Shown here: positions 1 to 64,000 of the stretch, in pieces
How positions within the stretch are numbered: the stretch's first letter is position 1
Layout: each line of letters opens with the position of its first letter
Assembly: GCA_944373145.1 (NCBI GenBank)
Contig: CALWAL010000006.1
Coordinates: 1 to 64,000, forward strand
DNA from: an uncultured Bacilli bacterium
Lineage (GTDB): Bacteria; Bacillota_I; Bacilli_A; RF39; UBA660
DNA length: 64,000 nt
Reading direction: 5' to 3'
Made by a program: the position numbers and the translations under genes
The notes under the pieces: model-generated
Database searches by the model: none
What the model was told of the DNA's origin: nothing
The model's input: the letters and a program-made list of their open reading frames with translations, nothing else

Positions 1-2
1 CA

Positions 3-31
3 AGTATATCAAACACTCCTTGTAAAGTCAA
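3..31 (-). promoter_or_regulatory. Strong sigma-A promoter leaving the left edge
   Basis: Read on the minus strand, TTGACT (31-26) and TATACT (8-3) are separated by exactly 17 nt, a near-consensus housekeeping promoter. It fires out of the window, so its gene is not visible. It is unrelated to the ntdP-like gene, which reads toward it from 847. Confidence 0.7.
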
Positions 32-250
32 CACTTTTTTTCCTTTTTGTTATGCTTGATTACTTTTTTGTCAGTTTGCTGTCAATATTTATTGTAAATA
101 TTGGTTTTCTTCAGCAAAGCTCCTATAATATAACAAATAAAATTTTATTAGTCAAGAACTTTTTTACAACTTTTTTATTTTTTACACAACTTTCTATTTT
201 AAAGTAATTTCAAATTAAATTTCTGAACACATTTTCAAAATTTATTAAAG

Positions 251-282
251 AAAGCTATAATTAAAATTCTAATTATAGCTTT
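251..282. terminator. Perfect 13-bp hairpin downstream of the ntdP-like gene
   Basis: Two 13-nt arms (251-263 and 270-282) are exact reverse complements around a 6-nt loop, 28 nt beyond the stop of the minus-strand gene at 311. The U-tract is weak on both strands, so it may work as a bidirectional or processing hairpin. The rest of 1-310 is AT-rich with no credible ORF. Confidence 0.5.
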
Positions 283-310
283 TCTATTCACAATATTATA
301 TTTTTAATAT

Positions 311-847
311 TTACGTATTCTTTTTTAATTCATAATATAAAGATAAATATTTTTCATTTTGTTCTTTATTAAACATGTGTACTCCATCATTATAATCTTC
401 AATTAATTCCTTCATTGCATGATTAATAACTAAGTCCAATTCGTCAGAATATCCCATCTTTTTACGATGATATTGATACTCTAATTTATCCAAAATTTTA
501 TATTCACCCTTTGGGAAAATACGCAAATCTAAATCATAATCAATATATTTAACGGTTCCTTCTTCTATTATATAAGGGGTTGCAATATTACAATAATAAT
601 AAACACCATCTTTTTTCATTTGAGCAATAATATTATACCATCTGTTTTTAAAAAAATATAAAATTGCTGGTTCTTTTGTCCTCCACGTTGTTCCTTCCGA
701 CTCAGTTACACGAGTTTTTTCATTACCAAAAACAATATAATCTTTTTTTACATCTAAGACAACCGCTTCATCCCAAGCACGATGAATTCTACTATTATGC
801 TTATAGCATTGAATTTGATATCTATCGCCTACGCAAATTTGTTTCAT
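311..847 (-). CDS. ntdP: DUF402 nucleoside tri-/diphosphatase (YgaC/Ntdp family)
   Basis: The 178-aa length and motif order match the DUF402/UPF0374 family typified by Bacillus subtilis YgaC and staphylococcal Ntdp, soluble metal-dependent phosphatases of nucleoside di- and triphosphates. Visible landmarks are the N-terminal SYKH-like region (YKHNSRIHRAW), TESEGTTW, EPAILYF, the core GVYYYCNIATP and YIDYDLDLRI. The start is set by AGGTGA 4 nt before ATG. It stands alone in transcription, with a hairpin downstream. Substrate range cannot be read from sequence. Confidence 0.85.
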   Translation of the reverse strand: MKQICVGDRYQIQCYKHNSRIHRAWDEAVVLDVKKDYIVFGNEKTRVTESEGTTWRTKEPAILYFFKNRWYNIIAQMKKDGVYYYCNIATPYIIEEGTVKYIDYDLDLRIFPKGEYKILDKLEYQYHRKKMGYSDELDLVINHAMKELIEDYNDGVHMFNKEQNEKYLSLYYELKKNT

Positions 848-935
848 TAAATCACCTAAACCAATTATACCACAATAAAATCAAAAAAAGGCATTACTTT
901 TTAATGTCTTTCTTTATTTAATAGTTTACTGTACT

Positions 936-2186
936 TTATTTAGATAATTCTTCTAGAGCGCGTGATAACTGATTATCGGTTTCATCTGATGGATTACTAA
1001 AATAATCGTCTGATAACTCTAATTCAATATCTGGCTCTAATCCTTTAGTATCATTTACCCAATCTCCATTTGGTGTTAACCACTTTTTAGTTGTTATTTT
1101 ATATTGGTCACCATTTGAAAGTGTAATTAATTCCTGAACAGTACCTTTTCCATATGTTTTAGTACCAATTAGCTTAGCACCTAAATTATCACGCAAACTT
1201 GAAATAAACACTTCAGATGCCGAAGCCGAATAACTATCAGCCAAGAAAACGATTGGATAAGTTTTGTTTTCTTGTCCAGTTGAGAAAACTTTTTCCTTTT
1301 TACCGTCTTGTTCTAGTTGATAAGCAACATGTTTTGAATCAATAAAAAGACTAATCATTTTATAAACAGCGGTTAGATGGCCTCCTGTATTACTTCTAAC
1401 ATCAATAATCAAAGAGTCAATACCTTGTTTTTCTAAATCTTCAAGAGCTAGTTTAAATTGTGAATACGTATTATTGGCAAATATTGAAATGTAAATATAT
1501 CCGATTTTCTTACCTTTTTCTTCATATATACGATAATCAATTGAACGGATTTCAATATTTTCTTTTTTTAATACCAATTTTAAATTTTCTGTACCGCGCT
1601 TAATTTCAAGTTCATATTCTTTATCTGTACCATTTAAAATCATATTACTAACATCAGAAGTTGACATACTTTTAGTTGATTTGCCATTGACAGCCAAAAG
1701 AATATCGTTTGCTTGTAAGCCTGCTTTACTAGCTGGCGAATTTTCAAATACCGATGAAATAATAATGTTGTCATCTACTTTTTCTTTATATATTGAAATT
1801 CCCAACCCTTTATACTTTCCGTCCAAAGTAATGTTAACCGTACTATAATCATTTTCGTTCATATATATAGAATTAGGATCGTTTAATTCCTCAACAATAG
1901 CAGCAAAAGCAGCATCTAGAAGTTTCTCTTCATCTAAATCTTCGTAGTAATTATCTAAAACATGTTGATAATTATCAATAAAAGTTAAAAGTTCTTCACT
2001 CATGTTAGCAGGTTGATTAGTTATATATTCATAATTATTTCCGAGAATTTTAATTTTAGAATAAGCACTACCAGCAAAAAAGCTAAAAATACATGTAATA
2101 ACAATAAAAATAGCTACTTCTTGCACCGTAAAATTTTTATTTTGCTTGATAAGCATATCAACTTGTTTTTTTGTTTCATTATCCAT
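936..2186 (-). CDS. S41 carboxy-terminal processing protease with PDZ domain
   Basis: A 416-aa membrane-anchored serine protease of the CtpA/CtpB group. Residues about 22-44 form one membrane segment, so the bulk should lie outside the membrane. A PDZ domain spans about 118-205 (GLGISI, SPASKAGLQANDILLAVNG). The S41 core follows, with the SASASE nucleophile (S322) and the general-base lysine in TYGKGTVQ (K347), 25 residues apart as in Prc/CtpB. In spore formers CtpB cleaves SpoIVFA in sigma-K signalling; whether this copy does so is unknown. An AAGGATG element precedes the ATG. Confidence 0.92.
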   Translation of the reverse strand: MDNETKKQVDMLIKQNKNFTVQEVAIFIVITCIFSFFAGSAYSKIKILGNNYEYITNQPANMSEELLTFIDNYQHVLDNYYEDLDEEKLLDAAFAAIVEELNDPNSIYMNENDYSTVNITLDGKYKGLGISIYKEKVDDNIIISSVFENSPASKAGLQANDILLAVNGKSTKSMSTSDVSNMILNGTDKEYELEIKRGTENLKLVLKKENIEIRSIDYRIYEEKGKKIGYIYISIFANNTYSQFKLALEDLEKQGIDSLIIDVRSNTGGHLTAVYKMISLFIDSKHVAYQLEQDGKKEKVFSTGQENKTYPIVFLADSYSASASEVFISSLRDNLGAKLIGTKTYGKGTVQELITLSNGDQYKITTKKWLTPNGDWVNDTKGLEPDIELELSDDYFSNPSDETDNQLSRALEELSK

Positions 2187-2239
2187 TTGTCATCATCCTT
2201 ATCATCATCATAACATACTACTTTCAAAAAGTCCAACAT

Positions 2240-3637
2240 CTATATGTGCTTTAAGATATCTCGTGCTGCAACTAAGCCTGTTGCGGCCGCTGTTACAATA
2301 TTTCCAGCTTTACCGGCACCATCACCTACAAAATAAACATTTGCTGTATTCAATTTAAAATTATTGTCTGTTTCTATTTCATTGCTAAAAAATTTAATTT
2401 CTGGTCCATATAATAATGTATCATCATTTGCTACACCAGGTATAATATCATTTAATTTATCTAGCCCTTCAATAATATTAGAAATAATACGGTGTGGTAA
2501 TACAAGCGCTAAATCACCAGCTACACAATCCTTTAGAGTAGGCTCAATAAAGCCTTTATTAAGTCGATGCCAAGTGCTACGTCGACCATTTCGTAAATCC
2601 TTTAATGATTGAATAATCGGCTTACCATCACCTAAAACATTAGCAATGCGAGCAATTGACTCTCCATACAAACGCGTATTTGTTACTGGTTCAGTTAAAT
2701 TAACTTTTGAGATAAATGCAAAATTTGTGTTATTACTTTTTGTTTCTTTTAAAGCATGACCATTTACACAAATAAAGCCATAATAGTTTTCTTTAGCAAC
2801 AAATCCGCCAGGATTAGTACAAAAAGTTCTAATTTCATCGCCATAAGTATCGGTTTTAATAAAAATAGTCGGGTCATAAATAACATTAGTAATTTCTTCC
2901 ATAATCTCTTTTCGTACTTCAACGCGCACACCAATTTCAATACTTTGTGATAAATATGAAATTTGATATTTGTCTGCTAACTCTTGTATCCATTTAGCAC
3001 CAGTTCGACCTGGAGCAACAATCACTGATTCAGATGATAATGTCATTTCCTTTTTTCCTACCACATAAACAACTTCATGCTGATTAGGTTTTAATGTTTT
3101 AATATCTAAAACATCAGTGTGATCATACAAATCTACGCCTTTTTTTTCTAAATAATCACAAATATTATCAATATATTCTGGCAAATGATCACTACCTAAA
3201 TGCTTTTGTTTAATTAATAAAAGTTTTGCACCTGCAATAGCAACTTTTTTCTTAATTTCATTAGCCTCATCAATATTACTAGGATATACATCAGCATCCA
3301 TCTTAAACTTATTAAAGATTTCCTCAGTTTCATCGATTAATTTATTAGCAACACTTTCTGACATATATTTCATTAAATCACTTTTACCCAATTTAGGAAT
3401 AAAATTTAATTTACCATCAGAAAATGTACCAGCACCACCATAACCCGCTAATATTGCACATGGATTACAATTTTGACACGGAATTCCATTTTTATTCATT
3501 GGGCAAACACGTTTCTTAACACGTGACCCCTTATCTAAAATAGCTACTTGTAATTTTTCATTTTTAGTTATTAATTCATAAGCAGCAAATAATCCGGCTG
3601 GACCGGCTCCTATAATAATTACATCATACTTTTTCAT
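2240..3637 (-). CDS. FAD-dependent dehydrogenase (COG2509 type)
   Basis: A 465-aa flavoprotein. The N terminus carries the Rossmann dinucleotide motif (VIIIGAGPAGLFAAYEL), then the cysteine-rich stretch VCPMNKNGIPCQNCNPC and GYGGAGTFSDGKLNF typical of the uncharacterised COG2509 dehydrogenases. A second FAD contact (VYFVGDGAGKAGNIVTAAATG) sits at the C terminus. The open frame runs 27 codons further upstream, but the ATG at 3637 follows AGGTGG by 5 nt and starts directly into the FAD motif. Divergent from the RNHCP gene. The physiological substrate is unknown. Confidence 0.88.
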   Translation of the reverse strand: MKKYDVIIIGAGPAGLFAAYELITKNEKLQVAILDKGSRVKKRVCPMNKNGIPCQNCNPCAILAGYGGAGTFSDGKLNFIPKLGKSDLMKYMSESVANKLIDETEEIFNKFKMDADVYPSNIDEANEIKKKVAIAGAKLLLIKQKHLGSDHLPEYIDNICDYLEKKGVDLYDHTDVLDIKTLKPNQHEVVYVVGKKEMTLSSESVIVAPGRTGAKWIQELADKYQISYLSQSIEIGVRVEVRKEIMEEITNVIYDPTIFIKTDTYGDEIRTFCTNPGGFVAKENYYGFICVNGHALKETKSNNTNFAFISKVNLTEPVTNTRLYGESIARIANVLGDGKPIIQSLKDLRNGRRSTWHRLNKGFIEPTLKDCVAGDLALVLPHRIISNIIEGLDKLNDIIPGVANDDTLLYGPEIKFFSNEIETDNNFKLNTANVYFVGDGAGKAGNIVTAAATGLVAARDILKHI

Positions 3638-3701
3638 TAAACCACCTTTTTTATTGTACCATATTATGTACATATTATGATATAATTTTGGTGGTGAAAG
3701 T

Positions 3702-4004
3702 ATGAAAAAATTTAACATGATTGACGAAGAATTTATTTGTGAACATTGTGGAAAAAAAGTTTCAAAATTAAATTATAGTGCACGAGATCACTGCCCTTAT
3801 TGTCTATTTTCAAAACATGTCGATGTAAATCCTGGCGATCGTGATAACAAATGTCTTGGCCTTTTAGAACCTATTGATATTGAAAAATTTAAGCAAACAT
3901 ATAAAATTGTTTATAAATGCCAAAAATGTCAACAATTGCACAAAAACATTATCGCTAATGATGATGATTTAAACGAAATAATTAAAATTTCAACAAAAAA
4001 ATAA
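3702..4004 (+). CDS. RNHCP domain protein (zinc-ribbon-like)
   Basis: A 100-aa protein with two CxxC pairs (CEHCGKK, CQKCQQL) around the signature motif, here RDHCPYCLFSKHVD, followed by GDR and CLGLLEPI. This matches the RNHCP family, widespread small putative zinc-binding proteins of unknown function. A GGTGGTGAAAGT ribosome site precedes the ATG. It is monocistronic, divergent from the flavoprotein, and closed by a strong terminator. Confidence 0.85.
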   Translation: MKKFNMIDEEFICEHCGKKVSKLNYSARDHCPYCLFSKHVDVNPGDRDNKCLGLLEPIDIEKFKQTYKIVYKCQKCQQLHKNIIANDDDLNEIIKISTKK

Positions 4005-4025
4005 CATAAAATAAGTAAAGCAAAC

Positions 4026-4047
4026 AGCAAAAGGTTTTGCTTTTTTT
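4026..4047 (+). terminator. Rho-independent terminator of the RNHCP gene
   Basis: AGCAAAA (4026-4032) pairs with TTTTGCT (4035-4041) and is followed by a T run to 4047, 22 nt after the stop codon. Confidence 0.85.
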
Positions 4048-4063
4048 ATTTATCTTATGTTAT

Positions 4064-4570
4064 TTAACGGCTCAGATAATCTTCACCTTTAAATGGTTCC
4101 TTTTTTAATAAACCTGGATAATCTTGTTGTCTTAATACTTCATAAAGCACCAAAGCAACACAATTTGATAAATTAAGCGCTCGAATATGATCATTAGTTG
4201 GAATACGATAGCAATTATTTAAATGCTCCTTTAGAATTTCTTTTGGAATCCCTGTACTTTCCTTACCAAACACTAAATAAATATTTCGATTTCTATCATG
4301 ATAATCAACATCCGTATGCGTTTTTGTACCATAACGAGTTAAAAAATAAAAGTCACCATGGTTTTGGCTTAAAAAGTCTTTCCAATCTTCGTATATATGA
4401 TATTCGCAATATTCAATATAATTAACGCCACTTCGCTTAATCGCTTTTTCACTCATTGAAAAACCTAATGGTTCAATTAAATGTAGTTTAGCACCAGTTC
4501 CAGCACATGTTCTAATAATATTACCTGTATTTTGTGGTATTTCTGGTTCATATAAAACTATATTAATCAC
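4064..4570 (-). CDS. trmL: tRNA (cytidine/uridine-34-2'-O)-methyltransferase
   Basis: SPOUT-class methyltransferase of the TrmL/YibK/CspR group that 2'-O-methylates the wobble nucleotide of tRNA-Leu species. Family motifs: NIVLYEPEIPQNTGNIIRTC at the N terminus, LVFGKESTGIP in the middle, and the knot motif RIPTNDHIRALNLSNCVALVLYE at the C terminus. I choose the GTG at 4570: it opens directly into the conserved N terminus and has GGAG 9 nt upstream. An ATG at 4585 is possible. It overlaps the preceding gene by 8 nt, so coupling is likely. Confidence 0.9.
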   Translation of the reverse strand: MINIVLYEPEIPQNTGNIIRTCAGTGAKLHLIEPLGFSMSEKAIKRSGVNYIEYCEYHIYEDWKDFLSQNHGDFYFLTRYGTKTHTDVDYHDRNRNIYLVFGKESTGIPKEILKEHLNNCYRIPTNDHIRALNLSNCVALVLYEVLRQQDYPGLLKKEPFKGEDYLSR

Positions 4571-5054
4571 GTTCAATAACTCCATTTTCCATTAAAAAGT
4601 TAACCACTTCTGCTTGATTAAAGTCTAACGTTGAATATTCATCGACAATTTTTCCTCCATCAACAACGACTAATTTAGGCAAATCAATATTTGATATTTT
4701 CATATTGTATTTTTGATTAAATTTAGTAAGTATATCTTCTTCTTCAACTGACGTATCTAAATAAACAAATAAATGTTTAATATCATATTCAATTAAAACA
4801 TCTTTATATTGCTTTTCTTGAGTTTCTAAAGATGAATCTTTTTTATTGCTAATAAAAATAACAGCCGGTGAATTTTCTAATGTATAATCGTCTAAATCTT
4901 CTAATTTAACCTCTGTAATAAAGTCATTCATAATAGAAGTATACTGTTTCTCTGTTCTTGAATAATAAAATTCACGAGCTCCTAATACAACTACAACAGT
5001 AATTACTAAAATAAACAACAATATAAAATAATTTTTCAATGGTACTTTTTTCAT
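4563..5054 (-). CDS. Membrane-anchored thioredoxin-fold-like protein, no CxxC
   Basis: A 163-aa protein with one N-terminal membrane segment (about 9-27) and an outer domain resembling a thioredoxin fold (PAVIFISNKKDS, HLFVYLDTS, LPKLVVVDGGKIVDEY). The cis-Pro-like loop is present but no cysteine pair, so it is not an oxidoreductase. GGAGGCGATATA precedes the ATG. It lies between the ClpA-like ATPase (12-nt gap) and trmL. Similar in plan to the protein at 9972. Function unknown. Confidence 0.7.
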   Translation of the reverse strand: MKKVPLKNYFILLFILVITVVVVLGAREFYYSRTEKQYTSIMNDFITEVKLEDLDDYTLENSPAVIFISNKKDSSLETQEKQYKDVLIEYDIKHLFVYLDTSVEEEDILTKFNQKYNMKISNIDLPKLVVVDGGKIVDEYSTLDFNQAEVVNFLMENGVIERD

Positions 5055-5065
5055 TATATCGCCTC

Positions 5066-6118
5066 CTAATAAAAGTTTTCAGGATCCTGAATATCTTCAA
5101 CTACTACAACCGGCAAAGTCACTCCTTCTTCAAGCGCTAAATCCTTAAACTTTTCACGAAAAGCAGCTAATTCTTTAACTCTCGAATCCGGATAAATACG
5201 CTTACTGTTTTTAATCGCGTTATATACATCAATCATTTCAACGTATGGTTTATCTTGATATAAAGCTTGAGAAAATGCACCTGATAAAACAGAAAGAGAA
5301 ATATCCGGATACATCGCTCCTAAACCATAAACTCTTTTAAATTCACTAGTAGCCTCAACAATTGATTCTACTAATAATTTAGTAACATACTCATTATATT
5401 TAAACTTAATCCCTGTTTGATGCTCAATTTTAGGCAATGACTTCATCAAAACTTGAACAGTTGTTGGAATATCTTGTTCTAAAACATCTACTCGATCAAA
5501 ACGCCTTAAAAAAGCTCTATCACGTACGACATAGATACTATACTCAATATCTGTAGTCGCACCAATTACTTTAATCATTCCACGGTCAATTGCTGGTTTT
5601 AAAATATTCGCTAAATCCATTGGTCCACCATCTTTACTGCCAATTAAAGTATGAATTTCATCAATAAACAAAATTATTTTATTCATTTGTTTAAGTTCCT
5701 CAACTAATAGCGAAATAATCATTTCTTCTTTGCCATTATATTGCACTTTACCCAATAAAGATGCAGAATTAACTTTAACCACCCTATAACCTTTTAATCG
5801 TTCAGGTACATTTCCATTAATAATTCTATAGGCAATTCCTTCAACGATAGATGTTTTACCAATACCAGCCTTACCAACCAATAGAGCCGATTTTTCAGGT
5901 GTCAACAAAATCATAATTGCTTTTCCAATTTCACTTTCGCGTGCAATAGCAGGATCCGTAATATATTCTTTAGCTGTCAAATCCTCACCATACATCTTTA
6001 AAATACTTAAACCTGTATAATCATATAATTTATCTTGAGTCTTTGTATTTTCATTACTACTTACTTCTAAGCCACTATTTTGTGGTAAATTTTGTTGTAC
6101 GACTGTATTGTTTTCCAT
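5066..6118 (-). CDS. Single-domain ClpA-type AAA+ ATPase
   Basis: About 350 aa containing one AAA+ module like the first ATPase domain of ClpA/ClpC: Walker A GKAGIGKT (about 82-89), Walker B IILFIDEIH (about 148-156), a sensor GATTDIEY and the arginine finger RDRAFLRRFDRV. It lacks the Clp N domain, the second AAA domain and an obvious ClpP loop, so it is probably not an unfoldase subunit. The ATG at 6118 follows AGGTGA; an upstream in-frame TTG would place the ribosome site inside the gene. It sits beside a LysM protein and a putative coat gene. Confidence 0.8.
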   Translation of the reverse strand: MENNTVVQQNLPQNSGLEVSSNENTKTQDKLYDYTGLSILKMYGEDLTAKEYITDPAIARESEIGKAIMILLTPEKSALLVGKAGIGKTSIVEGIAYRIINGNVPERLKGYRVVKVNSASLLGKVQYNGKEEMIISLLVEELKQMNKIILFIDEIHTLIGSKDGGPMDLANILKPAIDRGMIKVIGATTDIEYSIYVVRDRAFLRRFDRVDVLEQDIPTTVQVLMKSLPKIEHQTGIKFKYNEYVTKLLVESIVEATSEFKRVYGLGAMYPDISLSVLSGAFSQALYQDKPYVEMIDVYNAIKNSKRIYPDSRVKELAAFREKFKDLALEEGVTLPVVVVEDIQDPENFY

Positions 6119-6169
6119 ATTATCACCTAACAAAATTATATAATAGGAATAGAAAAAAGGAAAGTCCTT

Positions 6170-6568
6170 TTAAGAAATTTCCCCTTTTTTAACTATAAGT
6201 AATTGTCCTGGTAAAAGATAAATTTTAGGATTATCATTAATTATTTCTGATGTTAAATTTTTCATTTTTTTAGACACATCCTGCAAAGTTTCATTTTCTC
6301 CAACAATATAAGCGACCATATTACTTTTAGGTACTAATAATTTTTGCCCTGGATAAATATAATCATCTGCTTCTAAGCCATTAATTGCTTTTAAAGTATC
6401 CAAGTCAATTTGATATTCTTTAGAAATATTATATAAATTATCGCCCTTAGCTACAACATATTGATTAAAATTGTCCAATTTATTATTCAATAATGTACTT
6501 TTTTCATCTTCCATTATACTTGCAAAAACTAATTCACTAGGTGATATAAAATTATTAATTTGATTCAT
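6170..6568 (-). CDS. Protein with two LysM domains, no signal peptide
   Basis: A 132-aa protein with a clear LysM at about 38-80 (YVVAKGDNLYNISKEY ... YPGQKLLVP) and a weaker second one at about 86-128 (YIVGENETLQDVSKKM ... LPGQLLIVKKG). There is no signal peptide, as expected for a spore-coat or cortex-targeted LysM protein made in the mother cell (SafA-like behaviour), or for an enzyme subunit. GAGGTGAAAT precedes the ATG. It diverges from the small gene at 6625 and lies close to the CotY/CotZ-like gene. Confidence 0.8.
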   Translation of the reverse strand: MNQINNFISPSELVFASIMEDEKSTLLNNKLDNFNQYVVAKGDNLYNISKEYQIDLDTLKAINGLEADDYIYPGQKLLVPKSNMVAYIVGENETLQDVSKKMKNLTSEIINDNPKIYLLPGQLLIVKKGEIS

Positions 6569-6624
6569 ATTTCACCTCATTTTATTATATGTAATTTCAT
6601 ATAATTGAGTGAAAGGAAGATAAT

Positions 6625-6900
6625 ATGAAAAAAGAATTGCCAAAAATCTTTAACGCTAGTCAAAATAAAACATTTAATAATAATAGTAACTTTTTTTACG
6701 GTGAATATCGCAATCACCAAACTAAATTGACAGTTGATGATTTATTTAAACCTAACGAAATTTACCGAACTAAAGTTAAAATTACTTTAAAAGATAAAAG
6801 TATTGAACGTACAATTATTGGAAGAACACAAAATAATCTCATTACCTTAAATAATGAGATTATACCTATTTCAGATATTGTTGAAATCGAATATGATTAA
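6625..6900 (+). CDS. Small protein of unknown function, possible spore-coat factor
   Basis: A 91-aa, Asn/Lys-rich protein with no membrane segment. Its C-terminal half (RTKVKITLKDKSIERTIIGRTQNNLITLNNEIIPISDIVEIE) looks like a small beta-barrel fold of the KOW/Sm-like sort. A GAAAGGAAGATA ribosome site precedes the ATG. It converges on the CotY/CotZ-like gene, with stop codons overlapping by 3 bp. The coat link is by neighbourhood only. Confidence 0.65.
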   Translation: MKKELPKIFNASQNKTFNNNSNFFYGEYRNHQTKLTVDDLFKPNEIYRTKVKITLKDKSIERTIIGRTQNNLITLNNEIIPISDIVEIEYD

Positions 6901-7325
6901 ACACCTTCAACATGCGTGTCTGATAGGCAGCGTAAACTGCACACACAATTTAAATTAGTTGTAAAAAACGAATTAGTTGCTGAATACGGAAATTCACTAC
7001 CTACTTCATTTTCTTGTAAAACTCTAAATGTACAGCAACAACCATCTAATTTTTCTACACGGAACACATTTGAACAAACTACGCCACTATCACCACATAC
7101 ACCATTATCTTTAGTAGTTGGCATGCTTAATGGTGTCCCATTAGATAGATATAGCATAACTGGTCGTGTATTACACGTTAACGATGAAACACCACAACCT
7201 AAGAAACCTCGATCACATGTATCTAAGCACTCACTAGAATTACAAGCATTTTGTTGAAGGATATTAATAACACCCAATATTTCCGCAATACATCTGCAAG
7301 ATTCTATATCCGAATTATTGCACAT
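6897..7325 (-). CDS. CotY/CotZ-like cysteine-rich spore coat protein
   Basis: About 142 aa with 16 cysteines, including a CCC triplet (LDGCCCTFRVL), arranged as in the outer-coat/crust proteins CotY and CotZ. The central PVMLYLSNGTPL matches the family's beta-rich core. Such proteins form disulfide-linked coat layers. I place the start at the ATG at 7325, with AAGGGG 8 nt upstream; the GTG three codons earlier abuts the ribosome site. This is the most direct evidence that the host makes endospores. Confidence 0.8.
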   Translation of the reverse strand: MCNNSDIESCRCIAEILGVINILQQNACNSSECLDTCDRGFLGCGVSSLTCNTRPVMLYLSNGTPLSMPTTKDNGVCGDSGVVCSNVFRVEKLDGCCCTFRVLQENEVGSEFPYSATNSFFTTNLNCVCSLRCLSDTHVEGV

Positions 7326-7410
7326 ATAATCCACCCCTTCTGATATAGCATATTCACTTATAGACTAAAGGTGTGAATAAATAACCCATTTTAATACTTA
7401 ATACTATGTA

Positions 7411-7432
7411 AAGAACTTTTGGGTTCTTTTTT
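7411..7432 (+). terminator. Short hairpin with T tract
   Basis: AAGAAC (7411-7416) pairs with GTTCTT (7423-7428), then T. It lies in the otherwise featureless 233-bp gap between the coat gene and licD. What it would terminate on the plus strand is unclear. Confidence 0.4.
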
Positions 7433-7558
7433 ATATAGCAAGATTTTAAGTTTTATGAACTCAATATTTATTGTTATACATTTTGTAATATCATATATCT
7501 TATCGGTATTGATTATTTTAATTATTTCTAGTAAAATTGTCATAGAGATGGTGGTATT

Positions 7559-8452
7559 ATGAAGTATAATAATGACTGTATTCAAAAACGTGATACATAT
7601 ATAATTCAAGAAAATAATGATGGCTCTAAAATAACAGTTAGAGAACTACAAATAGAAATATTAGAAATTATGGACGAAATTCATCGTATATGTGTAAAAA
7701 ACAACATTCGTTACGGTTTAATTGCTGGTTCAGCGCTAGGGATTGTTAATTATAAGGGATTTATTCCGTGGGATGATGATATTGATTTATGCGTTTTAAG
7801 GGAAGATTGGGAAAAATTCATCAAAGCATTAGATGAAGATTTAAATGAAAAATTCTATTTTCAGTGCTATGAAAAAGATAAAAAATATAATACTATCATG
7901 GGTCCTCAAATGAAAATTAGAAAAAGAGGAACTTTTATTGAAGAAACAAACTGGTTACTAAAGAATCGCTGCAAATCTGGAGATGGCATTTTTGTAGATG
8001 TCGTTATATATGACAATATAGCTGAATCAAAATTTAAAGACGAGGTAGCACGTACTATTGTCAAAGTAGTAATGCCTTTTATTGTGCTGTTAGATAATTT
8101 GCATATTAATCCTCGCCCTCTTAAAAGTTTTGTAGTATGGTACTCTAATCATTATGCACGAAAGCATGAAGACAGTTCATTAATTTCACAACCAGTATCA
8201 GTACCGTGGGAAAAATTTATGCATGAACCAGTTTTTAAAAAAAGTGATGTTTTACCTTTCAAATTGTACGAATTTGAAGGTAGAGAATACTATTCATACA
8301 ATAACATTGAAACAATTTTAAAACAATGGTATGGACCTAATTGTTTAAAAAAGTGGAATGGCACTGAATGGGAAGAAACCCTACCAGAACAAAAGCGAAC
8401 CCCAAAACACACCGTTCATTTAAATTTAAATGGTGAAAAGCGAAAAAATTAA
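7559..8452 (+). CDS. LicD family phosphotransferase
   Basis: A 297-aa member of the LicD/fukutin-related nucleotidyltransferase fold, which attaches phosphorylcholine or similar groups to cell-surface polysaccharides. The metal-binding motif WDDDID is at 71-76, preceded by YGLIAGSALGIVNYKGFIP. GGTGG precedes the ATG. It is followed 16 nt later by a tiny membrane-protein gene in the same direction. Substrate not determinable; phosphorylcholine decoration of teichoic acid is the family's best-known role. Confidence 0.88.
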   Translation: MKYNNDCIQKRDTYIIQENNDGSKITVRELQIEILEIMDEIHRICVKNNIRYGLIAGSALGIVNYKGFIPWDDDIDLCVLREDWEKFIKALDEDLNEKFYFQCYEKDKKYNTIMGPQMKIRKRGTFIEETNWLLKNRCKSGDGIFVDVVIYDNIAESKFKDEVARTIVKVVMPFIVLLDNLHINPRPLKSFVVWYSNHYARKHEDSSLISQPVSVPWEKFMHEPVFKKSDVLPFKLYEFEGREYYSYNNIETILKQWYGPNCLKKWNGTEWEETLPEQKRTPKHTVHLNLNGEKRKN

Positions 8453-8468
8453 TAAGAGGTGATTCAAT

Positions 8469-8645
8469 ATGAAAGCTCTATCCAATACTAAGAAATTAAT
8501 CATATTAGGTATTTTTCTAATCATTATTGCTATCTTAATTGGAATCATTTTCATGCATGATATTGCTTTTATCTTTGGTGGAGCTGGCGTCGTTTCAATT
8601 GGTATTGCTATTTTATTATATATTAATAAGAAAAAAGGCGATTAA
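8469..8645 (+). CDS. 58-aa protein with two membrane helices
   Basis: Starts at an ATG 9 nt after AGAGGTGA, 16 nt behind licD, so probably co-transcribed with it. It has two hydrophobic helices (about 9-28 and 31-52) and a basic tail NKKKGD. Its stop codon lies inside the terminator stem. Function unknown. Confidence 0.6.
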   Translation: MKALSNTKKLIILGIFLIIIAILIGIIFMHDIAFIFGGAGVVSIGIAILLYINKKKGD

Positions 8646-8657
8646 TTATCGTCTTTT
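8633..8657. terminator. Bidirectional terminator between licD operon and DUF368 gene
   Basis: AAAAGGCGAT (8633-8642) and ATCGTCTTTT (8648-8657) form a 10-bp stem with one G-T pair and a 5-nt loop between two converging genes. Confidence 0.7.
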
Positions 8658-8662
8658 ATTAT

Positions 8663-9334
8663 TTATATAAATAATAAAATGATACTATTAATCATCAAAG
8701 CGCTAATAAAACTATAAAAATAATGTTCACTTTTATTTATCATAAGATAAATAAACTTAACTGTAAATAAGCTAGATATAATAAATCCAATAAAGAAAGG
8801 TACTATTTTAGAAAATTCAAACAAATATAGATTACTAAACATTAATAAAATATCATCATACCATCCTAAATTCAAATAAATTGAAGTTCCACTTAAGCCC
8901 GGAATAATTGTCGATATTGCTTCAATAATGCCAGCTATAAAAAAATTCATAGGACATGTATAGAGTAAATTATTAATAGAAGTTAAAAATAAATAAATTA
9001 TTATTGTCATAATTACAATTGAACTAATTGATTTCGATTTTTTTAATAATTCTGGGAATCCTGTAATAATTAAAATAGTAAACAGTACTTTTAAAGGTAA
9101 TTGATAACTTTCAAAAATAAAAAATAAAAGTTTACTGCCAATAATAGTTGCACTAATGAATCCAACGCCTAATCTAAAAAGATACCAAGCATTATTTTTA
9201 AAATCATCAAAAAAAGTTGATATTGCTTCAATAACATAATAATAAACTTTAAAACGTATAGCTAACATAGAACCACTGACTCCTGGCAAAACTTTGCCAA
9301 TGCCTATTACAAATCCAATCAATATTAAGTTCAT
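8663..9334 (-). CDS. DUF368 polyprenyl-phosphate transporter
   Basis: About 223 aa, almost wholly hydrophobic, with the DUF368 hallmark repeats near the N terminus (GFVIGIGKVLPGVSGSMLAI) and again mid-protein (GIIEAISTIIPGLSGTSIYL). DUF368 proteins recycle undecaprenyl phosphate across the membrane for wall synthesis. ATG 9334 has GGTGAAG just upstream; the GTG four codons earlier overlaps that site. It lies near other envelope genes but not in an obvious operon. Confidence 0.85.
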   Translation of the reverse strand: MNLILIGFVIGIGKVLPGVSGSMLAIRFKVYYYVIEAISTFFDDFKNNAWYLFRLGVGFISATIIGSKLLFFIFESYQLPLKVLFTILIITGFPELLKKSKSISSIVIMTIIIYLFLTSINNLLYTCPMNFFIAGIIEAISTIIPGLSGTSIYLNLGWYDDILLMFSNLYLFEFSKIVPFFIGFIISSLFTVKFIYLMINKSEHYFYSFISALMINSIILLFI

Positions 9335-9384
9335 GTGCTTCACCAATAAAATATATGCAGAAAGTTGTAAAATATAACTAAAAC

Positions 9385-9909
9385 TTATTTGACAACATTT
9401 TTAAAATAACCATTTTGTACATATTTAGTTTCATTAACAACTATAAAGGCTTTCTGGCTATTTTCTTTAACTAAATGTTTAATCTCTTCCAATCTATCAC
9501 TATCAATTTCCACTAATAGTAGCAATTTATCACTTTCTTTATATCCTTTAGCATCTACAACCGATACAGCAAATTCATTATCGCGCAATACATTAATTAA
9601 ATTAATTGAATTACTGTCAACAATAATTTGAATATTAAGTTTAGCCTTAATAAAACGTGACGAAATTATACCACCAATTGCTGTACCAAAAGCAAAGCCT
9701 AAAGCATAGCTTATTACAATCCAAAAACTATTAATTCCGCTATTTAAAGCATCCTTAACAACTAAAAACCATATCATTGCTTCTAAGAAACCAACGCAAG
9801 CAGCAAAAATGTTTTTTCCTTTAACGACTATAATTGTTCGTACTGTTCCTAATGATACATCAATAATTCGCGCAAAAAAAATTTTTAAACACATTAAAAA
9901 CAATTCCAT
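9385..9909 (-). CDS. UPF0316/DUF2179 membrane protein
   Basis: A 174-aa protein with three N-terminal membrane helices (DUF5698 region, including ARIIDVSLGTVRTIIVVKG) and a C-terminal cytosolic DUF2179 domain (about 110-160; VSVVDAKGYKESDKLLLLVEI). The layout matches UPF0316 proteins such as YebE. DUF2179 modules are thought to sense ligands. AGGGTTAAT precedes the ATG. Role unknown. Confidence 0.85.
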   Translation of the reverse strand: MELFLMCLKIFFARIIDVSLGTVRTIIVVKGKNIFAACVGFLEAMIWFLVVKDALNSGINSFWIVISYALGFAFGTAIGGIISSRFIKAKLNIQIIVDSNSINLINVLRDNEFAVSVVDAKGYKESDKLLLLVEIDSDRLEEIKHLVKENSQKAFIVVNETKYVQNGYFKNVVK

Positions 9910-9943
9910 ATTAACCCTACTCTCTATTTTTAGTATACCAAAA

Positions 9944-9967
9944 AAAATCTATATTACTATAGATTTT
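9944..9967 (-). terminator. Terminator downstream of the 9972-10475 gene
   Basis: AAAATCTATA (9944-9953) and TATAGATTTT (9958-9967) form a perfect 10-bp stem with a T run on the minus strand. Confidence 0.8.
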
Positions 9968-9971
9968 TTAA

Positions 9972-10475
9972 TTACATTGATGAAAGAATATATTCTTTAA
10001 TTTCTTCATATCCAACATAATAAGCTTCTAACTTATTATCTTTAATAACAAATAAAGTAGTATCATTAATCTTTATATCTTTAACAGGCCCATCTACATT
10101 AACTTCCTTACCAAGATGTTTTTTGTTAAAGACATCAGTCATATCAATAGTATAAAAGTTTTTTATAGCAGATGTATACACATTATATTTATCTTTATTT
10201 ATATCATCTTCTATCATCGCAAAAACATGATATTCATCTTCTTCTTGCTTATATAAATCATTAAAGGATATTTCATTACTATTATCTTCTGGTGTATTAT
10301 CTAAAACAGTAGTGGCACGATTGTCTAATAAGTAATAAGTTAAAAAGTAAAATGCTCCAAATACAATAATAATTGATATAACAGTAATAATAACTCCCTT
10401 AAACGTAATAGCTCCACTTGTTACTACTTCTTTTTCTTTTTTTTGCCTGTTGCCATTAAGTCTTGCTTTCTTCAT
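9972..10475 (-). CDS. Single-pass membrane protein with thioredoxin-like outer part
   Basis: A 167-aa protein: a basic cytoplasmic N terminus (KKARLNGNRQKKEKE), one helix (about 24-50), then an outer domain (YHVFAMIEDD, YTIDMTDVFNKK, DTTLFVIKDNKLEAYYVGYEEIKEYI) resembling a thioredoxin fold but lacking a CxxC. It is the same plan as the gene at 4563. Function unknown. Confidence 0.65.
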   Translation of the reverse strand: MKKARLNGNRQKKEKEVVTSGAITFKGVIITVISIIIVFGAFYFLTYYLLDNRATTVLDNTPEDNSNEISFNDLYKQEEDEYHVFAMIEDDINKDKYNVYTSAIKNFYTIDMTDVFNKKHLGKEVNVDGPVKDIKINDTTLFVIKDNKLEAYYVGYEEIKEYILSSM

Positions 10476-10522
10476 TTAAATCACCAATGTTATTATACAC
10501 AATAATTATTGAAGATTCAATA

Positions 10523-11515
10523 TTATTTTGCTACAGCCGCTACAGATATTGATTGAGCAACTGATATCATCTCTAATGGATCCATCGAATCAGACACTAA
10601 ATAATATTCCACTCCATTACTAATCCATGATACTGAATAATCCGTTACCGCACCAACAGTATCACTAATTAAATATGGATCTCCATAAATAATATCAGTT
10701 TCTAACGTTTCATCAATTGCAACCGTTTCTTCAACTAACATAAACGGTGTCTCACCATCAAAAGTTAAAATAACACGTTCTCCCTCATCTAATTGAACCT
10801 TATCTTCACTAGTTAAATAAGTATTAACCGGAACATACATCGGATAAATAATCGAATCAATTTCTTCCATAACTGTTTGTTCTTCTTGTGTTGTAGATGT
10901 CATATTATTATCAATTTTAAAATAATTATCATCAAAAGATTTATTGTTTTCTATTTTACTAAAATTCATTTTCATTTGGACATTATCATCTTTATTAACT
11001 ACTTCAACACTAGTAATCTCTAAATCTTTATTGACATATACCTTTTGCTTTATCAATTCATTGTTATTTGAATAGTTAACCAAACTACTAAAAATGTAAC
11101 CTTCATCTATTTTTTCTAATACACGTTTATCATCTTTTTCTAAATCAGTCATAATCATATCAAGCATATATATCTGTGAGTTATTATATGGCCAATCACT
11201 TTGAAATTTAAAGCTTTTATTAAGTGAAGGGGTTAAAACATAGACTCCTTCTTCATTTTTTAAAATAATTTGTTGATGATTATTTATTTTATTTGTCAAG
11301 CTAACACGATAACACCCACACTCACCGTCTTGGTAGGCTACATCAACATCATAATTATATGAGTCCTCACCTCGATAAATCAATAACTCGCCTGTTAAAT
11401 GGTAAGATTTTAAATCTTTGATATTTTTAGAAAATTCTTTGTACGCATCTTTTTCATTATACTTACCACACCCTACAAATAAGATACATAATAAAACAAA
11501 TATAATTTTTTTCAT
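10523..11515 (-). CDS. Lipoprotein with LolA-like fold (GerS-like)
   Basis: A 330-aa lipoprotein: the signal peptide ends in the lipobox LFVGC (Cys16). The body (SYHLTGELLIYRGEDSYNYDVDVAYQ, LTNKINNHQQIILKNEEGVYVLTPSLNKSFKF) resembles the LolA-like domain of YdjM/GerS-type proteins, and the C terminus resembles a DUF4367 segment. In clostridia GerS controls cortex modification during sporulation; that role here is a guess. It sits behind the cdaA-cdaR operon but is separated from it by a terminator. Confidence 0.7.
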   Translation of the reverse strand: MKKIIFVLLCILFVGCGKYNEKDAYKEFSKNIKDLKSYHLTGELLIYRGEDSYNYDVDVAYQDGECGCYRVSLTNKINNHQQIILKNEEGVYVLTPSLNKSFKFQSDWPYNNSQIYMLDMIMTDLEKDDKRVLEKIDEGYIFSSLVNYSNNNELIKQKVYVNKDLEITSVEVVNKDDNVQMKMNFSKIENNKSFDDNYFKIDNNMTSTTQEEQTVMEEIDSIIYPMYVPVNTYLTSEDKVQLDEGERVILTFDGETPFMLVEETVAIDETLETDIIYGDPYLISDTVGAVTDYSVSWISNGVEYYLVSDSMDPLEMISVAQSISVAAVAK

Positions 11516-11574
11516 ATCTACCTCTTTTCATTTAATCATATGAATTATTTCTTTAAATATGAAATTTTAATTTA

Positions 11575-11604
11575 TAAAAAAAGAATTAAGTTTCCTTAAT
11601 TCTT
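11575..11604 (-). terminator. Terminator of cdaA-cdaR
   Basis: AAGAATTAAG (11581-11590) and CTTAATTCTT (11595-11604) form a 10-bp stem. The minus-strand loop is GAAA and T residues follow. The stem's 5' arm overlaps the cdaR stop codon. Confidence 0.85.
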
Positions 11605-12972
11605 CTTAATTAATTCTAATTCGACTGTAGTCTTACGCGGAGCATAAGTAACTAATCGAGCATTAGCCGTTAATGGTTTAATTTGAATTTGTAAATTACA
11701 AACTCCAGCTCCATTACAAGTACTTAAATCAACATAAGCTTGAATCTCACTAGTATTTAAATTATTAACAATATTTTCAGCTCCGGTTGCCAAAACAATA
11801 ACTTCTGCATTATCACGTCCCTCTGCAGCTTTCAATTCAAATCCAGATGGAATATTTAACGCATCTATTTTTAAAGTTAAAGCTACTGGTTCGGCACTAT
11901 TAGTAATAGTCACACTAACATCAACTTTATTATTAGACATTTTCTTTATTCCTGACGGCGATGGTATTTCTACTGTTGCTGAATAATTATCAGTTAACTT
12001 ACTTACATCAACCTCGATATCAATACCTTTTTCTTCTAACTCATCTAAAACATCATTTGGACCGTATACAGTTACCGTATTTTGACTAAAGCTATAAGAG
12101 CTAATTGCTTTACCAAATGGAACATCATTTTTAGGAACAAAGTTTAATTTAACTTCGCGCGAAGATGACGTAATTTCTACATTAGCAATTACTTTCGCTT
12201 CAGTGTTTATTTCAATATCGACCACATTACCATCTTTATCATAGGCAACTAAAGATATATCTTCTAATTGTTGAGTTCCTGGTTCTACTGATGTCAATTT
12301 ATCAACATCAATAATTGCATCAACAGAAGCAACTCTATCCAATTGAAAATCAGCGCCTCTAATTGTTACTGAATCAATATTTAATTCAACATTACTAATT
12401 TCAACTTCATTTTGTAAATGGTTGGCATTAACAATTTTGTAATCTAAAGTTTGATTACGTGCCTCTTTTAAATAAACAACAATTGTAACTTCTGATGGGT
12501 TTACACTATAATCTATTGATGGTAAGCCATTTTCATATTCAATATCAACTTGATATGTCCCTGGCTCTTTAATATCATTCAAATCAATTTTAACATTATG
12601 TTCTGCTGATTGTTTAGCAATATATAAATCTGATTTATTGCCAATCAAAGTAATATCAACAGTTTCTGGTACACCTGTAATAACAAAACGTTCTTCATCA
12701 TATTCTACTACTACTTCCTGATCTTTAAATACCTCTGCACTGCTTGTTGTTAAAATCAATATTTTTTGATCAACAGCTACAAAAATAATAAAGGCAATAA
12801 CACCTGATAAAAATAATAAAGTTGTCTGTTTTGATAAAATATTTTCTAACTTATGACTAGATTTATCAAATCTATTAGAAATCTTATAAACAATTTTTGT
12901 CATAGGCATAACAATATGTTTATCTAAAAACTTACCAAATTTTTTTAGGAGGTTACTTATTTTCTTCAACAT
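11596..12972 (-). CDS. cdaR: CdaR, YbbR-domain regulator of diadenylate cyclase
   Basis: About 458 aa: an N-terminal helix (residues about 50-70 of the full open frame) anchors four YbbR-like repeats outside the cell, each with the TVxVYLKE/VDLSKL-type beta pattern. It is the standard partner of CdaA. The open frame begins at 13002, but the ATG at 12972 has GAGGA 8 nt upstream. It overlaps cdaA by 20 nt, so the pair is translated together. Confidence 0.92.
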   Translation of the reverse strand: MLKKISNLLKKFGKFLDKHIVMPMTKIVYKISNRFDKSSHKLENILSKQTTLLFLSGVIAFIIFVAVDQKILILTTSSAEVFKDQEVVVEYDEERFVITGVPETVDITLIGNKSDLYIAKQSAEHNVKIDLNDIKEPGTYQVDIEYENGLPSIDYSVNPSEVTIVVYLKEARNQTLDYKIVNANHLQNEVEISNVELNIDSVTIRGADFQLDRVASVDAIIDVDKLTSVEPGTQQLEDISLVAYDKDGNVVDIEINTEAKVIANVEITSSSREVKLNFVPKNDVPFGKAISSYSFSQNTVTVYGPNDVLDELEEKGIDIEVDVSKLTDNYSATVEIPSPSGIKKMSNNKVDVSVTITNSAEPVALTLKIDALNIPSGFELKAAEGRDNAEVIVLATGAENIVNNLNTSEIQAYVDLSTCNGAGVCNLQIQIKPLTANARLVTYAPRKTTVELELIKKN

Positions 12973-13777
12973 TTTCTTCATCCTCCTCCTCATCTTCATC
13001 AAAATTAGATTGTTTTGGCCTTAATCCCTCTAATAGCAACAGCTTAACTTCATCAGATGATAAATTATAATGTAATTCTCCATCCATAGCAACTGATAAA
13101 CGGCCTGTTTCTTCGGATACAATTAAAGAAATACAATCAGTTAATTCAGAAATACCCAAAGCTGCTCTATGACGAGTTCCTAGCCTTTTACTGATTTTTA
13201 AATTGTCACTAGTTGGGAAAACTGCGCGAGCGCTTGTAATTTTATCTCCTTGTATGATAACACCACCATCATGAAGTGGATTGTTTGGAAAGAAAATAGT
13301 TACTAATAATTCACTTGAAATATCTGCATATATTTTTTTAGATTTTTCAATATAATCATTCAAACTATTATCTCTTTCAATAACAATTAAAGCTCCTGTA
13401 CGCGTTTTTTTCATCGCATCCATCGCAGTAACAATTTCATAAACAACTTTTTCTCTTTCGTCAACTGTTAAAACTTTATGTCGTCCCAACAACTGACTAC
13501 GGCCAAGTTGTTCCAAAACATTACGAATTTCTGGTTGAAAAATAACAATAATAGCTAAAATTCCCCATTCAATAACATAATCTAACAAGTATCCTATAGT
13601 TACTAAACTAAATAAATCACTAACTAATTTCAACACTAAAATAAAGACAATGCCCTTAAATAAAAGAACCATCTTTACATTTTTTCTTAAACTCTTTAAA
13701 ACATAGTATAAAACGAGCCAAACTAAAAGAATATCAATAAACTTCTTAAATAATTCGACTACAGCCGTTAAAGTCAT
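12953..13777 (-). CDS. cdaA: Diadenylate cyclase CdaA
   Basis: A 274-aa enzyme making c-di-AMP from two ATP, which governs potassium and wall homeostasis. It has three N-terminal membrane helices (residues 7-80), then the DAC domain with LHDGGVII (D170-G171, usually DGA) and GTRHRAALG (R202-H203-R204). The Asp-Gly that matters is kept; the third residue is Gly rather than Ala. GGAGG precedes the ATG. glmM, the usual third gene, does not follow cdaR in this window. Confidence 0.95.
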   Translation of the reverse strand: MTLTAVVELFKKFIDILLVWLVLYYVLKSLRKNVKMVLLFKGIVFILVLKLVSDLFSLVTIGYLLDYVIEWGILAIIVIFQPEIRNVLEQLGRSQLLGRHKVLTVDEREKVVYEIVTAMDAMKKTRTGALIVIERDNSLNDYIEKSKKIYADISSELLVTIFFPNNPLHDGGVIIQGDKITSARAVFPTSDNLKISKRLGTRHRAALGISELTDCISLIVSEETGRLSVAMDGELHYNLSSDEVKLLLLEGLRPKQSNFDEDEEEDEENVEENK

Positions 13778-13863
13778 ACTATCCCTCCATAACTAACTTA
13801 AGCATAATTAATTATAACATAAGATTATAATTTTTCCAATTATTAGAACACAATTTATCCAAA

Positions 13864-13888
13864 TAAAAAAGAGGTTATTATAATAACC
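13864..13888 (-). terminator. Terminator of the C11 peptidase gene
   Basis: GGTTAT (13873-13878) and ATAACC (13883-13888) form the stem. The minus strand continues with TC then a T run. Confidence 0.75.
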
Positions 13889-13894
13889 CCCTTA

Positions 13895-15970
13895 TTATTT
13901 AATGCTTAATAATTTAGAATAATACTCATTACCGTAGATATCTACCACCATAAAAACACAATAATAATTACCATCATCTAAGCTAGCTAGTTTATAATCA
14001 TATTCAGAATCAGTACGGAACTCTAAACCATATTGTGTCGGGCTACTACCCCAATCCGTTTTATAATTTCCTTTTTCATCAAGAATATCATATCGGAAAT
14101 TCATAAATTGAATTGTCGTATAATCCTCTAAATCAGCCACAGTACCATTTGTCACTTCATCTCCACTCAAAACAATATTTGATACTTTAACACTATCAGT
14201 TATATCAAAATAAACTGTAGCTGGGTCCAAATGCCAATCCTCCATATCATTTTCTAAATAAGCCAATAAGACACTACTACTATAATAAAGTTTTTTACCA
14301 TCTACAGTTCGTTCAATCAACTGAACATAATCCTCATCTTCAGCATCATAAACTTTAATCAGATTATTAGAAATTGAAGCTCTTAAAATACCATCTTTTC
14401 CTAGTACTGTATTATCAGAAGAAATAATTGGTGTATAATATCCATCTTCTTCCTCATGAAAAATAATATATTGTGATTTTGCATAATCTTTAACTTGTTC
14501 ATCACTTAATTTTAATTCAAGATTAATACCATCAACTTTTGACTCATTTTTATCTAATTTATTAAGAGTAAATGAAGATGAATTGTTAGAAAGATTTAAA
14601 AGAGAAAATTGACTAATAAAAGTATCATATGCGTTGTTGAAATCTAAACTACCATATAAATTTAAAAAATAATTTTGGTAAGTGCTATCAGCATTATATG
14701 GAAAATATATAGATAATCCGTGGGTATTGCCAATTGTTGACCAATTATAAACAACCATATCATCAATTGCTTGCAACAACTCATTAGAATTAACATTAGA
14801 ATAAGGACTTAAACCCTCAATTAACTCATATAAATCAACCATATCATAAGTTTTTTCATCAAAATAAGTATATCCAAATTGTAATAACTGACTACGGACA
14901 CGTACAATCGAAGCATAATTAGAGTCAATATCAATTCCTTTGATAAACTCGTCTAGCAAGCTTATTAAATATTCTGTTTTACTTAAATCAATAACAGCAT
15001 ACATTTGACCAACTTGTAAGCCAGGATTTAATTGTGGCATACGTTCTTCATAACCATCAATAAACATTTGACCAATATCAATAGCATCATCTGTAGCTTC
15101 AATATCATTAATAAAATCTAAAACTGGTGCTCCCGCTTTACCTAAAGTAACTTCAGTTGAAGCAACTAAATAATCAGCATAGTCATCAAAAACATCCGCT
15201 ACTTCAATAGTTCCATTTAAACATGTTCTAAATAAAACTAATTCTAACTTGTTATCTTCATTAAACGGACTATTAGCTAAAGCCATTTTAAAATCAGCAA
15301 GAGACAAATGATCATCAGTGAAATCATCATAAACTGCACCATCTATAGCTCCGCCATGATCATAAATAATCAAATCATAATTTTCAGTGATATAATTATC
15401 ATAGCCAAAATTTAAAAAAGTTGTAAAAGTTTCGGGACTTCCCATATTTTCTTTAGGATATGTCTTTATCTTAATAAAACCATCCTTAGTCAGCTCATAA
15501 ATAGCGTTTTCATCATTTGAAATAAAATTGTGCCACTTAGTTGTACCTCCCGTATAAAGTAAAACATTAACATTATCTAGATCTACTTCATTAGGATTAA
15601 TAGCTGCTAAATCATTTGAAGGTATCATGGCTTCACTTTCTAAATCGCTACCAACCATGTAAATCATAATAGTGCGCGTATTTTCTTGAAAATCACGTGG
15701 TTGAGATTTTATTTTTTCTTCTTTTAAAAGAAAAAAGGCCCCAACTGTTAGAAAAGAAAAAATTAAAATAGCTAATGTAATAAATAAAATTTTGCTTTTT
15801 TTCTTTGGCAATTGATTATTTAAAGGTTGAACTTGTTGTGTAACAATAATATTATTAGGGATTAAATTATTTGAAAATATTGGTTGTTGATTAAACATCA
15901 AATTGTTTCCACAAACTGGACAAAATTTAATATTACCATCGTGTCTATGTCCACATTTACCACAAAACAT
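13895..15970 (-). CDS. Clostripain-family (C11) cysteine peptidase with zinc ribbon and membrane anchor
   Basis: A 691-aa protein: an N-terminal zinc ribbon (C3, C6, C17, C20), a low-complexity linker, one membrane helix (about 60-82), then a C11 domain. The catalytic dyad is visible as H205 in YDHGG and C250 in FRTCLNG. The domain should face outward, the ribbon inward. C11 peptidases cut after Arg or Lys. A C-terminal beta-rich region of about 200 residues follows. It lies just upstream of cdaA but is separated from it by a terminator. Confidence 0.85.
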   Translation of the reverse strand: MFCGKCGHRHDGNIKFCPVCGNNLMFNQQPIFSNNLIPNNIIVTQQVQPLNNQLPKKKSKILFITLAILIFSFLTVGAFFLLKEEKIKSQPRDFQENTRTIMIYMVGSDLESEAMIPSNDLAAINPNEVDLDNVNVLLYTGGTTKWHNFISNDENAIYELTKDGFIKIKTYPKENMGSPETFTTFLNFGYDNYITENYDLIIYDHGGAIDGAVYDDFTDDHLSLADFKMALANSPFNEDNKLELVLFRTCLNGTIEVADVFDDYADYLVASTEVTLGKAGAPVLDFINDIEATDDAIDIGQMFIDGYEERMPQLNPGLQVGQMYAVIDLSKTEYLISLLDEFIKGIDIDSNYASIVRVRSQLLQFGYTYFDEKTYDMVDLYELIEGLSPYSNVNSNELLQAIDDMVVYNWSTIGNTHGLSIYFPYNADSTYQNYFLNLYGSLDFNNAYDTFISQFSLLNLSNNSSSFTLNKLDKNESKVDGINLELKLSDEQVKDYAKSQYIIFHEEEDGYYTPIISSDNTVLGKDGILRASISNNLIKVYDAEDEDYVQLIERTVDGKKLYYSSSVLLAYLENDMEDWHLDPATVYFDITDSVKVSNIVLSGDEVTNGTVADLEDYTTIQFMNFRYDILDEKGNYKTDWGSSPTQYGLEFRTDSEYDYKLASLDDGNYYCVFMVVDIYGNEYYSKLLSIK

Positions 15971-15984
15971 AAATCAAACTCCTT

Positions 15985-17208
15985 TTATTCTAATATAAAA
16001 TTTCCATTTTTAAAAATAGTAATTTCTTCACCTTTAAAAGTGGTTCCAACAATTTTTAAATCACTGGTTCCTATCATAAAATCAGTATGTATTAAAGATT
16101 TATTCAATCCTTGCTTTCTTAGTTCCTCCGACGTCATATCTTCTCCTCCTTTTAAACAAGTTGGAAAACTATCACCGAGTGCTAAATGGCAAGATGCATT
16201 TTCATCATATAAAGTTTCATAAAAAATAAGGTTAGTATTTGAAATAGGTGAATTATAATCAACTAAAGCTACTTCACCTAAATAAGCAGAGCCGTCGTCA
16301 GTTTCTATCATCTTTTTTAAAATTTCTTCACCAGACTGCGCTTTAACTTTAATAACTTTACCATTTTTAAATTCAAAAGAAAAATTTTCAATCAACGAAC
16401 CGCCATAAACAAGAGGACGTGCACTATAAACAATACCATTAATACCATCATATTTAGGTGAGGTAAAAACTTCTTCACTTGGCATATTAACAATTAATGG
16501 TATGCCATCTTGATTTTCTTTACCAGCTCCACTCCAAATATGATTTTTTGGTAACTCAATTGTTAAATCAGTTCCTAAAGAATTTGTATAGTGCAAATAC
16601 TTAAACTGTAACTTATTTAAAATATCGCATTTCATTTGTGTCCTTTTAATCTTTTCATCCCAAGCTTTAATTGGATCATCTTCATATATCAAGCAACATT
16701 TAAAAATTGCATCCCAAGCATCTTTTAAAGGATCTTGACTGTTTGGAAAAATCTTTTTAGCGTACCCAGGAGTTGGAATTAGTGCAATGCACCATGGAAT
16801 CTCATCTGTTCGCTGGCGTTTTTTAAAAAATGGTCGTGAATTGCGATATTGTCGGCTTGTTAACGTTATTTTTGCTTCAGGAATATCTTTCATTAAATCA
16901 ACATCATCAGAATAAAGCATTAAAAAGGCCGCATCTTTTTTTGCATACTCATCATAAATCTTTTTATTCCAAAAAGGACTATTTATTAAATCTTCATCAT
17001 TAAAATGAAGCAACTGCTCATGTTTTAAGTCTTCATCTGTCCAATCAAAATAAACATCCGTAATTCCCATCTCATAAGCGGTATGGGCTAAAACTATAGC
17101 AAAATCAATTGCCCTAACTGGCACAGTTACTAATAAAGGGCGAACTTTATCTAGGCACAAACATCTTTTTAACAGTAATTCAGCATACTTCTCAAAATAT
17201 TCTTTCAT
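15985..17208 (-). CDS. M29 family aminopeptidase
   Basis: A 407-aa cytosolic metallo-aminopeptidase of the AmpS/PepS type. The metal-ligand motifs are in the expected order: MPSEEVFTSP, GEVALVD, ASCHLALGDSF, IHTDFMIGTSDL. The length is normal for the family. A 14-nt gap separates it from the C11 peptidase gene; the ribosome site is weak (AGGTGATAAAAT). Confidence 0.92.
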   Translation of the reverse strand: MKEYFEKYAELLLKRCLCLDKVRPLLVTVPVRAIDFAIVLAHTAYEMGITDVYFDWTDEDLKHEQLLHFNDEDLINSPFWNKKIYDEYAKKDAAFLMLYSDDVDLMKDIPEAKITLTSRQYRNSRPFFKKRQRTDEIPWCIALIPTPGYAKKIFPNSQDPLKDAWDAIFKCCLIYEDDPIKAWDEKIKRTQMKCDILNKLQFKYLHYTNSLGTDLTIELPKNHIWSGAGKENQDGIPLIVNMPSEEVFTSPKYDGINGIVYSARPLVYGGSLIENFSFEFKNGKVIKVKAQSGEEILKKMIETDDGSAYLGEVALVDYNSPISNTNLIFYETLYDENASCHLALGDSFPTCLKGGEDMTSEELRKQGLNKSLIHTDFMIGTSDLKIVGTTFKGEEITIFKNGNFILE

Positions 17209-17280
17209 ATTTTATCACCTATGATAATTATATCATAAAATAAGCATATTTTTAGACCAAATTTCACACCAAAAAAAGTG

Positions 17281-17865
17281 CTATTTTTCGCACCTCTTTT
17301 TTAAATATTTTTCATAATTACCATGTTTATGCATTATTTGATATCCATGTGTTAACCGAAATTTTTTTCTTTCTTCCTTGTTCATAACTAAAACTTCCTC
17401 AGCAATGTCCATATGTAATATTCCGTTTAGATGATCATATTCATGTGCTAAAACAGTAGCTTCAAAGCCCTTAAATATAGTCTTTCTTTTACATCCAAAC
17501 AAATCATAATATTCAACTTTTATTTTATATGGGCGCCCTACTAAACCTGTATTATCTAAACAGCTAGCACAGGCTTCCCAATATTTAGTATAACCAATAC
17601 GCGTTTTAATAATTGGGTTAATCAAAACACGTGCTTCATTCCAATTAAAATCATTTACTTTATCTAATTTAGTATTACGCAAATAAATAATTCTTTTGGG
17701 TATGCCTAATTGAATTGCTGCCATTGCAAACACTTCATGCGTAGAACAGTAATCTCCTAAAACTTTGATATCATCCAAATACGTTTCATCTGTAAAATCA
17801 ACTTCTGCAGACCGTTGTCTTAAATATAATTCGTTATCATCAATTGTAATGGCTTGAAATTGCAT
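17281..17865 (-). CDS. Peptide deformylase-like metalloenzyme
   Basis: A 194-aa protein with the three deformylase motifs in altered form: motif 1 reads FAMAAIQLG (normally GxGLAAxQ), motif 2 EACASCLD (normally EGCLS), motif 3 HEYDHLNG (normal HExxDH). The metal-binding Cys and both His are present, so it is likely active, but motif 1 divergence suggests a paralogue rather than the main housekeeping enzyme. It precedes no fmt gene here. It shares a 12-nt gap with the pdaC-like gene upstream. Confidence 0.8.
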   Translation of the reverse strand: MQFQAITIDDNELYLRQRSAEVDFTDETYLDDIKVLGDYCSTHEVFAMAAIQLGIPKRIIYLRNTKLDKVNDFNWNEARVLINPIIKTRIGYTKYWEACASCLDNTGLVGRPYKIKVEYYDLFGCKRKTIFKGFEATVLAHEYDHLNGILHMDIAEEVLVMNKEERKKFRLTHGYQIMHKHGNYEKYLKKRCEK

Positions 17866-17876
17866 AATCTCACCTG

Positions 17877-19241
17877 CTACCTAAAATTATAGTAATAAGT
17901 TCCCTTTTCTAAATTAATTCTTCCTAATTGTTCTAATTCTTCCACAGAAACTATTGCATAATCCTGTTTCAATAACTCATCAATAGCTCGAAGTGCACCA
18001 TCAACTGAAGTTTCATAAATGTCATGCAATAAAATAATATTACCATCTTGAGCATGATTCATAATATGTTCATAAACATGATCACTATCTCTATACTTCC
18101 AGTCCTCGGTATCTACATTCCACAAAATAAATGTCATATTACTATTCTTCAAAAGTTCATTATTAAAATTACCATATGGTGGGCGCATTACAAACGGTTT
18201 AGTGCCTATCACACCTTCAATTGCCTTATTTGTTTTATCAATTTCTCTCTTAGCTCCTTTAATAGATAAATTATTTAAATTTTTATGACTATACGTATGG
18301 CTACCAATTGTATGACCATCTAAATATGCTTCTTGAATTAATTCTTCACGATTTTTAATACGGTTCCCTAACACAAAGAAAGTTACCTTAGCATCTCTTT
18401 TCTTTAATTCATCTAATAATTTTTTTGTTGTAGTACTAGATGGTCCATCATCAAAAGTAATTGCAATTAATTTTTTATCCTTTAAATTTTCAAGATTACG
18501 AACATTACGAGTTTCATCAATTTCTTCTTCAACAGCAGGCTCATGTAATGGTCCCCGATATTCATCATTAAGTAGTTCATTAACATCATCATATTTTAAT
18601 TCAATTTTAATTTCAGAGCGTGAAACTTGATTTGGCTTAAAAATTATCGCTAGCCCCGTTTCTTCAAATTTAATTAACTGATAATTTTCATAGCTAGAAA
18701 TAACGCCCAAATTATATTGACTATCATCATATATTTCTTTAGCATAATTTTGTCTTAACTCATAATCTGCTAATTCAGCTATTTTTTTTAGACTATCTGA
18801 ATAATTGATAAATATGTCATCTATAGTCAAGACTTTATCATCTACATAATCATAATAATAAATATAATCATTTCGTTCATAATATTCCTTAGATAAATAT
18901 TTATACACAACAATGTGAATTGTTGTGAGACGATCAGTTTTAGATAGCTCATATCTAATATTTAATTCATAATCAATATTTTTCTTTGATTTATCAACAG
19001 CCTCTTTAAAGTTTTCAATTTCTTTATCAACAGTTTTTTTCATTTCATCATTTAATTCATCATTATCTACAATAGGATATTCAACTTTAATATAATATTC
19101 ATCATTAACATCAATAATTGAATTTTCATTAACCTTAAATTTCTCCGGTTTAAATTTAATAAATACTAAAATTATACCAACTATTATTAACAATAAAAAA
19201 ATTGATAAGATAACTTTGTATTTTAATATTTTTTTTAGCAT
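17877..19241 (-). CDS. PdaC-like peptidoglycan deacetylase (DUF3298 + NodB)
   Basis: A 454-aa protein: membrane anchor (about 10-28), a DUF4163/DUF3298-type region (about 40-225), then a NodB polysaccharide deacetylase domain with ITFDDGP (262-267), SHTYSH (metal His, 314-319), RPPYGNFN and LLHDIY. The same architecture is found in B. subtilis PdaC, which de-N-acetylates wall peptidoglycan and gives lysozyme resistance. It probably forms an operon with the deformylase-like gene. Confidence 0.88.
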   Translation of the reverse strand: MLKKILKYKVILSIFLLLIIVGIILVFIKFKPEKFKVNENSIIDVNDEYYIKVEYPIVDNDELNDEMKKTVDKEIENFKEAVDKSKKNIDYELNIRYELSKTDRLTTIHIVVYKYLSKEYYERNDYIYYYDYVDDKVLTIDDIFINYSDSLKKIAELADYELRQNYAKEIYDDSQYNLGVISSYENYQLIKFEETGLAIIFKPNQVSRSEIKIELKYDDVNELLNDEYRGPLHEPAVEEEIDETRNVRNLENLKDKKLIAITFDDGPSSTTTKKLLDELKKRDAKVTFFVLGNRIKNREELIQEAYLDGHTIGSHTYSHKNLNNLSIKGAKREIDKTNKAIEGVIGTKPFVMRPPYGNFNNELLKNSNMTFILWNVDTEDWKYRDSDHVYEHIMNHAQDGNIILLHDIYETSVDGALRAIDELLKQDYAIVSVEELEQLGRINLEKGTYYYNFR

Positions 19242-19302
19242 CTTACCACCCCATACTTATTATAGACTGTATTAATTATTTTATCAAGATTTGTCAAAAT
19301 AA

Positions 19303-19328
19303 AAACGGCTTATAAAATAAAAGTCGTT
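19303..19328 (-). terminator. Minus-strand terminator left of the prophage
   Basis: AAACGGCT (from 19303) pairs with AGTCGTTT (to 19328) with one G-T pair; the minus strand then runs into T. It protects the pdaC-like operon from leftward read-through. Confidence 0.6.
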
Positions 19329-19471
19329 TCACATCAACGTAAAATATGTAGTTAATATCCAAATTAGTGGATAATAATTGATAAAAGCTTTATTTTTTAT
19401 TCCTTACTTTATTGATATTGTTTTTTTAGTGCTTTTTAAAATCTTAAGACAAATAAAAAAATGATATATAA

Positions 19472-19494
19472 AAACCTTCGATACACAAAGGTTT
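19472..19494 (-). terminator. Original tRNA-Ala terminator, displaced by the prophage
   Basis: AAACCTT (19472-19478) and AAGGTTT (19488-19494) form a stem followed on the minus strand by TTTT and later T runs. It lies immediately left of attL. Before integration it would have sat directly behind tRNA-Ala, whose gene is now 36 kb away. Confidence 0.7.
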
Positions 19495-19503
19495 AGTTCA
19501 AAC

Positions 19504-19521
19504 ATGGTGGAGAATAAGGGA
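19504..19521. repeat. attL core
   Basis: ATGGTGGAGAATAAGGGA, identical to 55507-55524, where it overlaps the last 17 nt of tRNA-Ala. Identity stops at the next base on the right side. A short inverted copy of part of it (CTCCACCA) lies at 19584-19591. Confidence 0.9.
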
Positions 19522-19627
19522 ATAAAAAGAAATTATTTTATATATTATTAAAATATGCTAAATCATTGAAAATTAACGTAAAACTCCACCAAGTATCTTT
19601 ATAATAATATTGTTATTTTGTTTTTTT

Positions 19628-19649
19628 AGTACGTAATTAGTACGTAAAA
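19628..19649 (+). repeat. Arm-type integrase site, left copy
   Basis: Tandem 11-mers AGTACGTAATT and AGTACGTAAAA. The same 22-bp pair occurs at 55436-55457, so one copy lies inside each end of the prophage, as expected of arm sites bound by the N-terminal domain of a tyrosine integrase. Confidence 0.75.
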
Positions 19650-19651
19650 TT

Positions 19652-20131
19652 ATGAATTGTAAATATTTTAAAACTAGAAAAAAAGACAACAAAAAAGAAC
19701 GACGTATCTATAATTATTGTACAATAAATCGAAAAGAAATAACCTATGATAATTGTAAAAAATGCAATAAATGTGAAAGAAAAATAAAAACGCCTATGAA
19801 AAAGCGTTCTAGAAAGCTAAAATTGAAAGAAAAAAACAGATATAGCATAATTTATCAAGATTTAACTAAATGTGCTGAATGCGGTTCTAAAATAGGAATA
19901 GAAAAGAATGAGGTATTTGAAGGTGCATATAGACAAACATCAATTAAATTTGGAATGGTAGTTCCGCTATGCCAAAAATGCCATAAGCGATTTCATAGTG
20001 ATAGATTATTCAATTTGAAATATAAATCTATGCTGCAAAAGCAATTTATGAAAAACCATTCACTTGAAGAATTTATTGAAATTTTCAAACAAGATTATAT
20101 TTATCTATTAAACAAGAGAAAAAGAGGTTAA
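19652..20131 (+). CDS. HNH-like phage protein
   Basis: A 159-aa protein with an N-terminal cysteine cluster (CKYF, YCTINRKE, CKKCNKCE), a basic linker, then a treble-clef motif CAECGSKIG ... PLCQKCHKRFHSD typical of HNH nucleases found in Firmicute phages. The start abuts the left arm site with no ribosome-binding sequence, so expression may depend on integrase-region occupancy or be weak. It is plus-strand, opposite to the late operon. Confidence 0.65.
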   Translation: MNCKYFKTRKKDNKKERRIYNYCTINRKEITYDNCKKCNKCERKIKTPMKKRSRKLKLKEKNRYSIIYQDLTKCAECGSKIGIEKNEVFEGAYRQTSIKFGMVVPLCQKCHKRFHSDRLFNLKYKSMLQKQFMKNHSLEEFIEIFKQDYIYLLNKRKRG

Positions 20132-20147
20132 CTATTTTACCCTCTTT
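20121..20147. terminator. Bidirectional hairpin at the HNH gene end
   Basis: AAAGAGG (20121-20127) pairs with CCTCTTT (20141-20147). It overlaps both the HNH gene stop and the end of the small minus-strand ORF; the T run is better on the minus strand. Confidence 0.55.
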
Positions 20148-20295
20148 ATTCTAAAGTGATCCAATGAAAATCGCTTTTTGGCTCACCGACTAACATTCGA
20201 TCAAAAAATAATTCTAACTCTTCATAAAATAGAAGAAAGATCATTATGTCCAAATCATCTGATACATTATAAAATATTGATGTTTTTTTTGACAT
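20146..20295 (-). CDS. 49-aa protein of unknown function
   Basis: The ATG follows a strong GGAGGTGGAAAG site and encodes an acidic, aromatic-rich peptide (SIFYNVSDDLDIMIFLLFYEELELFF). The good ribosome site is the main evidence. It ends in the shared hairpin with the HNH gene. Confidence 0.5.
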   Translation of the reverse strand: MSKKTSIFYNVSDDLDIMIFLLFYEELELFFDRMLVGEPKSDFHWITLE

Positions 20296-20351
20296 CTTTC
20301 CACCTCCTACTTTATTATTATTTATTAATTATTAAATTCCTTTTTTTAAAA

Positions 20352-20380
20352 AAAAATCTCAGTTAAACATCGAGATTTTT
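20352..20380 (-). terminator. Terminator of the Panacea operon
   Basis: AAAAATCTC (20352-20360) and GAGATTTTT (20372-20380) form the stem, followed on the minus strand by a long T tract. Confidence 0.75.
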
Positions 20381-20436
20381 TATATCAATATTTTCAAAAT
20401 AATTATTACAGTTATTTAAAACTGCAAAGAATATAA

Positions 20437-21324
20437 TTATTCTTGATTCTTTTCAATTGAAGAGCTAGAATCAATTTTATCACTTTGTATATTATTAAAA
20501 TGAGTTTCATTATCTTCTTTTCTTATATTAATTTCCATATTGCAATCATTATTTTCTGCTTCGACTGTAAATCCACTTTCATAATAACTATATAAAGTAA
20601 AAAACACTACTAATACTGTAAAAGCGGTATAAACTATATACGTAATTTTTGATACTTTTCGTTCAAATATACCATTATGAAATAAATTACAAAAGAAGAC
20701 AAGTAATGTCATTCCTAACCAAATAATTAACATAAGGAATAAAATAATATATTCTTTATCAATTTTCTCAATTGCGGTTATGGCTGCTGTTACTATAGAA
20801 AAAGATAATATTACAGACAATACATTACCCCACATACCATTTAACGTATCTTTCATTGCATTTACTTCTTTTGATATGTCTGCGCTAATATCAAGTTTGT
20901 ATCCATCAATTTCTCTACGAAAATCTTCTATTTTTTTATCTACTTGCCAATTTAATTGATTAGCATTTATAATATTTTTCATATTATAGCAAGATAGCAA
21001 AATTCTCGTTATTTTATAGTTTGAGTTAGATAAAGAATTCGGTATTTCTTTAGTATTTGTATAATTAGAATTTAAAAGTTCTAACGTGTCACTTGCATAC
21101 CTAATTAAATCATCTATAGCATTCAATTTTGGATTTTTCTTTTTTTCTAATGATTTGTACCTTTTTTCAATATTTTCTATTTTAGATAAAAATTCTTTCT
21201 CTTTTTCTTTTGGAGTTTTAATTTTAGTGTCAATTTCAGAAGGAATTTTTGAAAGTATACTACTTATGTTTTCATAATTATTATTTTGATTCAATTTTTC
21301 TGCTAAACCAATCTTTTGTTTCAA
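20437..21324 (-). CDS. Coiled-coil protein with three membrane helices, putative Panacea-paired toxin
   Basis: Up to 295 aa: a charged coiled-coil N-terminal half (about 38-160), then three helices (about 165-185, 192-214, 227-247) and an acidic Ser-rich tail. It overlaps the Panacea-domain gene by 44 nt and has only a TTG start (21324) with no visible ribosome site, so it must be coupled to, or fused by frameshift with, the upstream gene. The toxin role is inferred from position; Panacea domains neutralise many unrelated toxins, some of them membrane-active. Confidence 0.5.
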   Translation of the reverse strand: MKQKIGLAEKLNQNNNYENISSILSKIPSEIDTKIKTPKEKEKEFLSKIENIEKRYKSLEKKKNPKLNAIDDLIRYASDTLELLNSNYTNTKEIPNSLSNSNYKITRILLSCYNMKNIINANQLNWQVDKKIEDFRREIDGYKLDISADISKEVNAMKDTLNGMWGNVLSVILSFSIVTAAITAIEKIDKEYIILFLMLIIWLGMTLLVFFCNLFHNGIFERKVSKITYIVYTAFTVLVVFFTLYSYYESGFTVEAENNDCNMEINIRKEDNETHFNNIQSDKIDSSSSIEKNQE

Positions 21325-21766
21325 TTTTTGATATTATTAGTTTCTCATTTGAATCTTGTTCGTATACTTTGCTCCAAGGTGAATCTTCTTCATGTGTTAA
21401 TGATACTAAATCATATGTTGTATAATTTTTAAAAATCCTATGTAAAGTTGAAATAAACAGTTTATTAATAACTGGCATATTTTGTGCTATACCTTGTTCC
21501 TCCGGTGTTAATTTAATTGGCTCTCTCTCAAACATCTTAAATTCATCGTAAACTCTTTTACAAACAGGGCCAAAATCCCATGCTTCAAAATCATCATCAA
21601 ACAAAAAATTTTCTTTAGTAACATGCATATATAAAGCTTCTAAAAAATATAATAATTTTTGCAATTTTAAATTTGTAACTTCAGTATTATTTTCGTTAAA
21701 GTAATATATAACATAATAAGAATTTTTTATAATGTCTCTTTCGACAAATGATTCCTTCTTTTGCAC
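21281..21766 (-). CDS. Panacea (DUF4065/SocA-like) antitoxin-domain protein
   Basis: A 161-aa protein with the DUF4065 pattern: LKLQKLLYFLEALYM (about 34-48), EAWDFGPVCKRVYDEF (about 62-77), LVSLTHEEDSPW (about 120-131). Panacea is a promiscuous antitoxin domain encoded next to varied toxins. The start is GTG with GGTGGTGG upstream. Gene order antitoxin then partner, with overlap, fits a toxin-antitoxin or superinfection-exclusion pair carried as cargo on the prophage. Confidence 0.75.
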   Translation of the reverse strand: MQKKESFVERDIIKNSYYVIYYFNENNTEVTNLKLQKLLYFLEALYMHVTKENFLFDDDFEAWDFGPVCKRVYDEFKMFEREPIKLTPEEQGIAQNMPVINKLFISTLHRIFKNYTTYDLVSLTHEEDSPWSKVYEQDSNEKLIISKIETKDWFSRKIESK

Positions 21767-21788
21767 TATACCACCACCATTCGACTAA

Positions 21789-21817
21789 ATTTTATCATAA
21801 CAAACATACTTTTACAA
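21789..21817 (-). promoter_or_regulatory. Promoter of the Panacea operon
   Basis: On the minus strand TTGTAA (21817-21812), a 17-nt spacer and TAAAAT (21794-21789) lie just upstream of the GTG start. Confidence 0.6.
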
Positions 21818-21836
21818 TATATTGCTACTAATATAG

Positions 21837-21866
21837 TATGTACTAAGCAGTAAAGTATATGTACTA
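21837..21866. promoter_or_regulatory. Direct repeats, candidate operator
   Basis: TATGTACTA occurs at 21837-21845 and 21858-21866, 21 bp apart (two helical turns), just upstream of the Panacea promoter. Autoregulation is a reasonable guess. Confidence 0.4.
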
Positions 21867-21923
21867 TGCACCAATTTTATTTATATTTTTTATTATACTT
21901 TAAAAATAAATTATTGCAATAAA

Positions 21924-21955
21924 AAAAGGTATCAGCACTGACACTGATACCTTTT
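21924..21955. terminator. Strong terminator at the end of the phage late operon
   Basis: AAAAGGTATCAG (21924-21935) and CTGATACCTTTT (21944-21955) form a perfect 12-bp stem with A/T tracts on both sides. It ends the leftward late transcript just after the endolysin gene. Confidence 0.9.
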
Positions 21956-22699
21956 TTATTTTTTTAACTTTCCATTTTTTAATAAATTTAACATTTTAAT
22001 ATTTTGCTCTGCTGTACCTCGATAATTATCAATATCATTCTTTTCTGCTATCTTTTTACGATTGATGAAAGAACTATCAACTTTTATATTTTTTAACCCA
22101 TCAACAATAGAATTTCCTTTGTATGAGCATTTTGGATAATAAGATTGTTTATCAGTCGAATTATCAACTTTATTAATATCATCACCTGCTAATTTCCATT
22201 TATATAAAGCATTCGTTTGCTTTACTTTATCAGCAATAAATAAAGCTTTATTAACATCATATTGATTGTAAATAAGCCAAGCGTATGATTTTGCCTTGGG
22301 TTGATATTTTCCTTTATACCAACCGTTACCTCTAAATTTTCCTTTCCCTACAGCAATGTGAATATGACTCCCAGTCACATTACCTTTTACTCCAGGGTGG
22401 TAATATGTTTCACCTTGATAAATCTTCTGACCAACCTTTAAATTAGATATATTACTATCATGTAATGTCATAACAGTCATATAATCAACTGTTCCATCAG
22501 CATACATTACCTTTTCAGAGCTCTCCAGCCATACTGCATTACAATTTTTATAAATACGTTTGATTGTTCCTGTAAAAGGTGCTCTCAAATATGAGCATGC
22601 TTCTCCTAAATCTATAGCCTTATCTCCATTATGAGAATAACTACCATTCATTCCCTGAGTTATATTTAATTCTTTAATATCTAATATAGCTTTTTCCAT
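21956..22699 (-). CDS. Endolysin, M23 (LytM-type) peptidase with C-terminal wall-binding repeat
   Basis: A 247-aa protein with an M23 zinc peptidase domain: ligands in SHNGDKAIDLG (H23, D30) and GSHIHIAVG (H112, H114). The C-terminal segment (IVDGLKNIKVDSSFINRKKIAEKND, about 187-247) resembles a repeat in many Firmicute phage lysins thought to bind the wall. There is no signal peptide, so it needs the holin. It overlaps the holin stop and is the last gene of the late operon. Confidence 0.8.
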   Translation of the reverse strand: MEKAILDIKELNITQGMNGSYSHNGDKAIDLGEACSYLRAPFTGTIKRIYKNCNAVWLESSEKVMYADGTVDYMTVMTLHDSNISNLKVGQKIYQGETYYHPGVKGNVTGSHIHIAVGKGKFRGNGWYKGKYQPKAKSYAWLIYNQYDVNKALFIADKVKQTNALYKWKLAGDDINKVDNSTDKQSYYPKCSYKGNSIVDGLKNIKVDSSFINRKKIAEKNDIDNYRGTAEQNIKMLNLLKNGKLKK

Positions 22700-23049
22700 T
22701 ACTTATCACTCTCCTTTGAATCTAGTAATAATTTAATCTTTTCAAAAATATCTTTTGAATATTTTGTATAAGCTGTTAAAAAGATTGTTAGCAACTCTAC
22801 TACTGTAATAATCTCATCAGGAACTGAAATATTTACGCGCAAAAGTATGTATGGTAGTAATTCAAGAGTAAAACAAAATGCTATAATAGAAACACACACT
22901 ATTATTGATTTTAGTAATCCAGATTTTAATAATTTTTTATCAAATTTTAATTCTCTCTTGGCAATTACAACCCCCAAAACTGTATTTACAATAATAGATG
23001 TTCCTAAAATTGCCATCATATAAATTAATGTCAAAATATCGTTTATCAT
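22699..23049 (-). CDS. Putative holin
   Basis: A 116-aa protein with three hydrophobic segments (about 5-27, 48-70, 78-95) and a charged C terminus (KIKLLLDSKESDK), placed directly before the endolysin with a 1-nt overlap. Size, topology and place fit a phage holin; sequence alone does not name the class. AAGGAG precedes the ATG. Confidence 0.7.
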   Translation of the reverse strand: MINDILTLIYMMAILGTSIIVNTVLGVVIAKRELKFDKKLLKSGLLKSIIVCVSIIAFCFTLELLPYILLRVNISVPDEIITVVELLTIFLTAYTKYSKDIFEKIKLLLDSKESDK

Positions 23050-23060
23050 AATTTTCTCCT

Positions 23061-23666
23061 TTATTTTTTTAATTTTTCTTCAACAAAAAACTTTAATTTT
23101 AAAATTTCTTTTTTTTCTTGTTCTGTATAAACTTTATGGATACCTCTTGTATATTGTATTCCTAAAAAACCAATAGGTTCTCCGCTATCGTTTTCCAATA
23201 CAACATCATAAAATGATTTAATAGATTGTTCTCTTTTTAAACTGTACGTCGCTGGCATTTGATTAATTATATCTTCTAAATTATTTACTTCTAAACTATT
23301 ATTTCTTAAAAGTTCGTCTACAAAATGAGGAATACATGATAAAGGAACTGCTTGTAATTCTCTCTGACATTTTTTAACACCAGCACGAACAACTTCATAT
23401 GTGCAACTGGTCTTTAATGCTGATCTTCCATTAGCATAATGGCCTCCGTTGTGAAAATCATATATTTGTACTCTATCAGCACCTAATATTTCTTTTGCAT
23501 ATTCCATTTTGTTAATTATTTCTAAATCAGCGTTTGTTTGTTTTTTTATCCTTGCCGGTATAGTTTCTTCAACTTCTTTTTTTACCTTTTTAAAAGTCAC
23601 AAGTAGGCCGCAAATAGAAGTTAGAAGTGCTGTTAAACTAATTATAATTGTGTTTATATTATCCAA
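23061..23666 (-). CDS. Phage protein with N-terminal membrane helix and GAF-like domain
   Basis: About 201 aa: one membrane helix near the N terminus, a short coiled segment, then a domain with GAF-like features (ADRVQIYDFHNGGHYANGRS, GFLGIQYTRG). Similar proteins sit between tail and lysis genes in clostridial phages with unknown function. The TTG at 23666 has AGGAG 8 nt upstream and avoids the long overlap with the tail gene. Confidence 0.6.
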   Translation of the reverse strand: MDNINTIIISLTALLTSICGLLVTFKKVKKEVEETIPARIKKQTNADLEIINKMEYAKEILGADRVQIYDFHNGGHYANGRSALKTSCTYEVVRAGVKKCQRELQAVPLSCIPHFVDELLRNNSLEVNNLEDIINQMPATYSLKREQSIKSFYDVVLENDSGEPIGFLGIQYTRGIHKVYTEQEKKEILKLKFFVEEKLKK

Positions 23667-23677
23667 ATTTATCACTC

Positions 23678-25558
23678 CTATTCTAAGCACCAACAACCAG
23701 AGATGTACATGTCATCACTACTTACCTTATCTGCACTAGTAGTAAAAGATATTTCTCCAGTAGAAGTGATACTAGCTTTTAATACTTCTGCATAATCTTG
23801 CAATCCGTCCATTGCTAACGCAGTTCGTCTTGCAGGACGATACTCAGAAGCTACTGTTCCAATTGTATGACGCTCACCTGTAGCAAAAGACTTTCCGGTT
23901 AAATATATAGCACAAAAACACATACTTAATTTAGGAAAATAAAATGCTTTATAAGTACTACCACTTGGTAAACCATTGATTGTTATATCAACTCTTTTTA
24001 GCATCTCTTCTAAATATTGCTGCACAAAATTTGATACTGCTTTTGCACTCGGAATTTCTTCATCAGATGAAGTTGATAAAATTAAACTGACTTTATTTAT
24101 AACTTCTTGGACAATTCCAGCTGAATTTATAAATTTAATATAATTACTACCATCTGCCTTCTCATATAAATCATAATCTAAAATTTCATTGCCACTCTTT
24201 TGGTAAACAACCGTATTATGATTAAAGTTATTTTTGCCCCAATTGTAAGTTGGAATTCCAACACCTCTCATTTGAGTAAATAGTTGCTCACTGGCAGCAT
24301 CTTCTGCTAGCAATTCAAAATCATACGATTGCTGATAGTCAAAATTATTTCCTAACAATATTGGATTTTCCCCATTTGAAAACGTATTTCCACTAATTAC
24401 AGGAACTAAATTTATATAATTACTCCAATTATCAGTTCCTCTTATCTTATATCTATACTTTAAAGATAATGAATTAGTTACTTTACCAAAAGTATTATTG
24501 AAATAATTTCCATTAAATGTTACAGCCATTTCACCAGTGGTTGGTTGTACACGATAAAAATTAGCATTCAAAGTTAATTTTATATAATCTATTAAGGATA
24601 GTCCGCTTACTACAATACTATTAGATATTCCTCTACTATCTATAGCACTTACTACAAAGTTAGATGACTCAACTGCTAAAATGATTCCATCTTCATTTAA
24701 AGTTTTTCCATCGCCACAGCTAATAGTTTTACTAACTATACTAGCTCCATTTTTTGCTAAAGCGCTTAACGAAACTTGAACATTTGAAATATATTTAACA
24801 ATTTTACTTGCATCTCCGGTAAGTAATAATGATTTTTCATTAATGTCTTTAACTATTGCACTCACTTCAGGTTTATTTATTTCTTCACTAACTGATGCAC
24901 TAAATGTAGTCTCTGAAGTTCCTATCAAGATTTCTCCATTGTATGTTTCACACCTTATAATGCAATCTAAACTTTTGGCATTTGGAATTAAATCATAAAA
25001 AAAAGTTGGTATCATCCAACCATATGACGTTTCTATATTAGAAGCAATATTATTAAAACTATCACCTTGATCAATAGAATATAACAATTTATGCGTAAAT
25101 GATGCGCTTGCTCTAGCGATATTGATACTTGTTGCACTTCCAATATATGCATCCGTTGCTGTAACTGTGCTAGCCCTAGGAATTGTAGCAACAGATGAAG
25201 ATGGTATTTTTCCATTTGTTGAGCCAGTAATATGAAATGAATTAGCACTTAATGCAACATTTTTTCCAGGAAATGAACCATCAGAATTATGCGTAATTAT
25301 TAATGAAATAGTATCTAATAAATGATCACCAGGACCATATGAATAAGAACCAGTTTTAATCGTTTTATTATTCAATTCAAACGTTGAGTAAGATGAAGCT
25401 ACTATAGCACCACCACCATAATAAAAATAGCCTCTTAAATTAAATGTTGATTGATTAGTAGCTATATTTTGCGATGCAAGTTGCCATGTACCAATATATG
25501 AGGTTGAATAACTACCGTTAAGTTTTGCTAATTGATTTCCTACACGTGCCATAATCAT
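23678..25558 (-). CDS. DUF859-like minor structural protein, probable receptor-binding tail-tip protein
   Basis: A 626-aa, Ser/Thr/Asn-rich beta protein. The N-terminal half resembles DUF859 phage structural proteins (GYFYYGGGAIVASSYSTFELNN, HNSDGSFPGKNVALSANSFH). The C terminus (ERHTIGTVASEYRPARRTALAMDG) resembles carbohydrate-binding tips of tail fibres. The ATG overlaps the stop of the preceding tail gene and has GGGGATGA upstream; a second ATG two codons on is equally possible. It is the likely host-range determinant. Confidence 0.7.
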   Translation of the reverse strand: MIMARVGNQLAKLNGSYSTSYIGTWQLASQNIATNQSTFNLRGYFYYGGGAIVASSYSTFELNNKTIKTGSYSYGPGDHLLDTISLIITHNSDGSFPGKNVALSANSFHITGSTNGKIPSSSVATIPRASTVTATDAYIGSATSINIARASASFTHKLLYSIDQGDSFNNIASNIETSYGWMIPTFFYDLIPNAKSLDCIIRCETYNGEILIGTSETTFSASVSEEINKPEVSAIVKDINEKSLLLTGDASKIVKYISNVQVSLSALAKNGASIVSKTISCGDGKTLNEDGIILAVESSNFVVSAIDSRGISNSIVVSGLSLIDYIKLTLNANFYRVQPTTGEMAVTFNGNYFNNTFGKVTNSLSLKYRYKIRGTDNWSNYINLVPVISGNTFSNGENPILLGNNFDYQQSYDFELLAEDAASEQLFTQMRGVGIPTYNWGKNNFNHNTVVYQKSGNEILDYDLYEKADGSNYIKFINSAGIVQEVINKVSLILSTSSDEEIPSAKAVSNFVQQYLEEMLKRVDITINGLPSGSTYKAFYFPKLSMCFCAIYLTGKSFATGERHTIGTVASEYRPARRTALAMDGLQDYAEVLKASITSTGEISFTTSADKVSSDDMYISGCWCLE

Positions 25559-28014
25559 TCATCCCCTTCTCCAATATAAAATACACCTGTTTGATTTTCC
25601 ATATAATCTTCCATTCTAGAATTTTTACCAATAACTAAGTATTTCCTTACTGCTACATTTTCTGTTCTAACACCCATATTGTCAGCGCCTAATACTTCTT
25701 CACCATCTCTACTTACATATATTCCTTTATTATTTACTAAATTTTTCATTTCTTCACCAGTTTTTGAAATGTTTAGTCCGTCTTTATCAAAGACAAATCC
25801 CGTTTCTGTCACAACTTTATTAACACCATTTTGTATAATTGATGATATTGAAACAGAGAAATCCAACGCAGTTTGTTGCAACTCAACAATTTGAGACTTT
25901 AATGTATCAATACTCGACTTGTTGTCATTTAATTGTGAATCAATCTCTTCTTTAGTACTATAGTTATTATTCAAATTTTCTTGAATGGAATCAGTTTGTT
26001 CACGAATGTCATTTAATTCATCAGATACTACGATTGCCGTATCAATCCAATTATAGTCATCAAAAATATTAGAATCTACTTCGCTATTATCAACATAAGT
26101 ACCTTGCCAACGGGCAACAATCTTTCCTTCGTTTGCACTAAAATTCTCTCCGTCCTCAGACCATTTTATGTGCAAATATGAATTCAAACCATTAGAACCT
26201 GCTACACCTTGTTGTCCTTGAATACCCTGTATTCCTTGATCTCCTTTAATCTTAGACCATATATATGCACTAGGAGTGGTTGGTGGTGTCGGAGATGTAG
26301 TGTTTGAAACTCCTAAGTATTCGGTTGTTTCAGTTGGGGTTGCTGTCATATCCCTTCCGTCGGAAAAAGTTGAATATCTAATATAAAAATAAGACGATGT
26401 CCCGTCTTCACCAGGTGGCCCTTGTTGGCCTGGAATGCCTTGTGCTCCAGCAGTTGATAATGTTAGATTAATTTGCTTTGTAACTGAATAAGTACTACCA
26501 TCGCTATTGTAATTAAAAATCACATTATAATTATTACTAATATTATCAATAGTTACATTTTTATCAATTGAAAAAATTATCCTAGAGTCGTCAATCTGAG
26601 TCGTTATACCAACATTTGAATCATTAAGCTCAACCGATGGCATTACTTGTTTGCCTTTAAAATAAGCATAAAAATCAACTACATAACTTGCGGTATCCAA
26701 TGGTAATTTATTACTATCTGCTGGTATTGTCATCGTATATTGTGATAAATCGACATTAAAATAGCTTATTGACTCCGCTAATTCTTTAACATTTGTTTCA
26801 GTACTAGAAACAGTTTCCTTAATACCGTTTACATCCAATTCTAGACTAGTATATTTCTCACTTTGTTCTGTTATTTTTGTAGCTTGAGCTGTTAGCTCAT
26901 TTTTTACATGATCTACATCCAATTTTATCGATTCTAAACTCTTTTTGCTGCTACCAGCTAAATTATAATTGGTTTGAGAATTTTGTTGTACTGCTGCGGC
27001 CAATTTTGTATAAATTCTTGCACTTGAAGCTATCTTCAGAATTGTTGTTGAAAAAATATTTCCTTGTTTATCTTGAACTTCAATCTGATCTCCTATGTCA
27101 TATAAGTAGGAATCTACTGCATCAGTTATCTCAAATGGAACAATATACATACCAAGAATTTGTGAAGCAATTGAATCTATCATTTCGGCTTTATTTAAGT
27201 CCACAAAAGGATTGTCATATAATTTCCAATCAAAAAGACCATTCGCTAATATACTTTCTTCATCTTTTTTAACCACGTCATTATTCATGCCTGTGTTTCC
27301 CAAAACTACCGAATTAATAGGTCCAAACATTTTTTCTTTTGATGATAAAGATTTGTAACTTTTTCTTAATATCTGTATATCGGTTTTTACGTTTCTCTCA
27401 ATTCTAACTCCACCTAATCGAGACATTTGTGTATTACATCCGCCTAATGCTCCTGCTGATGCTATTAATTGTCTTTCAGTCGTGGAATTCAAATCAAAAT
27501 TAGGTCTAGTTTCTAAAACTAAATCATAAAAAGGAAATTCAGGTGTTTCTAATATTAATCCTCGTCTCTCAATAATTTCATTTATAAAGAAACCTAATGT
27601 TGTAGGATAAACTATATTATCAAGTCCACCATACGGATTATCAAACACTACAGATTTATCTTTCATTGTTATTTCTATTGTTTTTGCAGTTGAATTCGAT
27701 TTTATTGAATCAGGTGGAGGTATAAATATCCCTTGTGGGATATATTCAATAGAATTATCTTCCAATACTAACCCACGATATACACTTATTTCTTTATTGA
27801 CTACATCAATATTATTTTCACGATTAAAAATAGTTATCTTACACTGTTTTGTAGGAAATTCTCCAATCATTTTACTAGCTTCATGTGATATAGAGGGATG
27901 AGACTTTATAACATCCATCCCTGTATATTCAATACCATCAATTACTATCTTGGTTTTAGGAGTTCTAGAATATTTTTTACTAGCTTTTAAATACGCATCA
28001 CTAGGGATATACAT
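25555..28014 (-). CDS. Tail-tip/baseplate protein with collagen-like repeats
   Basis: An 819-aa protein. The N-terminal 350 residues look like a baseplate hub (YIPSDAYLKASKKYSRTPKTK, PQGIFIPPPD). A coiled-coil, then Gly-X-Y collagen-like runs (GIPGQQGPPGEDG at about 522-534 and GDQGIQGIQGQQGVAG further on) lead to a C-terminal coiled-coil and a VFDKDGLNI-type segment found in tail fibres. The ATG overlaps the previous stop (TAATG) and lacks a strong ribosome site, so it is translationally coupled. Confidence 0.75.
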   Translation of the reverse strand: MYIPSDAYLKASKKYSRTPKTKIVIDGIEYTGMDVIKSHPSISHEASKMIGEFPTKQCKITIFNRENNIDVVNKEISVYRGLVLEDNSIEYIPQGIFIPPPDSIKSNSTAKTIEITMKDKSVVFDNPYGGLDNIVYPTTLGFFINEIIERRGLILETPEFPFYDLVLETRPNFDLNSTTERQLIASAGALGGCNTQMSRLGGVRIERNVKTDIQILRKSYKSLSSKEKMFGPINSVVLGNTGMNNDVVKKDEESILANGLFDWKLYDNPFVDLNKAEMIDSIASQILGMYIVPFEITDAVDSYLYDIGDQIEVQDKQGNIFSTTILKIASSARIYTKLAAAVQQNSQTNYNLAGSSKKSLESIKLDVDHVKNELTAQATKITEQSEKYTSLELDVNGIKETVSSTETNVKELAESISYFNVDLSQYTMTIPADSNKLPLDTASYVVDFYAYFKGKQVMPSVELNDSNVGITTQIDDSRIIFSIDKNVTIDNISNNYNVIFNYNSDGSTYSVTKQINLTLSTAGAQGIPGQQGPPGEDGTSSYFYIRYSTFSDGRDMTATPTETTEYLGVSNTTSPTPPTTPSAYIWSKIKGDQGIQGIQGQQGVAGSNGLNSYLHIKWSEDGENFSANEGKIVARWQGTYVDNSEVDSNIFDDYNWIDTAIVVSDELNDIREQTDSIQENLNNNYSTKEEIDSQLNDNKSSIDTLKSQIVELQQTALDFSVSISSIIQNGVNKVVTETGFVFDKDGLNISKTGEEMKNLVNNKGIYVSRDGEEVLGADNMGVRTENVAVRKYLVIGKNSRMEDYMENQTGVFYIGEGDE

Positions 28015-28412
28015 TAAGCTAATTCATCAGGAATCATTTGTGTGTATCTCAGTTCAATATCATCACAATTAAAATTCTCTGTCCCTTCATTACAAAATAA
28101 TACATGTGCGTCTACTTGATCACTTGCTGGGTACATAATTCTAGTAACTCTACTACGACTCTCTAAATCATAGTAATTAACTTCGCTTTGTTCTTTTTTT
28201 CTTTCAACTAAAATTTCGCTGGCTTCTTCTTCACTCAATTTTTGAAATAAAAATCCCACTTTAACTCTTCGTGGTAACACATCACGAAACATAACATTAT
28301 CATCAGTAGTTCCTGTAGATTCGCTATCAGTTTGTGGATAATCCCACCAAATACCATTGACGGTATATTTTTTTCCGTCAATCAAAATTTCTGTTTTCTT
28401 TAAATCATCCCT
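28014..28412 (-). CDS. Small tail protein; start codon AGG
   Basis: A 132-aa tail protein in the usual slot after the tape measure. In this frame a TGA occurs at 28430-28428; after it there is no ATG, GTG or TTG until a TTG at 28385 that has no ribosome site. The codon at 28412-28410 is AGG, 7 nt after GAGG (28423-28420), with A at -1 (AAGG). Read this way the N terminus is DDLKKTEILIDGKKYTVNG. This is one of four late genes with the arrangement matching the phage CCU-anticodon initiator-like tRNA. If AGG is not used, the TTG gives a 123-aa form. Confidence 0.7.
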   Translation of the reverse strand, partial: RDDLKKTEILIDGKKYTVNGIWWDYPQTDSESTGTTDDNVMFRDVLPRRVKVGFLFQKLSEEEASEILVERKKEQSEVNYYDLESRSRVTRIMYPASDQVDAHVLFCNEGTENFNCDDIELRYTQMIPDELA

Positions 28413-28422
28413 TTTATCACCT

Positions 28423-30996
28423 CTATGTCAACAATGTAATTTTTCCATCAGCAATTTGAGTATCATTTATTTCTTGAATCATATATCTACCATCTGGGTA
28501 TTTATGAATCAGAGTAATCTCTATTCTTTGTACATTTTTTCTATTATTATTAGCTGCAACTGATGCTTTATATGATTGTTCATAAATTTTTGATTCCGGA
28601 GCTATGATTTCTCCTTCTCTTTTGTTATCACCAACAATTACTGGTCTTGGTTTATTTGGTTCAACCCAACCACCTTCTGCTAATCTTGGTAATTCTATTG
28701 GTTTGGACATTTTTAAATTAAAGCCCCACTTTTGGCCACCAATAACAGGCACCCAATCTGGAACATCAAAACTAATCTTATTAATTGCTTTTTTTAAAAG
28801 ATTAAAACCTTCAATCAAAGCATTAATCATACTTTCCACACCACTTAAAATTAAGTTAATTGGAGATGCTATAACTGCACTTAACGTTTCCCATATTCCA
28901 CTAAATATTGATTTTACACCTTCCCAAGCTTTTTCCCAATTCAACGTAAAAATTCCTGTTACAAAATCAATAACTCCAGAGAAAATATCTTTTAAACCAC
29001 CAAATATCTTACCTATTCTAGTGCAAACATTTTCAAATGCCGGCTTCAGATTTTTCCAAAGGAAATCAACAATTGGAGCTAACACATTAGTCCATAAAAA
29101 TTGAGCTACAGTAATAACTCTTTCTACAATTGGAATGACACGATCATTTATAAGGTCTGTTACACCTTCAAATGCAGATGAGAAAACTCCGCCCAAAAAA
29201 TCCGCTAATGGAATTCCCACATTAGTCCATAAAATAGAAAGAGCCTCAGTTAAAATTTTTACAACAGGTTCTAAAACTGAACCAATGAAAGTACCTAATG
29301 GCACTAAAATTTTATTCCACAATTTTTCGAATGTGCTAGTTAATTTAGGAATTACTGTTCCGCCGATATATTCTAAAGCAGGCTGTAATATTTTTTGCCA
29401 TGCATCAATAAATACTGTAGTTATAAAATCTGCAAGTGGAGTCATAATTGTTATAAATGAATTAAATCCATCTATCAAACTAGGAATAATAGTAGTAACA
29501 AATAAATTAAAAATGCCTTGTAACGAATTTACAAATATTCCAACTATTTGATTTATAGAATTTCTAAAACTTTCAGAATTTAAATATAATGCAGTCATAG
29601 CACCTGCTAATAAAGCAACTGCTGCTATAACTGCTAGAACCGGTGCACTAACAGCACCCAATACAGCAGACAATCCTGCAAATGCAGTTTTCGCTACAGC
29701 TGCAACTCCTCCAGCTTTAGAAATTGTTGTTATAAATGATGCAATCTTTATTCCGGTTATTGCTGTTCCTATAGTAACTGCACCACTAGCTACAACGGTT
29801 ACTATAGTTTTCCAGTTCTTAGATACAAATTTTTGACACTTTATAAATGCAGATTGTACCATACCTAAGGAACTTTTTATATTTTCTGCAATCTTTTGAG
29901 CTTTTGGTGAAATTGTATCTTCAGATGATATTTGTGGAATATCCAATCCTGGAACACTAGTCGATGGTGAGCTCTGATTATTGTTTTTAGAATTTTCAGT
30001 GGATGAATCATCATTACTTTTTAATATATTTAATTCATCATAGTTCATAATCGATTTAGCTTTTTTTGCCTTCTTTGATGTAGATTCTATACTGTTTCCA
30101 GCATCAGCTGCGGTAGTTCCCAACGTGCCAAATGCTGAAGAACTATTATTTATGCCTGCTGACATATCAAATCCTAAAACTGACATAACTTGTTTCACAA
30201 TACTGAAGAAGCTTATCATGGCATTCATAGCGCTTTGAATAATTGGGATAAATAAATTAGCTATTGGCATTATCACTTGCCCAATGATTGTTTTTAATTG
30301 CGTAAATGGTGCATTTAATTGTGCAACTCTACCAGAAAAAGTATTTGCATATTTTGCTGCATCACCTGCTTGATATTTTGATTCCTCTAGTATCCCATTT
30401 ACTTCTGCTAATATTTTTTCTTCTTGAGTTAATTCAGCAACCGTCTTACCTTGTGTTTTCGCATAATCTTCCCACATTTTTGCAACATTTTTAGTAACAC
30501 CAGCATTATCTACTAATACTGAATTTTCGTTCTTTAAACCTTCTGTTGCAGATCGTATAGCTTCACCATATTCATATGATGACTGCCTGCCAAATGCTGC
30601 AGAATCTTTTAATGCTAACATTACTTTTTTTATTTGTTCATCATCATATCCTCTAGCTGCTAAATTTTTATATGAAATTACGGCATCACTTAATGGAACT
30701 AATCCATCTTTTATATAATCATTTATAAAACTTTGTGCAACACTAAAACTTCTTCCTTGCCCTTCAACTATTGATTGAAGTCCTAACCATGCGGCTTGAG
30801 ATTGTGCGGCTGTATCAACACATGCTTTACCAAACGATATAATAGCTCCAACAGCAAATGTGCTCGCAATTAATTTACCTATTTTTGAGAATCCTTTTTG
30901 AAAAACATTTTCACTGTTTTTTACAGTTCTTTGTACTTGTGAATTAAAAGCGCCATTATTAAGACTAGCTTTTACAAAAATTTCACCTACATTCCT
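28423..30996 (-). CDS. Tape measure protein; start codon AGG
   Basis: An 857-aa tail length-determining protein. Its N terminus reads NVGEIFVKASLNNGAFNSQV, typical of tape measures, followed by hydrophobic and helical stretches and a C-terminal KPRPVIVGDNKREGEIIAPESK motif. From the in-frame TAA at 31011 there is no ATG, GTG or TTG until residue 126 (30621), deep inside the conserved part. An AGG at 30996-30994 precedes the conserved start, 6 nt after GGAGG, in the context AAAGGAAT. A truncated start at 30621 has no ribosome site and would remove the N-terminal 125 residues. Confidence 0.85.
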   Translation of the reverse strand, partial: RNVGEIFVKASLNNGAFNSQVQRTVKNSENVFQKGFSKIGKLIASTFAVGAIISFGKACVDTAAQSQAAWLGLQSIVEGQGRSFSVAQSFINDYIKDGLVPLSDAVISYKNLAARGYDDEQIKKVMLALKDSAAFGRQSSYEYGEAIRSATEGLKNENSVLVDNAGVTKNVAKMWEDYAKTQGKTVAELTQEEKILAEVNGILEESKYQAGDAAKYANTFSGRVAQLNAPFTQLKTIIGQVIMPIANLFIPIIQSAMNAMISFFSIVKQVMSVLGFDMSAGINNSSSAFGTLGTTAADAGNSIESTSKKAKKAKSIMNYDELNILKSNDDSSTENSKNNNQSSPSTSVPGLDIPQISSEDTISPKAQKIAENIKSSLGMVQSAFIKCQKFVSKNWKTIVTVVASGAVTIGTAITGIKIASFITTISKAGGVAAVAKTAFAGLSAVLGAVSAPVLAVIAAVALLAGAMTALYLNSESFRNSINQIVGIFVNSLQGIFNLFVTTIIPSLIDGFNSFITIMTPLADFITTVFIDAWQKILQPALEYIGGTVIPKLTSTFEKLWNKILVPLGTFIGSVLEPVVKILTEALSILWTNVGIPLADFLGGVFSSAFEGVTDLINDRVIPIVERVITVAQFLWTNVLAPIVDFLWKNLKPAFENVCTRIGKIFGGLKDIFSGVIDFVTGIFTLNWEKAWEGVKSIFSGIWETLSAVIASPINLILSGVESMINALIEGFNLLKKAINKISFDVPDWVPVIGGQKWGFNLKMSKPIELPRLAEGGWVEPNKPRPVIVGDNKREGEIIAPESKIYEQSYKASVAANNNRKNVQRIEITLIHKYPDGRYMIQEINDTQIADGKITLLT

Positions 30997-31361
30997 TTCG
31001 ACCCTCCTTTATAAAAAGCGCTTTTCATAGATTCTTGGAATAATCGAAGTTTTTCCTTATATTCTTTTTCACTCATTGATGCTATTTTTTTCTTATTTTG
31101 TATTCTTTTCCATTCATCATATACCTTTTTTTCTTCTTTAGTAAATTGTTTGATTTTTTTGATATCTTTTTCAGTTCTAATACTAATTATCCGAACTAAT
31201 GGAGTATCACCTGTTAACCCACTAAAGAGTCTCTTATATTCACCATACGATATATCTTCAATTGATAACCTTATACCATATTGCATAGCAAAACTGGATT
31301 CAATAAGATGCCAATCTAAATCAATATCATATCCAATATCATCTTCTACGTGGGTTATTGG
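30987..31361 (-). CDS. Tail assembly chaperone, C-terminal part made by -1 frameshift
   Basis: The -1 frame continues from the slippery site through ITHVEDDIGYDIDLDWHLIE and LSIEDISYGEYKRLFSGLTGDTPLVRIISIRTEKD to a stop at 30987. This is the Gp15/gpT-like part of siphovirus tail assembly chaperones. A free ATG exists at 31286 but has no ribosome site. Joined to the upstream frame, the fusion would be about 238 aa, required in lambda-like phages to load the tape measure for tail tube assembly. Confidence 0.8.
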   Translation of the reverse strand, partial: PITHVEDDIGYDIDLDWHLIESSFAMQYGIRLSIEDISYGEYKRLFSGLTGDTPLVRIISIRTEKDIKKIKQFTKEEKKVYDEWKRIQNKKKIASMSEKEYKEKLRLFQESMKSAFYKGGSKGM

Positions 31362-31702
31362 TTTTTTTCTACTGCTTCTTTTATCTTATCGTATTCTTCT
31401 TCTTGAATAGCCGCCATTACAAATAATGACAATTCTTTTGTAGCTTTAACTGATAAATCCATTTTATCAATCTCTTTCATTTGCTCTTTGTTTAATGCTA
31501 ACAATAGTATTTCTCTTTCATAATCAACATCCACTTTTGGTGCTGTTGTCATTTCATTTGATAATTTTTGAATTTTTTTATACGTAGATTGTCTGTTATC
31601 GACTACAAAAATAACTGGTTTTCCTTCTTTATTCATAAATGTTATTTGTGGAAAATTATCCCCAGTTAAAATTTTTCCACTCGCATCATAAGTTTTTGCC
31701 AT
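31355..31702 (-). CDS. Tail assembly chaperone, zero-frame product (gpG-like)
   Basis: A 115-aa, mostly helical protein directly downstream of the major tail protein, the standard place for the gpG-like chaperone. It ends in EAVEKNQ, whose codons carry the slippery heptamer. Start ATG with AAAGGA about 10 nt upstream. A fraction of ribosomes should shift -1 to make the longer fusion product. Confidence 0.85.
   Translation of the reverse strand: MAKTYDASGKILTGDNFPQITFMNKEGKPVIFVVDNRQSTYKKIQKLSNEMTTAPKVDVDYEREILLLALNKEQMKEIDKMDLSVKATKELSLFVMAAIQEEEYDKIKEAVEKNQ
31361..31367 (-). promoter_or_regulatory. Programmed -1 frameshift slippery site A_AAA_AAC
   Basis: On the minus strand the zero frame reads GAA AAA AAC CAA TAA. 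The heptamer A AAA AAC is in the correct phase for simultaneous slippage, and the stop follows one codon later. The -1 frame opens into the second chaperone segment. Confidence 0.85.
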
Positions 31703-31766
31703 AAATTAAAATTCCTTTCTTATATAAAAAATAAGGGAGACAAACGTCTCCCCAAATAACTACATT

Positions 31767-32213
31767 TTATTCAGCAGCTGCTACTGTATATACAGGTTCA
31801 CCGTCTGATAAAATTTCAGCTTCTAGTGAATTTGGAGCTGTAGAATCTCCACCAAATGGTGTAGTAACATTTACAACACAATCAAATTTTAGTGAATCAC
31901 CATTTGGGAAAACAATTTCAAAGACAGAATTAACGTCTTGACCACTTTTGAATGCTAAACCAGCAACATAATCATTTCCTGGATCACCATAATTTCTTTT
32001 TCCACTTAACGAAACACTAAATGCTTTAGCGGTCATTAAACGTCTAACCCAACCATGTTGGTCTAATGGATTCCACTCTTCAACTCCTCCGTCAATTGAA
32101 GAAGATAAACTTTCCATATCTTTAATGATTAGCATATCAGTTTCTTCTGAAGTTCTACCATTTGTTCCAATTTTAAAATCTAAATCATAAGTTGGTATTA
32201 CCCCTAAATTCCT
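31767..32213 (-). CDS. Major tail tube protein; start codon AGG
   Basis: A 148-aa tail tube subunit: NLGVIPTYDLDFKIGTNG, then WNPLDQHGWVRRLMTAKAFSVSLSGKRNYGDPGNDYVAGLA and a C-terminal LEAEILSDGEPVYT, the conserved pattern of Gram-positive siphovirus tail proteins. From the in-frame TGA near 32230 there is no ATG, GTG or TTG before codon 27 (32135), and that ATG has no ribosome site. The AGG at 32213-32211 lies 7 nt after GAGG and directly precedes the conserved N terminus, again in AAGGAAT context. Confidence 0.88.
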   Translation of the reverse strand, partial: RNLGVIPTYDLDFKIGTNGRTSEETDMLIIKDMESLSSSIDGGVEEWNPLDQHGWVRRLMTAKAFSVSLSGKRNYGDPGNDYVAGLAFKSGQDVNSVFEIVFPNGDSLKFDCVVNVTTPFGGDSTAPNSLEAEILSDGEPVYTVAAAE

Positions 32214-32215
32214 TA

Positions 32216-32611
32216 TTATCCCTCTCTTTCATAATAAAGGTCGATTTCTAATGAATATTCTTGTATTCCATTATCATCAGTTCCCAAATTAATTGGATTT
32301 TCAAAGCAATGCTTAAAACTTACTTTTTTATTTCCAATTACAGTTTTTTTATTGTCAAAAAATTTATATAACTCATTAATTACTTTTTCGGCTTCGGTTT
32401 GATTCATACCATAACGTATTAAAACTGTTAATGGTTTAACTGAATATGTTGATAACTGTAGATTGTTTATTGGTGAAATATTCCTTTTAGAATTATAAAT
32501 ACATAATGTATTTTTTAAATTATTATCAATTTTATTAATACTAATTCTAGGAAATAACGATATATTGAAATAATTGATTTTGAACCAATCTCTAACTTCA
32601 CTTAATAGCAT
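32216..32611 (-). CDS. Tail completion / minor capsid protein (DUF6838-like)
   Basis: A 131-aa protein in the head-tail connector block just upstream of the major tail gene. Visible features: LLSEVRDWFKINYFN at the N terminus and IQEYSLEIDLYYER at the C terminus. AAAGGA precedes the ATG. The family role, closing the tail end, is by position and length. Confidence 0.7.
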   Translation of the reverse strand: MLLSEVRDWFKINYFNISLFPRISINKIDNNLKNTLCIYNSKRNISPINNLQLSTYSVKPLTVLIRYGMNQTEAEKVINELYKFFDNKKTVIGNKKVSFKHCFENPINLGTDDNGIQEYSLEIDLYYEREG

Positions 32612-32612
32612 A

Positions 32613-32978
32613 TCAACTTAAATCCTTTCTCATAAATCTTGCGAAAGTAATACGCAAAAACATTTTTTTATTTCCTGTTATCCAAGGTGCAAACCATTGA
32701 CCTTGAGCATTTGCGTTTTTTTCTTTTCTAAAATTATACTCTGGGTGAAAATATATCTTTCTTGCATATGGTGTATCGACTTTTAACAAAACATACTTTT
32801 TCGCATTTTTGTCATCAATAAACATACTTCTATTTTGCATTTGACCAGTATCAAATGGCATTACCTGTGAATTAACTACATCTGTTTTTAAAGCATCCAC
32901 TGATTTTATCAAATTTTTTATCATCTTTTGCTCAAGTGAAGATAAATTTTTACTATTAATTTTAGAATATACTTTCAT
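32613..32978 (-). CDS. Minor capsid protein (Minor_capsid_2-like) head-tail connector
   Basis: A 121-aa protein with MPFDTGQMQNRSMF, TPYARKIYFHPEYNFRKEKN and QWFAPWITGNKKMF, the pattern of the second minor capsid connector in Gram-positive siphoviruses. GAGG precedes the ATG, which overlaps the previous stop. Confidence 0.8.
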   Translation of the reverse strand: MKVYSKINSKNLSSLEQKMIKNLIKSVDALKTDVVNSQVMPFDTGQMQNRSMFIDDKNAKKYVLLKVDTPYARKIYFHPEYNFRKEKNANAQGQWFAPWITGNKKMFLRITFARFMRKDLS

Positions 32979-33325
32979 TACATTACCTCTAAATTAGTAC
33001 TGTAAATTGTTCCATCTGGGTTTCTTGGTCTACTACATGAATATATATCTAGTTCCTTATCAGCAATAAAAACTTTTCCTGACTTAATCTTCGGTAATAA
33101 AGGTGCAATATCACCTTTAAGTATAATCTTTCCAATTAAATCAACTCTTGTACCATCAGTATCTATAATTCTTTTACTTTTTTCGCTAAAAATACATCTA
33201 TCTTCCACTGTACCTATAACTATTGGTTCTCCATCTTCTGTTAGCCCAGAATCATAAAGTTCTATCGTACAATTAACATTTAGCAACCAGTCCGGAAATG
33301 GTATCTTTTTTACATTTTTTGCCAT
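32978..33325 (-). CDS. Minor capsid protein (Minor_capsid_1-like), head closure
   Basis: A 115-aa beta-rich protein with DWLLNVNCTIELYDSGLTEDGEP and YSCSRPRNPDGTIYSTNLEVM, matching phage minor capsid protein 10/head-closure type. The ATG overlaps the stop of the connector upstream; coupling expected. Confidence 0.8.
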   Translation of the reverse strand: MAKNVKKIPFPDWLLNVNCTIELYDSGLTEDGEPIVIGTVEDRCIFSEKSKRIIDTDGTRVDLIGKIILKGDIAPLLPKIKSGKVFIADKELDIYSCSRPRNPDGTIYSTNLEVM

Positions 33326-33699
33326 TATAATATACCACTCATCAATCCTGTTGGCTTTAAACTAGAATAAGCCATTTCAGACATATCTAGTCGTGATGCT
33401 ATTGTATCTGCTTTTCCAACTGACACATTTATGTCAATAACACTATAACTAACAATATCGCTAGTTTCTACACCATTTTCATAAATGTAATTAGCCTGAA
33501 AGCATATAGCTTCTCTCACTTTTTCTTGTTGAAATTTTGTTAATTTGTCAAAACCAACTTTAACAATTCTATAATATGTTATATCATCAATTTTTCGACT
33601 AGCTAATATTAGACTTCTACTAATTTCTTCTTCATCACTAATAATTTTTTCCCCAATAAAACTATTTTGATAATAATCTATATCAGCATATGATTTCAT
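33325..33699 (-). CDS. Head-tail connector (gp6-like adaptor)
   Basis: A 124-aa, helix-rich protein starting SYADIDYYQNSF, with a central KFQQEKVREAICFQANYIYENG, in the place of the adaptor that binds the portal ring. GGGAGG precedes the ATG. Confidence 0.8.
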   Translation of the reverse strand: MKSYADIDYYQNSFIGEKIISDEEEISRSLILASRKIDDITYYRIVKVGFDKLTKFQQEKVREAICFQANYIYENGVETSDIVSYSVIDINVSVGKADTIASRLDMSEMAYSSLKPTGLMSGIL

Positions 33700-33717
33700 A
33701 CAACCACCTCCCAGCGG

Positions 33718-33903
33718 TTATTTAACTTTATTTGAGCTATTTTCTTCTTCGGTTGGGGAATTTACTGTAACTGATGTTTTTGCTTTAATATCGGCCTTTT
33801 TTTCATCAATTTTAGTGTAATTTTTATCGTCAGTTAATTTTTTGATATTATCTAACGTATAAACTTCACAAATTCCACCTTTTTTATTTCTAAATTTTGC
33901 CAT
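33718..33903 (-). CDS. Small phage protein between capsid and connectors
   Basis: A 61-aa basic then acidic protein (FRNKKGGICEVYTLDNIKKL). Similar short ORFs near capsid genes often encode decoration or assembly factors; I cannot assign this one. GGAG about 10 nt before the ATG. Confidence 0.6.
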   Translation of the reverse strand: MAKFRNKKGGICEVYTLDNIKKLTDDKNYTKIDEKKADIKAKTSVTVNSPTEEENSSNKVK

Positions 33904-33905
33904 AA

Positions 33906-34205
33906 TTATTTAGCTCCTTTTTTCTTTTCAGATTCTTCTGAAGTTAATACTTTATCTTTCAATTCAGCAATTTCCGCATTCTTTTCTTCTAACTCAGTTT
34001 CTAATTTAGAATTAGACTCTTTCAATTCAGCAATTTCCGCATTCTTTTCTTCTAACTCAGTTTCTAATTTTTCATAGTCAGCTCTAGAAACTGTTTCTCC
34101 AACAGTCTCTTTTTCACCAACTACCTTGTATCCTTGAGCTCTATAATAATCTAATTCTGATTCAGGAACTGAAATAACGATATTATTTTTAATAATTCTT
34201 TTCAT
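33906..34205 (-). CDS. Coiled-coil phage protein with internal duplication
   Basis: About 99 aa: an N-terminal globular part (RIIKNNIVISVPESELDYYRAQGYKVV) followed by a repeated coiled-coil unit KLETELEEKNAEIAELK found twice. The 50-bp exact DNA repeat shows the duplication is recent. The ATG at 34205 follows GGAGG. Position directly behind the capsid suggests a head-associated role. Confidence 0.65.
   Translation of the reverse strand: MKRIIKNNIVISVPESELDYYRAQGYKVVGEKETVGETVSRADYEKLETELEEKNAEIAELKESNSKLETELEEKNAEIAELKDKVLTSEESEKKKGAK
33958..34070. repeat. 50-bp exact direct repeat, 63-bp period
   Basis: 33958-34007 and 34021-34070 are identical and in frame (21 codons), encoding the two coiled-coil units. 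Confidence 0.9.
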
Positions 34206-34229
34206 TTCTTTTCCTCCCACCAATCGTTA

Positions 34230-35171
34230 TTAAACTTCAGTATATTCAGTTGTATCTGTATCTACATATACTGAATCGATTTTTCCATCTTTTCCATTTG
34301 GGAAAGTGAAAACGTCCATTAATTTTCTATCTTGATATAAATATCCATCACCTTCGGTATGAGCGCCTGGATTGAAATAATAAATACTAGAAATCTTTGG
34401 TACTGTCTTTGTTGTTAATGGTGAAGCTAATAATACATTAATAGCTTTAGATCCTTCTATTTCATCTGCTTTCGCTACTGGTTTAAATCCTTCTGTAAAA
34501 TCAAATTTATCATAGAATCTTTCATCATCAATTACTTCAAAGATATATACTCCATCGATATTTGTTACACGTGTTTGAATAGATAAACCACTTTCATTGA
34601 TTTGAGTCATCTCAATTTTTCTAGTAAAATCTTTTGATTCTTCTAATAAATCCATAATAAATGAACGAACATACATTAATAACGCACCTTGTGCTTTGTA
34701 TCTACGTAATTTACCTGCATTAATCATACTTTTTAACTTACTAAATACATTCTCCTTAGTCCAATCAGCTTCAGCTGTTTCACTATGATATCCTTCTAAT
34801 TTTTTAGCTGTTGCAGCTACTTTAGAGAAGAAATAAGCATCTGTCTCTGGTGCTGATTGAGTTCTGTCAAATGTTTTAGCAACATTTTGAATAGATGCAG
34901 TCTTATTAGTTTCATCAACATCAGCTACATCTACTAAAAATTCAATATCTCTATCAAATTCTAATGTGTATGGATGATCAGTTTGTTTAAAATTTCCTCT
35001 GTTCCATCCACCTTGTCTATTATGTGTTTTATATCCTGATGTACTCATTTGAGTAAAATGAAATGTTTTTGCATCTAACCATCTTACATTTGTTGTAATA
35101 AATGGTGATGTTAGTGTCTCTTGCATTAAAATTTCTAATAATTCTGGAGACCATTGTTCAGCATAATTCCT
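34230..35171 (-). CDS. Major capsid protein; start codon AGG
   Basis: A 313-aa capsid subunit: NYAEQWSPELLEILMQE at the N terminus, TSPFITTNVRWLDAKTFHFTQMSTSGYKTHNRQGGWN, TLEFDRDIEFLVDVADVDETN. Homologues of this family begin MNYAE. Here the codon in the Met position (35171-35169) is AGG, 8 nt after GAGG (35183-35180), preceded by A. Between the in-frame TAA at 35195 and AGG there is no ATG, GTG or TTG; the first ATG (35126) is 15 codons in and lacks a ribosome site. Scaffold ends 24 nt upstream, in another context, so fusion is ruled out by that TAA. Confidence 0.92.
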   Translation of the reverse strand, partial: RNYAEQWSPELLEILMQETLTSPFITTNVRWLDAKTFHFTQMSTSGYKTHNRQGGWNRGNFKQTDHPYTLEFDRDIEFLVDVADVDETNKTASIQNVAKTFDRTQSAPETDAYFFSKVAATAKKLEGYHSETAEADWTKENVFSKLKSMINAGKLRRYKAQGALLMYVRSFIMDLLEESKDFTRKIEMTQINESGLSIQTRVTNIDGVYIFEVIDDERFYDKFDFTEGFKPVAKADEIEGSKAINVLLASPLTTKTVPKISSIYYFNPGAHTEGDGYLYQDRKLMDVFTFPNGKDGKIDSVYVDTDTTEYTEV

Positions 35172-35195
35172 TAATATTACCTCTTTTCCTTTTTA

Positions 35196-35876
35196 TTATC
35201 TAAATCTATTCCATCTTTTTACAGATGAAGTATTTTCTTGAATTTTCCCAGTATCTTGTTTACCATCAGAACCAAATTTAAATCCTTTATTCGTGTTTTC
35301 TTCGCTCTTTTTCTTAAACTCGGGAAACTCTTTAAGGAGTTTATCAACTTCAGCTTTCATTAAATCATTATCGATATCTCCTTCTTCATTTAATACACTA
35401 GTTGTGCTAATCATTCTAACCGCTCTAGCAATTTTTGATGGTTCTACACCTTCATGCATTAATGAATTTTCTAATAAAGCTGATACTAATAAATCATTTT
35501 TTTGACTGATTACTTTGTCTTTTTCAGATAAACTATTCGTTAATTCGTTAGTCTTATCCTCAGCAGTTTTATTCTTTTCTTTTTCAGCTCGAGCATTTGC
35601 AAGAATACTTTTTGCTTCTTCAATGTCATCAATCCCTAAATCTTTCATTAGTTTCTTTGTTGCTTTATCAACATTCTTTTTACTGATATTATTTACATCA
35701 TCATCAGTATATTTTTTTTCTGGTTCACTTTTTTGTTCACCATTATTACTATCCCCACCATTATTTTCTTCACTTTGTGCTTTTTCGCCATCTTTTCCAT
35801 CCTCTGAAGATTCTGCAAAAAGTTGAATTCTTAACGGTAATAGCTTTGTTGTCTTTTCTAAGTTTTCACGATTCAT
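35196..35876 (-). CDS. Capsid scaffold protein (DUF4355-like)
   Basis: About 226 aa, highly charged and coiled-coil (EEAKSILANARAEKEKNKTAEDKTNELTNSLSEKDKVISQ), with the typical N terminus LPLRIQLFAES and a short basic tail SVKRWNRFR that would bind capsid. The ATG at 35876 follows AAGGAGTGATAAA; the frame's upstream ATG does not. It directly precedes the capsid gene. Confidence 0.85.
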   Translation of the reverse strand: MNRENLEKTTKLLPLRIQLFAESSEDGKDGEKAQSEENNGGDSNNGEQKSEPEKKYTDDDVNNISKKNVDKATKKLMKDLGIDDIEEAKSILANARAEKEKNKTAEDKTNELTNSLSEKDKVISQKNDLLVSALLENSLMHEGVEPSKIARAVRMISTTSVLNEEGDIDNDLMKAEVDKLLKEFPEFKKKSEENTNKGFKFGSDGKQDTGKIQENTSSVKRWNRFR

Positions 35877-35943
35877 TTTATCACTCCTTTTTCTATTCCT
35901 GGATAAGGTCATCCATTTTCCCTGTTATTCGAACTCAGGCAAA

Positions 35944-35968
35944 CAAAAAAGAACATAGTAATATGTTC
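35944..35968 (-). terminator. Terminator hairpin at the 3' edge of the structured RNA
   Basis: On the minus strand GAACATA, loop TTAC, TATGTTC, then TTTTTT (35950-35945). It stands 68 nt before the scaffold start, so late mRNA must read through it or restart. Confidence 0.7.
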
Positions 35969-36324
35969 TCGATTAGTATCTTAATAGATACTACTCTAAT
36001 GATATAAACTAATACCCAAATTATTGGACTAGGATAGTTCGTATTCCAACTATACATATATCATCAGAGTACTAGCTATTAACTAGTACATAGCTATATG
36101 GGTTTTATTATGAATGTGTGCTTTATAAGCACTGTACCAATGATATATAGGAGCTCCACTATCCATAGGCACATTTATTTCTAAATGTCGGATATATCAT
36201 CAGTACACTACCTATAAAAGATAGTGTATAAAATTTGGCATTTAGCATAAACTATAATATAATGTAATTGTAATTACATTTGAGGTTAGTCCTTGCCCGC
36301 TGGGGCGAGGGTTAGCCTCTTTTT
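35944..36324 (-). ncRNA. Large structured RNA candidate in the head operon
   Basis: A 381-nt gap with no ORF but dense base-pairing. Perfect hairpins: 35975-35992, 36034-36053, 36069-36089, 36118-36132, 36171-36188 (GAAA tetraloop on the minus strand), 36205-36227, 36261-36280. Two matching long-range helices repeat the same design: 35995-36006 with 36057-36068 (11 of 12 paired) and 36134-36148 with 36192-36206 (13 of 15 paired), both built from TGATGATATA-like strands. A GC-rich helix (36282-36319) caps the 5' side. The minus strand is preferred because it is co-directional and gives a GNRA loop. No family assigned; ornate phage RNAs such as ROOL or GOLLD are the nearest idea. Confidence 0.65.
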
Positions 36325-36326
36325 TT
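36282..36326 (+). terminator. GC-rich hairpin with plus-strand T tract
   Basis: GAGGTTA (36282-36288) pairs with TAGCCTC (36313-36319), enclosing CCTTGCCC (36291-36298) with GGGCGAGG (36303-36310). Seven T follow on the plus strand. It is by far the most GC-rich stretch of the region. On the plus strand it is a textbook terminator; on the minus strand it is the 5' helix of the RNA candidate. Confidence 0.6.
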
Positions 36327-36492
36327 ATTTTTTATTACGTTTAGCTTTTAATTTTTTTAAATCTTCTTTCCATTTTTTAGCTTGTTCCTCTGCCCATTTT
36401 TTTTGTTCTTCAGTTAATTTAACATTTGTCGCTATAACCTTTGCTCCTGGGTTTTGATTCCATCTAGGATTACTAAACAATTTATCAGACAT
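36325..36492 (-). CDS. 55-aa basic phage protein
   Basis: The ATG at 36492 overlaps the stop of the MuF gene (TAATG) and has GAGGTG upstream. It encodes a Trp- and Lys-rich helix (WNQNPGAKVIATNVKLTEEQ then KKWAEEQAKKWKEDLKKLKA). Small ORFs of this kind behind MuF genes could act as an immunity or packaging factor for a fused toxin; not proven. Confidence 0.6.
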   Translation of the reverse strand: MSDKLFSNPRWNQNPGAKVIATNVKLTEEQKKWAEEQAKKWKEDLKKLKAKRNKK

Positions 36493-37982
36493 TATGACAC
36501 CTCTTCTAAGTCTATTTTAACATAGAAATCATCAGATGTATCTACATGTATAACTTGAAATTTACTATTTCTTTTAAAAAGTATTTCTTTTTCTGTATCA
36601 TTGTACTCTGTTAAATCTTTTCCTTTTTTACTTTTTATAGACATTTGAACTCTAGCTTCAGGATTATATATATCACCTATAGTCGTGCTAGTATAAGATT
36701 TTAATTCTACAATATTACCTATTTTATAATCCTTCATAAAATAGTCAATATCCTCTTTATAAATAAATACACTTCTAGTAACATTACCTTCATAATTTTT
36801 CAGTTTATCTAATGCATTATCTAAATCACTAATTACTTTAGTTAATCTTTCATCAAGTACATAATCATTTCTTAATGCATCATTTATAACATAAGCATCT
36901 GGGCCTACATAAGTACTAATCGCATATTCTTCATCAGGTGTTAACATATTTTGTTTTCTTTGCTCCCATTTTTTTAATTTGTCATTATAATAATTTAGAT
37001 TATTTTCATCTAGTGAACCTGTTTCTAATCTTTTAAATCTTTGAATTTGTAAATTATAATAATTTAGATCATCTTGATACTGTTTTAATGTCTCTTCGGT
37101 AGGTCCATTTTCATCGAATTCAATATCTTCCAATTCAGGATAATAAGTACTTAATCCATGTTCACAGTTAGGATGATACAACCCCTGAGCCATTGCATCG
37201 CTTAATAAAGGATAGCTTCCATCTTCTTTAGTTCCTCCACTGTAAACATCGTCTATTAAAACTTTACCCTCCCATACTTGGCATAGCTCACAAGCAGTAC
37301 CATGTTTGCTAATAAAGACTAATGGATTACCTATTTTCTTTCTAAATTCTCCTTCTCCTTGAAGTTGAGCTCTTTGATTCGCTGTTCTTATTGCCATTTT
37401 TGCATAACTAGCTATGTTGACTCTACGACCATTCTTGTACTCAATACAATTAATTCCTTTATTTAGAAAATCTTTTATTGCTATATCAAACGATTGTTTT
37501 TCGGTCATAACTCCATTAGCAGCAAACATAGTAGCTTTATAAATGACTTGTCTATATTCATCATTTATCATTCTTAAAGCTGCTTGATTTGCTATTTTCA
37601 AGTCATTATTGACATCATTTATTAAATTAGATACTTTTCTATCATTTATACCAAAAAAGCTCTTATTGAGCTTTCTATCATATTTATATCCATTTTCCAA
37701 AGCTCTTCGAAATTCTCGTTGAGCTTTTTTATTTCCTTCACGAAATTGCTCTTTTAATAGTTCTTTTACTTCATCACTTATTGGATTAGTATAAGTACCT
37801 ATTATATTAGCATTTTCTCTTTGATATCGTTTTAATTCTTTTAATTTAATGGCCTGCCACTGTTCCCAATTAAATCCTACTTTAATTTCTTCCTTCATAT
37901 GTCTAGAAAGATTTCTTTTCATAGAGCTAATTAAATGAAGTTCCATTTCTTGATATATTTTGCTAATATCATAGCCATTCAT
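36492..37982 (-). CDS. MuF minor head protein fused to ADP-ribosyltransferase
   Basis: A 496-aa protein. Residues about 1-280 are a MuF/SPP1 gp7-like head protein with a C231-x2-C234 ... H270-x2-C273-x-H275 metal motif. After a linker, residues about 345-496 form an ADP-ribosyltransferase exoenzyme domain: R403 in TRSVFIY, YTSTT (430-434) and the ExE motif E464-K-E466. MuF fusions of this sort place a toxin inside the virion for ejection with DNA. AGGAGAATAATTC precedes the ATG. Confidence 0.85.
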   Translation of the reverse strand: MNGYDISKIYQEMELHLISSMKRNLSRHMKEEIKVGFNWEQWQAIKLKELKRYQRENANIIGTYTNPISDEVKELLKEQFREGNKKAQREFRRALENGYKYDRKLNKSFFGINDRKVSNLINDVNNDLKIANQAALRMINDEYRQVIYKATMFAANGVMTEKQSFDIAIKDFLNKGINCIEYKNGRRVNIASYAKMAIRTANQRAQLQGEGEFRKKIGNPLVFISKHGTACELCQVWEGKVLIDDVYSGGTKEDGSYPLLSDAMAQGLYHPNCEHGLSTYYPELEDIEFDENGPTEETLKQYQDDLNYYNLQIQRFKRLETGSLDENNLNYYNDKLKKWEQRKQNMLTPDEEYAISTYVGPDAYVINDALRNDYVLDERLTKVISDLDNALDKLKNYEGNVTRSVFIYKEDIDYFMKDYKIGNIVELKSYTSTTIGDIYNPEARVQMSIKSKKGKDLTEYNDTEKEILFKRNSKFQVIHVDTSDDFYVKIDLEEVS

Positions 37983-37985
37983 GAA

Positions 37986-39509
37986 TTATTCTCCTACTAC
38001 CTCATTATTAACACTTGGTTCCTTTAACTCGGCAATACCTTTTTCTTCCTTTATTCTAGATACTTCATCTTTTTTCCATTCTTTATCTTTAGTATCTCCC
38101 CACAGTTCTTCTACTTGAGCTTCAATACTCATCGTATTAGTAGTTGCTGCTTTACCTACTGTTTCGATTTGAGCTTCAAAAGATGGATTAGCATATTCAC
38201 CAAATTGAATATCTATTTCATAGTTATCTGGAATATCAATTGATTCCGATTCGTTTATAGTCATTAATGATATATCATAAACTTTTAAGGCTGTGCTTAA
38301 TACTTCTTTTAAAGTTTCCTGCAAAGAATCAATAATTTCATCTCTCGTATATAATGTTGTTTTTTCTTTTTCTCTTTGTGCTTCTGCATTATCTAATTTT
38401 TTTGAATCTATCCCTAAAGTACTTGGACTTACTAAACCTTGTAAACACAAATCCAAAGCCGTAATATATGTTTGAAGTAGCTGCTCAGCGGGAATTTCTC
38501 CCTGTGTTGTTTTTATTTCATTTTTATCAGATTCTTTATTAGACGATTCAATTGCAATAAATTTATTATCAAAAGAATTAGGTTTCATTAGTGCTCCAGT
38601 TTCCGGATCACGTGGTATTAAGTTTTCAGGAATATATTGATTCATTCTTCCTGTCCTAGTTGCTTCTATCCATTGAGACCAAACTTCATCAAAAGAGTCG
38701 AAAGCACCTTCTTTTCCATCAAAGATTGATTTTCCTCTTTCTTCCCATTTAGGAGATTCATCTATCATAAAAGGTACTGCCATTAAAAATTTTCCAGGAT
38801 TGTCAACATCATCGATATCTTCTAAATCAGAAGATGTTTTTATATCATATTTTTTACCCTCTGCATCAACTAATTCGTTACGAATTCCATCTTTAGTATA
38901 ATGTTCTTCTAAAAAATATTCTTTAGAACCTATTATTTTTCTAGTACTAAATATAATATCCTCATATCTACCACGTTTTTTTATAAATTTAACTCTATCA
39001 GACGGATAAAATTCAATGATAGGATATTTGCTAATTGAAGTATCCATACTTATTTTAAAAGCCCCATCACCTAAATACAATGTTTTAGTTAATGCTTTTT
39101 TAACTAATTTTTTAAATTTGTTTTCTTTTAATATTGCATCAAGAATTTCCTGTTTATCATTTTTAATTATATTTCCTTTTTCATCTTTTTTATCTTTTTC
39201 AACTGTTATTCCATCCATATTATTAATAACTACTTTTACTAAAATTCTAACAATTAAAGATGGCAATCCTGTGTGAATTTTTCTAATAGTTAAACCCTTA
39301 CTAGGTTTTGCAGCCCAAAAGGAAGTATTTCCTATTCCATCATCTTTTTGTGTATAAAACTGATGCAATTCACTAGCATCACCCCTATACCAAATAGTAT
39401 TTTTTGCTAAATTACCTTCATAAGTATAAGGTTCATGAACTACTATAGTAGTATTATTTGTTTCTTGTATATCTAACCATCTTTTTATCATGTTTTTAAA
39501 CACTCCCAT
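37986..39509 (-). CDS. Portal protein (SPP1 gp6-like)
   Basis: A 507-aa portal. Typical features: YRGDASELHQFYTQ near the N terminus, a long central domain with WSQWIEATRTGRMNQYIPENLIPRDPETG and a late LDNAEAQREKEKTTLYTRDEIIDSLQ helix. It forms the dodecameric DNA channel. The ATG follows GAGGTGAATTCATAG and the terminase stop. Confidence 0.92.
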   Translation of the reverse strand: MGVFKNMIKRWLDIQETNNTTIVVHEPYTYEGNLAKNTIWYRGDASELHQFYTQKDDGIGNTSFWAAKPSKGLTIRKIHTGLPSLIVRILVKVVINNMDGITVEKDKKDEKGNIIKNDKQEILDAILKENKFKKLVKKALTKTLYLGDGAFKISMDTSISKYPIIEFYPSDRVKFIKKRGRYEDIIFSTRKIIGSKEYFLEEHYTKDGIRNELVDAEGKKYDIKTSSDLEDIDDVDNPGKFLMAVPFMIDESPKWEERGKSIFDGKEGAFDSFDEVWSQWIEATRTGRMNQYIPENLIPRDPETGALMKPNSFDNKFIAIESSNKESDKNEIKTTQGEIPAEQLLQTYITALDLCLQGLVSPSTLGIDSKKLDNAEAQREKEKTTLYTRDEIIDSLQETLKEVLSTALKVYDISLMTINESESIDIPDNYEIDIQFGEYANPSFEAQIETVGKAATTNTMSIEAQVEELWGDTKDKEWKKDEVSRIKEEKGIAELKEPSVNNEVVGE

Positions 39510-40862
39510 CTATGAATTCACCTCGACTCCTATTTTATCGTTATATGGAATCCATCCATATTGACTTGCATTTATTGTATGATCATTACCATCTTCTGGT
39601 TCATCTTTATTAGGTTTCCATGAATACTTATTATGTTCAGCTATATGATTAATGCAATGAGATAATATCAAATACTTACCTCTAGCTAACCAACCATTTT
39701 CCAGGTTGATTCTGTTTATAATTGTGATAGTTTTCCAAGACGGTATAAAATTATAAATTACACCATTTTTTCTCTTGTGCTTTATTAATTCAGCCATAGT
39801 TCCACTATCTGCATTATCAACAAATACATCCTTGATAGTAATTGTGCTATTACACCATTTTTCTCGACAAACATCTAAGAAATCGCATAATACTTGTGCT
39901 ATATCACTAGGACTAACAATTTCTTGATCGCTTCTACCTTTGTTTGTAATTACCATTTCTTCAAGTACTATCCATTCAGTGTAATTTGTCAAACCACCAA
40001 AAATAAAAGAGATAGTATCATCACTTTCTCTTGAATAACTTGTATCTACTCCACAACTGAACTTTAAAAATTTCAAACCTTCTTTAATCCTATTTCTCAA
40101 ATCCAGTTCAGAAATGACGCTATGTGGCATTAGTCTTAATAATAAACCTACACCTTTAGTTCTTCTACCTTCAATTTTGGTTTTATATTGTTTCGTACCT
40201 GGCGGTTGTGATACGAGTAATGCAGCTCTCCTTTCAGCTGTAAGACTCGCATTATCGTCAAAAGTAAAAAACCAATAATGCCAATCCTTGACAGGTATCT
40301 CTCTATTTAATTCTTCCCACATATAATTAGGAACACTATTTTCAAGCTCTGGTATCGGTCTACATCTATTAACTAATTCCTTATATATATCTAAATCTGG
40401 ATTATCAGGATTTAATGTCGCTATTAAATATTCAAATCTAGGCAACATCATTTCTCTAACAAATTCCATATTTGCTATATTAATTTCATCTATTCCAACA
40501 CAACCAAATTGTCCACCTAAAACTTTTTTAAATTTAGCTATGTCAGAATATCCACATATATACACTATTTTGTCTGCAATTTTTAAATGTGGCAATCTTA
40601 TCTTACCCAATCCATTTGGATAGTATTGAATTTCATCTCCCCATAAATCAAGCAAACCATTTTCATTGTTTATTATATGAGCTTCTACAGTACCAATTGA
40701 TTCTCCTGCTATTAGATGCTCTTGCTTAGAGGATTTTTTTACCTCTATTACATATTTTAAGCCAAATCCTATAGTAGTCTTACCTGCAAAGGTCGTCCCT
40801 TCTAATACATCTACTATAGAATCCGACATTAACAATAATTCAAATTTTTCACTTATCTGCAT
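39510..40862 (-). CDS. Terminase large subunit
   Basis: A 450-aa packaging ATPase-nuclease. Walker A-like EGTTFAGKTT at 21-30, Walker B CVGIDEINIA, motif III ATLNPDNP, and nuclease acidic residues in CGVDTSYSRESDD and VDNADSG. It overlaps terS by 14 nt and has no strong ribosome site, so translation is coupled. Confidence 0.93.
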   Translation of the reverse strand: MQISEKFELLLMSDSIVDVLEGTTFAGKTTIGFGLKYVIEVKKSSKQEHLIAGESIGTVEAHIINNENGLLDLWGDEIQYYPNGLGKIRLPHLKIADKIVYICGYSDIAKFKKVLGGQFGCVGIDEINIANMEFVREMMLPRFEYLIATLNPDNPDLDIYKELVNRCRPIPELENSVPNYMWEELNREIPVKDWHYWFFTFDDNASLTAERRAALLVSQPPGTKQYKTKIEGRRTKGVGLLLRLMPHSVISELDLRNRIKEGLKFLKFSCGVDTSYSRESDDTISFIFGGLTNYTEWIVLEEMVITNKGRSDQEIVSPSDIAQVLCDFLDVCREKWCNSTITIKDVFVDNADSGTMAELIKHKRKNGVIYNFIPSWKTITIINRINLENGWLARGKYLILSHCINHIAEHNKYSWKPNKDEPEDGNDHTINASQYGWIPYNDKIGVEVNS

Positions 40863-41352
40863 CTTTTAATTTTTGTTCTTTCTTCTTATTGATACTATCG
40901 ATTAAAGAATCTATTTTACTACTTCTTTGAGTATTATCCTCTAACTCCACTTTTTGTTTAAAAGCACCAATAGTATCTCCTAAAATCTTTAATGCACCAT
41001 TTGCACCTTTCGAATCAAATTGATATTCTCCTGTTTCTTCTAACTCTTTTGTATCATAATTAAAACGCATGACTGGAACTTCTTGTAAACTCATTTCTAA
41101 TACTTTTTTTGCTTTTTCAATAATATATTCTCTTGTAACCGAAGTTTTATCACTCAATTCTTTTTGCTTGAGTTCTATATACGCAATGATATTAGGATTT
41201 TTCAGTAGTTTAGAAGCTTCTACTCTACAAGTATTATCATCTCCTGAATAACCAGCTTTTCGATATGCTTCAGCCTGATTATTTGGATTTTCTAAATAAT
41301 AGTCTACAAACCTTCGCCTTTTTAATGTTAATCCATATTCATCTACTGCCAT
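40849..41352 (-). CDS. Terminase small subunit (Terminase_2)
   Basis: A 167-aa DNA-recognition subunit: N-terminal helix-turn-helix (LTLKRRRFVDYYLENPNNQAEAYRKAGYSGD, LKNPNIIAYIELKQKELSDKT), an oligomerisation region and a charged tail. GGAG 8 nt before the ATG. First large gene of the late operon. Confidence 0.9.
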   Translation of the reverse strand: MAVDEYGLTLKRRRFVDYYLENPNNQAEAYRKAGYSGDDNTCRVEASKLLKNPNIIAYIELKQKELSDKTSVTREYIIEKAKKVLEMSLQEVPVMRFNYDTKELEETGEYQFDSKGANGALKILGDTIGAFKQKVELEDNTQRSSKIDSLIDSINKKKEQKLKDADK

Positions 41353-41356
41353 TATA

Positions 41357-41515
41357 TCAACTCCAAATCAAATAAAACATTATTGGTAAAGAAAAAAGCA
41401 AACTTATAAAATTGGTTAATTTTAACTCCTTATTACCTGTAGTTACCACATTAATGAGATTAATTAAACAAGCAATTCCAATTATAAATACACTATATAT
41501 TTTTAATATTGTCAT
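41357..41515 (-). CDS. 52-aa protein with two membrane helices
   Basis: The ATG follows GAGGTGATCGT, only 15 nt beyond the 3' end of the phage tRNA. It encodes two hydrophobic segments (IYSVFIIGIACLINLINVV and FISLLFSLPIMFYLIW). Its stop abuts the terS ribosome site. Function unknown; conserved pairing with the tRNA would be worth checking. Confidence 0.6.
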   Translation of the reverse strand: MTILKIYSVFIIGIACLINLINVVTTGNKELKLTNFISLLFSLPIMFYLIWS

Positions 41516-41530
41516 ACGATCACCTCAAAT

Positions 41531-41607
41531 TGGTTGCAGGAGACGGATTTGCACCGTCGTTCTTTGGTTAAGGAGACCAACGAGTTAACTAACTACTCTA
41601 TCCTGCG
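41531..41607 (-). tRNA. Initiator-like tRNA with anticodon CCU (reads AGG)
   Basis: A 77-nt cloverleaf with encoded CCA. Initiator traits: C1xA72 mismatch, G2:C71, C3:G70, A73, A11:U24, D-stem GAGU/ACUC, 5-nt variable loop, and G29:C41 plus G30:C40 in the anticodon stem (31:39 is U:A, so two of the usual three G:C pairs). The anticodon loop is CUCCUUA: anticodon CCU at 41573-41571, with U37 instead of a purine. Odd elbow: U19 and G55 replace G19 and U55. An elongator tRNA-Arg(CCU) would not normally carry C1xA72 or A11:U24. The charging enzyme is uncertain: C35/U36 favour ArgRS, A73 and the acceptor stem are Met-like. Confidence 0.88.
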
Positions 41608-41610
41608 ATA

Positions 41611-41638
41611 AAAAAAGATATCAAATTAATGATATCTT
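41611..41638 (-). terminator. Terminator between late promoter and tRNA
   Basis: AAGATATCA (41615-41623) and TGATATCTT (41630-41638) form a 9-bp stem; the minus strand continues with T (41616-41611) and the tRNA starts 4 nt later. It would stop transcripts from the late promoter within about 45 nt unless antiterminated. Confidence 0.85.
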
Positions 41639-41663
41639 AAATAGAAAGAAGCTGGTATGTGAT

Positions 41664-41693
41664 TTTATAGAATATGAACAGCGCATATGTGAA
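41664..41693 (-). promoter_or_regulatory. Candidate late promoter
   Basis: On the minus strand TTCACA (41693-41688), an 18-nt spacer and TATAAA (41669-41664). Predicted start about 41657, just before the terminator. It lies between the ArpU/RinA-like gene and the tRNA, where siphovirus late promoters usually are. Confidence 0.6.
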
Positions 41694-41766
41694 TATATCT
41701 TTCAATATTTCCACAATACCATATTAGCAAAAATTTTACTGACAAAACAATGACATTTTCAATTTT

Positions 41767-42246
41767 TTATAAAAATATTTCATTTTTTTCTAAAATATCG
41801 TATCGATTAAGTACTTTTCTTAATCTTTTAACATATCTCCACATTGTACGCTCACTCTTTTCACACTCTTCAGCTACTTGCTTTACTGCTTGAGTAATAT
41901 TATTTCCTTGAAGCATACTTAAATATAATTTTTTTTCATAACCTCTAATTTTCTTCAATGGTTTCTCCATTTTCGATATTCTAATTTCTAATTGTTTTAT
42001 TCTATCGGTACATTTGTTCATTTTGTCTAATATTTGTTTATCTTCTAATTCGATCATAAAATCATCAAACGGTGTTCTTTTCTTGTTCTTTGCTCCAGGT
42101 ATATAACTATTAATGTCTTTTAATATATCTATTGACTTGCAACCTGGTAAATACTTTTGCATTATTGAATTTTTTTCTTCTTCTAGATTTCGTAGATGCT
42201 CCTTTTCTAATTCTAGCTGCACGATGTTATCTCCATATTCTTTCAT
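41767..42246 (-). CDS. ArpU/RinA-like late transcription regulator
   Basis: A 159-aa protein with a coiled N-terminal part and a C-terminal sigma-region-4-like helix-turn-helix (LYLSMLQGNNITQAVKQVAEECEKSERTMWRYVKRL). Proteins of this type sit at the end of the early operon and switch on late genes. GGAGGCTGTA precedes the ATG. With the promoter-terminator pair just downstream it could act as activator or antiterminator. Confidence 0.8.
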   Translation of the reverse strand: MKEYGDNIVQLELEKEHLRNLEEEKNSIMQKYLPGCKSIDILKDINSYIPGAKNKKRTPFDDFMIELEDKQILDKMNKCTDRIKQLEIRISKMEKPLKKIRGYEKKLYLSMLQGNNITQAVKQVAEECEKSERTMWRYVKRLRKVLNRYDILEKNEIFL

Positions 42247-42261
42247 TACAGCCTCCTAATA

Positions 42262-42468
42262 TTATTTTAGAACTTGATCATCATGAATTAATCTTTTTTT
42301 CTTTTCTTTCAAAAATTTTTCTTTATCGATATAAGAATATTCATAAAATGGATTGTTCCTAATGCTGCTCTTATTTCTATAAAATGAGCAACTAGAACAG
42401 TTTAATTCATTAAGACAATGACATTCCTTTTTCTTCTTATCGTATGCAAAACAGTCTTCTTTTACCAA
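42262..42468 (-). CDS. Small cysteine-rich phage protein
   Basis: About 68 aa with CFAYDKKKKECHCLNELNCSSCSFY, five cysteines able to hold zinc, typical of short phage early proteins.  Start TTG at 42468 with AGGAG upstream. Function unknown. Confidence 0.6.
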   Translation of the reverse strand: MVKEDCFAYDKKKKECHCLNELNCSSCSFYRNKSSIRNNPFYEYSYIDKEKFLKEKKKRLIHDDQVLK

Positions 42469-42483
42469 TATAATCACTCCTTT

Positions 42484-42750
42484 TTATTCACTCTTACCCT
42501 CTACATTTTCTACTAATCCATCTTTTATTAAGTCGTGCAATGTTCCTAATAGCCTTATAGCATTTGATACTTGGATTTCTTTATCTTTAATCCACACTAT
42601 TATTTCTTCTTTATAATGAGTTCCTATAATAAGTTGCTTTGTATAAACATACTCATCAACATAATATGATTTAACAAATCCATACTTCTCTAATTCTTTT
42701 AAATCTATCTTTTCACCTGTTATAGTGTTGTATTCTGCTATTCTTAACAT
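42484..42750 (-). CDS. 88-aa phage protein, unknown
   Basis: An acidic protein without recognised domain (LRIAEYNTITGEKIDLKELEKYG). TAGGAGTGAATAG precedes the ATG. Co-directional within the early operon. Confidence 0.55.
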   Translation of the reverse strand: MLRIAEYNTITGEKIDLKELEKYGFVKSYYVDEYVYTKQLIIGTHYKEEIIVWIKDKEIQVSNAIRLLGTLHDLIKDGLVENVEGKSE

Positions 42751-42767
42751 CTATTCACTCCTATCAT

Positions 42768-43070
42768 TTAATTACAGTATTTAATCTCTTTTCCATATTC
42801 AACTGCTATCTGATGTTCAATTTTACAACCTCTTGCGTATTCCCAACCTTTCATAAATAAAACACAATCCACTTTGCCTATAAATTCTACACTTTTAGAT
42901 AAATAATATATTGCTTCATTTACATCTACTGGTGGTTCTTCAGAAACAATTGTATCTATTACTTCAAAACCTTCAAGTTTTAAATTACTAACTAATTCTT
43001 CCCTCTCTTTTTTTATTTGTTCATTTGTTTTGCCACGCATAGGCTGACTTATCATTATTTTCTTTTTCAT
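42768..43070 (-). CDS. DUF4406 / nucleoside 2-deoxyribosyltransferase-like
   Basis: A 100-aa Rossmann-like protein: MISQPMRGKTNEQI at the N terminus, VDCVLFMKGWEYARGCKIEHQIAVEYGKEI at the C terminus. This pattern defines DUF4406 phage proteins related to nucleoside deoxyribosyltransferases. Whether it acts on nucleotides here is not shown. Confidence 0.8.
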   Translation of the reverse strand: MKKKIMISQPMRGKTNEQIKKEREELVSNLKLEGFEVIDTIVSEEPPVDVNEAIYYLSKSVEFIGKVDCVLFMKGWEYARGCKIEHQIAVEYGKEIKYCN

Positions 43071-43088
43071 ATAAATACTTCTATTCCT

Positions 43089-43190
43089 CTACTTTCCTCT
43101 TTTATTCAACTTTAATCCGATGATAATAATAACTACTATAGTCGTTACAATACCTAATAAAAAACCTGCCACTACTGGCGATATATACAT
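43089..43190 (-). CDS. 33-aa single-helix membrane peptide
   Basis: AGGAGGAATAAAG precedes an ATG encoding one hydrophobic helix (PVVAGFLLGIVTTIVVVIII) and a basic tail (GLKLNKRGK). Small, but with an excellent ribosome site. Confidence 0.55.
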   Translation of the reverse strand: MYISPVVAGFLLGIVTTIVVIIIIGLKLNKRGK

Positions 43191-43205
43191 CTTTATTCCT
43201 CCTTT

Positions 43206-44627
43206 TTATGCTCTATTTAATATTTTTTCTTCCCATAATTTTAAAAACTGTTGCTGTTCTTTAGTTGTTACCTCATTATTTTTAGTTCTTTGCTGAACCA
43301 CCTTATTATCTCTAACTTCTACAGTTACTAAAGATTTATCCTGATTATCTAATAATCTCATAAAGTAAATATCACATTTTCGTTCTGCATATTTCTCTGC
43401 ATAACTCTGCACACAGTTACTTTGCTGATTAGATTCATCTATCAACGAATCAATGCTTTTAGCTGGAAATATAATATATTTCTTATTTTGATAAATATTT
43501 ACCATCAATTTTTTAGATATTCTGGAAATCTTTTTATCTATCTTTTTATCTTTATTGACCTTATATAACTTTTGCACTCTATTGTGTGATTCTTCTATAT
43601 TATCTGGATATAATATTTTTTTAGATTTCATATCATATCTTAATTCTCTAGACATATTTAAATAATCAACATACTCATAAAAATTGGTTCGTTCTATGTT
43701 AGTAAATTTCTTTAATTTCCTTAAATCAATATTGTATGTTTTTAAATCATTTAGATTATATCCTGAAAAAAACTTTAATATCCTGATGTCCTTAATCTTG
43801 CTATACTTTAAAACATCAAGTTCATTAATATCTATATTGTGTTTCTGCATATACTTTAAATATGATTTATCAACACCAAATCTTTTTTCAAAATTACCTT
43901 CTTTATCAAACGTTCTAGGATTTAATGCTAATTTATATAACTTTAATTTGATTAGTAATTCTATAGATGGACGATAAGTCCTTAATAAAAATTCTATAGA
44001 AAAATATCTCTCTTTTTGCGCTAATATCCATAATTGTGAATATTGCCACTGTGTACCATTAAATAATTCCTTTAAATTGTATGGATAATAAATTAATATA
44101 TCTCCTAACCCTCTCCAATGCGAATTAAAATAATGCCAATCATAGCCTAATAACAAACCATTATGTCGTATAGTTGTTCCTCCTGTATTGCATATTATGT
44201 GATCGTTAATTATCTCATGCAGTTTATAAAATTTATCATTAAATATTTGCCTACCATATTCACAAACATCGGTGCGAAAGTTTCCATTACAATAATAAGT
44301 AATTATTTCAAAATGTCTTAAAATATAATAATCTTGATATTTTTGTAACACTCCTAAATTATCTTTAAATTCACAATGTTTTAATGTCTTATTTCTAATT
44401 ATTAGTTCCTGCTTACATTTAGGACATACACAATAATCTGATACTTTTAAATTACTTTTAATGAAAATACTTTTACAATTAGTACAATAAAACTCATTCG
44501 AACTCATTTTTATTATTAAATTATGAGTTTTTTTGATATCAAAAATAAATTTATTCCAATTACCTGGAAGAGTTAAATTTTCATCTAACTCTTCAAATAA
44601 TTGTTTATCTTTTTTCCTTATGTACAT
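43206..44627 (-). CDS. PcfJ-like protein
   Basis: A 473-aa protein with an N-terminal zinc-finger-like part (FYCTNCKSIF, VCPKCKQEL) and a C-terminal PcfJ signature (LIDESNQQSNCVQSYAEKYAERKCDIYFMRL, VEVRDNKVVQQ). PcfJ genes come from conjugative plasmids and phages and usually pair with PcfK, as here. Biochemical role unknown. Confidence 0.8.
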   Translation of the reverse strand: MYIRKKDKQLFEELDENLTLPGNWNKFIFDIKKTHNLIIKMSSNEFYCTNCKSIFIKSNLKVSDYCVCPKCKQELIIRNKTLKHCEFKDNLGVLQKYQDYYILRHFEIITYYCNGNFRTDVCEYGRQIFNDKFYKLHEIINDHIICNTGGTTIRHNGLLLGYDWHYFNSHWRGLGDILIYYPYNLKELFNGTQWQYSQLWILAQKERYFSIEFLLRTYRPSIELLIKLKLYKLALNPRTFDKEGNFEKRFGVDKSYLKYMQKHNIDINELDVLKYSKIKDIRILKFFSGYNLNDLKTYNIDLRKLKKFTNIERTNFYEYVDYLNMSRELRYDMKSKKILYPDNIEESHNRVQKLYKVNKDKKIDKKISRISKKLMVNIYQNKKYIIFPAKSIDSLIDESNQQSNCVQSYAEKYAERKCDIYFMRLLDNQDKSLVTVEVRDNKVVQQRTKNNEVTTKEQQQFLKLWEEKILNRA

Positions 44628-44628
44628 T

Positions 44629-45024
44629 TTAGTAATCGAATAGACTTAATTGTCCTTCAGGAATCCACTCTTTATTCTTTGTTTTCTCTTTCTGTACTTT
44701 AACAACCGCTTTAGTCGATTCCTTTTTAACTTCTATTTTTTCTTCTTTTACTGGTACTGTTGAAACTTTTAAGTCTTCATTACTTTCATCAAAATAATGT
44801 ATTGCCCAATTATAGACAGTGCTATCTTCTATCATAGCTACTCCATCCTCTGCTAACTTGCGTGCTTCGGACCTTATATAGCTAACCATTCCCTTTAACG
44901 TTTTTTCTTCATTTAGATATTTTTCATTCATATCTTCACGAATTAATAAATAATCTATTACTTTTAATAACGGTTTGTTTTTTACTTCTGCAGCTAATGC
45001 TCTTATTCTATTTAATCCTTCCAT
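44629..45024 (-). CDS. PcfK-like protein
   Basis: A 131-aa protein: helical N-terminal domain (LLREDMNEKYLNEEKTLKGMVSYIRSEARK-like region, DSTVYNWAIHYFDES) and an acidic Lys/Glu tail ending WIPEGQLSLFDY. It directly precedes the PcfJ-like gene, the usual order. Confidence 0.8.
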   Translation of the reverse strand: MEGLNRIRALAAEVKNKPLLKVIDYLLIREDMNEKYLNEEKTLKGMVSYIRSEARKLAEDGVAMIEDSTVYNWAIHYFDESNEDLKVSTVPVKEEKIEVKKESTKAVVKVQKEKTKNKEWIPEGQLSLFDY

Positions 45025-45025
45025 T

Positions 45026-45199
45026 TTACTCTCCTTGTTCGTTTAACTTAATAAACTTTAAAACTAAATTTAATAAATCAATTTTACGAATTTTGACAAC
45101 TTCTTTCATTTGACTCTTATTTTCTCTAACACTTGTTTTTATTATTTCTTGAATTATCCATTCTTTGGAATATTCAATATTTTTATCAAGTATAGTCAT
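45026..45199 (-). CDS. 57-aa helical phage protein
   Basis: The ATG overlaps the stop of the gene upstream (TAATG). It encodes a basic helical peptide (NIEYSKEWIIQEIIKTSVRE, KIRKIDLLNLVLKFIKLN). Its stop lies 1 nt before the PcfK start region. Unknown function. Confidence 0.55.
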   Translation of the reverse strand: MTILDKNIEYSKEWIIQEIIKTSVRENKSQMKEVVKIRKIDLLNLVLKFIKLNEQGE

Positions 45200-45408
45200 T
45201 ATTCGATGATTTCTTCAAATGTATAGTCGCCAATTAATAAATCTTGCGGAATTATTTTCATATCTAAATAGACAATTGTAGTTCTCTGAATAGCTACGGT
45301 GCCTAATATTTCACCTTTTGAATCATATACTTTGAATTCCGTTCCTTTAGGAATTAATTGTGCATTCGCATTATTACTCATTTTCATTGATAATTCTTGA
45401 CTAGTCAT
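45199..45408 (-). CDS. 69-aa phage protein, beta-rich
   Basis: Begins SQELSMKMSNNANAQLIPKG and continues as a small beta domain (FKVYDSKGEILGTVAIQRTTIVYLDMKII). The ATG at 45408 has AGGTGCAAAAGA upstream; a longer frame to 45435 exists. Unknown function. Confidence 0.55.
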   Translation of the reverse strand: MTSQELSMKMSNNANAQLIPKGTEFKVYDSKGEILGTVAIQRTTIVYLDMKIIPQDLLIGDYTFEEIIE

Positions 45409-45628
45409 TCTTTTGCACCTCTTTCTTTTTTTCAATTGTATATTTTATATTTTCTAATCCTTCAGTAACGCAGCCTAAAATTTCTTTAATCGCAACATCA
45501 ATATCTTTCGTGTTTTCTAAAGCTATCAGTAAATTGTCTGTGTATGACATATATATGTGCTTGTCATCAGTAATCAATACTTTAAACAAATCATATGTTT
45601 TTTGTTCTACTTCACTTTTACTATTCAT
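45401..45628 (-). CDS. 75-aa phage protein, unknown
   Basis: Helical protein (KSEVEQKTYDLFKVLITDD, IDVAIKEILGCVTEGLENI) in the early operon, with GGAGGATTAA before the ATG and short overlaps on both sides. Confidence 0.55.
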   Translation of the reverse strand: MNSKSEVEQKTYDLFKVLITDDKHIYMSYTDNLLIALENTKDIDVAIKEILGCVTEGLENIKYTIEKKKEVQKND

Positions 45629-46073
45629 TTAATCCTCCAATTTTTTCATTTACTTCTTCTTCTAATTCTTGTAATGTTTCTGTTCTATAATCTTCTAAAA
45701 GATAAGTACTAATTACTTTATTTTGACTTAAATCTACTAAAGCAATATTATGAATATCTTCAGTATTAAATCTTAACTCATAATTTTCTTGAACTTTTAT
45801 ATTCTTAAGTTGACTACTAACCTCTTCAAAGAATTTTCCCAAAATTCTTTCCTCAAACATTTTTCTCGTTTCTGAATTAATTGGATGTGCCATATCTACA
45901 TAATTACCATCACTTGTTTTTTTACTTGGCATAGCTACTAAATATCCATTATCTCTCTTAATAATTCTAATATCTCTAATTACAAAACAATTATCGATTA
46001 ATACACTGGCATATCCTTTGACCATTTGTCCTTCAATTGCTACTAAATTTACTGATACATTTGTTATTTTCAT
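45621..46073 (-). CDS. spoVG: SpoVG-family protein
   Basis: A 150-aa protein whose N-terminal 85 residues match SpoVG: MKITNVSVN, GYASVLIDNCFVIRDIRIIKRDNGYLVAMPSKKT, YVDMAHPINSETRK. SpoVG proteins bind nucleic acid and act as global regulators; phage copies are common. The 65-residue C-terminal extension is extra and unassigned. Confidence 0.85.
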   Translation of the reverse strand: MKITNVSVNLVAIEGQMVKGYASVLIDNCFVIRDIRIIKRDNGYLVAMPSKKTSDGNYVDMAHPINSETRKMFEERILGKFFEEVSSQLKNIKVQENYELRFNTEDIHNIALVDLSQNKVISTYLLEDYRTETLQELEEEVNEKIGGLNE

Positions 46074-46093
46074 ATTTTCAATTCTCCCTTTTT

Positions 46094-46297
46094 CTACCTT
46101 TTTAAAATCTTTTCTTTTAATCTATATTCAAACTCGGTTTTATTATCTTTAAATACATATCTATTACAGTTTTCGCACAATTTCTTATCTTCATTTTTAA
46201 ATTTAAAAAATGCTACTGTGCACTGACAATATGGGCACATTTTTAAACCTCGTTTTTTTGCGTTCCATAATTTTTCAAAATCATCATTAGTTCTCAT
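46094..46297 (-). CDS. 67-aa zinc-ribbon phage protein
   Basis: Two CxxC pairs (MCPYCQCTVAFF and LCENCNRYVF) form a zinc ribbon. Overlaps the preceding gene by 11 nt. Function unknown; perhaps nucleic acid binding. Confidence 0.6.
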   Translation of the reverse strand: MRTNDDFEKLWNAKKRGLKMCPYCQCTVAFFKFKNEDKKLCENCNRYVFKDNKTEFEYRLKEKILKR

Positions 46298-46610
46298 TCC
46301 AACGACATCTTTCTGCTTCAGAACATTGTCGATATACTACACGACAAAATTCGTGAATAGTCATTAAAATACGATATTTGTGATATGTATAGTTGTATAA
46401 ATCTGTTTTAGCAACAGATACTTCTCTACTAAGTTTGTTGGCATTTAATGATATTTCTAACCAGCGATCAGCTTGTGATAAACTCATTTGGGCCAATTTA
46501 TAAGCAGTTGCTCCATCTTCAGAAGATAATGTTTCTACATTATCCATAACAAACTGATACTGTTCTAAATCTTCCTTAAAAATCAATTGCACTTTCTCAT
46601 TATCATTCAA
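46287..46610 (-). CDS. 107-aa helical phage protein
   Basis: An acidic helical protein (LEQYQFVMDNVETLSSEDGAT, RILMTIHEFCRVVYRQCSEAE). The start is TTG with GAGGTG 7 nt before it, overlapping the MBL gene's stop. Position in the recombination block is the only clue. Confidence 0.55.
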   Translation of the reverse strand: MNDNEKVQLIFKEDLEQYQFVMDNVETLSSEDGATAYKLAQMSLSQADRWLEISLNANKLSREVSVAKTDLYNYTYHKYRILMTIHEFCRVVYRQCSEAERCRWNEN

Positions 46611-47376
46611 AAGGCAACACCTCTTTTTCTTCTCTTAATTCATTAATTATCGGCCCTATGTATTTAGGATTTAGTGCTACCACATTTTCAAAGTTTAATT
46701 CTTTTTTTACCATATATTCAAAAACTTTATATTCTTCAAAGCTATGTGAAATATGACAAAGTATTATTTTCTTTGTATTGTGATTAACAGTTCTCTTTAA
46801 AAATTCAATAGTCTGCTGAACTGATAAATGCCCATTTGGACCAAATAATCTTTTCTTTTTAATAGTTTCAGTTGTAGTTAATTCATCTTTATCGAACCAC
46901 TTTTCATCAAAATTACATTCAATTAATATATAATCAATATCTTTAAACTCTAGGTTATCTATGCTGCCTGTGTCAGTTATATAGAGTAATTGTGCACCAG
47001 ATAATTCATCATGAATCAAATAATTTACTGGATGAGCTGCATCGTGATTAACTTTGAATGCAATAACATTAAATGATACAATTTTGAACTGTTTTAATGG
47101 CTCAATTTCATACTTTAAAAAAGTTGGAATATTAATCTTCTCTAAAGTCTCTTCGGTTCCGTAAAATGGTGTTTTTTTATTAAGTGCTAAATCTGTACAT
47201 CCAGCACAGTGATCTTTATGTTCGTGAGTTATCAATACTCCACTAATAGTTAAAGAATTTAACTCTTTAACTAATCTTCCATATTTAATTCCACAGTCTA
47301 GGATAATGGTTGTTATTCCATTATCCAAAACGTGAATATTACCTTTACTACTCGAACTCAGCGTAGTTAGAATCAT
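46603..47376 (-). CDS. Metallo-beta-lactamase-fold hydrolase
   Basis: A 257-aa protein with HxHxDH (H51, H53, D55, H56) and further ligands in AAHPVNYL, ITDTGSID, CHISHSF. Such MBL proteins accompany RecT in many Firmicute phages and are presumed DNA or nucleotide nucleases. It overlaps recT by 29 nt. Confidence 0.8.
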   Translation of the reverse strand: MILTTLSSSSKGNIHVLDNGITTIILDCGIKYGRLVKELNSLTISGVLITHEHKDHCAGCTDLALNKKTPFYGTEETLEKINIPTFLKYEIEPLKQFKIVSFNVIAFKVNHDAAHPVNYLIHDELSGAQLLYITDTGSIDNLEFKDIDYILIECNFDEKWFDKDELTTTETIKKKRLFGPNGHLSVQQTIEFLKRTVNHNTKKIILCHISHSFEEYKVFEYMVKKELNFENVVALNPKYIGPIINELREEKEVLPFE

Positions 47377-48262
47377 TATCTACTTCCTCTGACTTATGTA
47401 AGTCATTTTCTTCTTTTACTGGTTCAGTATATTCTGCTTCTTTAACATTCTCATTAATAACAACAGTTGTTTTTTCTTCAAAATTTAAATCATAATTTGA
47501 ATTATCTATTTCTTCAGTGTTCATATAAGCATTTTGATATTCAACTGGAACATCAACAGAAATATCTTTTAAAGCTCTTTTTAAAACCGCTTTTTTATAC
47601 ATCTCAGCTTCCCATTTTTGCCAAGCTGGTGATAATTTTCCTCCCATCTTAGCTTTAGATGCATCCTTTACTTTTTCTAATTCTTCTAAACTCATTTCAA
47701 CAATTCTATTTTTTGTATCATCCTCAAATCTTAAATAACATACAGCTCCAATAATTGGACCATTATTAAATGATTTAGGCTTAAATTCAAGTGTATCTCC
47801 ACCCAGGATATTTACATCAGGTTCATATAAGTCTCCTTCTCGAACTACAAATGCTATAGCATCTACTAATTTATCAGAACTAAATCTTTTAATTTTTTTC
47901 TTTTTACCTAAATAAGATTCCTCAAAATTTAGTACATAAGTATCTCCCATTTTATAAGGCAAAATGTATAATTCGTTATTAGCTGGGTTAAGATTTAACT
48001 GTGCATAATATAATAATTTACTTGGAAGCCCATCTTTATTGACTTGATCCCAATTAATACCTTTGTCTTTGATTGTTTTTTCACAAGCTAATCCTAAATT
48101 GAATAATCCGCTCTTAACTTCCGGTCTTAATTCTAAGCCCATAGAGTTCATTACTTTTTCGGCTTCCTTAGCCATCGCATCAATGTACTTATCACTAACT
48201 GTTTTTATACCTTTGCTTTTATCTGTCACTGCGATTTCCTTTTTTTCTTCCTTTTTAACCAT
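47348..48262 (-). CDS. recT: RecT family single-strand annealing protein
   Basis: A 304-aa recombinase: helical N terminus, then GLPSKLLYYAQLNLNPANNELYILPYKMGDTYVLNFEESY and GAVCYLRFEDDTKNRIVEMSLEELEK, LSPAWQKWEAEMYKKAVLKRALK, all standard for RecT/Bet-type proteins. The acidic tail probably binds SSB or a nuclease partner. AAGGAGG precedes the ATG. Confidence 0.92.
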   Translation of the reverse strand: MVKKEEKKEIAVTDKSKGIKTVSDKYIDAMAKEAEKVMNSMGLELRPEVKSGLFNLGLACEKTIKDKGINWDQVNKDGLPSKLLYYAQLNLNPANNELYILPYKMGDTYVLNFEESYLGKKKKIKRFSSDKLVDAIAFVVREGDLYEPDVNILGGDTLEFKPKSFNNGPIIGAVCYLRFEDDTKNRIVEMSLEELEKVKDASKAKMGGKLSPAWQKWEAEMYKKAVLKRALKDISVDVPVEYQNAYMNTEEIDNSNYDLNFEEKTTVVINENVKEAEYTEPVKEENDLHKSEEVDNDSNYAEFE

Positions 48263-48506
48263 TTACTTCTTCCTCCTTAATTTCTTCTAAAACTTCTAAT
48301 ATGTATGTAGAATTTTTTGTTTTTACTGTTAATACTTCATCATCAGTTATCTCTACAACTGGTGATGTTCTTATAAAATGTTCAGGTGTTTCTAAAACTA
48401 TTGATTTATTCTCCAGCATTCTACAAGTACGAACTTCACCTACAAATCCTTTTACATGTTCATTTGTTGTATCTAATATTTTTACTTTTAATACTGATAT
48501 CATCAT
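48255..48506 (-). CDS. 83-aa protein of the recombination block
   Basis: A beta-rich small protein (LKVKILDTTNEHVKGFVGEV, FIRTSPVVEITDDEVLTVKT) between recT and the ATPase, overlapping both. Unknown function, but the overlaps suggest tight co-expression. Confidence 0.55.
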   Translation of the reverse strand: MMISVLKVKILDTTNEHVKGFVGEVRTCRMLENKSIVLETPEHFIRTSPVVEITDDEVLTVKTKNSTYILEVLEEIKEEEVNG

Positions 48507-50407
48507 TGATTTACCACCTCTAATTTTTTGTTTGCCTGATATTTAGCCCTACAACCAATTATTTGTGTTTCTAACTCAGGTAGTCTAGTTAATTCCCCTA
48601 ATCCATCAATTAAGATCGGTAATCTTTTGCCCTTCATACGTTGAATATTATCAATTAAATCAAGTGCTACGAGTATTTTATGGCCTGTATTTAGCGCATT
48701 ATACTCAATGCCATCAACTGCTATCTTGAACGTTTCAACTAACTTTCCGTCTTTAGTCTCTTCTTGGGTGATAAAATCAGCTAACTTAAAGTTATGCTTT
48801 ACTCTTTCACGCAACAATTCTGTTTTAGTACTATTAAATAAAATTAATTGTTGCTCTCTTTCATTAAGTCTCTCTTTTTCACTTAGTTTGTCAGCATACT
48901 TTGCTTCCAATTCTTTTAATTGTTCTTTGAAAATCTTTAATGTAGCTGAAATGGCTAGTTTCTCTGTAATTGTTTCTAACTCATTTTGTAATGAACTAGT
49001 ATCTCCAACATTTATAACTTTATGATTTTTAATTGAATCTTTTAGTAAGTTGATTTGCTTTTGGATATTCAAAGCCTCAATCTCTAAATTAGCTATTTTT
49101 TCCTTATTTCTTGTAATATTATTTTTCATTTGAATTTGAACTGAAGATTCTTGGGTAGAATCTATTTCCTCAGTATTAATTTCATCGATTTCTTTTTTAA
49201 CTTGACTTATTTTTTCTTTGTATGAGTTAATTACTACATCAATTTCACTCATTCTAGTTAACTTTTCTTTAGCTTTTGCAACATACAAATTAGCTCTTGC
49301 TTTGGATTCTTCTTTTAAACTATTCAATACTTCTTTTATTTTTTCTCCTGGTAGTGGTTGACCGCAAGCAGTACATGTACTATTTTCAACTTTTATTTCA
49401 CGTTTTACTTCTTCATCATACCTGCTTCTTAATTCTTCCCTATCAGCTATTAAACTTGATTTTTCAAGTTCTAAACGTTCAATATCTTGATTAATACTTT
49501 CAATTTGATTAGTTTTTTCTTTAATTTTATTTGTTTTTATAAGTTCTACATCAATATTTGAACTGTTATATGTTTTTTGATATTCAACGTTGTCTTTTAA
49601 TAAATTATCTCTTGTATTGATATTAGCTTTTAAATTTCCTTCTAAAATAGTTAATTTTGAAATTTCAGCATCTTGTGCAGCTTTTTTTTCTTTTAGAATA
49701 TTAAAAGATTCAATTGTTGCTTTTATTTCTTGTTTTCTTTCTTCCAATTGTTGTTGCTCATTATCATCAACAACTAATTGTTGAATATCAGTATGTTTTT
49801 GGTCAATATTACCTTGTAGAACTTTTATTTCGCTTGCAAGTTCTGATTTGCTAGTTTTAATATCTTCAGCTGTCTTTTCTACTCCGACCGATTCAATTTT
49901 ATCTCTTATTAAATTAAAATCTCCTCTAACAAATACCTCTTCATTTTTTATTTCACCAATCAATCCCATAATTAAACTTCGTAGTTCTTTCCAATGCAAG
50001 TTAGGAATGTAGTCAATATTTGATAATGCTTTAAATTCCGCGTCTGTAATAAAAAACTTGTCTCTTAAATAATTGTTAAATTCCGTAACACCAAATTTGA
50101 CATCATCTACTTTAATCGTAGTTAAACTATTGTTCCAAATTCTTTCAATTTTAGTATCATTGATAATTAACAATACACTAGTTGCTAAATCTTCTTTTTC
50201 CTCACCGTCTATTATAGGTTTTATTTTAAATTGCTTTTCGTCAGCAAAATTTTTTCCAAATAAACACCATGTAATAGCATCTAATACAGTTGTCTTACCG
50301 ATTCCATTTTCACCTTCCAAAATATTTTTGTTTTCCATAAAATTTAATTTTAATTCTGAACATCCTTTAAAGTTCTTAATTTGAATATTATTAATTACTA
50401 ATTTCAT
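48503..50407 (-). CDS. Rad50/SbcC-like ATPase with zinc hook
   Basis: About 634 aa: Walker A GENGIGKTT (about 32-40), two long coiled-coils on either side of a zinc-hook CxxC (C345, C348 in CTACGQPL), and a C-terminal half with LPILIDGLGELTRL. This is the SbcC/Rad50 plan, working with a nuclease at DNA ends; the partner may be the MBL protein. The ATG at 50407 follows AAGGAG; an earlier ATG at 50422 precedes it. Confidence 0.85.
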   Translation of the reverse strand: MKLVINNIQIKNFKGCSELKLNFMENKNILEGENGIGKTTVLDAITWCLFGKNFADEKQFKIKPIIDGEEKEDLATSVLLIINDTKIERIWNNSLTTIKVDDVKFGVTEFNNYLRDKFFITDAEFKALSNIDYIPNLHWKELRSLIMGLIGEIKNEEVFVRGDFNLIRDKIESVGVEKTAEDIKTSKSELASEIKVLQGNIDQKHTDIQQLVVDDNEQQQLEERKQEIKATIESFNILKEKKAAQDAEISKLTILEGNLKANINTRDNLLKDNVEYQKTYNSSNIDVELIKTNKIKEKTNQIESINQDIERLELEKSSLIADREELRSRYDEEVKREIKVENSTCTACGQPLPGEKIKEVLNSLKEESKARANLYVAKAKEKLTRMSEIDVVINSYKEKISQVKKEIDEINTEEIDSTQESSVQIQMKNNITRNKEKIANLEIEALNIQKQINLLKDSIKNHKVINVGDTSSLQNELETITEKLAISATLKIFKEQLKELEAKYADKLSEKERLNEREQQLILFNSTKTELLRERVKHNFKLADFITQEETKDGKLVETFKIAVDGIEYNALNTGHKILVALDLIDNIQRMKGKRLPILIDGLGELTRLPELETQIIGCRAKYQANKKLEVVNQ

Positions 50408-50546
50408 TCTTCTCTCCTTCATTTTTTAGTTTTATAATTTCATCTAATTGCTTACTATTTAAAAATATTTTATTGTTACAATATAATCTAATTATTTCTT
50501 TTGGATTTTTTTCTTTTAATAATTTCTTATAATTTTTTGCTTTCAT
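50391..50546 (-). CDS. 51-aa basic phage protein
   Basis: A basic helical peptide (KAKNYKKLLKEKNPKEIIRL, KQLDEIIKLKNEGEKNEI). AGGTGCAAA precedes the ATG at 50546. It overlaps the ATPase start region by 17 nt. Confidence 0.5.
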   Translation of the reverse strand: MKAKNYKKLLKEKNPKEIIRLYCNNKIFLNSKQLDEIIKLKNEGEKNEISN

Positions 50547-50824
50547 TTTGCACCTATACTTAATATCCAATAACAAATTCTTCTAAATAGGCTTTCGTTT
50601 TTTGTAATATCACAATCTTTAGTATGATTTTTTAATATTCCTAATTGGTGTAACCTGTTATGAGCAATCAACTCATTTAATGCTGATTTTTTACTTCTGT
50701 CAACTAAGTCAAGTGGAACATCATTTAAAAAATTAGTTATTTCTTCTTTAGTCCTTAATTTCATCGAATTTATTATTTTAATATTTTTTGTTAATGAATT
50801 ATATTTATATCTAACTTTAGTCAT
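50543..50824 (-). CDS. 93-aa phage protein of the replication block
   Basis: Basic helical protein (NSMKLRTKEEITNFLNDVPL, DRSKKSALNELIAHNRLHQLG). CAGGAGAATTTT precedes the ATG at 50824. It overlaps the winged-helix gene by 8 nt, suggesting a linked replication role, for example a helicase loader; unproven. Confidence 0.55.
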   Translation of the reverse strand: MTKVRYKYNSLTKNIKIINSMKLRTKEEITNFLNDVPLDLVDRSKKSALNELIAHNRLHQLGILKNHTKDCDITKNESLFRRICYWILSIGAK

Positions 50825-51176
50825 AAAATTCTCCTGTATCATTTAGCCAATCATAATCAAATAGTTCTAATTTCTTTTCTGATTTAATTGATTCAGCTAA
50901 ATATTCTTTGTTTATAAAATATTCGTTGCTATCTATCTTCCCGCTACCTTTTGTTCTTTTATAAACTCTTATTACGTTCTTATTCTCTAACTCTTTAATT
51001 GAGCGTATTATTGTTGTATGTGAGAAATGATACTTTTGTTCTATCATTCTAAGTGAAGGATAACATCTACCTTCTTTATCAGAATAAAGAATCAATATAG
51101 TTAAAAGTTTATACGAACTAGTGGAAATATCTAACTTTAAAATATTTTTATTTAAAATTATAGTTTTTCTCTCCAC
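50817..51176 (-). CDS. Winged-helix protein, probable replication initiator
   Basis: A 119-aa protein: winged helix from about residue 10 to 80 (SYKLLTILILYSDKEGRCYP, SLRMIEQKYHFSHTTIIRSI), typical of the N-terminal domain of phage replication initiators. It has no longer C-terminal loader domain. The start is GTG, 12 nt after AGGAGG; spacing is long. The iterons lie 30 bp upstream, which supports origin binding. Confidence 0.7.
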   Translation of the reverse strand: MERKTIILNKNILKLDISTSSYKLLTILILYSDKEGRCYPSLRMIEQKYHFSHTTIIRSIKELENKNVIRVYKRTKGSGKIDSNEYFINKEYLAESIKSEKKLELFDYDWLNDTGEFYD

Positions 51177-51207
51177 ATATTTTTTTATCCTCCTAGTTTA
51201 AATTTAG

Positions 51208-51338
51208 TGTTCCATTTTTGGTACCATAAGTATTAATAATATATTTATATATATATTTTAATTAGTATATATATCTATATACTTCTGTTCCATTTTTGGT
51301 ACCACTAACCCCCTTTTAGTGTTCCATTTTTGGTACTA
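51208..51338. repeat. Three 19-bp iterons, candidate phage replication origin
   Basis: TGTTCCATTTTTGGTACCA at 51208-51226 and 51286-51304, and with one change at 51320-51338. Between the first two lies about 60 bp of almost pure A/T (51228-51281), a likely unwinding element. They sit directly upstream of the initiator-like gene. Confidence 0.75.
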
Positions 51339-51346
51339 CTAAAAAT

Positions 51347-51375
51347 TTGATTTTTTTCTCCGCATTTTGTATAAT
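51347..51375 (+). promoter_or_regulatory. Promoter for a small plus-strand RNA
   Basis: TTGATT (51347-51352), 17-nt spacer, perfect TATAAT (51370-51375). It reads against the early operon. Confidence 0.6.
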
Positions 51376-51381
51376 TAAGTC

Positions 51382-51442
51382 GTAAAATTTTTATGCAAAT
51401 TTTTTACTGATTTAGTTGGTGCAACAACTAAGTCTTTTTTTT
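51382..51442 (+). ncRNA. About 60-nt small RNA candidate, antisense to the early operon
   Basis: Predicted from the promoter at 51347 to a terminator made by GATTTAGTTG (51409-51418) and CAACTAAGTC (51425-51434) plus eight T. No ORF. It lies in the untranslated gap between two early genes and beside the iterons. Confidence 0.5.
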
Positions 51443-51484
51443 GCATTTAAATGGTCATTTTTTGATGTTTCTTGTATTTCAATG

Positions 51485-51700
51485 TTATTGCTCATTACAT
51501 ACATAAAACTCGTCTCCTGTGCCTGTATAAGCTAATTTTATGCCATATCCTTGACTAGCACATCTTTCAGATACTCTCTCAATATGTTTTTTTTCTTCTA
51601 TGTCTAGCATGATAATTGACCAAATTAATACAATTAAAATTACTACTGGAATTAATGCAATAAAAACATAATCCCATTTTATTCTTCTTCTTTTTTTCAT
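51485..51700 (-). CDS. 71-aa single-pass membrane protein
   Basis: A basic N terminus (KKRRRIKWDYVF), one helix (about 12-34) and an outer part with two cysteines. GGAGAATAAA precedes the ATG at 51700. Early-operon moron-like gene, function unknown. Confidence 0.6.
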   Translation of the reverse strand: MKKRRRIKWDYVFIALIPVVILIVLIWSIIMLDIEEKKHIERVSERCASQGYGIKLAYTGTGDEFYVCNEQ

Positions 51701-51701
51701 T

Positions 51702-51965
51702 TTATTCTCCTTTGCTATTAACAATTTTCCTTAGATATTTAATATCAATATTTAAATAGTCAACTACTTCTTTGCTTGGAACTAAACCAGATGGCAAAAA
51801 ATAATTTTGATCTCTTTCTTTGATTTTTAGTTCAATTTCATTTTTAATATAACTTGCTTTTGTATATCCAACGCAGGCTATATCTTTTATATCTTTGGTA
51901 GTTAGCCATTGATTTTCTAAAATCCTTAATATTTCATTTGCAGATAACCTTTTTACAATTCTCAT
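51702..51965 (-). CDS. Small helix-turn-helix protein (DUF3173-like)
   Basis: An 87-aa protein: LSANEILRILENQWLTTKDIKDIACVGYTKASYIKNEIE looks like a DNA-binding helix-turn-helix, in the position of early accessory regulators. AGAAAGGAG precedes the ATG. An excisionase function is possible but not shown. Confidence 0.6.
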   Translation of the reverse strand: MRIVKRLSANEILRILENQWLTTKDIKDIACVGYTKASYIKNEIELKIKERDQNYFLPSGLVPSKEVVDYLNIDIKYLRKIVNSKGE

Positions 51966-51986
51966 ATAAACTCCTTTCTGTTCATT

Positions 51987-52008
51987 TGGTGGTTTGGTGT
52001 GTTATAAT
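51987..52008 (+). promoter_or_regulatory. Extended -10 promoter with a repeated GT-rich motif
   Basis: TGTTATAAT (-10 at 52003-52008) lies just after TGGTGGTTTGGTG (51987-51999). The same 13-mer occurs inverted at 54206-54218. Confidence 0.5.
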
Positions 52009-52033
52009 CACCTTAGAAAGTGAGGTGATTTTA

Positions 52034-52264
52034 TTGGCTAATCAACATGTTATTCCTAATCCTAATGGTGGTTGGGATGTTAAAGGTGAAGGCAATTCTA
52101 GAGCAACAAAACATACTGATACACAACGAGAAGCTATTGACGTTGCAAAAGATATTGCTCGAAAACAACATTCAGAAGCTATTATTCACGGTCGTGATGG
52201 TAAAATTCGTGATAAAGATTCTTATGGTAATGATCCTATGCCACCTAAAGATAGAATACATTAA
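52034..52264 (+). CDS. DUF2188 family protein
   Basis: A 76-aa protein (ANQHVIPNPNGGWDVKGEGNSRATKHTDTQREAI, HGRDGKIRDKDSYGNDPMPP) matching DUF2188, a small family of unknown function. Start TTG with GAGGTGATTTTA upstream. It is plus-strand, against the surrounding early operon, with its own promoter and terminator, so it may be expressed from the lysogen. Confidence 0.8.
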   Translation: MANQHVIPNPNGGWDVKGEGNSRATKHTDTQREAIDVAKDIARKQHSEAIIHGRDGKIRDKDSYGNDPMPPKDRIH

Positions 52265-52270
52265 ATTTTT

Positions 52271-52295
52271 GACTAGACTTTGTTCTAGTCTTTTT
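52271..52295 (+). terminator. Terminator of the DUF2188 gene
   Basis: GACTAGA (52271-52277) and TCTAGTC (52284-52290) followed by TTTTT. It overlaps the end of the small minus-strand gene. Confidence 0.8.
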
Positions 52296-52443
52296 CAAGT
52301 GGTATTAGTTTAACTTTAATAATATACGGTTTTATACATTTCACATCATATTGAGTTATCGTAGCTATTATTTCGCTAGTTTCTTCATTTTCAATTGTTA
52401 TGTATTCTATTTCATCATTTAAGATTTCTATTTTTTCTTTCAT
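52285..52443 (-). CDS. 52-aa early phage protein
   Basis: GGAGGTAGAAA precedes the ATG of an acidic peptide (EIEYITIENEETSEIIATIT, CIKPYIIKVKLIPLEKD). It converges with the DUF2188 gene and shares its terminator DNA. Confidence 0.55.
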   Translation of the reverse strand: MKEKIEILNDEIEYITIENEETSEIIATITQYDVKCIKPYIIKVKLIPLEKD

Positions 52444-52506
52444 TTTCTACCTCCGATTTCTTTAGTTTTCATTTTAAATGTTAAAATTTTTAAGCATAGT
52501 ATGAAC

Positions 52507-52737
52507 TTAATTATTGCTTAGTGAAATATTGTCATCTTTTCTAACCCCTAAATAATCAAGTGTACATTCTGGAAACCATGCATTTTTTATAATTTTAAAC
52601 TCTTTTAATTTAAAATCACTTCTTCCATTCATTTTCTCGTTTACAGTAGAAATGCTAATTAATAATAAATTTGATATATCTTCATATGTCTTACCATTTC
52701 TTTTCAACTCTGCAATTAAATTAGGATACATCTCCAT
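52507..52737 (-). CDS. Cro-like helix-turn-helix regulator
   Basis: A 76-aa protein with HTH (NLIAELKRNGKTYEDISNLL, SISTVNEKMNGRSDFKLKEF) in the Cro position, first gene of the leftward early operon and divergent from the repressor. The ATG at 52737 has GGAGGGAAG upstream. Confidence 0.75.
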   Translation of the reverse strand: MEMYPNLIAELKRNGKTYEDISNLLLISISTVNEKMNGRSDFKLKEFKIIKNAWFPECTLDYLGVRKDDNISLSNN

Positions 52738-52757
52738 CTTCCCTCCTATCATTTCAA

Positions 52758-52847
52758 ATACGGTATTCCGTATCTGATAATTTAATTTTATACGGTATTC
52801 CGTATTTTGTCAATACTTTTTTAATAAAAAAATACGACAAACCGTAT
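52758..52847. promoter_or_regulatory. Three operator palindromes for the phage repressor
   Basis: ATACGGTATTCCGTAT at 52758-52773 and 52790-52805, and the imperfect ATACGACAAACCGTAT at 52832-52847. They lie between the divergent cro-like and cI-like genes. Confidence 0.85.
52785..52813 (-). promoter_or_regulatory. Leftward early promoter
   Basis: On the minus strand TTGACA (52813-52808), a 17-nt spacer and TAAAAT (52790-52785). The middle operator fills the spacer, so repressor binding would block polymerase directly. Confidence 0.85.
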
Positions 52848-52878
52848 TTTTAGTATTACATTTTATTTTTAATTATGC

Positions 52879-52884
52879 TATAAT
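52879..52884 (+). promoter_or_regulatory. -10 element of the repressor promoter
   Basis: TATAAT 24 nt before the repressor's ATG. No clear -35 is seen, as in many maintenance promoters needing activation. Confidence 0.5.
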
Positions 52885-52907
52885 CTTTTTAGAGGGGAGA
52901 AATTACA

Positions 52908-53285
52908 ATGAACTTTAAAGAAAAAGTAGACTTTTTTATGAAGCAAAATTCTATTGATAATCTAAAACAATTAGCACTAAAAAGTGATATTCCATATACA
53001 ACATTGAGAGACTGCTATGAAAAAGACAATGCTGACAATTCTAGAATGTCTACAATTCGAAAATTAGCATCATATATGAATTGCACAGTTGATTATTTGG
53101 CTTATGACGAACTAGAATCTCCACAATTAACAATTATTAATCCAAAAAATAAAGCAACAATTGATGGAATAGATAAAATTCTTTTTTCAAAAGCAAAAAT
53201 GTTAAACGATGAAGAAAAACGAACAATAATATCTATAATTGATGCTATCCATAAAGACGTGGATAAAGACTTAGATAAAGAATAG
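52908..53285 (+). CDS. CI-like repressor
   Basis: A 125-aa protein with an XRE-type helix-turn-helix (NLKQLALKSDIPYTTLRDCYEKDNADN, RKLASYMNCTVDYLAYDE). It has no LexA-like autocleavage domain; instead an ImmA-like protease gene follows, as in ICEBs1-type control. AGAGGGGAG precedes the ATG. Confidence 0.85.
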   Translation: MNFKEKVDFFMKQNSIDNLKQLALKSDIPYTTLRDCYEKDNADNSRMSTIRKLASYMNCTVDYLAYDELESPQLTIINPKNKATIDGIDKILFSKAKMLNDEEKRTIISIIDAIHKDVDKDLDKE

Positions 53286-53297
53286 TAGGTGTAATTT

Positions 53298-53603
53298 ATG
53301 TTAATAGATCTTATTAATGGTAACATTGAAGAACAAGATTATTTAAGTCAAAATAATGTTAAAATTGTTATTAAAAAATTGCCTAAAAAAATCTATGGTT
53401 TCATCCATAGATATAAGGATTTAAATATCATTACTATCAATTGGAATATATCCAAAGAAAAAAAGAAAATGACACTGTTACACGAATTAGCACATCTGGA
53501 ATTGTTGCATCTTGATAACAATCTATTAGAATTTAAAATTGAAAACATTGAAGATGAAGCTGACGCTTATATTAAATTTTTGTTAGAAAGCAAAATTGAT
53601 TAA
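53298..53603 (+). CDS. ImmA/IrrE-like metalloprotease
   Basis: A 101-aa protein with the zinc motif HELAH (H62-E63 ... H66) and a downstream EDEADAYIKFLLES that supplies the third ligand. It directly follows the repressor (12 nt), so it likely cleaves it on induction. It is short for ImmA but holds the whole core. Confidence 0.85.
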   Translation: MLIDLINGNIEEQDYLSQNNVKIVIKKLPKKIYGFIHRYKDLNIITINWNISKEKKKMTLLHELAHLELLHLDNNLLEFKIENIEDEADAYIKFLLESKID

Positions 53604-53656
53604 AAATGCGCTAGTACAGGTATTTTTAATATAGAAGTATGATTGGAGGTGGAATA

Positions 53657-54166
53657 ATGAAAAAAATTTTAAGTGTTTTATTAGTTTCTATTTTATTAGT
53701 TACTTTAACAGCTTGCGGTAGTGAAGAAAAAGTAAAAGAATCTGATTCTAATAAAAATGATGCAGGTGCAATGACACAGGAAGATATCAACGATAGAATA
53801 TATGATTCAGCAATGGAACTAACTTCAATTTGGAATGATTATGTTACTAATATCAGAGATTATGCTGCAACAGGAAAAGATAGTATTGGTCAAGAACTAG
53901 ATATCGAATTTTTAATTGAAAACTTTAAAATTGACTATGCTAAATTAAGTGATACAAAAGAATTTGTTAACTCATTAGATAGCGAACACGAGCAATTTAA
54001 AAATGCTTACAATAAAGCAATGGAACAACTTGATATTATTTATAATAGTGCAATTACTGAAACACCAAAGCCAAATGAAGAATTAAGTTATAATCAAAAC
54101 ATTGAATTATTTAAACAATATTTTGATGTTGTATACAATTATGCTATCGAATTAGCATTTGAATAA
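53657..54166 (+). CDS. Prophage lipoprotein, possible superinfection exclusion factor
   Basis: About 169 aa: signal peptide ending in LVTLTAC (lipobox), a Ser/Asn-rich linker and an acidic helical domain (ELTSIWNDYVTNIRDYAATG, KAMEQLDIIYNSAITETPKP). It sits in the lysogeny cassette and should be expressed in the lysogen, like Sie or Ltp lipoproteins that block DNA entry. The ATG at 53657 follows GGAGGTGGAATA. Confidence 0.75.
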   Translation: MKKILSVLLVSILLVTLTACGSEEKVKESDSNKNDAGAMTQEDINDRIYDSAMELTSIWNDYVTNIRDYAATGKDSIGQELDIEFLIENFKIDYAKLSDTKEFVNSLDSEHEQFKNAYNKAMEQLDIIYNSAITETPKPNEELSYNQNIELFKQYFDVVYNYAIELAFE

Positions 54167-54170
54167 AAAA

Positions 54171-54192
54171 AGTTAGCGCTGCAACGCTAACT
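54171..54192 (-). terminator. Hairpin with minus-strand T tract
   Basis: AGTTAGCG (54171-54178) and CGCTAACT (54185-54192) form a perfect 8-bp stem. T residues follow only on the minus strand, although flanking genes are on the plus strand. Confidence 0.6.
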
Positions 54193-54322
54193 CAATATGA
54201 AAAACCACCAAACCACCACGTTTGAACAAAAAAGAATACAATGAAACTAATTTGTATTGGCTTTTCGTGTACTATTATATCACGAAAACCTATACAAAAT
54301 CAAGGAAGGAATAAGTGATATT

Positions 54323-55423
54323 ATGGCTGTATATCAAGAAAAAGATAAAAGGAAATGGACTAAAGACGGTAGATCATGGTATTATGTTTGCTATTATAAA
54401 GATATCTATGGCGAAAATAAAAGAAAAAAATCAAAATCATTCTTACTAAAAAAGGAGGCATTACAAGCGGAAAGAGAATTTTTAAATTCCATAAAAGTTG
54501 TTCCTTTAAAAAGTAATATGACTATCGGAAATTTAAAAGATGATTATTTAAAATATAAAAAAGAAAATGTTCGAATAAGCTCCTACGAATCCACAAAAGT
54601 AGCGCTTAAACATATTGATATATTAGAAAAAATATACATTGACGAATTGAATATTAATCACATTCAAAATTGGAAAAAATATATTAATGAAAAAAATCTT
54701 GCTACCGGATACAAAAACACAATTTATAAAAATTTACGAGCAATGCTAAATTATGGAAACAAAATGTATGATCTTAACATAAATATATTAAACAAAATGA
54801 CAAATTTTTCTAATCCAAATGAAGTAAAAAAAGAAATGCTATTTTACACCAAAGAAGAATTTGATAATTTTATTTCTTATGAATCTGACTTAAAATGGAT
54901 ATGTTTCTTTTCTGCTCTATTCTACTGTGGCCTTCGCCAAGGTGAAGCATTAGCACTAAATTGGAATGATATAAATTTTGAAAATAATACAATTAGAATT
55001 AATAAAAGTTTGGCTAATCGTGTAAAAGGTTCAAAATTTCTCATATTACCGCCGAAAACACGTGGAAGCAATAGAACTATACCGATTCCACTATCTCTAG
55101 CTAAAAAACTCAAAATTAGGTATAATGAGCAAAAAAAATATACAAATTTTTCTAACGATTGGTTCATTTTTGGAGATATATTTCCATTAGCAACCACAAC
55201 GATTCAAAAAAGAAGAGATAAACTAGTCGCTTTATCTGGAGTAAAAAGAATTAGAATACATGATTTTAGACATAGTTGTGCATCTCTTTTAATTAGCAAA
55301 GGTGCAAATATAACTTTAATAGCTAAATATCTAGGACATGATGATATTTCAACAACCTTGAACACATACTCACACTTTTACAAGAATGATTTAAGCAACT
55401 TAATTGAAAGTGTAGATTTATAA
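54323..55423 (+). CDS. int: Tyrosine integrase
   Basis: A 366-aa recombinase: N-terminal arm-binding domain (GRSWYYVCYYKDIYGENKRK), core-binding domain (MTIGNLKDDYLKYKKENVRI), catalytic domain with GLRQGEAL (Arg), RIHDFRHSCASLLI (HxxR), GHDDISTTLNTYSHF (His and nucleophile Tyr). The frame extends 22 codons further upstream; I prefer the ATG at 54323. It lies 83 nt from attR, with the right arm site between. Confidence 0.92.
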   Translation: MAVYQEKDKRKWTKDGRSWYYVCYYKDIYGENKRKKSKSFLLKKEALQAEREFLNSIKVVPLKSNMTIGNLKDDYLKYKKENVRISSYESTKVALKHIDILEKIYIDELNINHIQNWKKYINEKNLATGYKNTIYKNLRAMLNYGNKMYDLNINILNKMTNFSNPNEVKKEMLFYTKEEFDNFISYESDLKWICFFSALFYCGLRQGEALALNWNDINFENNTIRINKSLANRVKGSKFLILPPKTRGSNRTIPIPLSLAKKLKIRYNEQKKYTNFSNDWFIFGDIFPLATTTIQKRRDKLVALSGVKRIRIHDFRHSCASLLISKGANITLIAKYLGHDDISTTLNTYSHFYKNDLSNLIESVDL

Positions 55424-55435
55424 AAGGAGGAAAAA

Positions 55436-55457
55436 AGTACGTAATTAGTACGTAAAA
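55436..55457 (+). repeat. Arm-type integrase site, right copy
   Basis: Same tandem 11-mers and orientation as 19628-19649, 12 nt after the int stop and 49 nt from the attR core. Confidence 0.75.
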
Positions 55458-55475
55458 AGATTAAAACAAAATAAA

Positions 55476-55496
55476 AACCGTTGAATATCAACGGTT
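55476..55496 (-). terminator. Phage-supplied terminator for tRNA-Ala
   Basis: AACCGTTGA (55476-55484) and TCAACGGTT (55488-55496) form a perfect 9-bp stem. The minus strand then reads TTTTATTTT. It occupies the same distance behind the tRNA as the host's own terminator at 19472 did before integration. Confidence 0.85.
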
Positions 55497-55506
55497 AATA
55501 ATCTTA

Positions 55507-55524
55507 ATGGTGGAGAATAAGGGA
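55507..55524. repeat. attR core
   Basis: Identical to attL (19504-19521). It covers the acceptor and T-arm 3' portion of tRNA-Ala, so the tRNA stays whole after integration. Confidence 0.9.
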
Positions 55525-55584
55525 TTCGAACCCTTGACCCCCTGCGTGCAAGGCAGGTGCTCTAGCCAGCTGAGCTAATTCCCC
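55508..55584 (-). tRNA. tRNA-Ala (TGC)
   Basis: A 77-nt cloverleaf with encoded CCA, anticodon UGC, and the alanine identity pair G3:U70. It is the prophage insertion site. Confidence 0.97.
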
Positions 55585-55656
55585 AAGTCAAATTTAAGAT
55601 TACGTGATTAATTATATCTAATAAAATTTGACTTGTCAATACTAAATCATTATTTT

Positions 55657-56079
55657 TTAATGAATTTCATTACACACACCAGGATTAGGTTCATAAAAAC
55701 AATGATTTTTATAACTTCCAGCCAAAGGCTGATCATACCAACTACTACGGCACGCGCTATTACCTTTTGCATAAAACCAAAGTGCATTAGTAGCCGGATA
55801 ATAATACTCTCCTTTTATTACACGGTCAGCTAACTGTTTTTCTTTAGTTGTTGGAGATGCATAAAATAACGAACTTGATGTTCCACTAAAACCACCTGGG
55901 TTTTGATATATTACTTGGTATAATGATGTTACATCTTCAAAAGTATAGCAACTTGCTAAAACCCGATTAACAGTGACATTTCCAACCATTAACATTCCTA
56001 AATTACCTTCACCCAAAGCCTCAGCCCGCATAAGACGCGCTAATAAATCGCGTTCTGACGTTGTATATCTAATTATCAC
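55657..56079 (-). CDS. SleB/CwlJ-like cell wall hydrolase
   Basis: A 140-aa Hydrolase_2 domain: catalytic Glu region SERDLLARLMRAEALGEG, then VGNVTVNRV, YQNPGGFSG and NALWFYAKGN. SleB-type enzymes are lytic transglycosylases acting on spore cortex. It lacks a signal peptide and a binding domain, as CwlJ does. GTG start after GGTGATAAT. Confidence 0.85.
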   Translation of the reverse strand: MIIRYTTSERDLLARLMRAEALGEGNLGMLMVGNVTVNRVLASCYTFEDVTSLYQVIYQNPGGFSGTSSSLFYASPTTKEKQLADRVIKGEYYYPATNALWFYAKGNSACRSSWYDQPLAGSYKNHCFYEPNPGVCNEIH

Positions 56080-56110
56080 ATTATCACCATTATATTATAT
56101 GCAATTTATC

Positions 56111-56139
56111 TTGAATATTTAGAATAAGTATGTTATAAT
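56111..56139 (+). promoter_or_regulatory. Promoter of tRNA-Trp
   Basis: TTGAAT (56111-56116), a 17-nt spacer, TATAAT (56134-56139); start about 10 nt before the tRNA. Confidence 0.75.
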
Positions 56140-56156
56140 TAACCGTGTCAGTTATT

Positions 56157-56230
56157 AGGGGTGTAGTTAAATGGTATAATAACGGTCTCCAAAACCGCTG
56201 TTGGGAGTTCGATTCTCTCCACCCCTGCCA
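56157..56230 (+). tRNA. tRNA-Trp (CCA)
   Basis: A 74-nt cloverleaf with encoded CCA, anticodon CCA, discriminator G73 as in tRNA-Trp. It has one A-C mismatch at 27-43. No UCA-anticodon variant is seen, in line with TGA being a stop. Confidence 0.95.
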
Positions 56231-56240
56231 TTTAAAAATT

Positions 56241-56284
56241 AACGGCTTTTTTCTTTGAATTTGCAAATAATAAGTCGTTTTTTT
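56241..56284 (+). terminator. Terminator of tRNA-Trp
   Basis: AACGGCTT (56241-56248) and AAGTCGTT (56272-56279), then T. The stem is nearly the same as that at 19303-19328. Confidence 0.6.
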
Positions 56285-56637
56285 ATTTTATAAAATTAAA
56301 ATTGTAAACAATTACACACTAATATTTAAATTTTTATTTCACAAATAGATGAGTTAATAATAACTATATTAACTATTATAATTATGATAAAACGTAAATC
56401 ATAGATTACAAACTCTTGATTAGAAACTATTTATATTTGTACAACTTTGGAGTTTGGTTCAGATTTACTATCTATTCTTATTATGATACCCTAGCTAATA
56501 AAAATTAAAAATAACTAGCAAATACACAAATAATTATGTATGGATTACTTGACTTTTATACAAATTTTATTTAAGATAAAACTATTTTTAAAACGACTTA
56601 AAATGTATTAATTTTTATTAGTAAAAGAGGCGCATGA
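56285..56637. other. Non-coding AT-rich gap
   Basis: About 350 bp without a credible ORF, RNA or repeat on either strand. The only feature is the ribosome site for the glycosyltransferase at its right end. Confidence 0.6.
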
Positions 56638-57683
56638 GTGAATCCTTTAGTAAGTGTAATAATTCCAATTTACAATAGTGAAAAATATTTAAAAAAATGT
56701 ATTGATTCTGTAATTAACCAAAGCTACACCAACATTGAAATAATTCTCGTTGACGACTGTAGTACTGATGGTTCAAAATTAATTATGGAATACTATGCAA
56801 AACAATTTAAAAATATAAAAATTGTTTATAATGATACTCGACTATTTCCGGGTGGTAGTAGAAATGTAGGCCTTAATTTAGCCAATGGGGATTTTATTTA
56901 TTTTTTAGATAGTGACGACTTTATACACAATAAAGCAATCGAAACTTTAGTCAGAGAAGCTTTATTTTATGACGTTCCAATCGTTAGTGCAAAATTTCAA
57001 ACAGTTATTGGGCCAATAAAATTAAGCAAATCAGAAAGTGGACAAGTAAATTTAATTGATTTAAGAAAAAGTAAAGAAAAAATTGATGATTTTACTGACG
57101 TCATTTGGAATAATTTATTTAGACATTCACTAATAAAAAATTTTAAATTTCCCGAAGGATTATTTTATGAAGATAATGCCTTTATTTACCCTATTCTTAC
57201 AAAGGCAAATTTTTTAGTAGAAATTGAACAAATTTTATACTTTTATCGAAGAAATACATCAAGTATCACAATAAAAAGCAAACTTTTCTCAACCAAAGGA
57301 TTTTAGATGTCTATGATATAATTCAAGTTATGAAAAAAGCTTGTGTCGAATTAGGAACTTATGAAGATTATGAGGATGTAATAACTAAAATTATCGAAAG
57401 AATAGCTATTGCACCAATTTTAGAGTGCACTTTATGGTTTGGAATGAATTCTCAAGACAAAAAAGAGGTATTAGCTCATTTATTACAATACATAAAAAAG
57501 GCTTATGGTATAAATGACATAAAAGAAGTCGAATTTTTAATGAAAAGAGCAAATAATCCAAAATTAAATTTTAAACTAAATTGCTTACTACATCTTATAA
57601 GTAATTTACCAACTGTTAATAGTCAAAATAATATAGATTGCGCAAAAAAAATATTAAAAAAGTATGAAAGAAGAAGTAATTAA
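56638..57683 (+). pseudogene. GT2 family glycosyltransferase, split by a frameshift
   Basis: The first frame (56638-57306) encodes a GT-A fold with VSVIIPIYNSEKYLKKCIDS, DDCSTDG, GGSRNVGLNLANG and the DSDD metal motif, then stops. The second frame (57330-57683 and its upstream extension) continues homologously: NQRILDVYDIIQVMKKACVEL. The shift falls near a run of four T around 57285-57295; one more T would restore a single frame of about 348 aa. The GTG start has GAGG upstream. Confidence 0.8.
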
Positions 57684-57692
57684 TTCTATAAA

Positions 57693-57734
57693 AAAACGAG
57701 ATATAATGATTATACTTAATCAAAAACTCGTTTT
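57693..57734. terminator. Hairpin between converging genes
   Basis: AAAACGAG (57693-57700) and CTCGTTTT (57727-57734) pair around a 26-nt loop, between the glycosyltransferase and desulfoferrodoxin genes. Confidence 0.5.
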
Positions 57735-57739
57735 ATAAT

Positions 57740-58120
57740 TTACTCAACAACTTTCCGCCATAATCCATGCTTATTACAATAAGCATAAATAACACTTCCC
57801 TTGATATATGGGACAGTTAACTCTGGATTATCACCACTTTTAAATAAAGCTTCAATATTACTATTTTCAGATTTAAATAAAATCCATTCAATATAATGAT
57901 CATCTTCCATAACATGATTAACAACAATTTTTATTTCATTATCAATTATCTCATAAGTAGGAACATGTTTTTCAAAACTTGCATCAACAGAATTTGGAAC
58001 AATATTAACCATTTGTTCACCACAGCAAGTAATACCACAATCTGAGCACTCACAATCAGCAATTACTTTTACTAAACTGTTACATTTCAAACATTTCTTT
58101 AATTTTAATTCATTCATCAT
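57740..58120 (-). CDS. dfx: Desulfoferrodoxin (superoxide reductase)
   Basis: A 126-aa protein: N-terminal desulforedoxin-like cluster (CLKCNSL ... CCGEQM) and the superoxide reductase domain with EKHVPTYE, VMEDDHYIEW and YCNKHGLW (Fe-binding His and Cys). It removes superoxide in anaerobes without making oxygen. It overlaps the ArsC-like gene by 4 nt. Confidence 0.9.
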   Translation of the reverse strand: MMNELKLKKCLKCNSLVKVIADCECSDCGITCCGEQMVNIVPNSVDASFEKHVPTYEIIDNEIKIVVNHVMEDDHYIEWILFKSENSNIEALFKSGDNPELTVPYIKGSVIYAYCNKHGLWRKVVE

Positions 58121-58464
58121 TTAATCTCACTCCATTCATCTTCTTTAAAGCCAATTAATATAAAATTGTCATCTACTAATAACGGTCTTTTTATTAACAT
58201 GCCGTTACTTGATAATAATTCAATTTTCTCATCATCAGACATATTTGAAAGTTTTTCTTTTAAATTTAATTCTTTATATTTTAAACCGCTAGTATTAAAA
58301 AATTTCTTAATTGGAATTTTAAATTTTTGTTGCCATAGCCTAAGTTCTTCTTGCCTTGGTGTATCAGTTACAATATTTCGATCAACAAAAGATATTTTTC
58401 TTTCCTCTAAAAATTTTTTTGCATTTTTACACGTTGAACATTTAGGATATTCAATAAATTGCAT
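58117..58464 (-). CDS. ArsC/Spx-family protein (YffB-like)
   Basis: A 115-aa thioredoxin-fold protein: YPKCSTCKNAKKFLEE with the CSTC motif, NTSGLKYKEL and RPLLVDDNFILIGFKEDEW, matching the YffB/ArsC branch. It could be a glutaredoxin-like or arsenate reductase-like enzyme; paired here with superoxide defence. AAAGGAGTG precedes the ATG. Confidence 0.85.
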   Translation of the reverse strand: MQFIEYPKCSTCKNAKKFLEERKISFVDRNIVTDTPRQEELRLWQQKFKIPIKKFFNTSGLKYKELNLKEKLSNMSDDEKIELLSSNGMLIKRPLLVDDNFILIGFKEDEWSEIK

Positions 58465-58515
58465 ATCATCACTCCTTTTAGCTGTAACTTAACTATATGA
58501 TATGATACAATATAT

Positions 58516-58544
58516 TTGAGTTTTAGTAAATATTTTTATATAAT
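58516..58544 (+). promoter_or_regulatory. Promoter of the HD-domain gene
   Basis: TTGAGT (58516-58521), a 17-nt spacer, TATAAT (58539-58544). Confidence 0.65.
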
Positions 58545-58560
58545 TTAGAAGGAGTTTAAT

Positions 58561-59325
58561 ATGGAATATAATTTTAAAAACAGTGTTAAATTGTTTATGG
58601 TTTTTGATATTTTAGGAGATACGACACGGACCGGTCCCCTTCTATGGCATATCGATCGCTTTCGTTTAGAAGATGTTAAAAATCATGTTTTAGACCTATT
58701 GCTAATATTTCGAATAATTCAAAAGTTTTTGCCAGATTATATTGATTCCAATAAGGTTTTTGATTATATTATTTGCCACGATTTACCAGAAGCTATTACT
58801 GGTGATATCACAAAATTTGAGGGTGTGTCCGACCATGAAATTAAACGAGTAACACAAATTGCTATTGACTATTTATCCAACAAATTTGATGATGTTATAG
58901 ATTTTAAGACTATTTTAAATAATTTTGAACAAAAAGCTGATTTAGAAGCCAAAATAGTCACAATGATTGACAAAGTTCATTCAGCTACAACTTTTATTAA
59001 ATATCAAACTGAGCAAAGCATTAATATGAAAAATCCTCTCATTATTAGGGAGTTAAGAGAACATCCATTCGTTGTAAAAAAAATGGATGAAGGAAAAGAT
59101 TTAGGCGATATTTTTTTCGAATTTCACCGTCAAGCTATAGCTATTAGCGAAGAAGAACGTATTAAATATGGATTGAATCAAGAAGACGCAGACACAATTG
59201 TAGAAGTTATCAAGTCATTTGCAGATGAGTTTTATAACCAAAAACTGGATAAAACACTTTTAAAAAATGCGGATGATTTTCCAAAAGCGGCTATGATATA
59301 TAATCGTAAATTTAAACAGAATTAA
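58561..59325 (+). CDS. HD-domain hydrolase (YfbR-like 5'-nucleotidase family)
   Basis: A 254-aa protein with HD-superfamily motifs: an upstream LLWHIDRFRLEDVKNHVLDL, the HD pair CHDLPEAITGDI, and a later KADLEAKIVTMIDKVHSAT. The family includes nucleotidases and dNTP hydrolases; the substrate is uncertain. AGAAGGAG precedes the ATG. Confidence 0.8.
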   Translation: MEYNFKNSVKLFMVFDILGDTTRTGPLLWHIDRFRLEDVKNHVLDLLLIFRIIQKFLPDYIDSNKVFDYIICHDLPEAITGDITKFEGVSDHEIKRVTQIAIDYLSNKFDDVIDFKTILNNFEQKADLEAKIVTMIDKVHSATTFIKYQTEQSINMKNPLIIRELREHPFVVKKMDEGKDLGDIFFEFHRQAIAISEEERIKYGLNQEDADTIVEVIKSFADEFYNQKLDKTLLKNADDFPKAAMIYNRKFKQN

Positions 59326-59345
59326 AGATACATTGTATCTTTTTT
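59324..59345 (+). terminator. Terminator of the HD-domain gene
   Basis: AAAGATAC (59324-59331) and GTATCTTT (59335-59342), then T; it overlaps the stop codon. Confidence 0.75.
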
Positions 59346-59471
59346 TATTAAATAAATATTAATATTTTTATCGTTTAGTTTTCTATTTATTGCAAATTTT
59401 TAATTTTAATGGTATCATTTAAGTATTATAGGAAACTGTATATACAGTGACCACTAGAAAGGTGGTGAATT

Positions 59472-60416
59472 ATGGATAACAATAATACTCCAATAACAAC
59501 ACCTAACAAAGATAATGAACAAACTTCATCAGTAACTTCTGCCGAAGCTGTTACGCCAACTGTACAAGAAACGTCAACAGTTAATAATTTAAATGATGTT
59601 GAAAAAAATGACGCTAAAAATGAAAAGAAAAAGAATATTATTTTTTATGCCATTTATGCAATTGTTTTAATCTTTGTTATAGCGTGTATTGTCTTTTTCT
59701 TACTTACTGAAATGAATAAGAAAAGCGACAGTGATAATACCCAAAAGCCAGGTACTGATCAAGTGGAAAATACTGAACAAAATGATCAAGATGGTACAAC
59801 AACCCCTGAAGATAATCAACAACCCGAAACTCCTATTGAAACAGTTGATTTAGCCTCTTGGAATGGTGTTTATACTTTAGGAAAAACAAAAATTACAATT
59901 AACCAAAGTGGGCTTGATTTAGTTACTGTATCAATTGTTGATGAAGATGGAGCTTTGACTGCATTTGACACAGAAGTTGAATCAGATAATAAAATTAACT
60001 ATGCAGATGATTTTTTTGGAGAAGAAACATCAGTTGTAATAGAAAAAACTGATAACGGCATTAAGGTTACATCATCTTCTTCAGATAGCAATAGTTCTTT
60101 GAACAAAATCAGTGGTTCTTATACTAAAACAGTATTTACTCCTTACGGTTGGTCAGGAAATTATGTTAATGGTGATATAACAATAATCATCAATGAAATA
60201 GATAAAGATTATGTTTCTTGTTCTGTAATCAAAGGAATGTCCGTTGCATCATTTACAATTGATAAAGTAAGTGCTACAGAATTGACATACGAAGATAAAA
60301 TTGATCAAGAATTAGTAACAATTACTAAGACAGATAATGGCATTAATGTCACAGCTTCAGCTGCTGATAAAGATAGCATTTTAAGTGGTATTAATGGAAC
60401 ATATACATTGAAATAA
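59472..60416 (+). CDS. Membrane-anchored protein with two tandem beta domains
   Basis: A 314-aa protein: a Thr/Asn-rich cytosolic N terminus, one helix (about 55-78), an acidic linker and two related outer domains (about 128-220 and 225-314). Each begins WNGVYTLGKTKITI or WSGNYVNGDITIII and has a late TDNGI(K/N)VT strand. No catalytic motif. Probably an envelope-associated protein of unknown function. Confidence 0.65.
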   Translation: MDNNNTPITTPNKDNEQTSSVTSAEAVTPTVQETSTVNNLNDVEKNDAKNEKKKNIIFYAIYAIVLIFVIACIVFFLLTEMNKKSDSDNTQKPGTDQVENTEQNDQDGTTTPEDNQQPETPIETVDLASWNGVYTLGKTKITINQSGLDLVTVSIVDEDGALTAFDTEVESDNKINYADDFFGEETSVVIEKTDNGIKVTSSSSDSNSSLNKISGSYTKTVFTPYGWSGNYVNGDITIIINEIDKDYVSCSVIKGMSVASFTIDKVSATELTYEDKIDQELVTITKTDNGINVTASAADKDSILSGINGTYTLK

Positions 60417-60440
60417 GAGCGAAAGCTCTTATTTGTTTTT
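60413..60440 (+). terminator. Terminator of the membrane-protein gene
   Basis: ATAAGAGC (60413-60420), loop GAAA, GCTCTTAT (60425-60432), then T; it overlaps the stop codon. Confidence 0.85.
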
Positions 60441-60463
60441 TTATAGGTAATATAATCATAAAA

Positions 60464-60510
60464 AAATGTAAAATACATAAATTATAATAATTATGTATTT
60501 TTTTACATTT
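60464..60510. other. Long AT-rich hairpin upstream of alr
   Basis: An outer arm AAATGTA pairs with TACATTT and an inner AATACATAA with TTATGTATT around an A/T loop, ending 37 nt before the alr start. It could be a second terminator or an mRNA leader element. Confidence 0.45.
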
Positions 60511-60547
60511 AAATTTGTTATAATGTACTTAAGGATAGTGGTGATAA

Positions 60548-61597
60548 ATGTATCGCAATACATATGCAAAAATTAACTTAAAGAATATTTACGATAATAT
60601 TATTGAAATAAAAAAAAATTATGACTATGAATATTATATAGCGGTCGTTAAAGCTAATTGCTATGGGCACGGTTTAAAAGCAATTAAACCGATGATTAAA
60701 GCAGGATGTAATTATTTGGCTGTCGCAACTTTAGATGAAGCTTTAGAAGTAAGGAAATTATTTACTGATATTCCAATCTTATGTTTAGGTATTGTTTACA
60801 AAAAAGACTTGAATGTTTGTCTAAAACATAATATTACAATTACAGTTAATTCTAAACATTATTATGATGAAATTAAAGAAATTAACTTACCTTTAAAAAT
60901 TCATTTAAAGTTAAACACTGGGATGAATCGTCTCGGCATTAGCGATGCTAATGAGGTATTAGAAATTATAAATTCTATACCTAATACTAATTATATTTTA
61001 GAAGGTATATACACTCATATATATAATCCTAAAAGTGAATATGATACCAATAATCAATTTCATAAATTTTATCAATTATGTTCAAAAATTGATTTAAATA
61101 AGATTAAAATTGTTCATATTGCTGCTTCTGATACCTTAACAAAATACCCTAAACAACCATTTATTAATGGTGTTCGCCTTGGTATTATTATGTATGGCTT
61201 TTCAGAAGAATTAAAATTAAAACCAACCTTCAGTCTTTACAGTTCGGTTGCTCAAATAAATGAAATACAACCTAATGACAAAGTCGGTTATGGCGGAATT
61301 TATCAATCAACAGAAAAAGAAAGGGTTGCCGTTATTCAAATTGGATATGCTGATGGTATTTTAAGAGCCTATCGTGGTAATACTATTTTTATCAATGATA
61401 AAACATATCAAATTATTGGTAATGTATGTATGGATATGTTATTTGTAAAAGTTGACAGCACTGTTAAAGAATACGACAAAGTAATATTACTGAAAGATAA
61501 TGTACATATTATGCAAACAGCGAATCACTTACATACTATTCCTTATGAAATAATGTGTTCGATTAGTAATCGTGTGCCTAGAACATATGAAGATTAA
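60548..61597 (+). CDS. alr: Alanine racemase
   Basis: A 349-aa PLP enzyme making D-alanine for peptidoglycan and as a spore germination inhibitor. PLP lysine K35 in VVKANCYGHG, LKLNTGMNRLG, the second catalytic Tyr in VGYGGIYQS, and C-terminal CMDMLFVKV. GGTGATAA precedes the ATG. It leads a small cluster with trxA and trxB. Confidence 0.95.
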   Translation: MYRNTYAKINLKNIYDNIIEIKKNYDYEYYIAVVKANCYGHGLKAIKPMIKAGCNYLAVATLDEALEVRKLFTDIPILCLGIVYKKDLNVCLKHNITITVNSKHYYDEIKEINLPLKIHLKLNTGMNRLGISDANEVLEIINSIPNTNYILEGIYTHIYNPKSEYDTNNQFHKFYQLCSKIDLNKIKIVHIAASDTLTKYPKQPFINGVRLGIIMYGFSEELKLKPTFSLYSSVAQINEIQPNDKVGYGGIYQSTEKERVAVIQIGYADGILRAYRGNTIFINDKTYQIIGNVCMDMLFVKVDSTVKEYDKVILLKDNVHIMQTANHLHTIPYEIMCSISNRVPRTYED

Positions 61598-61615
61598 TTA
61601 AGAAAGGAGTGTTTT

Positions 61616-61921
61616 ATGGCAATTATATATGCAGATGACAAATCATTTAATAATGAAATTAATGGAGAAAATGTTTTAGTGGATTTTTACGCAGATTGGT
61701 GTGGCCCATGTAAAATGTTAAGTCCAATTTTAGAAAGTATTAGTGAAGAACGAGGTAATGTCAAAATTGTTAAAGTCAATGTTGATAAGGCAGAAGCAAT
61801 TGCGAAGCAATACGGTATTATGAGTATTCCAACACTAATTCATTTAAAAAATGGTAATATAATTTCTAAACGAGTTGGTCTATGTAGTAAGGAAACTCTT
61901 ATTGAGATGATTAATGAATGA
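61616..61921 (+). CDS. trxA: Thioredoxin
   Basis: A 101-aa thioredoxin with the active site YADWCGPCKM and cis-Pro region MSIPTLIHLKNG. AAGGAGTG precedes the ATG. Its stop overlaps the trxB start by 4 nt (ATGA). Confidence 0.95.
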   Translation: MAIIYADDKSFNNEINGENVLVDFYADWCGPCKMLSPILESISEERGNVKIVKVNVDKAEAIAKQYGIMSIPTLIHLKNGNIISKRVGLCSKETLIEMINE

Positions 61922-62748
61922 TCGCAATTGTTGGTAGTGGACCAGCCGGAGTGAGTGCCGCCTTATACTTAGCTCGTGCTAATAAAGACGTGATTATTTT
62001 TACTAATCATAAAAGTTCATTATTAAAAACTGACAAAATTGAGAATTATTATGGAACAGGATTTATTAGTGGTAAAGATTTATATCAAAAAGGATTAGAT
62101 GATTTAAAAAGTTTCAATATTAAAATTATCGAAGAAGAAATTTTTAATATTAGCTTAGATCAAAATTTTATTTTAGAAACAAAAAATAAATCTTATCAAG
62201 CTGATAAAATTATTTTAGCAACAGGATCAATGAAACAATCACATATAAAAAACATTAATAAATTCGAAGGCCGTGGAGTTAGTTATTGTGCCACCTGTGA
62301 CGGTTTCTTTTATAAAGGAAAGACATTAGCTGTTATCGGCAATAATGATTTTGCGCTCCATGAACTTGATTATTTAAGTAATATAACGAATTCTTTATTT
62401 TTATTAACTAACGGCTTAGAGGCACCTCAGACTAAGTTTCCAATATATAAGCAAAAAATTAAAGAAGTAGCTGGTAATGAAAGTGTATCTAAAATAATCT
62501 TTGATGATAATACTACATTAAATATTGAAGGTTTATTCGTTGCCGAACAATTTGCTGATACAAATATTTTAGCCAAAAAAATTGGAATTTTAACTGATAA
62601 GCAAGGAATTATTGTTAATGAACATTTTGAAACTAACATTCCAGGTATCTATGCTTGTGGTGATGCTATTACCGGAATTAAACAAATTGCTAAGGCCGTA
62701 TATGAAGGCATGATGGTTGCAACTTATATTATTAAAAAAAATAATTGA
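61918..62748 (+). CDS. Thioredoxin reductase-like flavoprotein, NADPH motif degraded
   Basis: A 276-aa protein, shorter than the usual 305-320. FAD motif VGSGPAG at 5-11, redox CATC at 124-127 and a C-terminal IYACGDAI are kept. The NADPH-binding motif (usually GGGxSAxxE then HRR) reads IGNNDFALHE at 140-149 with no HRR. It may therefore take electrons from another donor such as ferredoxin, as described for the FFTR branch of anaerobes. Coupled to trxA. Confidence 0.85.
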   Translation: MIAIVGSGPAGVSAALYLARANKDVIIFTNHKSSLLKTDKIENYYGTGFISGKDLYQKGLDDLKSFNIKIIEEEIFNISLDQNFILETKNKSYQADKIILATGSMKQSHIKNINKFEGRGVSYCATCDGFFYKGKTLAVIGNNDFALHELDYLSNITNSLFLLTNGLEAPQTKFPIYKQKIKEVAGNESVSKIIFDDNTTLNIEGLFVAEQFADTNILAKKIGILTDKQGIIVNEHFETNIPGIYACGDAITGIKQIAKAVYEGMMVATYIIKKNN

Positions 62749-62767
62749 TTAAATCAATTATTTTTTT
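62741..62767. terminator. Bidirectional terminator after the trx genes
   Basis: ATAATTGAT (62741-62749) and ATCAATTAT (62753-62761) followed by T; the stop codon of the reductase lies in the stem and the converging gene ends at 62766. Confidence 0.8.
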
Positions 62768-64000
62768 ATTTCCACTCAATAAATTCATTATTTTCAAATA
62801 GAATAAAAATTTTATTGACATTTAAAATTTGGCAAGAAAAAGCCATAAATTCAGGACTCATAATAATATCCTTAGCGATAATATTGGAACATAAATAATC
62901 AATATCAATTAAAGATTTTATTAATTCATCATCACCATTATTTAATACATTTTTAAAATATATGTATATCATCTTGTCCGTTTTATTTTCAAACTTTATT
63001 TTTTCAATACACAAATAATCAATAAAATTTAATTTTGACCACACTTCTAAAGTTAAATAATTCTTTAAATAATTAATTAATAAAATTAAAAGCTTATTTT
63101 TCAGGTAATCTTTATGTTCATATAATTCAATTTGCTTTTGTTTAATAATATTTTCAAGTAAATCTCTTTTCTCTATTTCACTTAATTCTGTGCTATCAGT
63201 TATTTCAGGAAAATTCAAAATAAATCCGTGCTTATAATTGCCTAAAAAACTAGACTTAAAACAGCCTTTAAAAGACCAATTTTGACCACTATAAATGTTA
63301 AATTTTTTAGCAGCATCAATTGCGTATTTTATCTTACGATGATATTTTTGATATGCCTCATCAATAACCAATAAGTACCGTCCGTTACTCATAGCAAATG
63401 TAACCATATCATCACTTAATCCATAATTAGCAATATTACTAAACTGTTTCTTCAAATCTATGCCTTTATACAAATAATTAATAGCATTTTTACCAATTAA
63501 ATATAAGCATTTCAATTTGTTATTACTAATATTACCTTGTGAAATACTCATTAAAATTAAATACATATCATAGTATTCTTGAACATTATTTCGATTATAA
63601 CCGCTAATCACCCAACAATAATTTTGATAATAACAATAAATATGTTCATTTTCAAATTCATAAAAATAATGATTGTCAGCAACAAAGCGTTCAAGGCATC
63701 TTACCGATTTACTTAGTTCATCCATCTGCTTGACAAAAATATCTTCACTAATTTTATTATATTTAATAATGTTCTCATTATCAGTTACAACTTTGAATTG
63801 ACCCTCTTCAGCATTATTGTCCTGACTAAAGCCATAACTAATATTATATTGCTTTGGAATTAAAATGTTAAATTTTAAATCAACCAATGATAAATAATGA
63901 CAAAACCAATTACAATCAACCATTTTTAAATACTTAAAAGATTGCCTAAATTTATTATATATGGTAAGTGGCCCCACATTTAATAATTTAGATATATCTA
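62766..64000 (-). CDS. Unknown large protein, N terminus cut by the window edge
   Basis: The frame is open to the right edge. Within it a GTG at 63977 could start 403 aa, but the codons before it (DISKLLNVGPLTIYNKFR across the join) look like the recognition part of a helix-turn-helix, so the real start probably lies beyond 64000. The visible part is rich in Tyr, Asn and Lys, without membrane segments or recognised motifs (SGRY-like NGRYLLVIDEAY, CVISGYN-like WVISGYNRNN). Confidence 0.6.
   Translation of the reverse strand, partial: DISKLLNVGPLTIYNKFRQSFKYLKMVDCNWFCHYLSLVDLKFNILIPKQYNISYGFSQDNNAEEGQFKVVTDNENIIKYNKISEDIFVKQMDELSKSVRCLERFVADNHYFYEFENEHIYCYYQNYCWVISGYNRNNVQEYYDMYLILMSISQGNISNNKLKCLYLIGKNAINYLYKGIDLKKQFSNIANYGLSDDMVTFAMSNGRYLLVIDEAYQKYHRKIKYAIDAAKKFNIYSGQNWSFKGCFKSSFLGNYKHGFILNFPEITDSTELSEIEKRDLLENIIKQKQIELYEHKDYLKNKLLILLINYLKNYLTLEVWSKLNFIDYLCIEKIKFENKTDKMIYIYFKNVLNNGDDELIKSLIDIDYLCSNIIAKDIIMSPEFMAFSCQILNVNKIFILFENNEFIEWK

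Follow-up and report, generated by a model that had tools for sequence, protein, structure and literature searches.

The window, that is, the whole stretch of 64,000 nt that was analysed, belongs to one contig of an incomplete genome and harbors a prophage whose late genes lie on the minus strand (Table 1). Four of these genes, coding for the major capsid protein, the major tail protein, the tape measure protein and a small protein assigned to the tail by its position only, appeared to start with AGG. As claimed in a preliminary description of this DNA, none of the four has ATG, GTG or TTG at its conserved N terminus: no such codon was found in frame from the preceding stop up to the AGG, and the first internal ones were located at 35126 (capsid), 32135 (major tail), 30621 (tape measure) and 28385 (small gene, TTG). 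All four AGG reading frames were open under table 11. The distances of 6-8 nt reported in that description between the Shine-Dalgarno sequence (SD) and the AGG agreed with those measured here, and the start table likewise displayed ATG at the following genes among those said to keep it: terminase (small and large subunits), portal, MuF and scaffold.

Table 1. Features of the prophage late region, with positions in the window.
Feature	Position	Strand	Start codon, spacing and evidence
Small gene after tape measure gene (phrog_1194)	28014..28412	-	AGG start 28412-28410; phrog_1194 E 5e-12; tail by position only
SD core GAGG, small phrog_1194 gene	28420..28423	-	ends 7 nt before AGG
Tape measure protein gene	28423..30996	-	AGG start 30996-30994; phrog_1535 E 1e-62; L034 orthologue also AGG
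SD AAAGGAGG, tape measure gene	31003..31010	-	ends 6 nt before AGG
Major tail protein gene	31767..32213	-	AGG start 32213-32211; phrog_820 E 3e-40; relatives with ATG
SD core GAGG, major tail gene	32221..32224	-	ends 7 nt before AGG
Major capsid protein gene	34230..35171	-	AGG start 35171-35169; phrog_422 E 2e-75; 61 relatives
SD core GAGG, capsid gene	35180..35183	-	ends 8 nt before AGG
Late genes with ATG: terminase large subunit, portal (phrog_533), MuF/minor head (phrog_581), scaffold (phrog_2303), small ORF	35196..40862	-	start table, families
Terminase small subunit gene	40849..41352	-	ATG here, with AGG at the matching position of L034; PF03592; L034 copy phrog_51
Initiator-like tRNA, anticodon CCU	41531..41607	-	ARAGORN; 77 nt, encoded CCA
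Gene directly upstream of the tRNA (phrog_10157, function unknown)	41767..42246	-	gene order; Mga helix-turn-helix below cut-off

Alignment with relatives fixed the position of the predicted AGG start in three of the genes, while the SD and one orthologue fixed it in the small gene. Among 61 capsid relatives, in which the ten codons preceding the aligned NYAE motif were searched for the start, 57 started with ATG, one with TTG and two with AGG, and one was cut; the two AGG copies (L034 and L035) came from a single phage, their sequences matching without a difference across 9,700 bp. The 45 major tail loci included 15 duplicates and yielded 30 distinct contexts, 28 of which had an ATG 0-15 codons upstream; L046 had an ATG only three codons downstream and L035 had AGG. 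Seven of the 16 tape measure loci aligned only further in, and the other nine displayed ATG (six) or GTG (two) within three codons, or AGG (L034). Only two relatives of the small phrog_1194 gene were found (L034 and L048), and members of this family elsewhere started with AGG (L281) or AAG (L286). Internal ATG starts were considered for the four genes and rejected, given the alignments of the relatives and the absence of ATG, GTG and TTG from the stop-to-AGG stretches. A start caller blind to the tRNA called AGG for two of the four window genes and ATA, with a longer SD match, for the capsid and major tail genes, so that AGG at these two rests on homology and on L034.

The co-occurrence of AGG starts and a CCU tRNA among relatives, which the preliminary description had put forward as a check, was observed: L034, a phage with AGG starts, encodes an initiator-like tRNA with the anticodon CCU as well, and among relatives with no CCU tRNA in the sequence at hand, many of them fragmentary contigs, an AGG capsid start was found in 0 of 58 readable viral copies and 0 of 7 from the host's order. 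L035, the same phage as L034, had the AGG start with no tRNA in view because its contig ends before the tRNA. A sequencing error, a decayed prophage or misplaced starts could mimic AGG starts, and the incompleteness of the genome to which this single contig belongs, the broken tape measure frame of L096 and some false start calls (see below) are in line with such an artefact; it is nevertheless extremely improbable, as the four reading frames were intact, the same four genes had AGG in the separately assembled L034, and in other phages different codons matched different tRNAs.

The tRNA to which the AGG starts had been attributed does have an anticodon reading AGG and is located at 41607-41531, outside the range 28410..35171 to which the claim was attached. 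It lies on the same strand as, and ahead of, the packaging and virion genes. This tRNA harbors a C1xA72 mismatch, the pairs A11:U24, G29:C41, G30:C40 and U31:A39, and the anticodon loop CUCCUUA (U37), and folds as a cloverleaf with positions 1 and 72 unpaired (z -2.8). Like the host tRNA-fMet (L001), it has the 1x72 mismatch, A11:U24, A73, an encoded CCA, a length of 77 nt, and G29:C41 and G30:C40; unlike it, it has CCU instead of the CAU of an initiator, U37 instead of A37 and U31:A39 instead of G31:C39. Two of the three G:C pairs at 29-31/39-41 were hence present in the window tRNA, and 0-2 in the altered tRNAs of other phages, often with U31.G39. All altered tRNAs listed shared A11:U24 with the window tRNA, and all except L235 and L295 (both T1:A72) the 1:72 mismatch. 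The anticodon and position 37 were both altered in these phage tRNAs. Among the 33 distinct host tRNAs seen, a 1x72 mismatch together with R11:Y24 was found in the CAU initiator only.

ARAGORN typed the tRNA as Arg(CCT), and elongator tRNAs are common in phages, which counts for an ordinary arginine elongator serving a rare codon, with the AGG codons either read by the normal initiator or not starts at all. This reading is very improbable: no host elongator among those 33 tRNAs had the unpaired 1x72 and A11:U24, the host has its own Arg-CCU with G1:C72 and C11:G24, AGG accounted for 3.1 per 1000 codons in the prophage against 2.6 in the host, and the start codon tracked the anticodon across phages (see below). 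A codon-compensating role was rejected for the same near-absence of AGG enrichment and the same host Arg-CCU. Its initiator marks and the presence of a host Arg-CCU set the window tRNA(CCU) apart from ordinary arginine tRNAs. The gene directly upstream of it is a possible late regulator, with weak helix-turn-helix similarity. In the surroundings of the tRNA, a scan for promoters returned 7 candidates where 6.6 were expected, which is the chance level.

Scans displayed further phages with altered initiator-like tRNAs, whose anticodons were CCU (reading AGG), CUU (AAG), UAU (AUA) and CGU (ACG). One of the scans matched at least 120 stretches, of which 80 were listed; L283 and L284 were one phage, and L290 and L297 overlapped. 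Sequence counts showed that the predicted start codon in these phages tracks the anticodon of the initiator-like tRNA that each carries, for the pairs CCU/AGG, CUU/AAG and UAU/AUA. After removal of duplicates by identical context, SD-spaced AGG codons amounted to 16/150 in CCU phages, 0/240 in CUU phages, 9/904 in 59 control contigs and 1/280 in 260 kb from the genome of the same host (Fisher p 3e-7 for CCU phages against the host and 9e-9 against the control contigs). SD-spaced AAG codons amounted to 26/240 in CUU phages, 4/150 in CCU phages and 16/904 in controls, and ATA to 7/33 in the UAU group and 20/904 in controls. A caller weighing the four codons alike, with duplicates removed by identical N-terminal peptide, assigned AGG to 18/68 ORFs of CCU phages, AAG to 27/94 of CUU phages and ATA to 6/13 of the UAU phage; the corresponding numbers were 9 AGG, 13 AAG and 16 ATA in 491 ORFs from 66 control stretches, and 1, 5 and 4 in 177 host ORFs. 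Non-AUG starts read by the normal initiator (GTG, TTG and rare others) also consist of a non-ATG codon after an SD, but they involve no dedicated tRNA, and a start codon independent of the phage tRNA content was not what was found here, where the codon tracked the anticodon. The mRNA position -1 was A at 37 of 49 cognate starts (12 lacking it) versus 38 of 89 ATG starts (p 3e-4). In 10 of 11 CUU records, and likewise in L281, a gene with a cognate start began 22-25 nt downstream of the tRNA.

Orthologous genes changed their start codon along with the tRNA of the phage. Besides the small terminase subunit (Table 1), the portal, capsid and MuF genes had ATG in L096 versus AGG in L281; the portal start was AAG in eight cases and ATA in L291, and the portal family phrog_533 includes ATG, AGG, AAG and ATA starts. 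ATG relatives of the CUU-phage portal did not fix its start, being about 33% identical and mostly aligning from residue 24, and an IMG/VR scan with this portal returned only four loci, all from CUU phages already in the set. The CUU-phage capsid had one remote relative among phage records. A pair of small genes, AAG in L270 and AGG in L281, was dropped as evidence on account of an in-frame ATG upstream in both. Among 20 cognate-start proteins compared with PHROGs, which were chosen by hand from the calls and are not a random sample, 14 belonged to packaging or virion families, four were of unknown function, one was unmatched and one was an exonuclease.

A caller favouring the own codon of each phage, which marks sites and does not provide independent counts, made 66 cognate-start calls in 15 phages. 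No in-frame ATG, GTG or TTG occurred upstream in 47 of them, and 17 lay directly after a stop. The 19 calls with such a codon upstream were ambiguous; in most of them it was a GTG preceding the AAG by three codons, in or beside the SD, a situation seen in most small terminase genes. False calls were made for the window gene 42771-43088, which surely starts with ATG, and for an exonuclease-like gene in L227. The four UAU records shared one tRNA sequence, so that a single type of phage underlies the ATA evidence, and the head gene of this phage carries an ATG two codons ahead of its ATA. For the CGU phage L096, ACG was found by inspection only at the tape measure gene, the reading frame of which is broken further on; portal and capsid used ATG, the blind caller gave 0 ACG in 9 ORFs, and the putative ACG/CGU pairing rests on that one inspected gene. 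For initiator-like tRNAs with UAA (L115, L295) and ACU (L294), the cognate codon was absent at strong SD sites in counts taken before duplicates were removed. Non-CAU initiators with A37 were sought in two scans that tested only the first two anticodon positions; each returned four stretches, the tRNA-typed ones being UAA and UAU. At least 84 phage records, 40 of them listed, resembled the CUU tRNA and one resembled the window tRNA, a search that led nowhere; the seven unannotated similar phage records examined each had an ordinary CAU tRNA, and of the others listed, those considered were assessed from their tRNA-Met label.

The initiator-marked tRNA(CCU) of the prophage is thus predicted, with a probability of roughly 0.9, to start translation at the AGG codons of the virion genes. 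The core of the preliminary description, a reassignment of the start to AGG by means of a phage-encoded tRNA, was strongly supported by the initiator marks and by the tracking of codon and anticodon elsewhere. A second initiator tRNA of their own, encoded ahead of the late genes, is very likely what lets phages of this kind start virion genes at a reassigned codon. The tRNA would be transcribed together with the late genes and receive its amino acid from the synthetase that fits its anticodon, with Arg in the window and Lys, Ile or Thr in other phages; charging of a tRNA with a CCU anticodon by MetRS is not expected. It may be formylated to some degree because of its 1x72 mismatch, and would enter the P site as an additional initiator. 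Pairing there could extend over four bases, A-1 plus the codon, with U37 facing the former, an idea that reportedly draws on Esposito 2003. Such a system could be used as a lock, key virion genes remaining silent until the late genes, including the tRNA, are switched on. A dependence of virion synthesis on the tRNA, with silence in the lysogen or a foreign host, had been proposed as well and is plausible given the place of the tRNA ahead of the late genes.

In phages that reassign stop codons, a suppressor tRNA alters the meaning of a codon and late genes are the most affected. There a stop becomes sense in elongation, whereas here a sense codon would gain a second meaning as start; stop-codon recoding does not fit the four frames open under table 11, and none of the window's three tRNAs has a suppressor anticodon. 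Precedents come from the laboratory: PMC2268962 describes initiator anticodon mutants starting at UAG with Gln (charged by GlnRS) and at GUC with Val (charged by ValRS), and PMC13232202 describes an engineered AAG start and CUU initiator pair that works. As in these mutants, an initiator body bears a new anticodon, here predicted to start proteins at the matching codon; unlike the engineered ones, the phage tRNAs are natural and come with target genes bearing the matching start codon. A search of open-access PMC found no description of a natural phage initiator tRNA with a changed anticodon.

The benefit of the proposed mechanism could also be other than regulatory. The same tRNAs might allow an escape from host toxins or defences destroying the normal initiator tRNA, consistent with the alteration of both the anticodon and position 37 and with PMC10264068, according to which tRNA-fMet is left out of phages where it is a VapC target. 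Other late and early genes of the same phages retain ATG, however, and would remain exposed if the normal initiator were attacked; we consider this benefit unlikely. The tRNA may otherwise be a self-preserving element, unlosable once one essential gene had switched, with its codon spreading by drift and without regulatory benefit. The cognate codons are single substitutions of ATG and the switched genes differ between phages, as the small terminase subunit of the window and L034 illustrates, which keeps this as a tentative possibility, against the maintained place of the tRNA ahead of the late genes and the 14 packaging or virion proteins among the 20 hand-chosen ones. A wider reading appears slightly more probable than not, namely a natural and repeated start reassignment in which anticodons changed by one base (CCU, CUU, UAU, CGU) would read AGG, AAG, AUA and ACG, helped by a fourth pair between U37 and A-1, with virion proteins beginning with Arg, Lys, Ile or Thr instead of Met and virion genes locked to the tRNA of the phage.

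In bacteria, and by gene callers, AUG is treated as the start, along with GUG and UUG read by the same tRNA. With a private initiator tRNA, what counts as a start could be changed for individual genes, and the first amino acid would probably change as well. This would account for genes, such as those of capsid and tape measure, that annotation would cut short, would add a new layer of late-gene control, and would supply naturally evolved pairs of initiator tRNA and start codon for protein engineering.

An integrated prophage lay inside the window, in a host genome of 1.29 Mb and on the same contig that also bears host tRNA clusters. Its late genes followed one another on the minus strand as small and large terminase, portal, MuF, scaffold, capsid, small head-tail ORFs and major tail, then two small tail ORFs, tape measure, a small phrog_1194 gene and tail proteins. 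The preliminary description had proposed AGG starts in four of these genes, and the arrangement was seen in each: ahead of their conserved N termini, the capsid, major tail, tape measure and phrog_1194 genes lacked any ATG, GTG or TTG in frame, and AGG lay 6-8 nt past the Shine-Dalgarno (SD) core. The companion claim that other late genes keep ATG held in the window's start table with two exceptions, gp105 (TTG as first start codon, with an SD-preceded ATG shortly downstream) and the second small tail ORF, whose only ATG is internal and which probably arises by frameshift.

Relatives of these proteins mostly displayed ATG at the corresponding sites. In the 10 codons that precede the aligned NYAE motif, capsid relatives at IMG/VR loci had ATG in 57 of 61 cases, TTG in one and AGG in two, and one contig started inside the gene. 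The two AGG loci (L034 and L035) belong to one phage and share 9,700 identical bp; the L035 contig ends before the tRNA site, and the L034 capsid was 81% identical to that of the window. Among major tail relatives, 28 distinct contexts out of 30 showed an ATG lying 0-15 codons upstream (exceptions: L035, with AGG, and L046), and tape measure relatives aligning from the N terminus had ATG (six) or GTG (two), all within 3 codons, with AGG in L034. In this second phage the counterparts of the four genes all had AGG, as did the small terminase (phrog_51), which starts with ATG in the window in a nearly identical context. A capsid match was present in 9 of 385 genomes of the host's order, the window's own included; nine other capsid places gave seven readable starts, each of them ATG, and the stretches examined around these places contained no changed initiator-like tRNA, in line with the expectation that relatives without such a tRNA carry ATG.

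Coordinates of features in the window and in the phage with a CGU initiator-like tRNA (L096)
Feature	Stretch	Position (nt)	Strand
Phage tRNA, anticodon CCU	window	41607-41531	-
MuF/minor head protein gene	window	36492-37982	-
Non-coding stretch between small ORF and scaffold gene	window	35930-36320	
Pair of overlapping ORFs between the major tail and tape measure genes	window	30987-31705	-
Initiator-like tRNA, anticodon CGU	L096	2216-2289	
Tape measure gene	L096	about 13610	

Other traits of the late region were also recorded. The second of the two overlapping ORFs had no start, and the first ended at an A run, like frameshift-made tail chaperone genes. A domain resembling ADP-ribosyltransferases (PF03496, E 3e-8, above the cut-off) lay at the C terminus of the MuF/minor head protein, which also matched phrog_15144 weakly. 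Short motifs recurred in the non-coding stretch, which could be a structured RNA.

The window tRNA displayed a complete cloverleaf fold with positions 1 and 72 unpaired. Formylation is governed by the 1x72 mismatch, with a contribution of 11:24 (PMC11231383, PMC11497404). Among 33 distinct host tRNAs seen, the mismatch and R11:Y24 occurred together in the CAU initiator only, and the host's own Arg-CCU had neither. Both marks were found in 11 of 437 non-CAU tRNAs from control and scan loci: eight of the changed initiators treated here (one UAA), two Glu tRNAs and one tRNA with an odd loop (L196). The latter was typed CUU; it has the 1x72 mismatch, and its unusual anticodon loop reads ATCTTCC. 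The window tRNA also retained G29:C41 and G30:C40, pairs touched by the 30S head (PMC11497404), with U31:A39 as third pair. Whole-tRNA identity cannot decide the class, since it was 71% to both the host initiator and a host Pro tRNA.

Changed initiator-like tRNAs were not limited to CCU. An IMG/VR scan for initiator acceptor stems gave at least 120 matching stretches, and the 80 listed were mostly CAU initiators with some other anticodons. A pattern requiring U37 retrieved CCU, CUU and UAU from viral contigs and CUU, CCU and CGU from bacterial genomes; U37 also occurred in 12 CAU initiators of this same, biased sample and is thus not exclusive. CAU initiators with U37 replacing A37 (L254, L274, L220, L225 and others) came from both phage contigs and bacterial genomes. 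Two UAU initiator-like tRNAs had A37 (L126, L214), and Marinomonas rhodophyticola (L273) encoded several closely spaced initiator tRNA copies whose anticodon ARAGORN could not type (extra loop base). The matching codons AGG, AAG, AUA and ACG each differ from AUG by one substitution, at position 2 or 3. For the UAA (L115, L295) and ACU (L294) initiator-like tRNAs, no cognate codon was found at strong SD sites within the stretches examined.

The start codon followed the anticodon in two counts. Among SD-spaced codons close to ORF starts, after removal of duplicates and with 59 control contigs, AGG accounted for 16/150 in CCU phages, 0/240 in CUU, 0/33 in UAU and 9/904 in controls; AAG for 26/240 in CUU, 4/150 in CCU, 1/33 in UAU and 16/904 in controls; and ATA for 7/33 in UAU, 10/150 in CCU, 10/240 in CUU and 20/904 in controls. 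A caller giving AGG, AAG, ATA and ACG equal weight yielded, in that order, 18, 1, 4 and 1 in CCU phages (68 ORFs), 1, 27, 8 and 0 in CUU phages (94 ORFs), 9, 13, 16 and 3 in controls (491 ORFs) and 1, 5, 4 and 0 in the host (177 ORFs). ATA was called in 6 of 13 ORFs of the UAU phage, and the CGU phage (9 ORFs) gave one AAG and no ACG. The CGU/ACG case consists of one gene found by inspection, the L096 tape measure, which reads ACG-DGSIKIETKID preceded by AGGAGG, with a frame break further on.

Orthologous genes switched start codon between phages. Portal (phrog_533), capsid (phrog_10) and MuF-like protein started with ATG in L096 but with AGG in L281, and the portal family displayed ATG in the window, AAG in L284 and ATA in L291. 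With a caller giving a bonus to each phage's own codon, AAG was called in eight CUU phages of the portal blastp cluster, and in the small terminase (7), capsid (6), major tail (5) and tape measure (4) of CUU phages. No in-frame ATG, GTG or TTG lay upstream in 47 of 66 cognate calls (codon matching the phage's own anticodon), and 17 came immediately after a stop, including 7 of 8 CUU portals; in the other 19 the upstream codon was often a GTG located three codons before the call and inside the SD, the CUU small terminase genes being examples. Twenty hand-chosen cognate-start proteins fell into PHROGs families of packaging or virion function (14) or unknown function (4; phrog_1194, phrog_3099), with one unmatched and one exonuclease-like, likely a false call.

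An AAG-start gene lay 22-25 nt past the tRNA in 10 of 11 CUU records (33 nt in L270), and was the small terminase in the two tested (L284, L286). In L281 an AGG was called 25 nt past the tRNA, and an ATG preceded it in frame; in the window and other CCU records, ATG or TTG was the first start downstream. The late transcript itself is probably the source of the tRNA. At the position preceding a cognate start, the base was A in 37 and T in 6 of 49 cases, against 38 and 36 of 89 before ATG starts of the same phages (p 3e-4 for A, 5e-4 for T); U37 could pair with this base, giving a four-base contact.

Bench work described in PMC2268962 found that when an initiator tRNA is given another anticodon, the synthetase belonging to the new anticodon charges it and translation begins at the codon it matches, and AAG/CUU is listed among working pairs in engineered systems (PMC13232202). 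By analogy with such mutants, arginine is the predicted amino acid of the CCU tRNA. It very probably initiates translation at the AGG of these genes (probability about 0.9). Since AGG should be a poor codon for the ordinary initiator, expression of the four genes would have to wait for the phage tRNA, which would impose a translational lock in addition to late transcription. The chance that this lock is the purpose of the arrangement is about even, the rival purposes being escape from initiator-targeting defences and self-preservation of the tRNA. Full-text searches of the open-access literature brought up engineered initiators of this kind and no natural one; within the scope of those searches, start-signal reassignment by a second, phage-borne initiator tRNA represents a new kind of genetic-code change.
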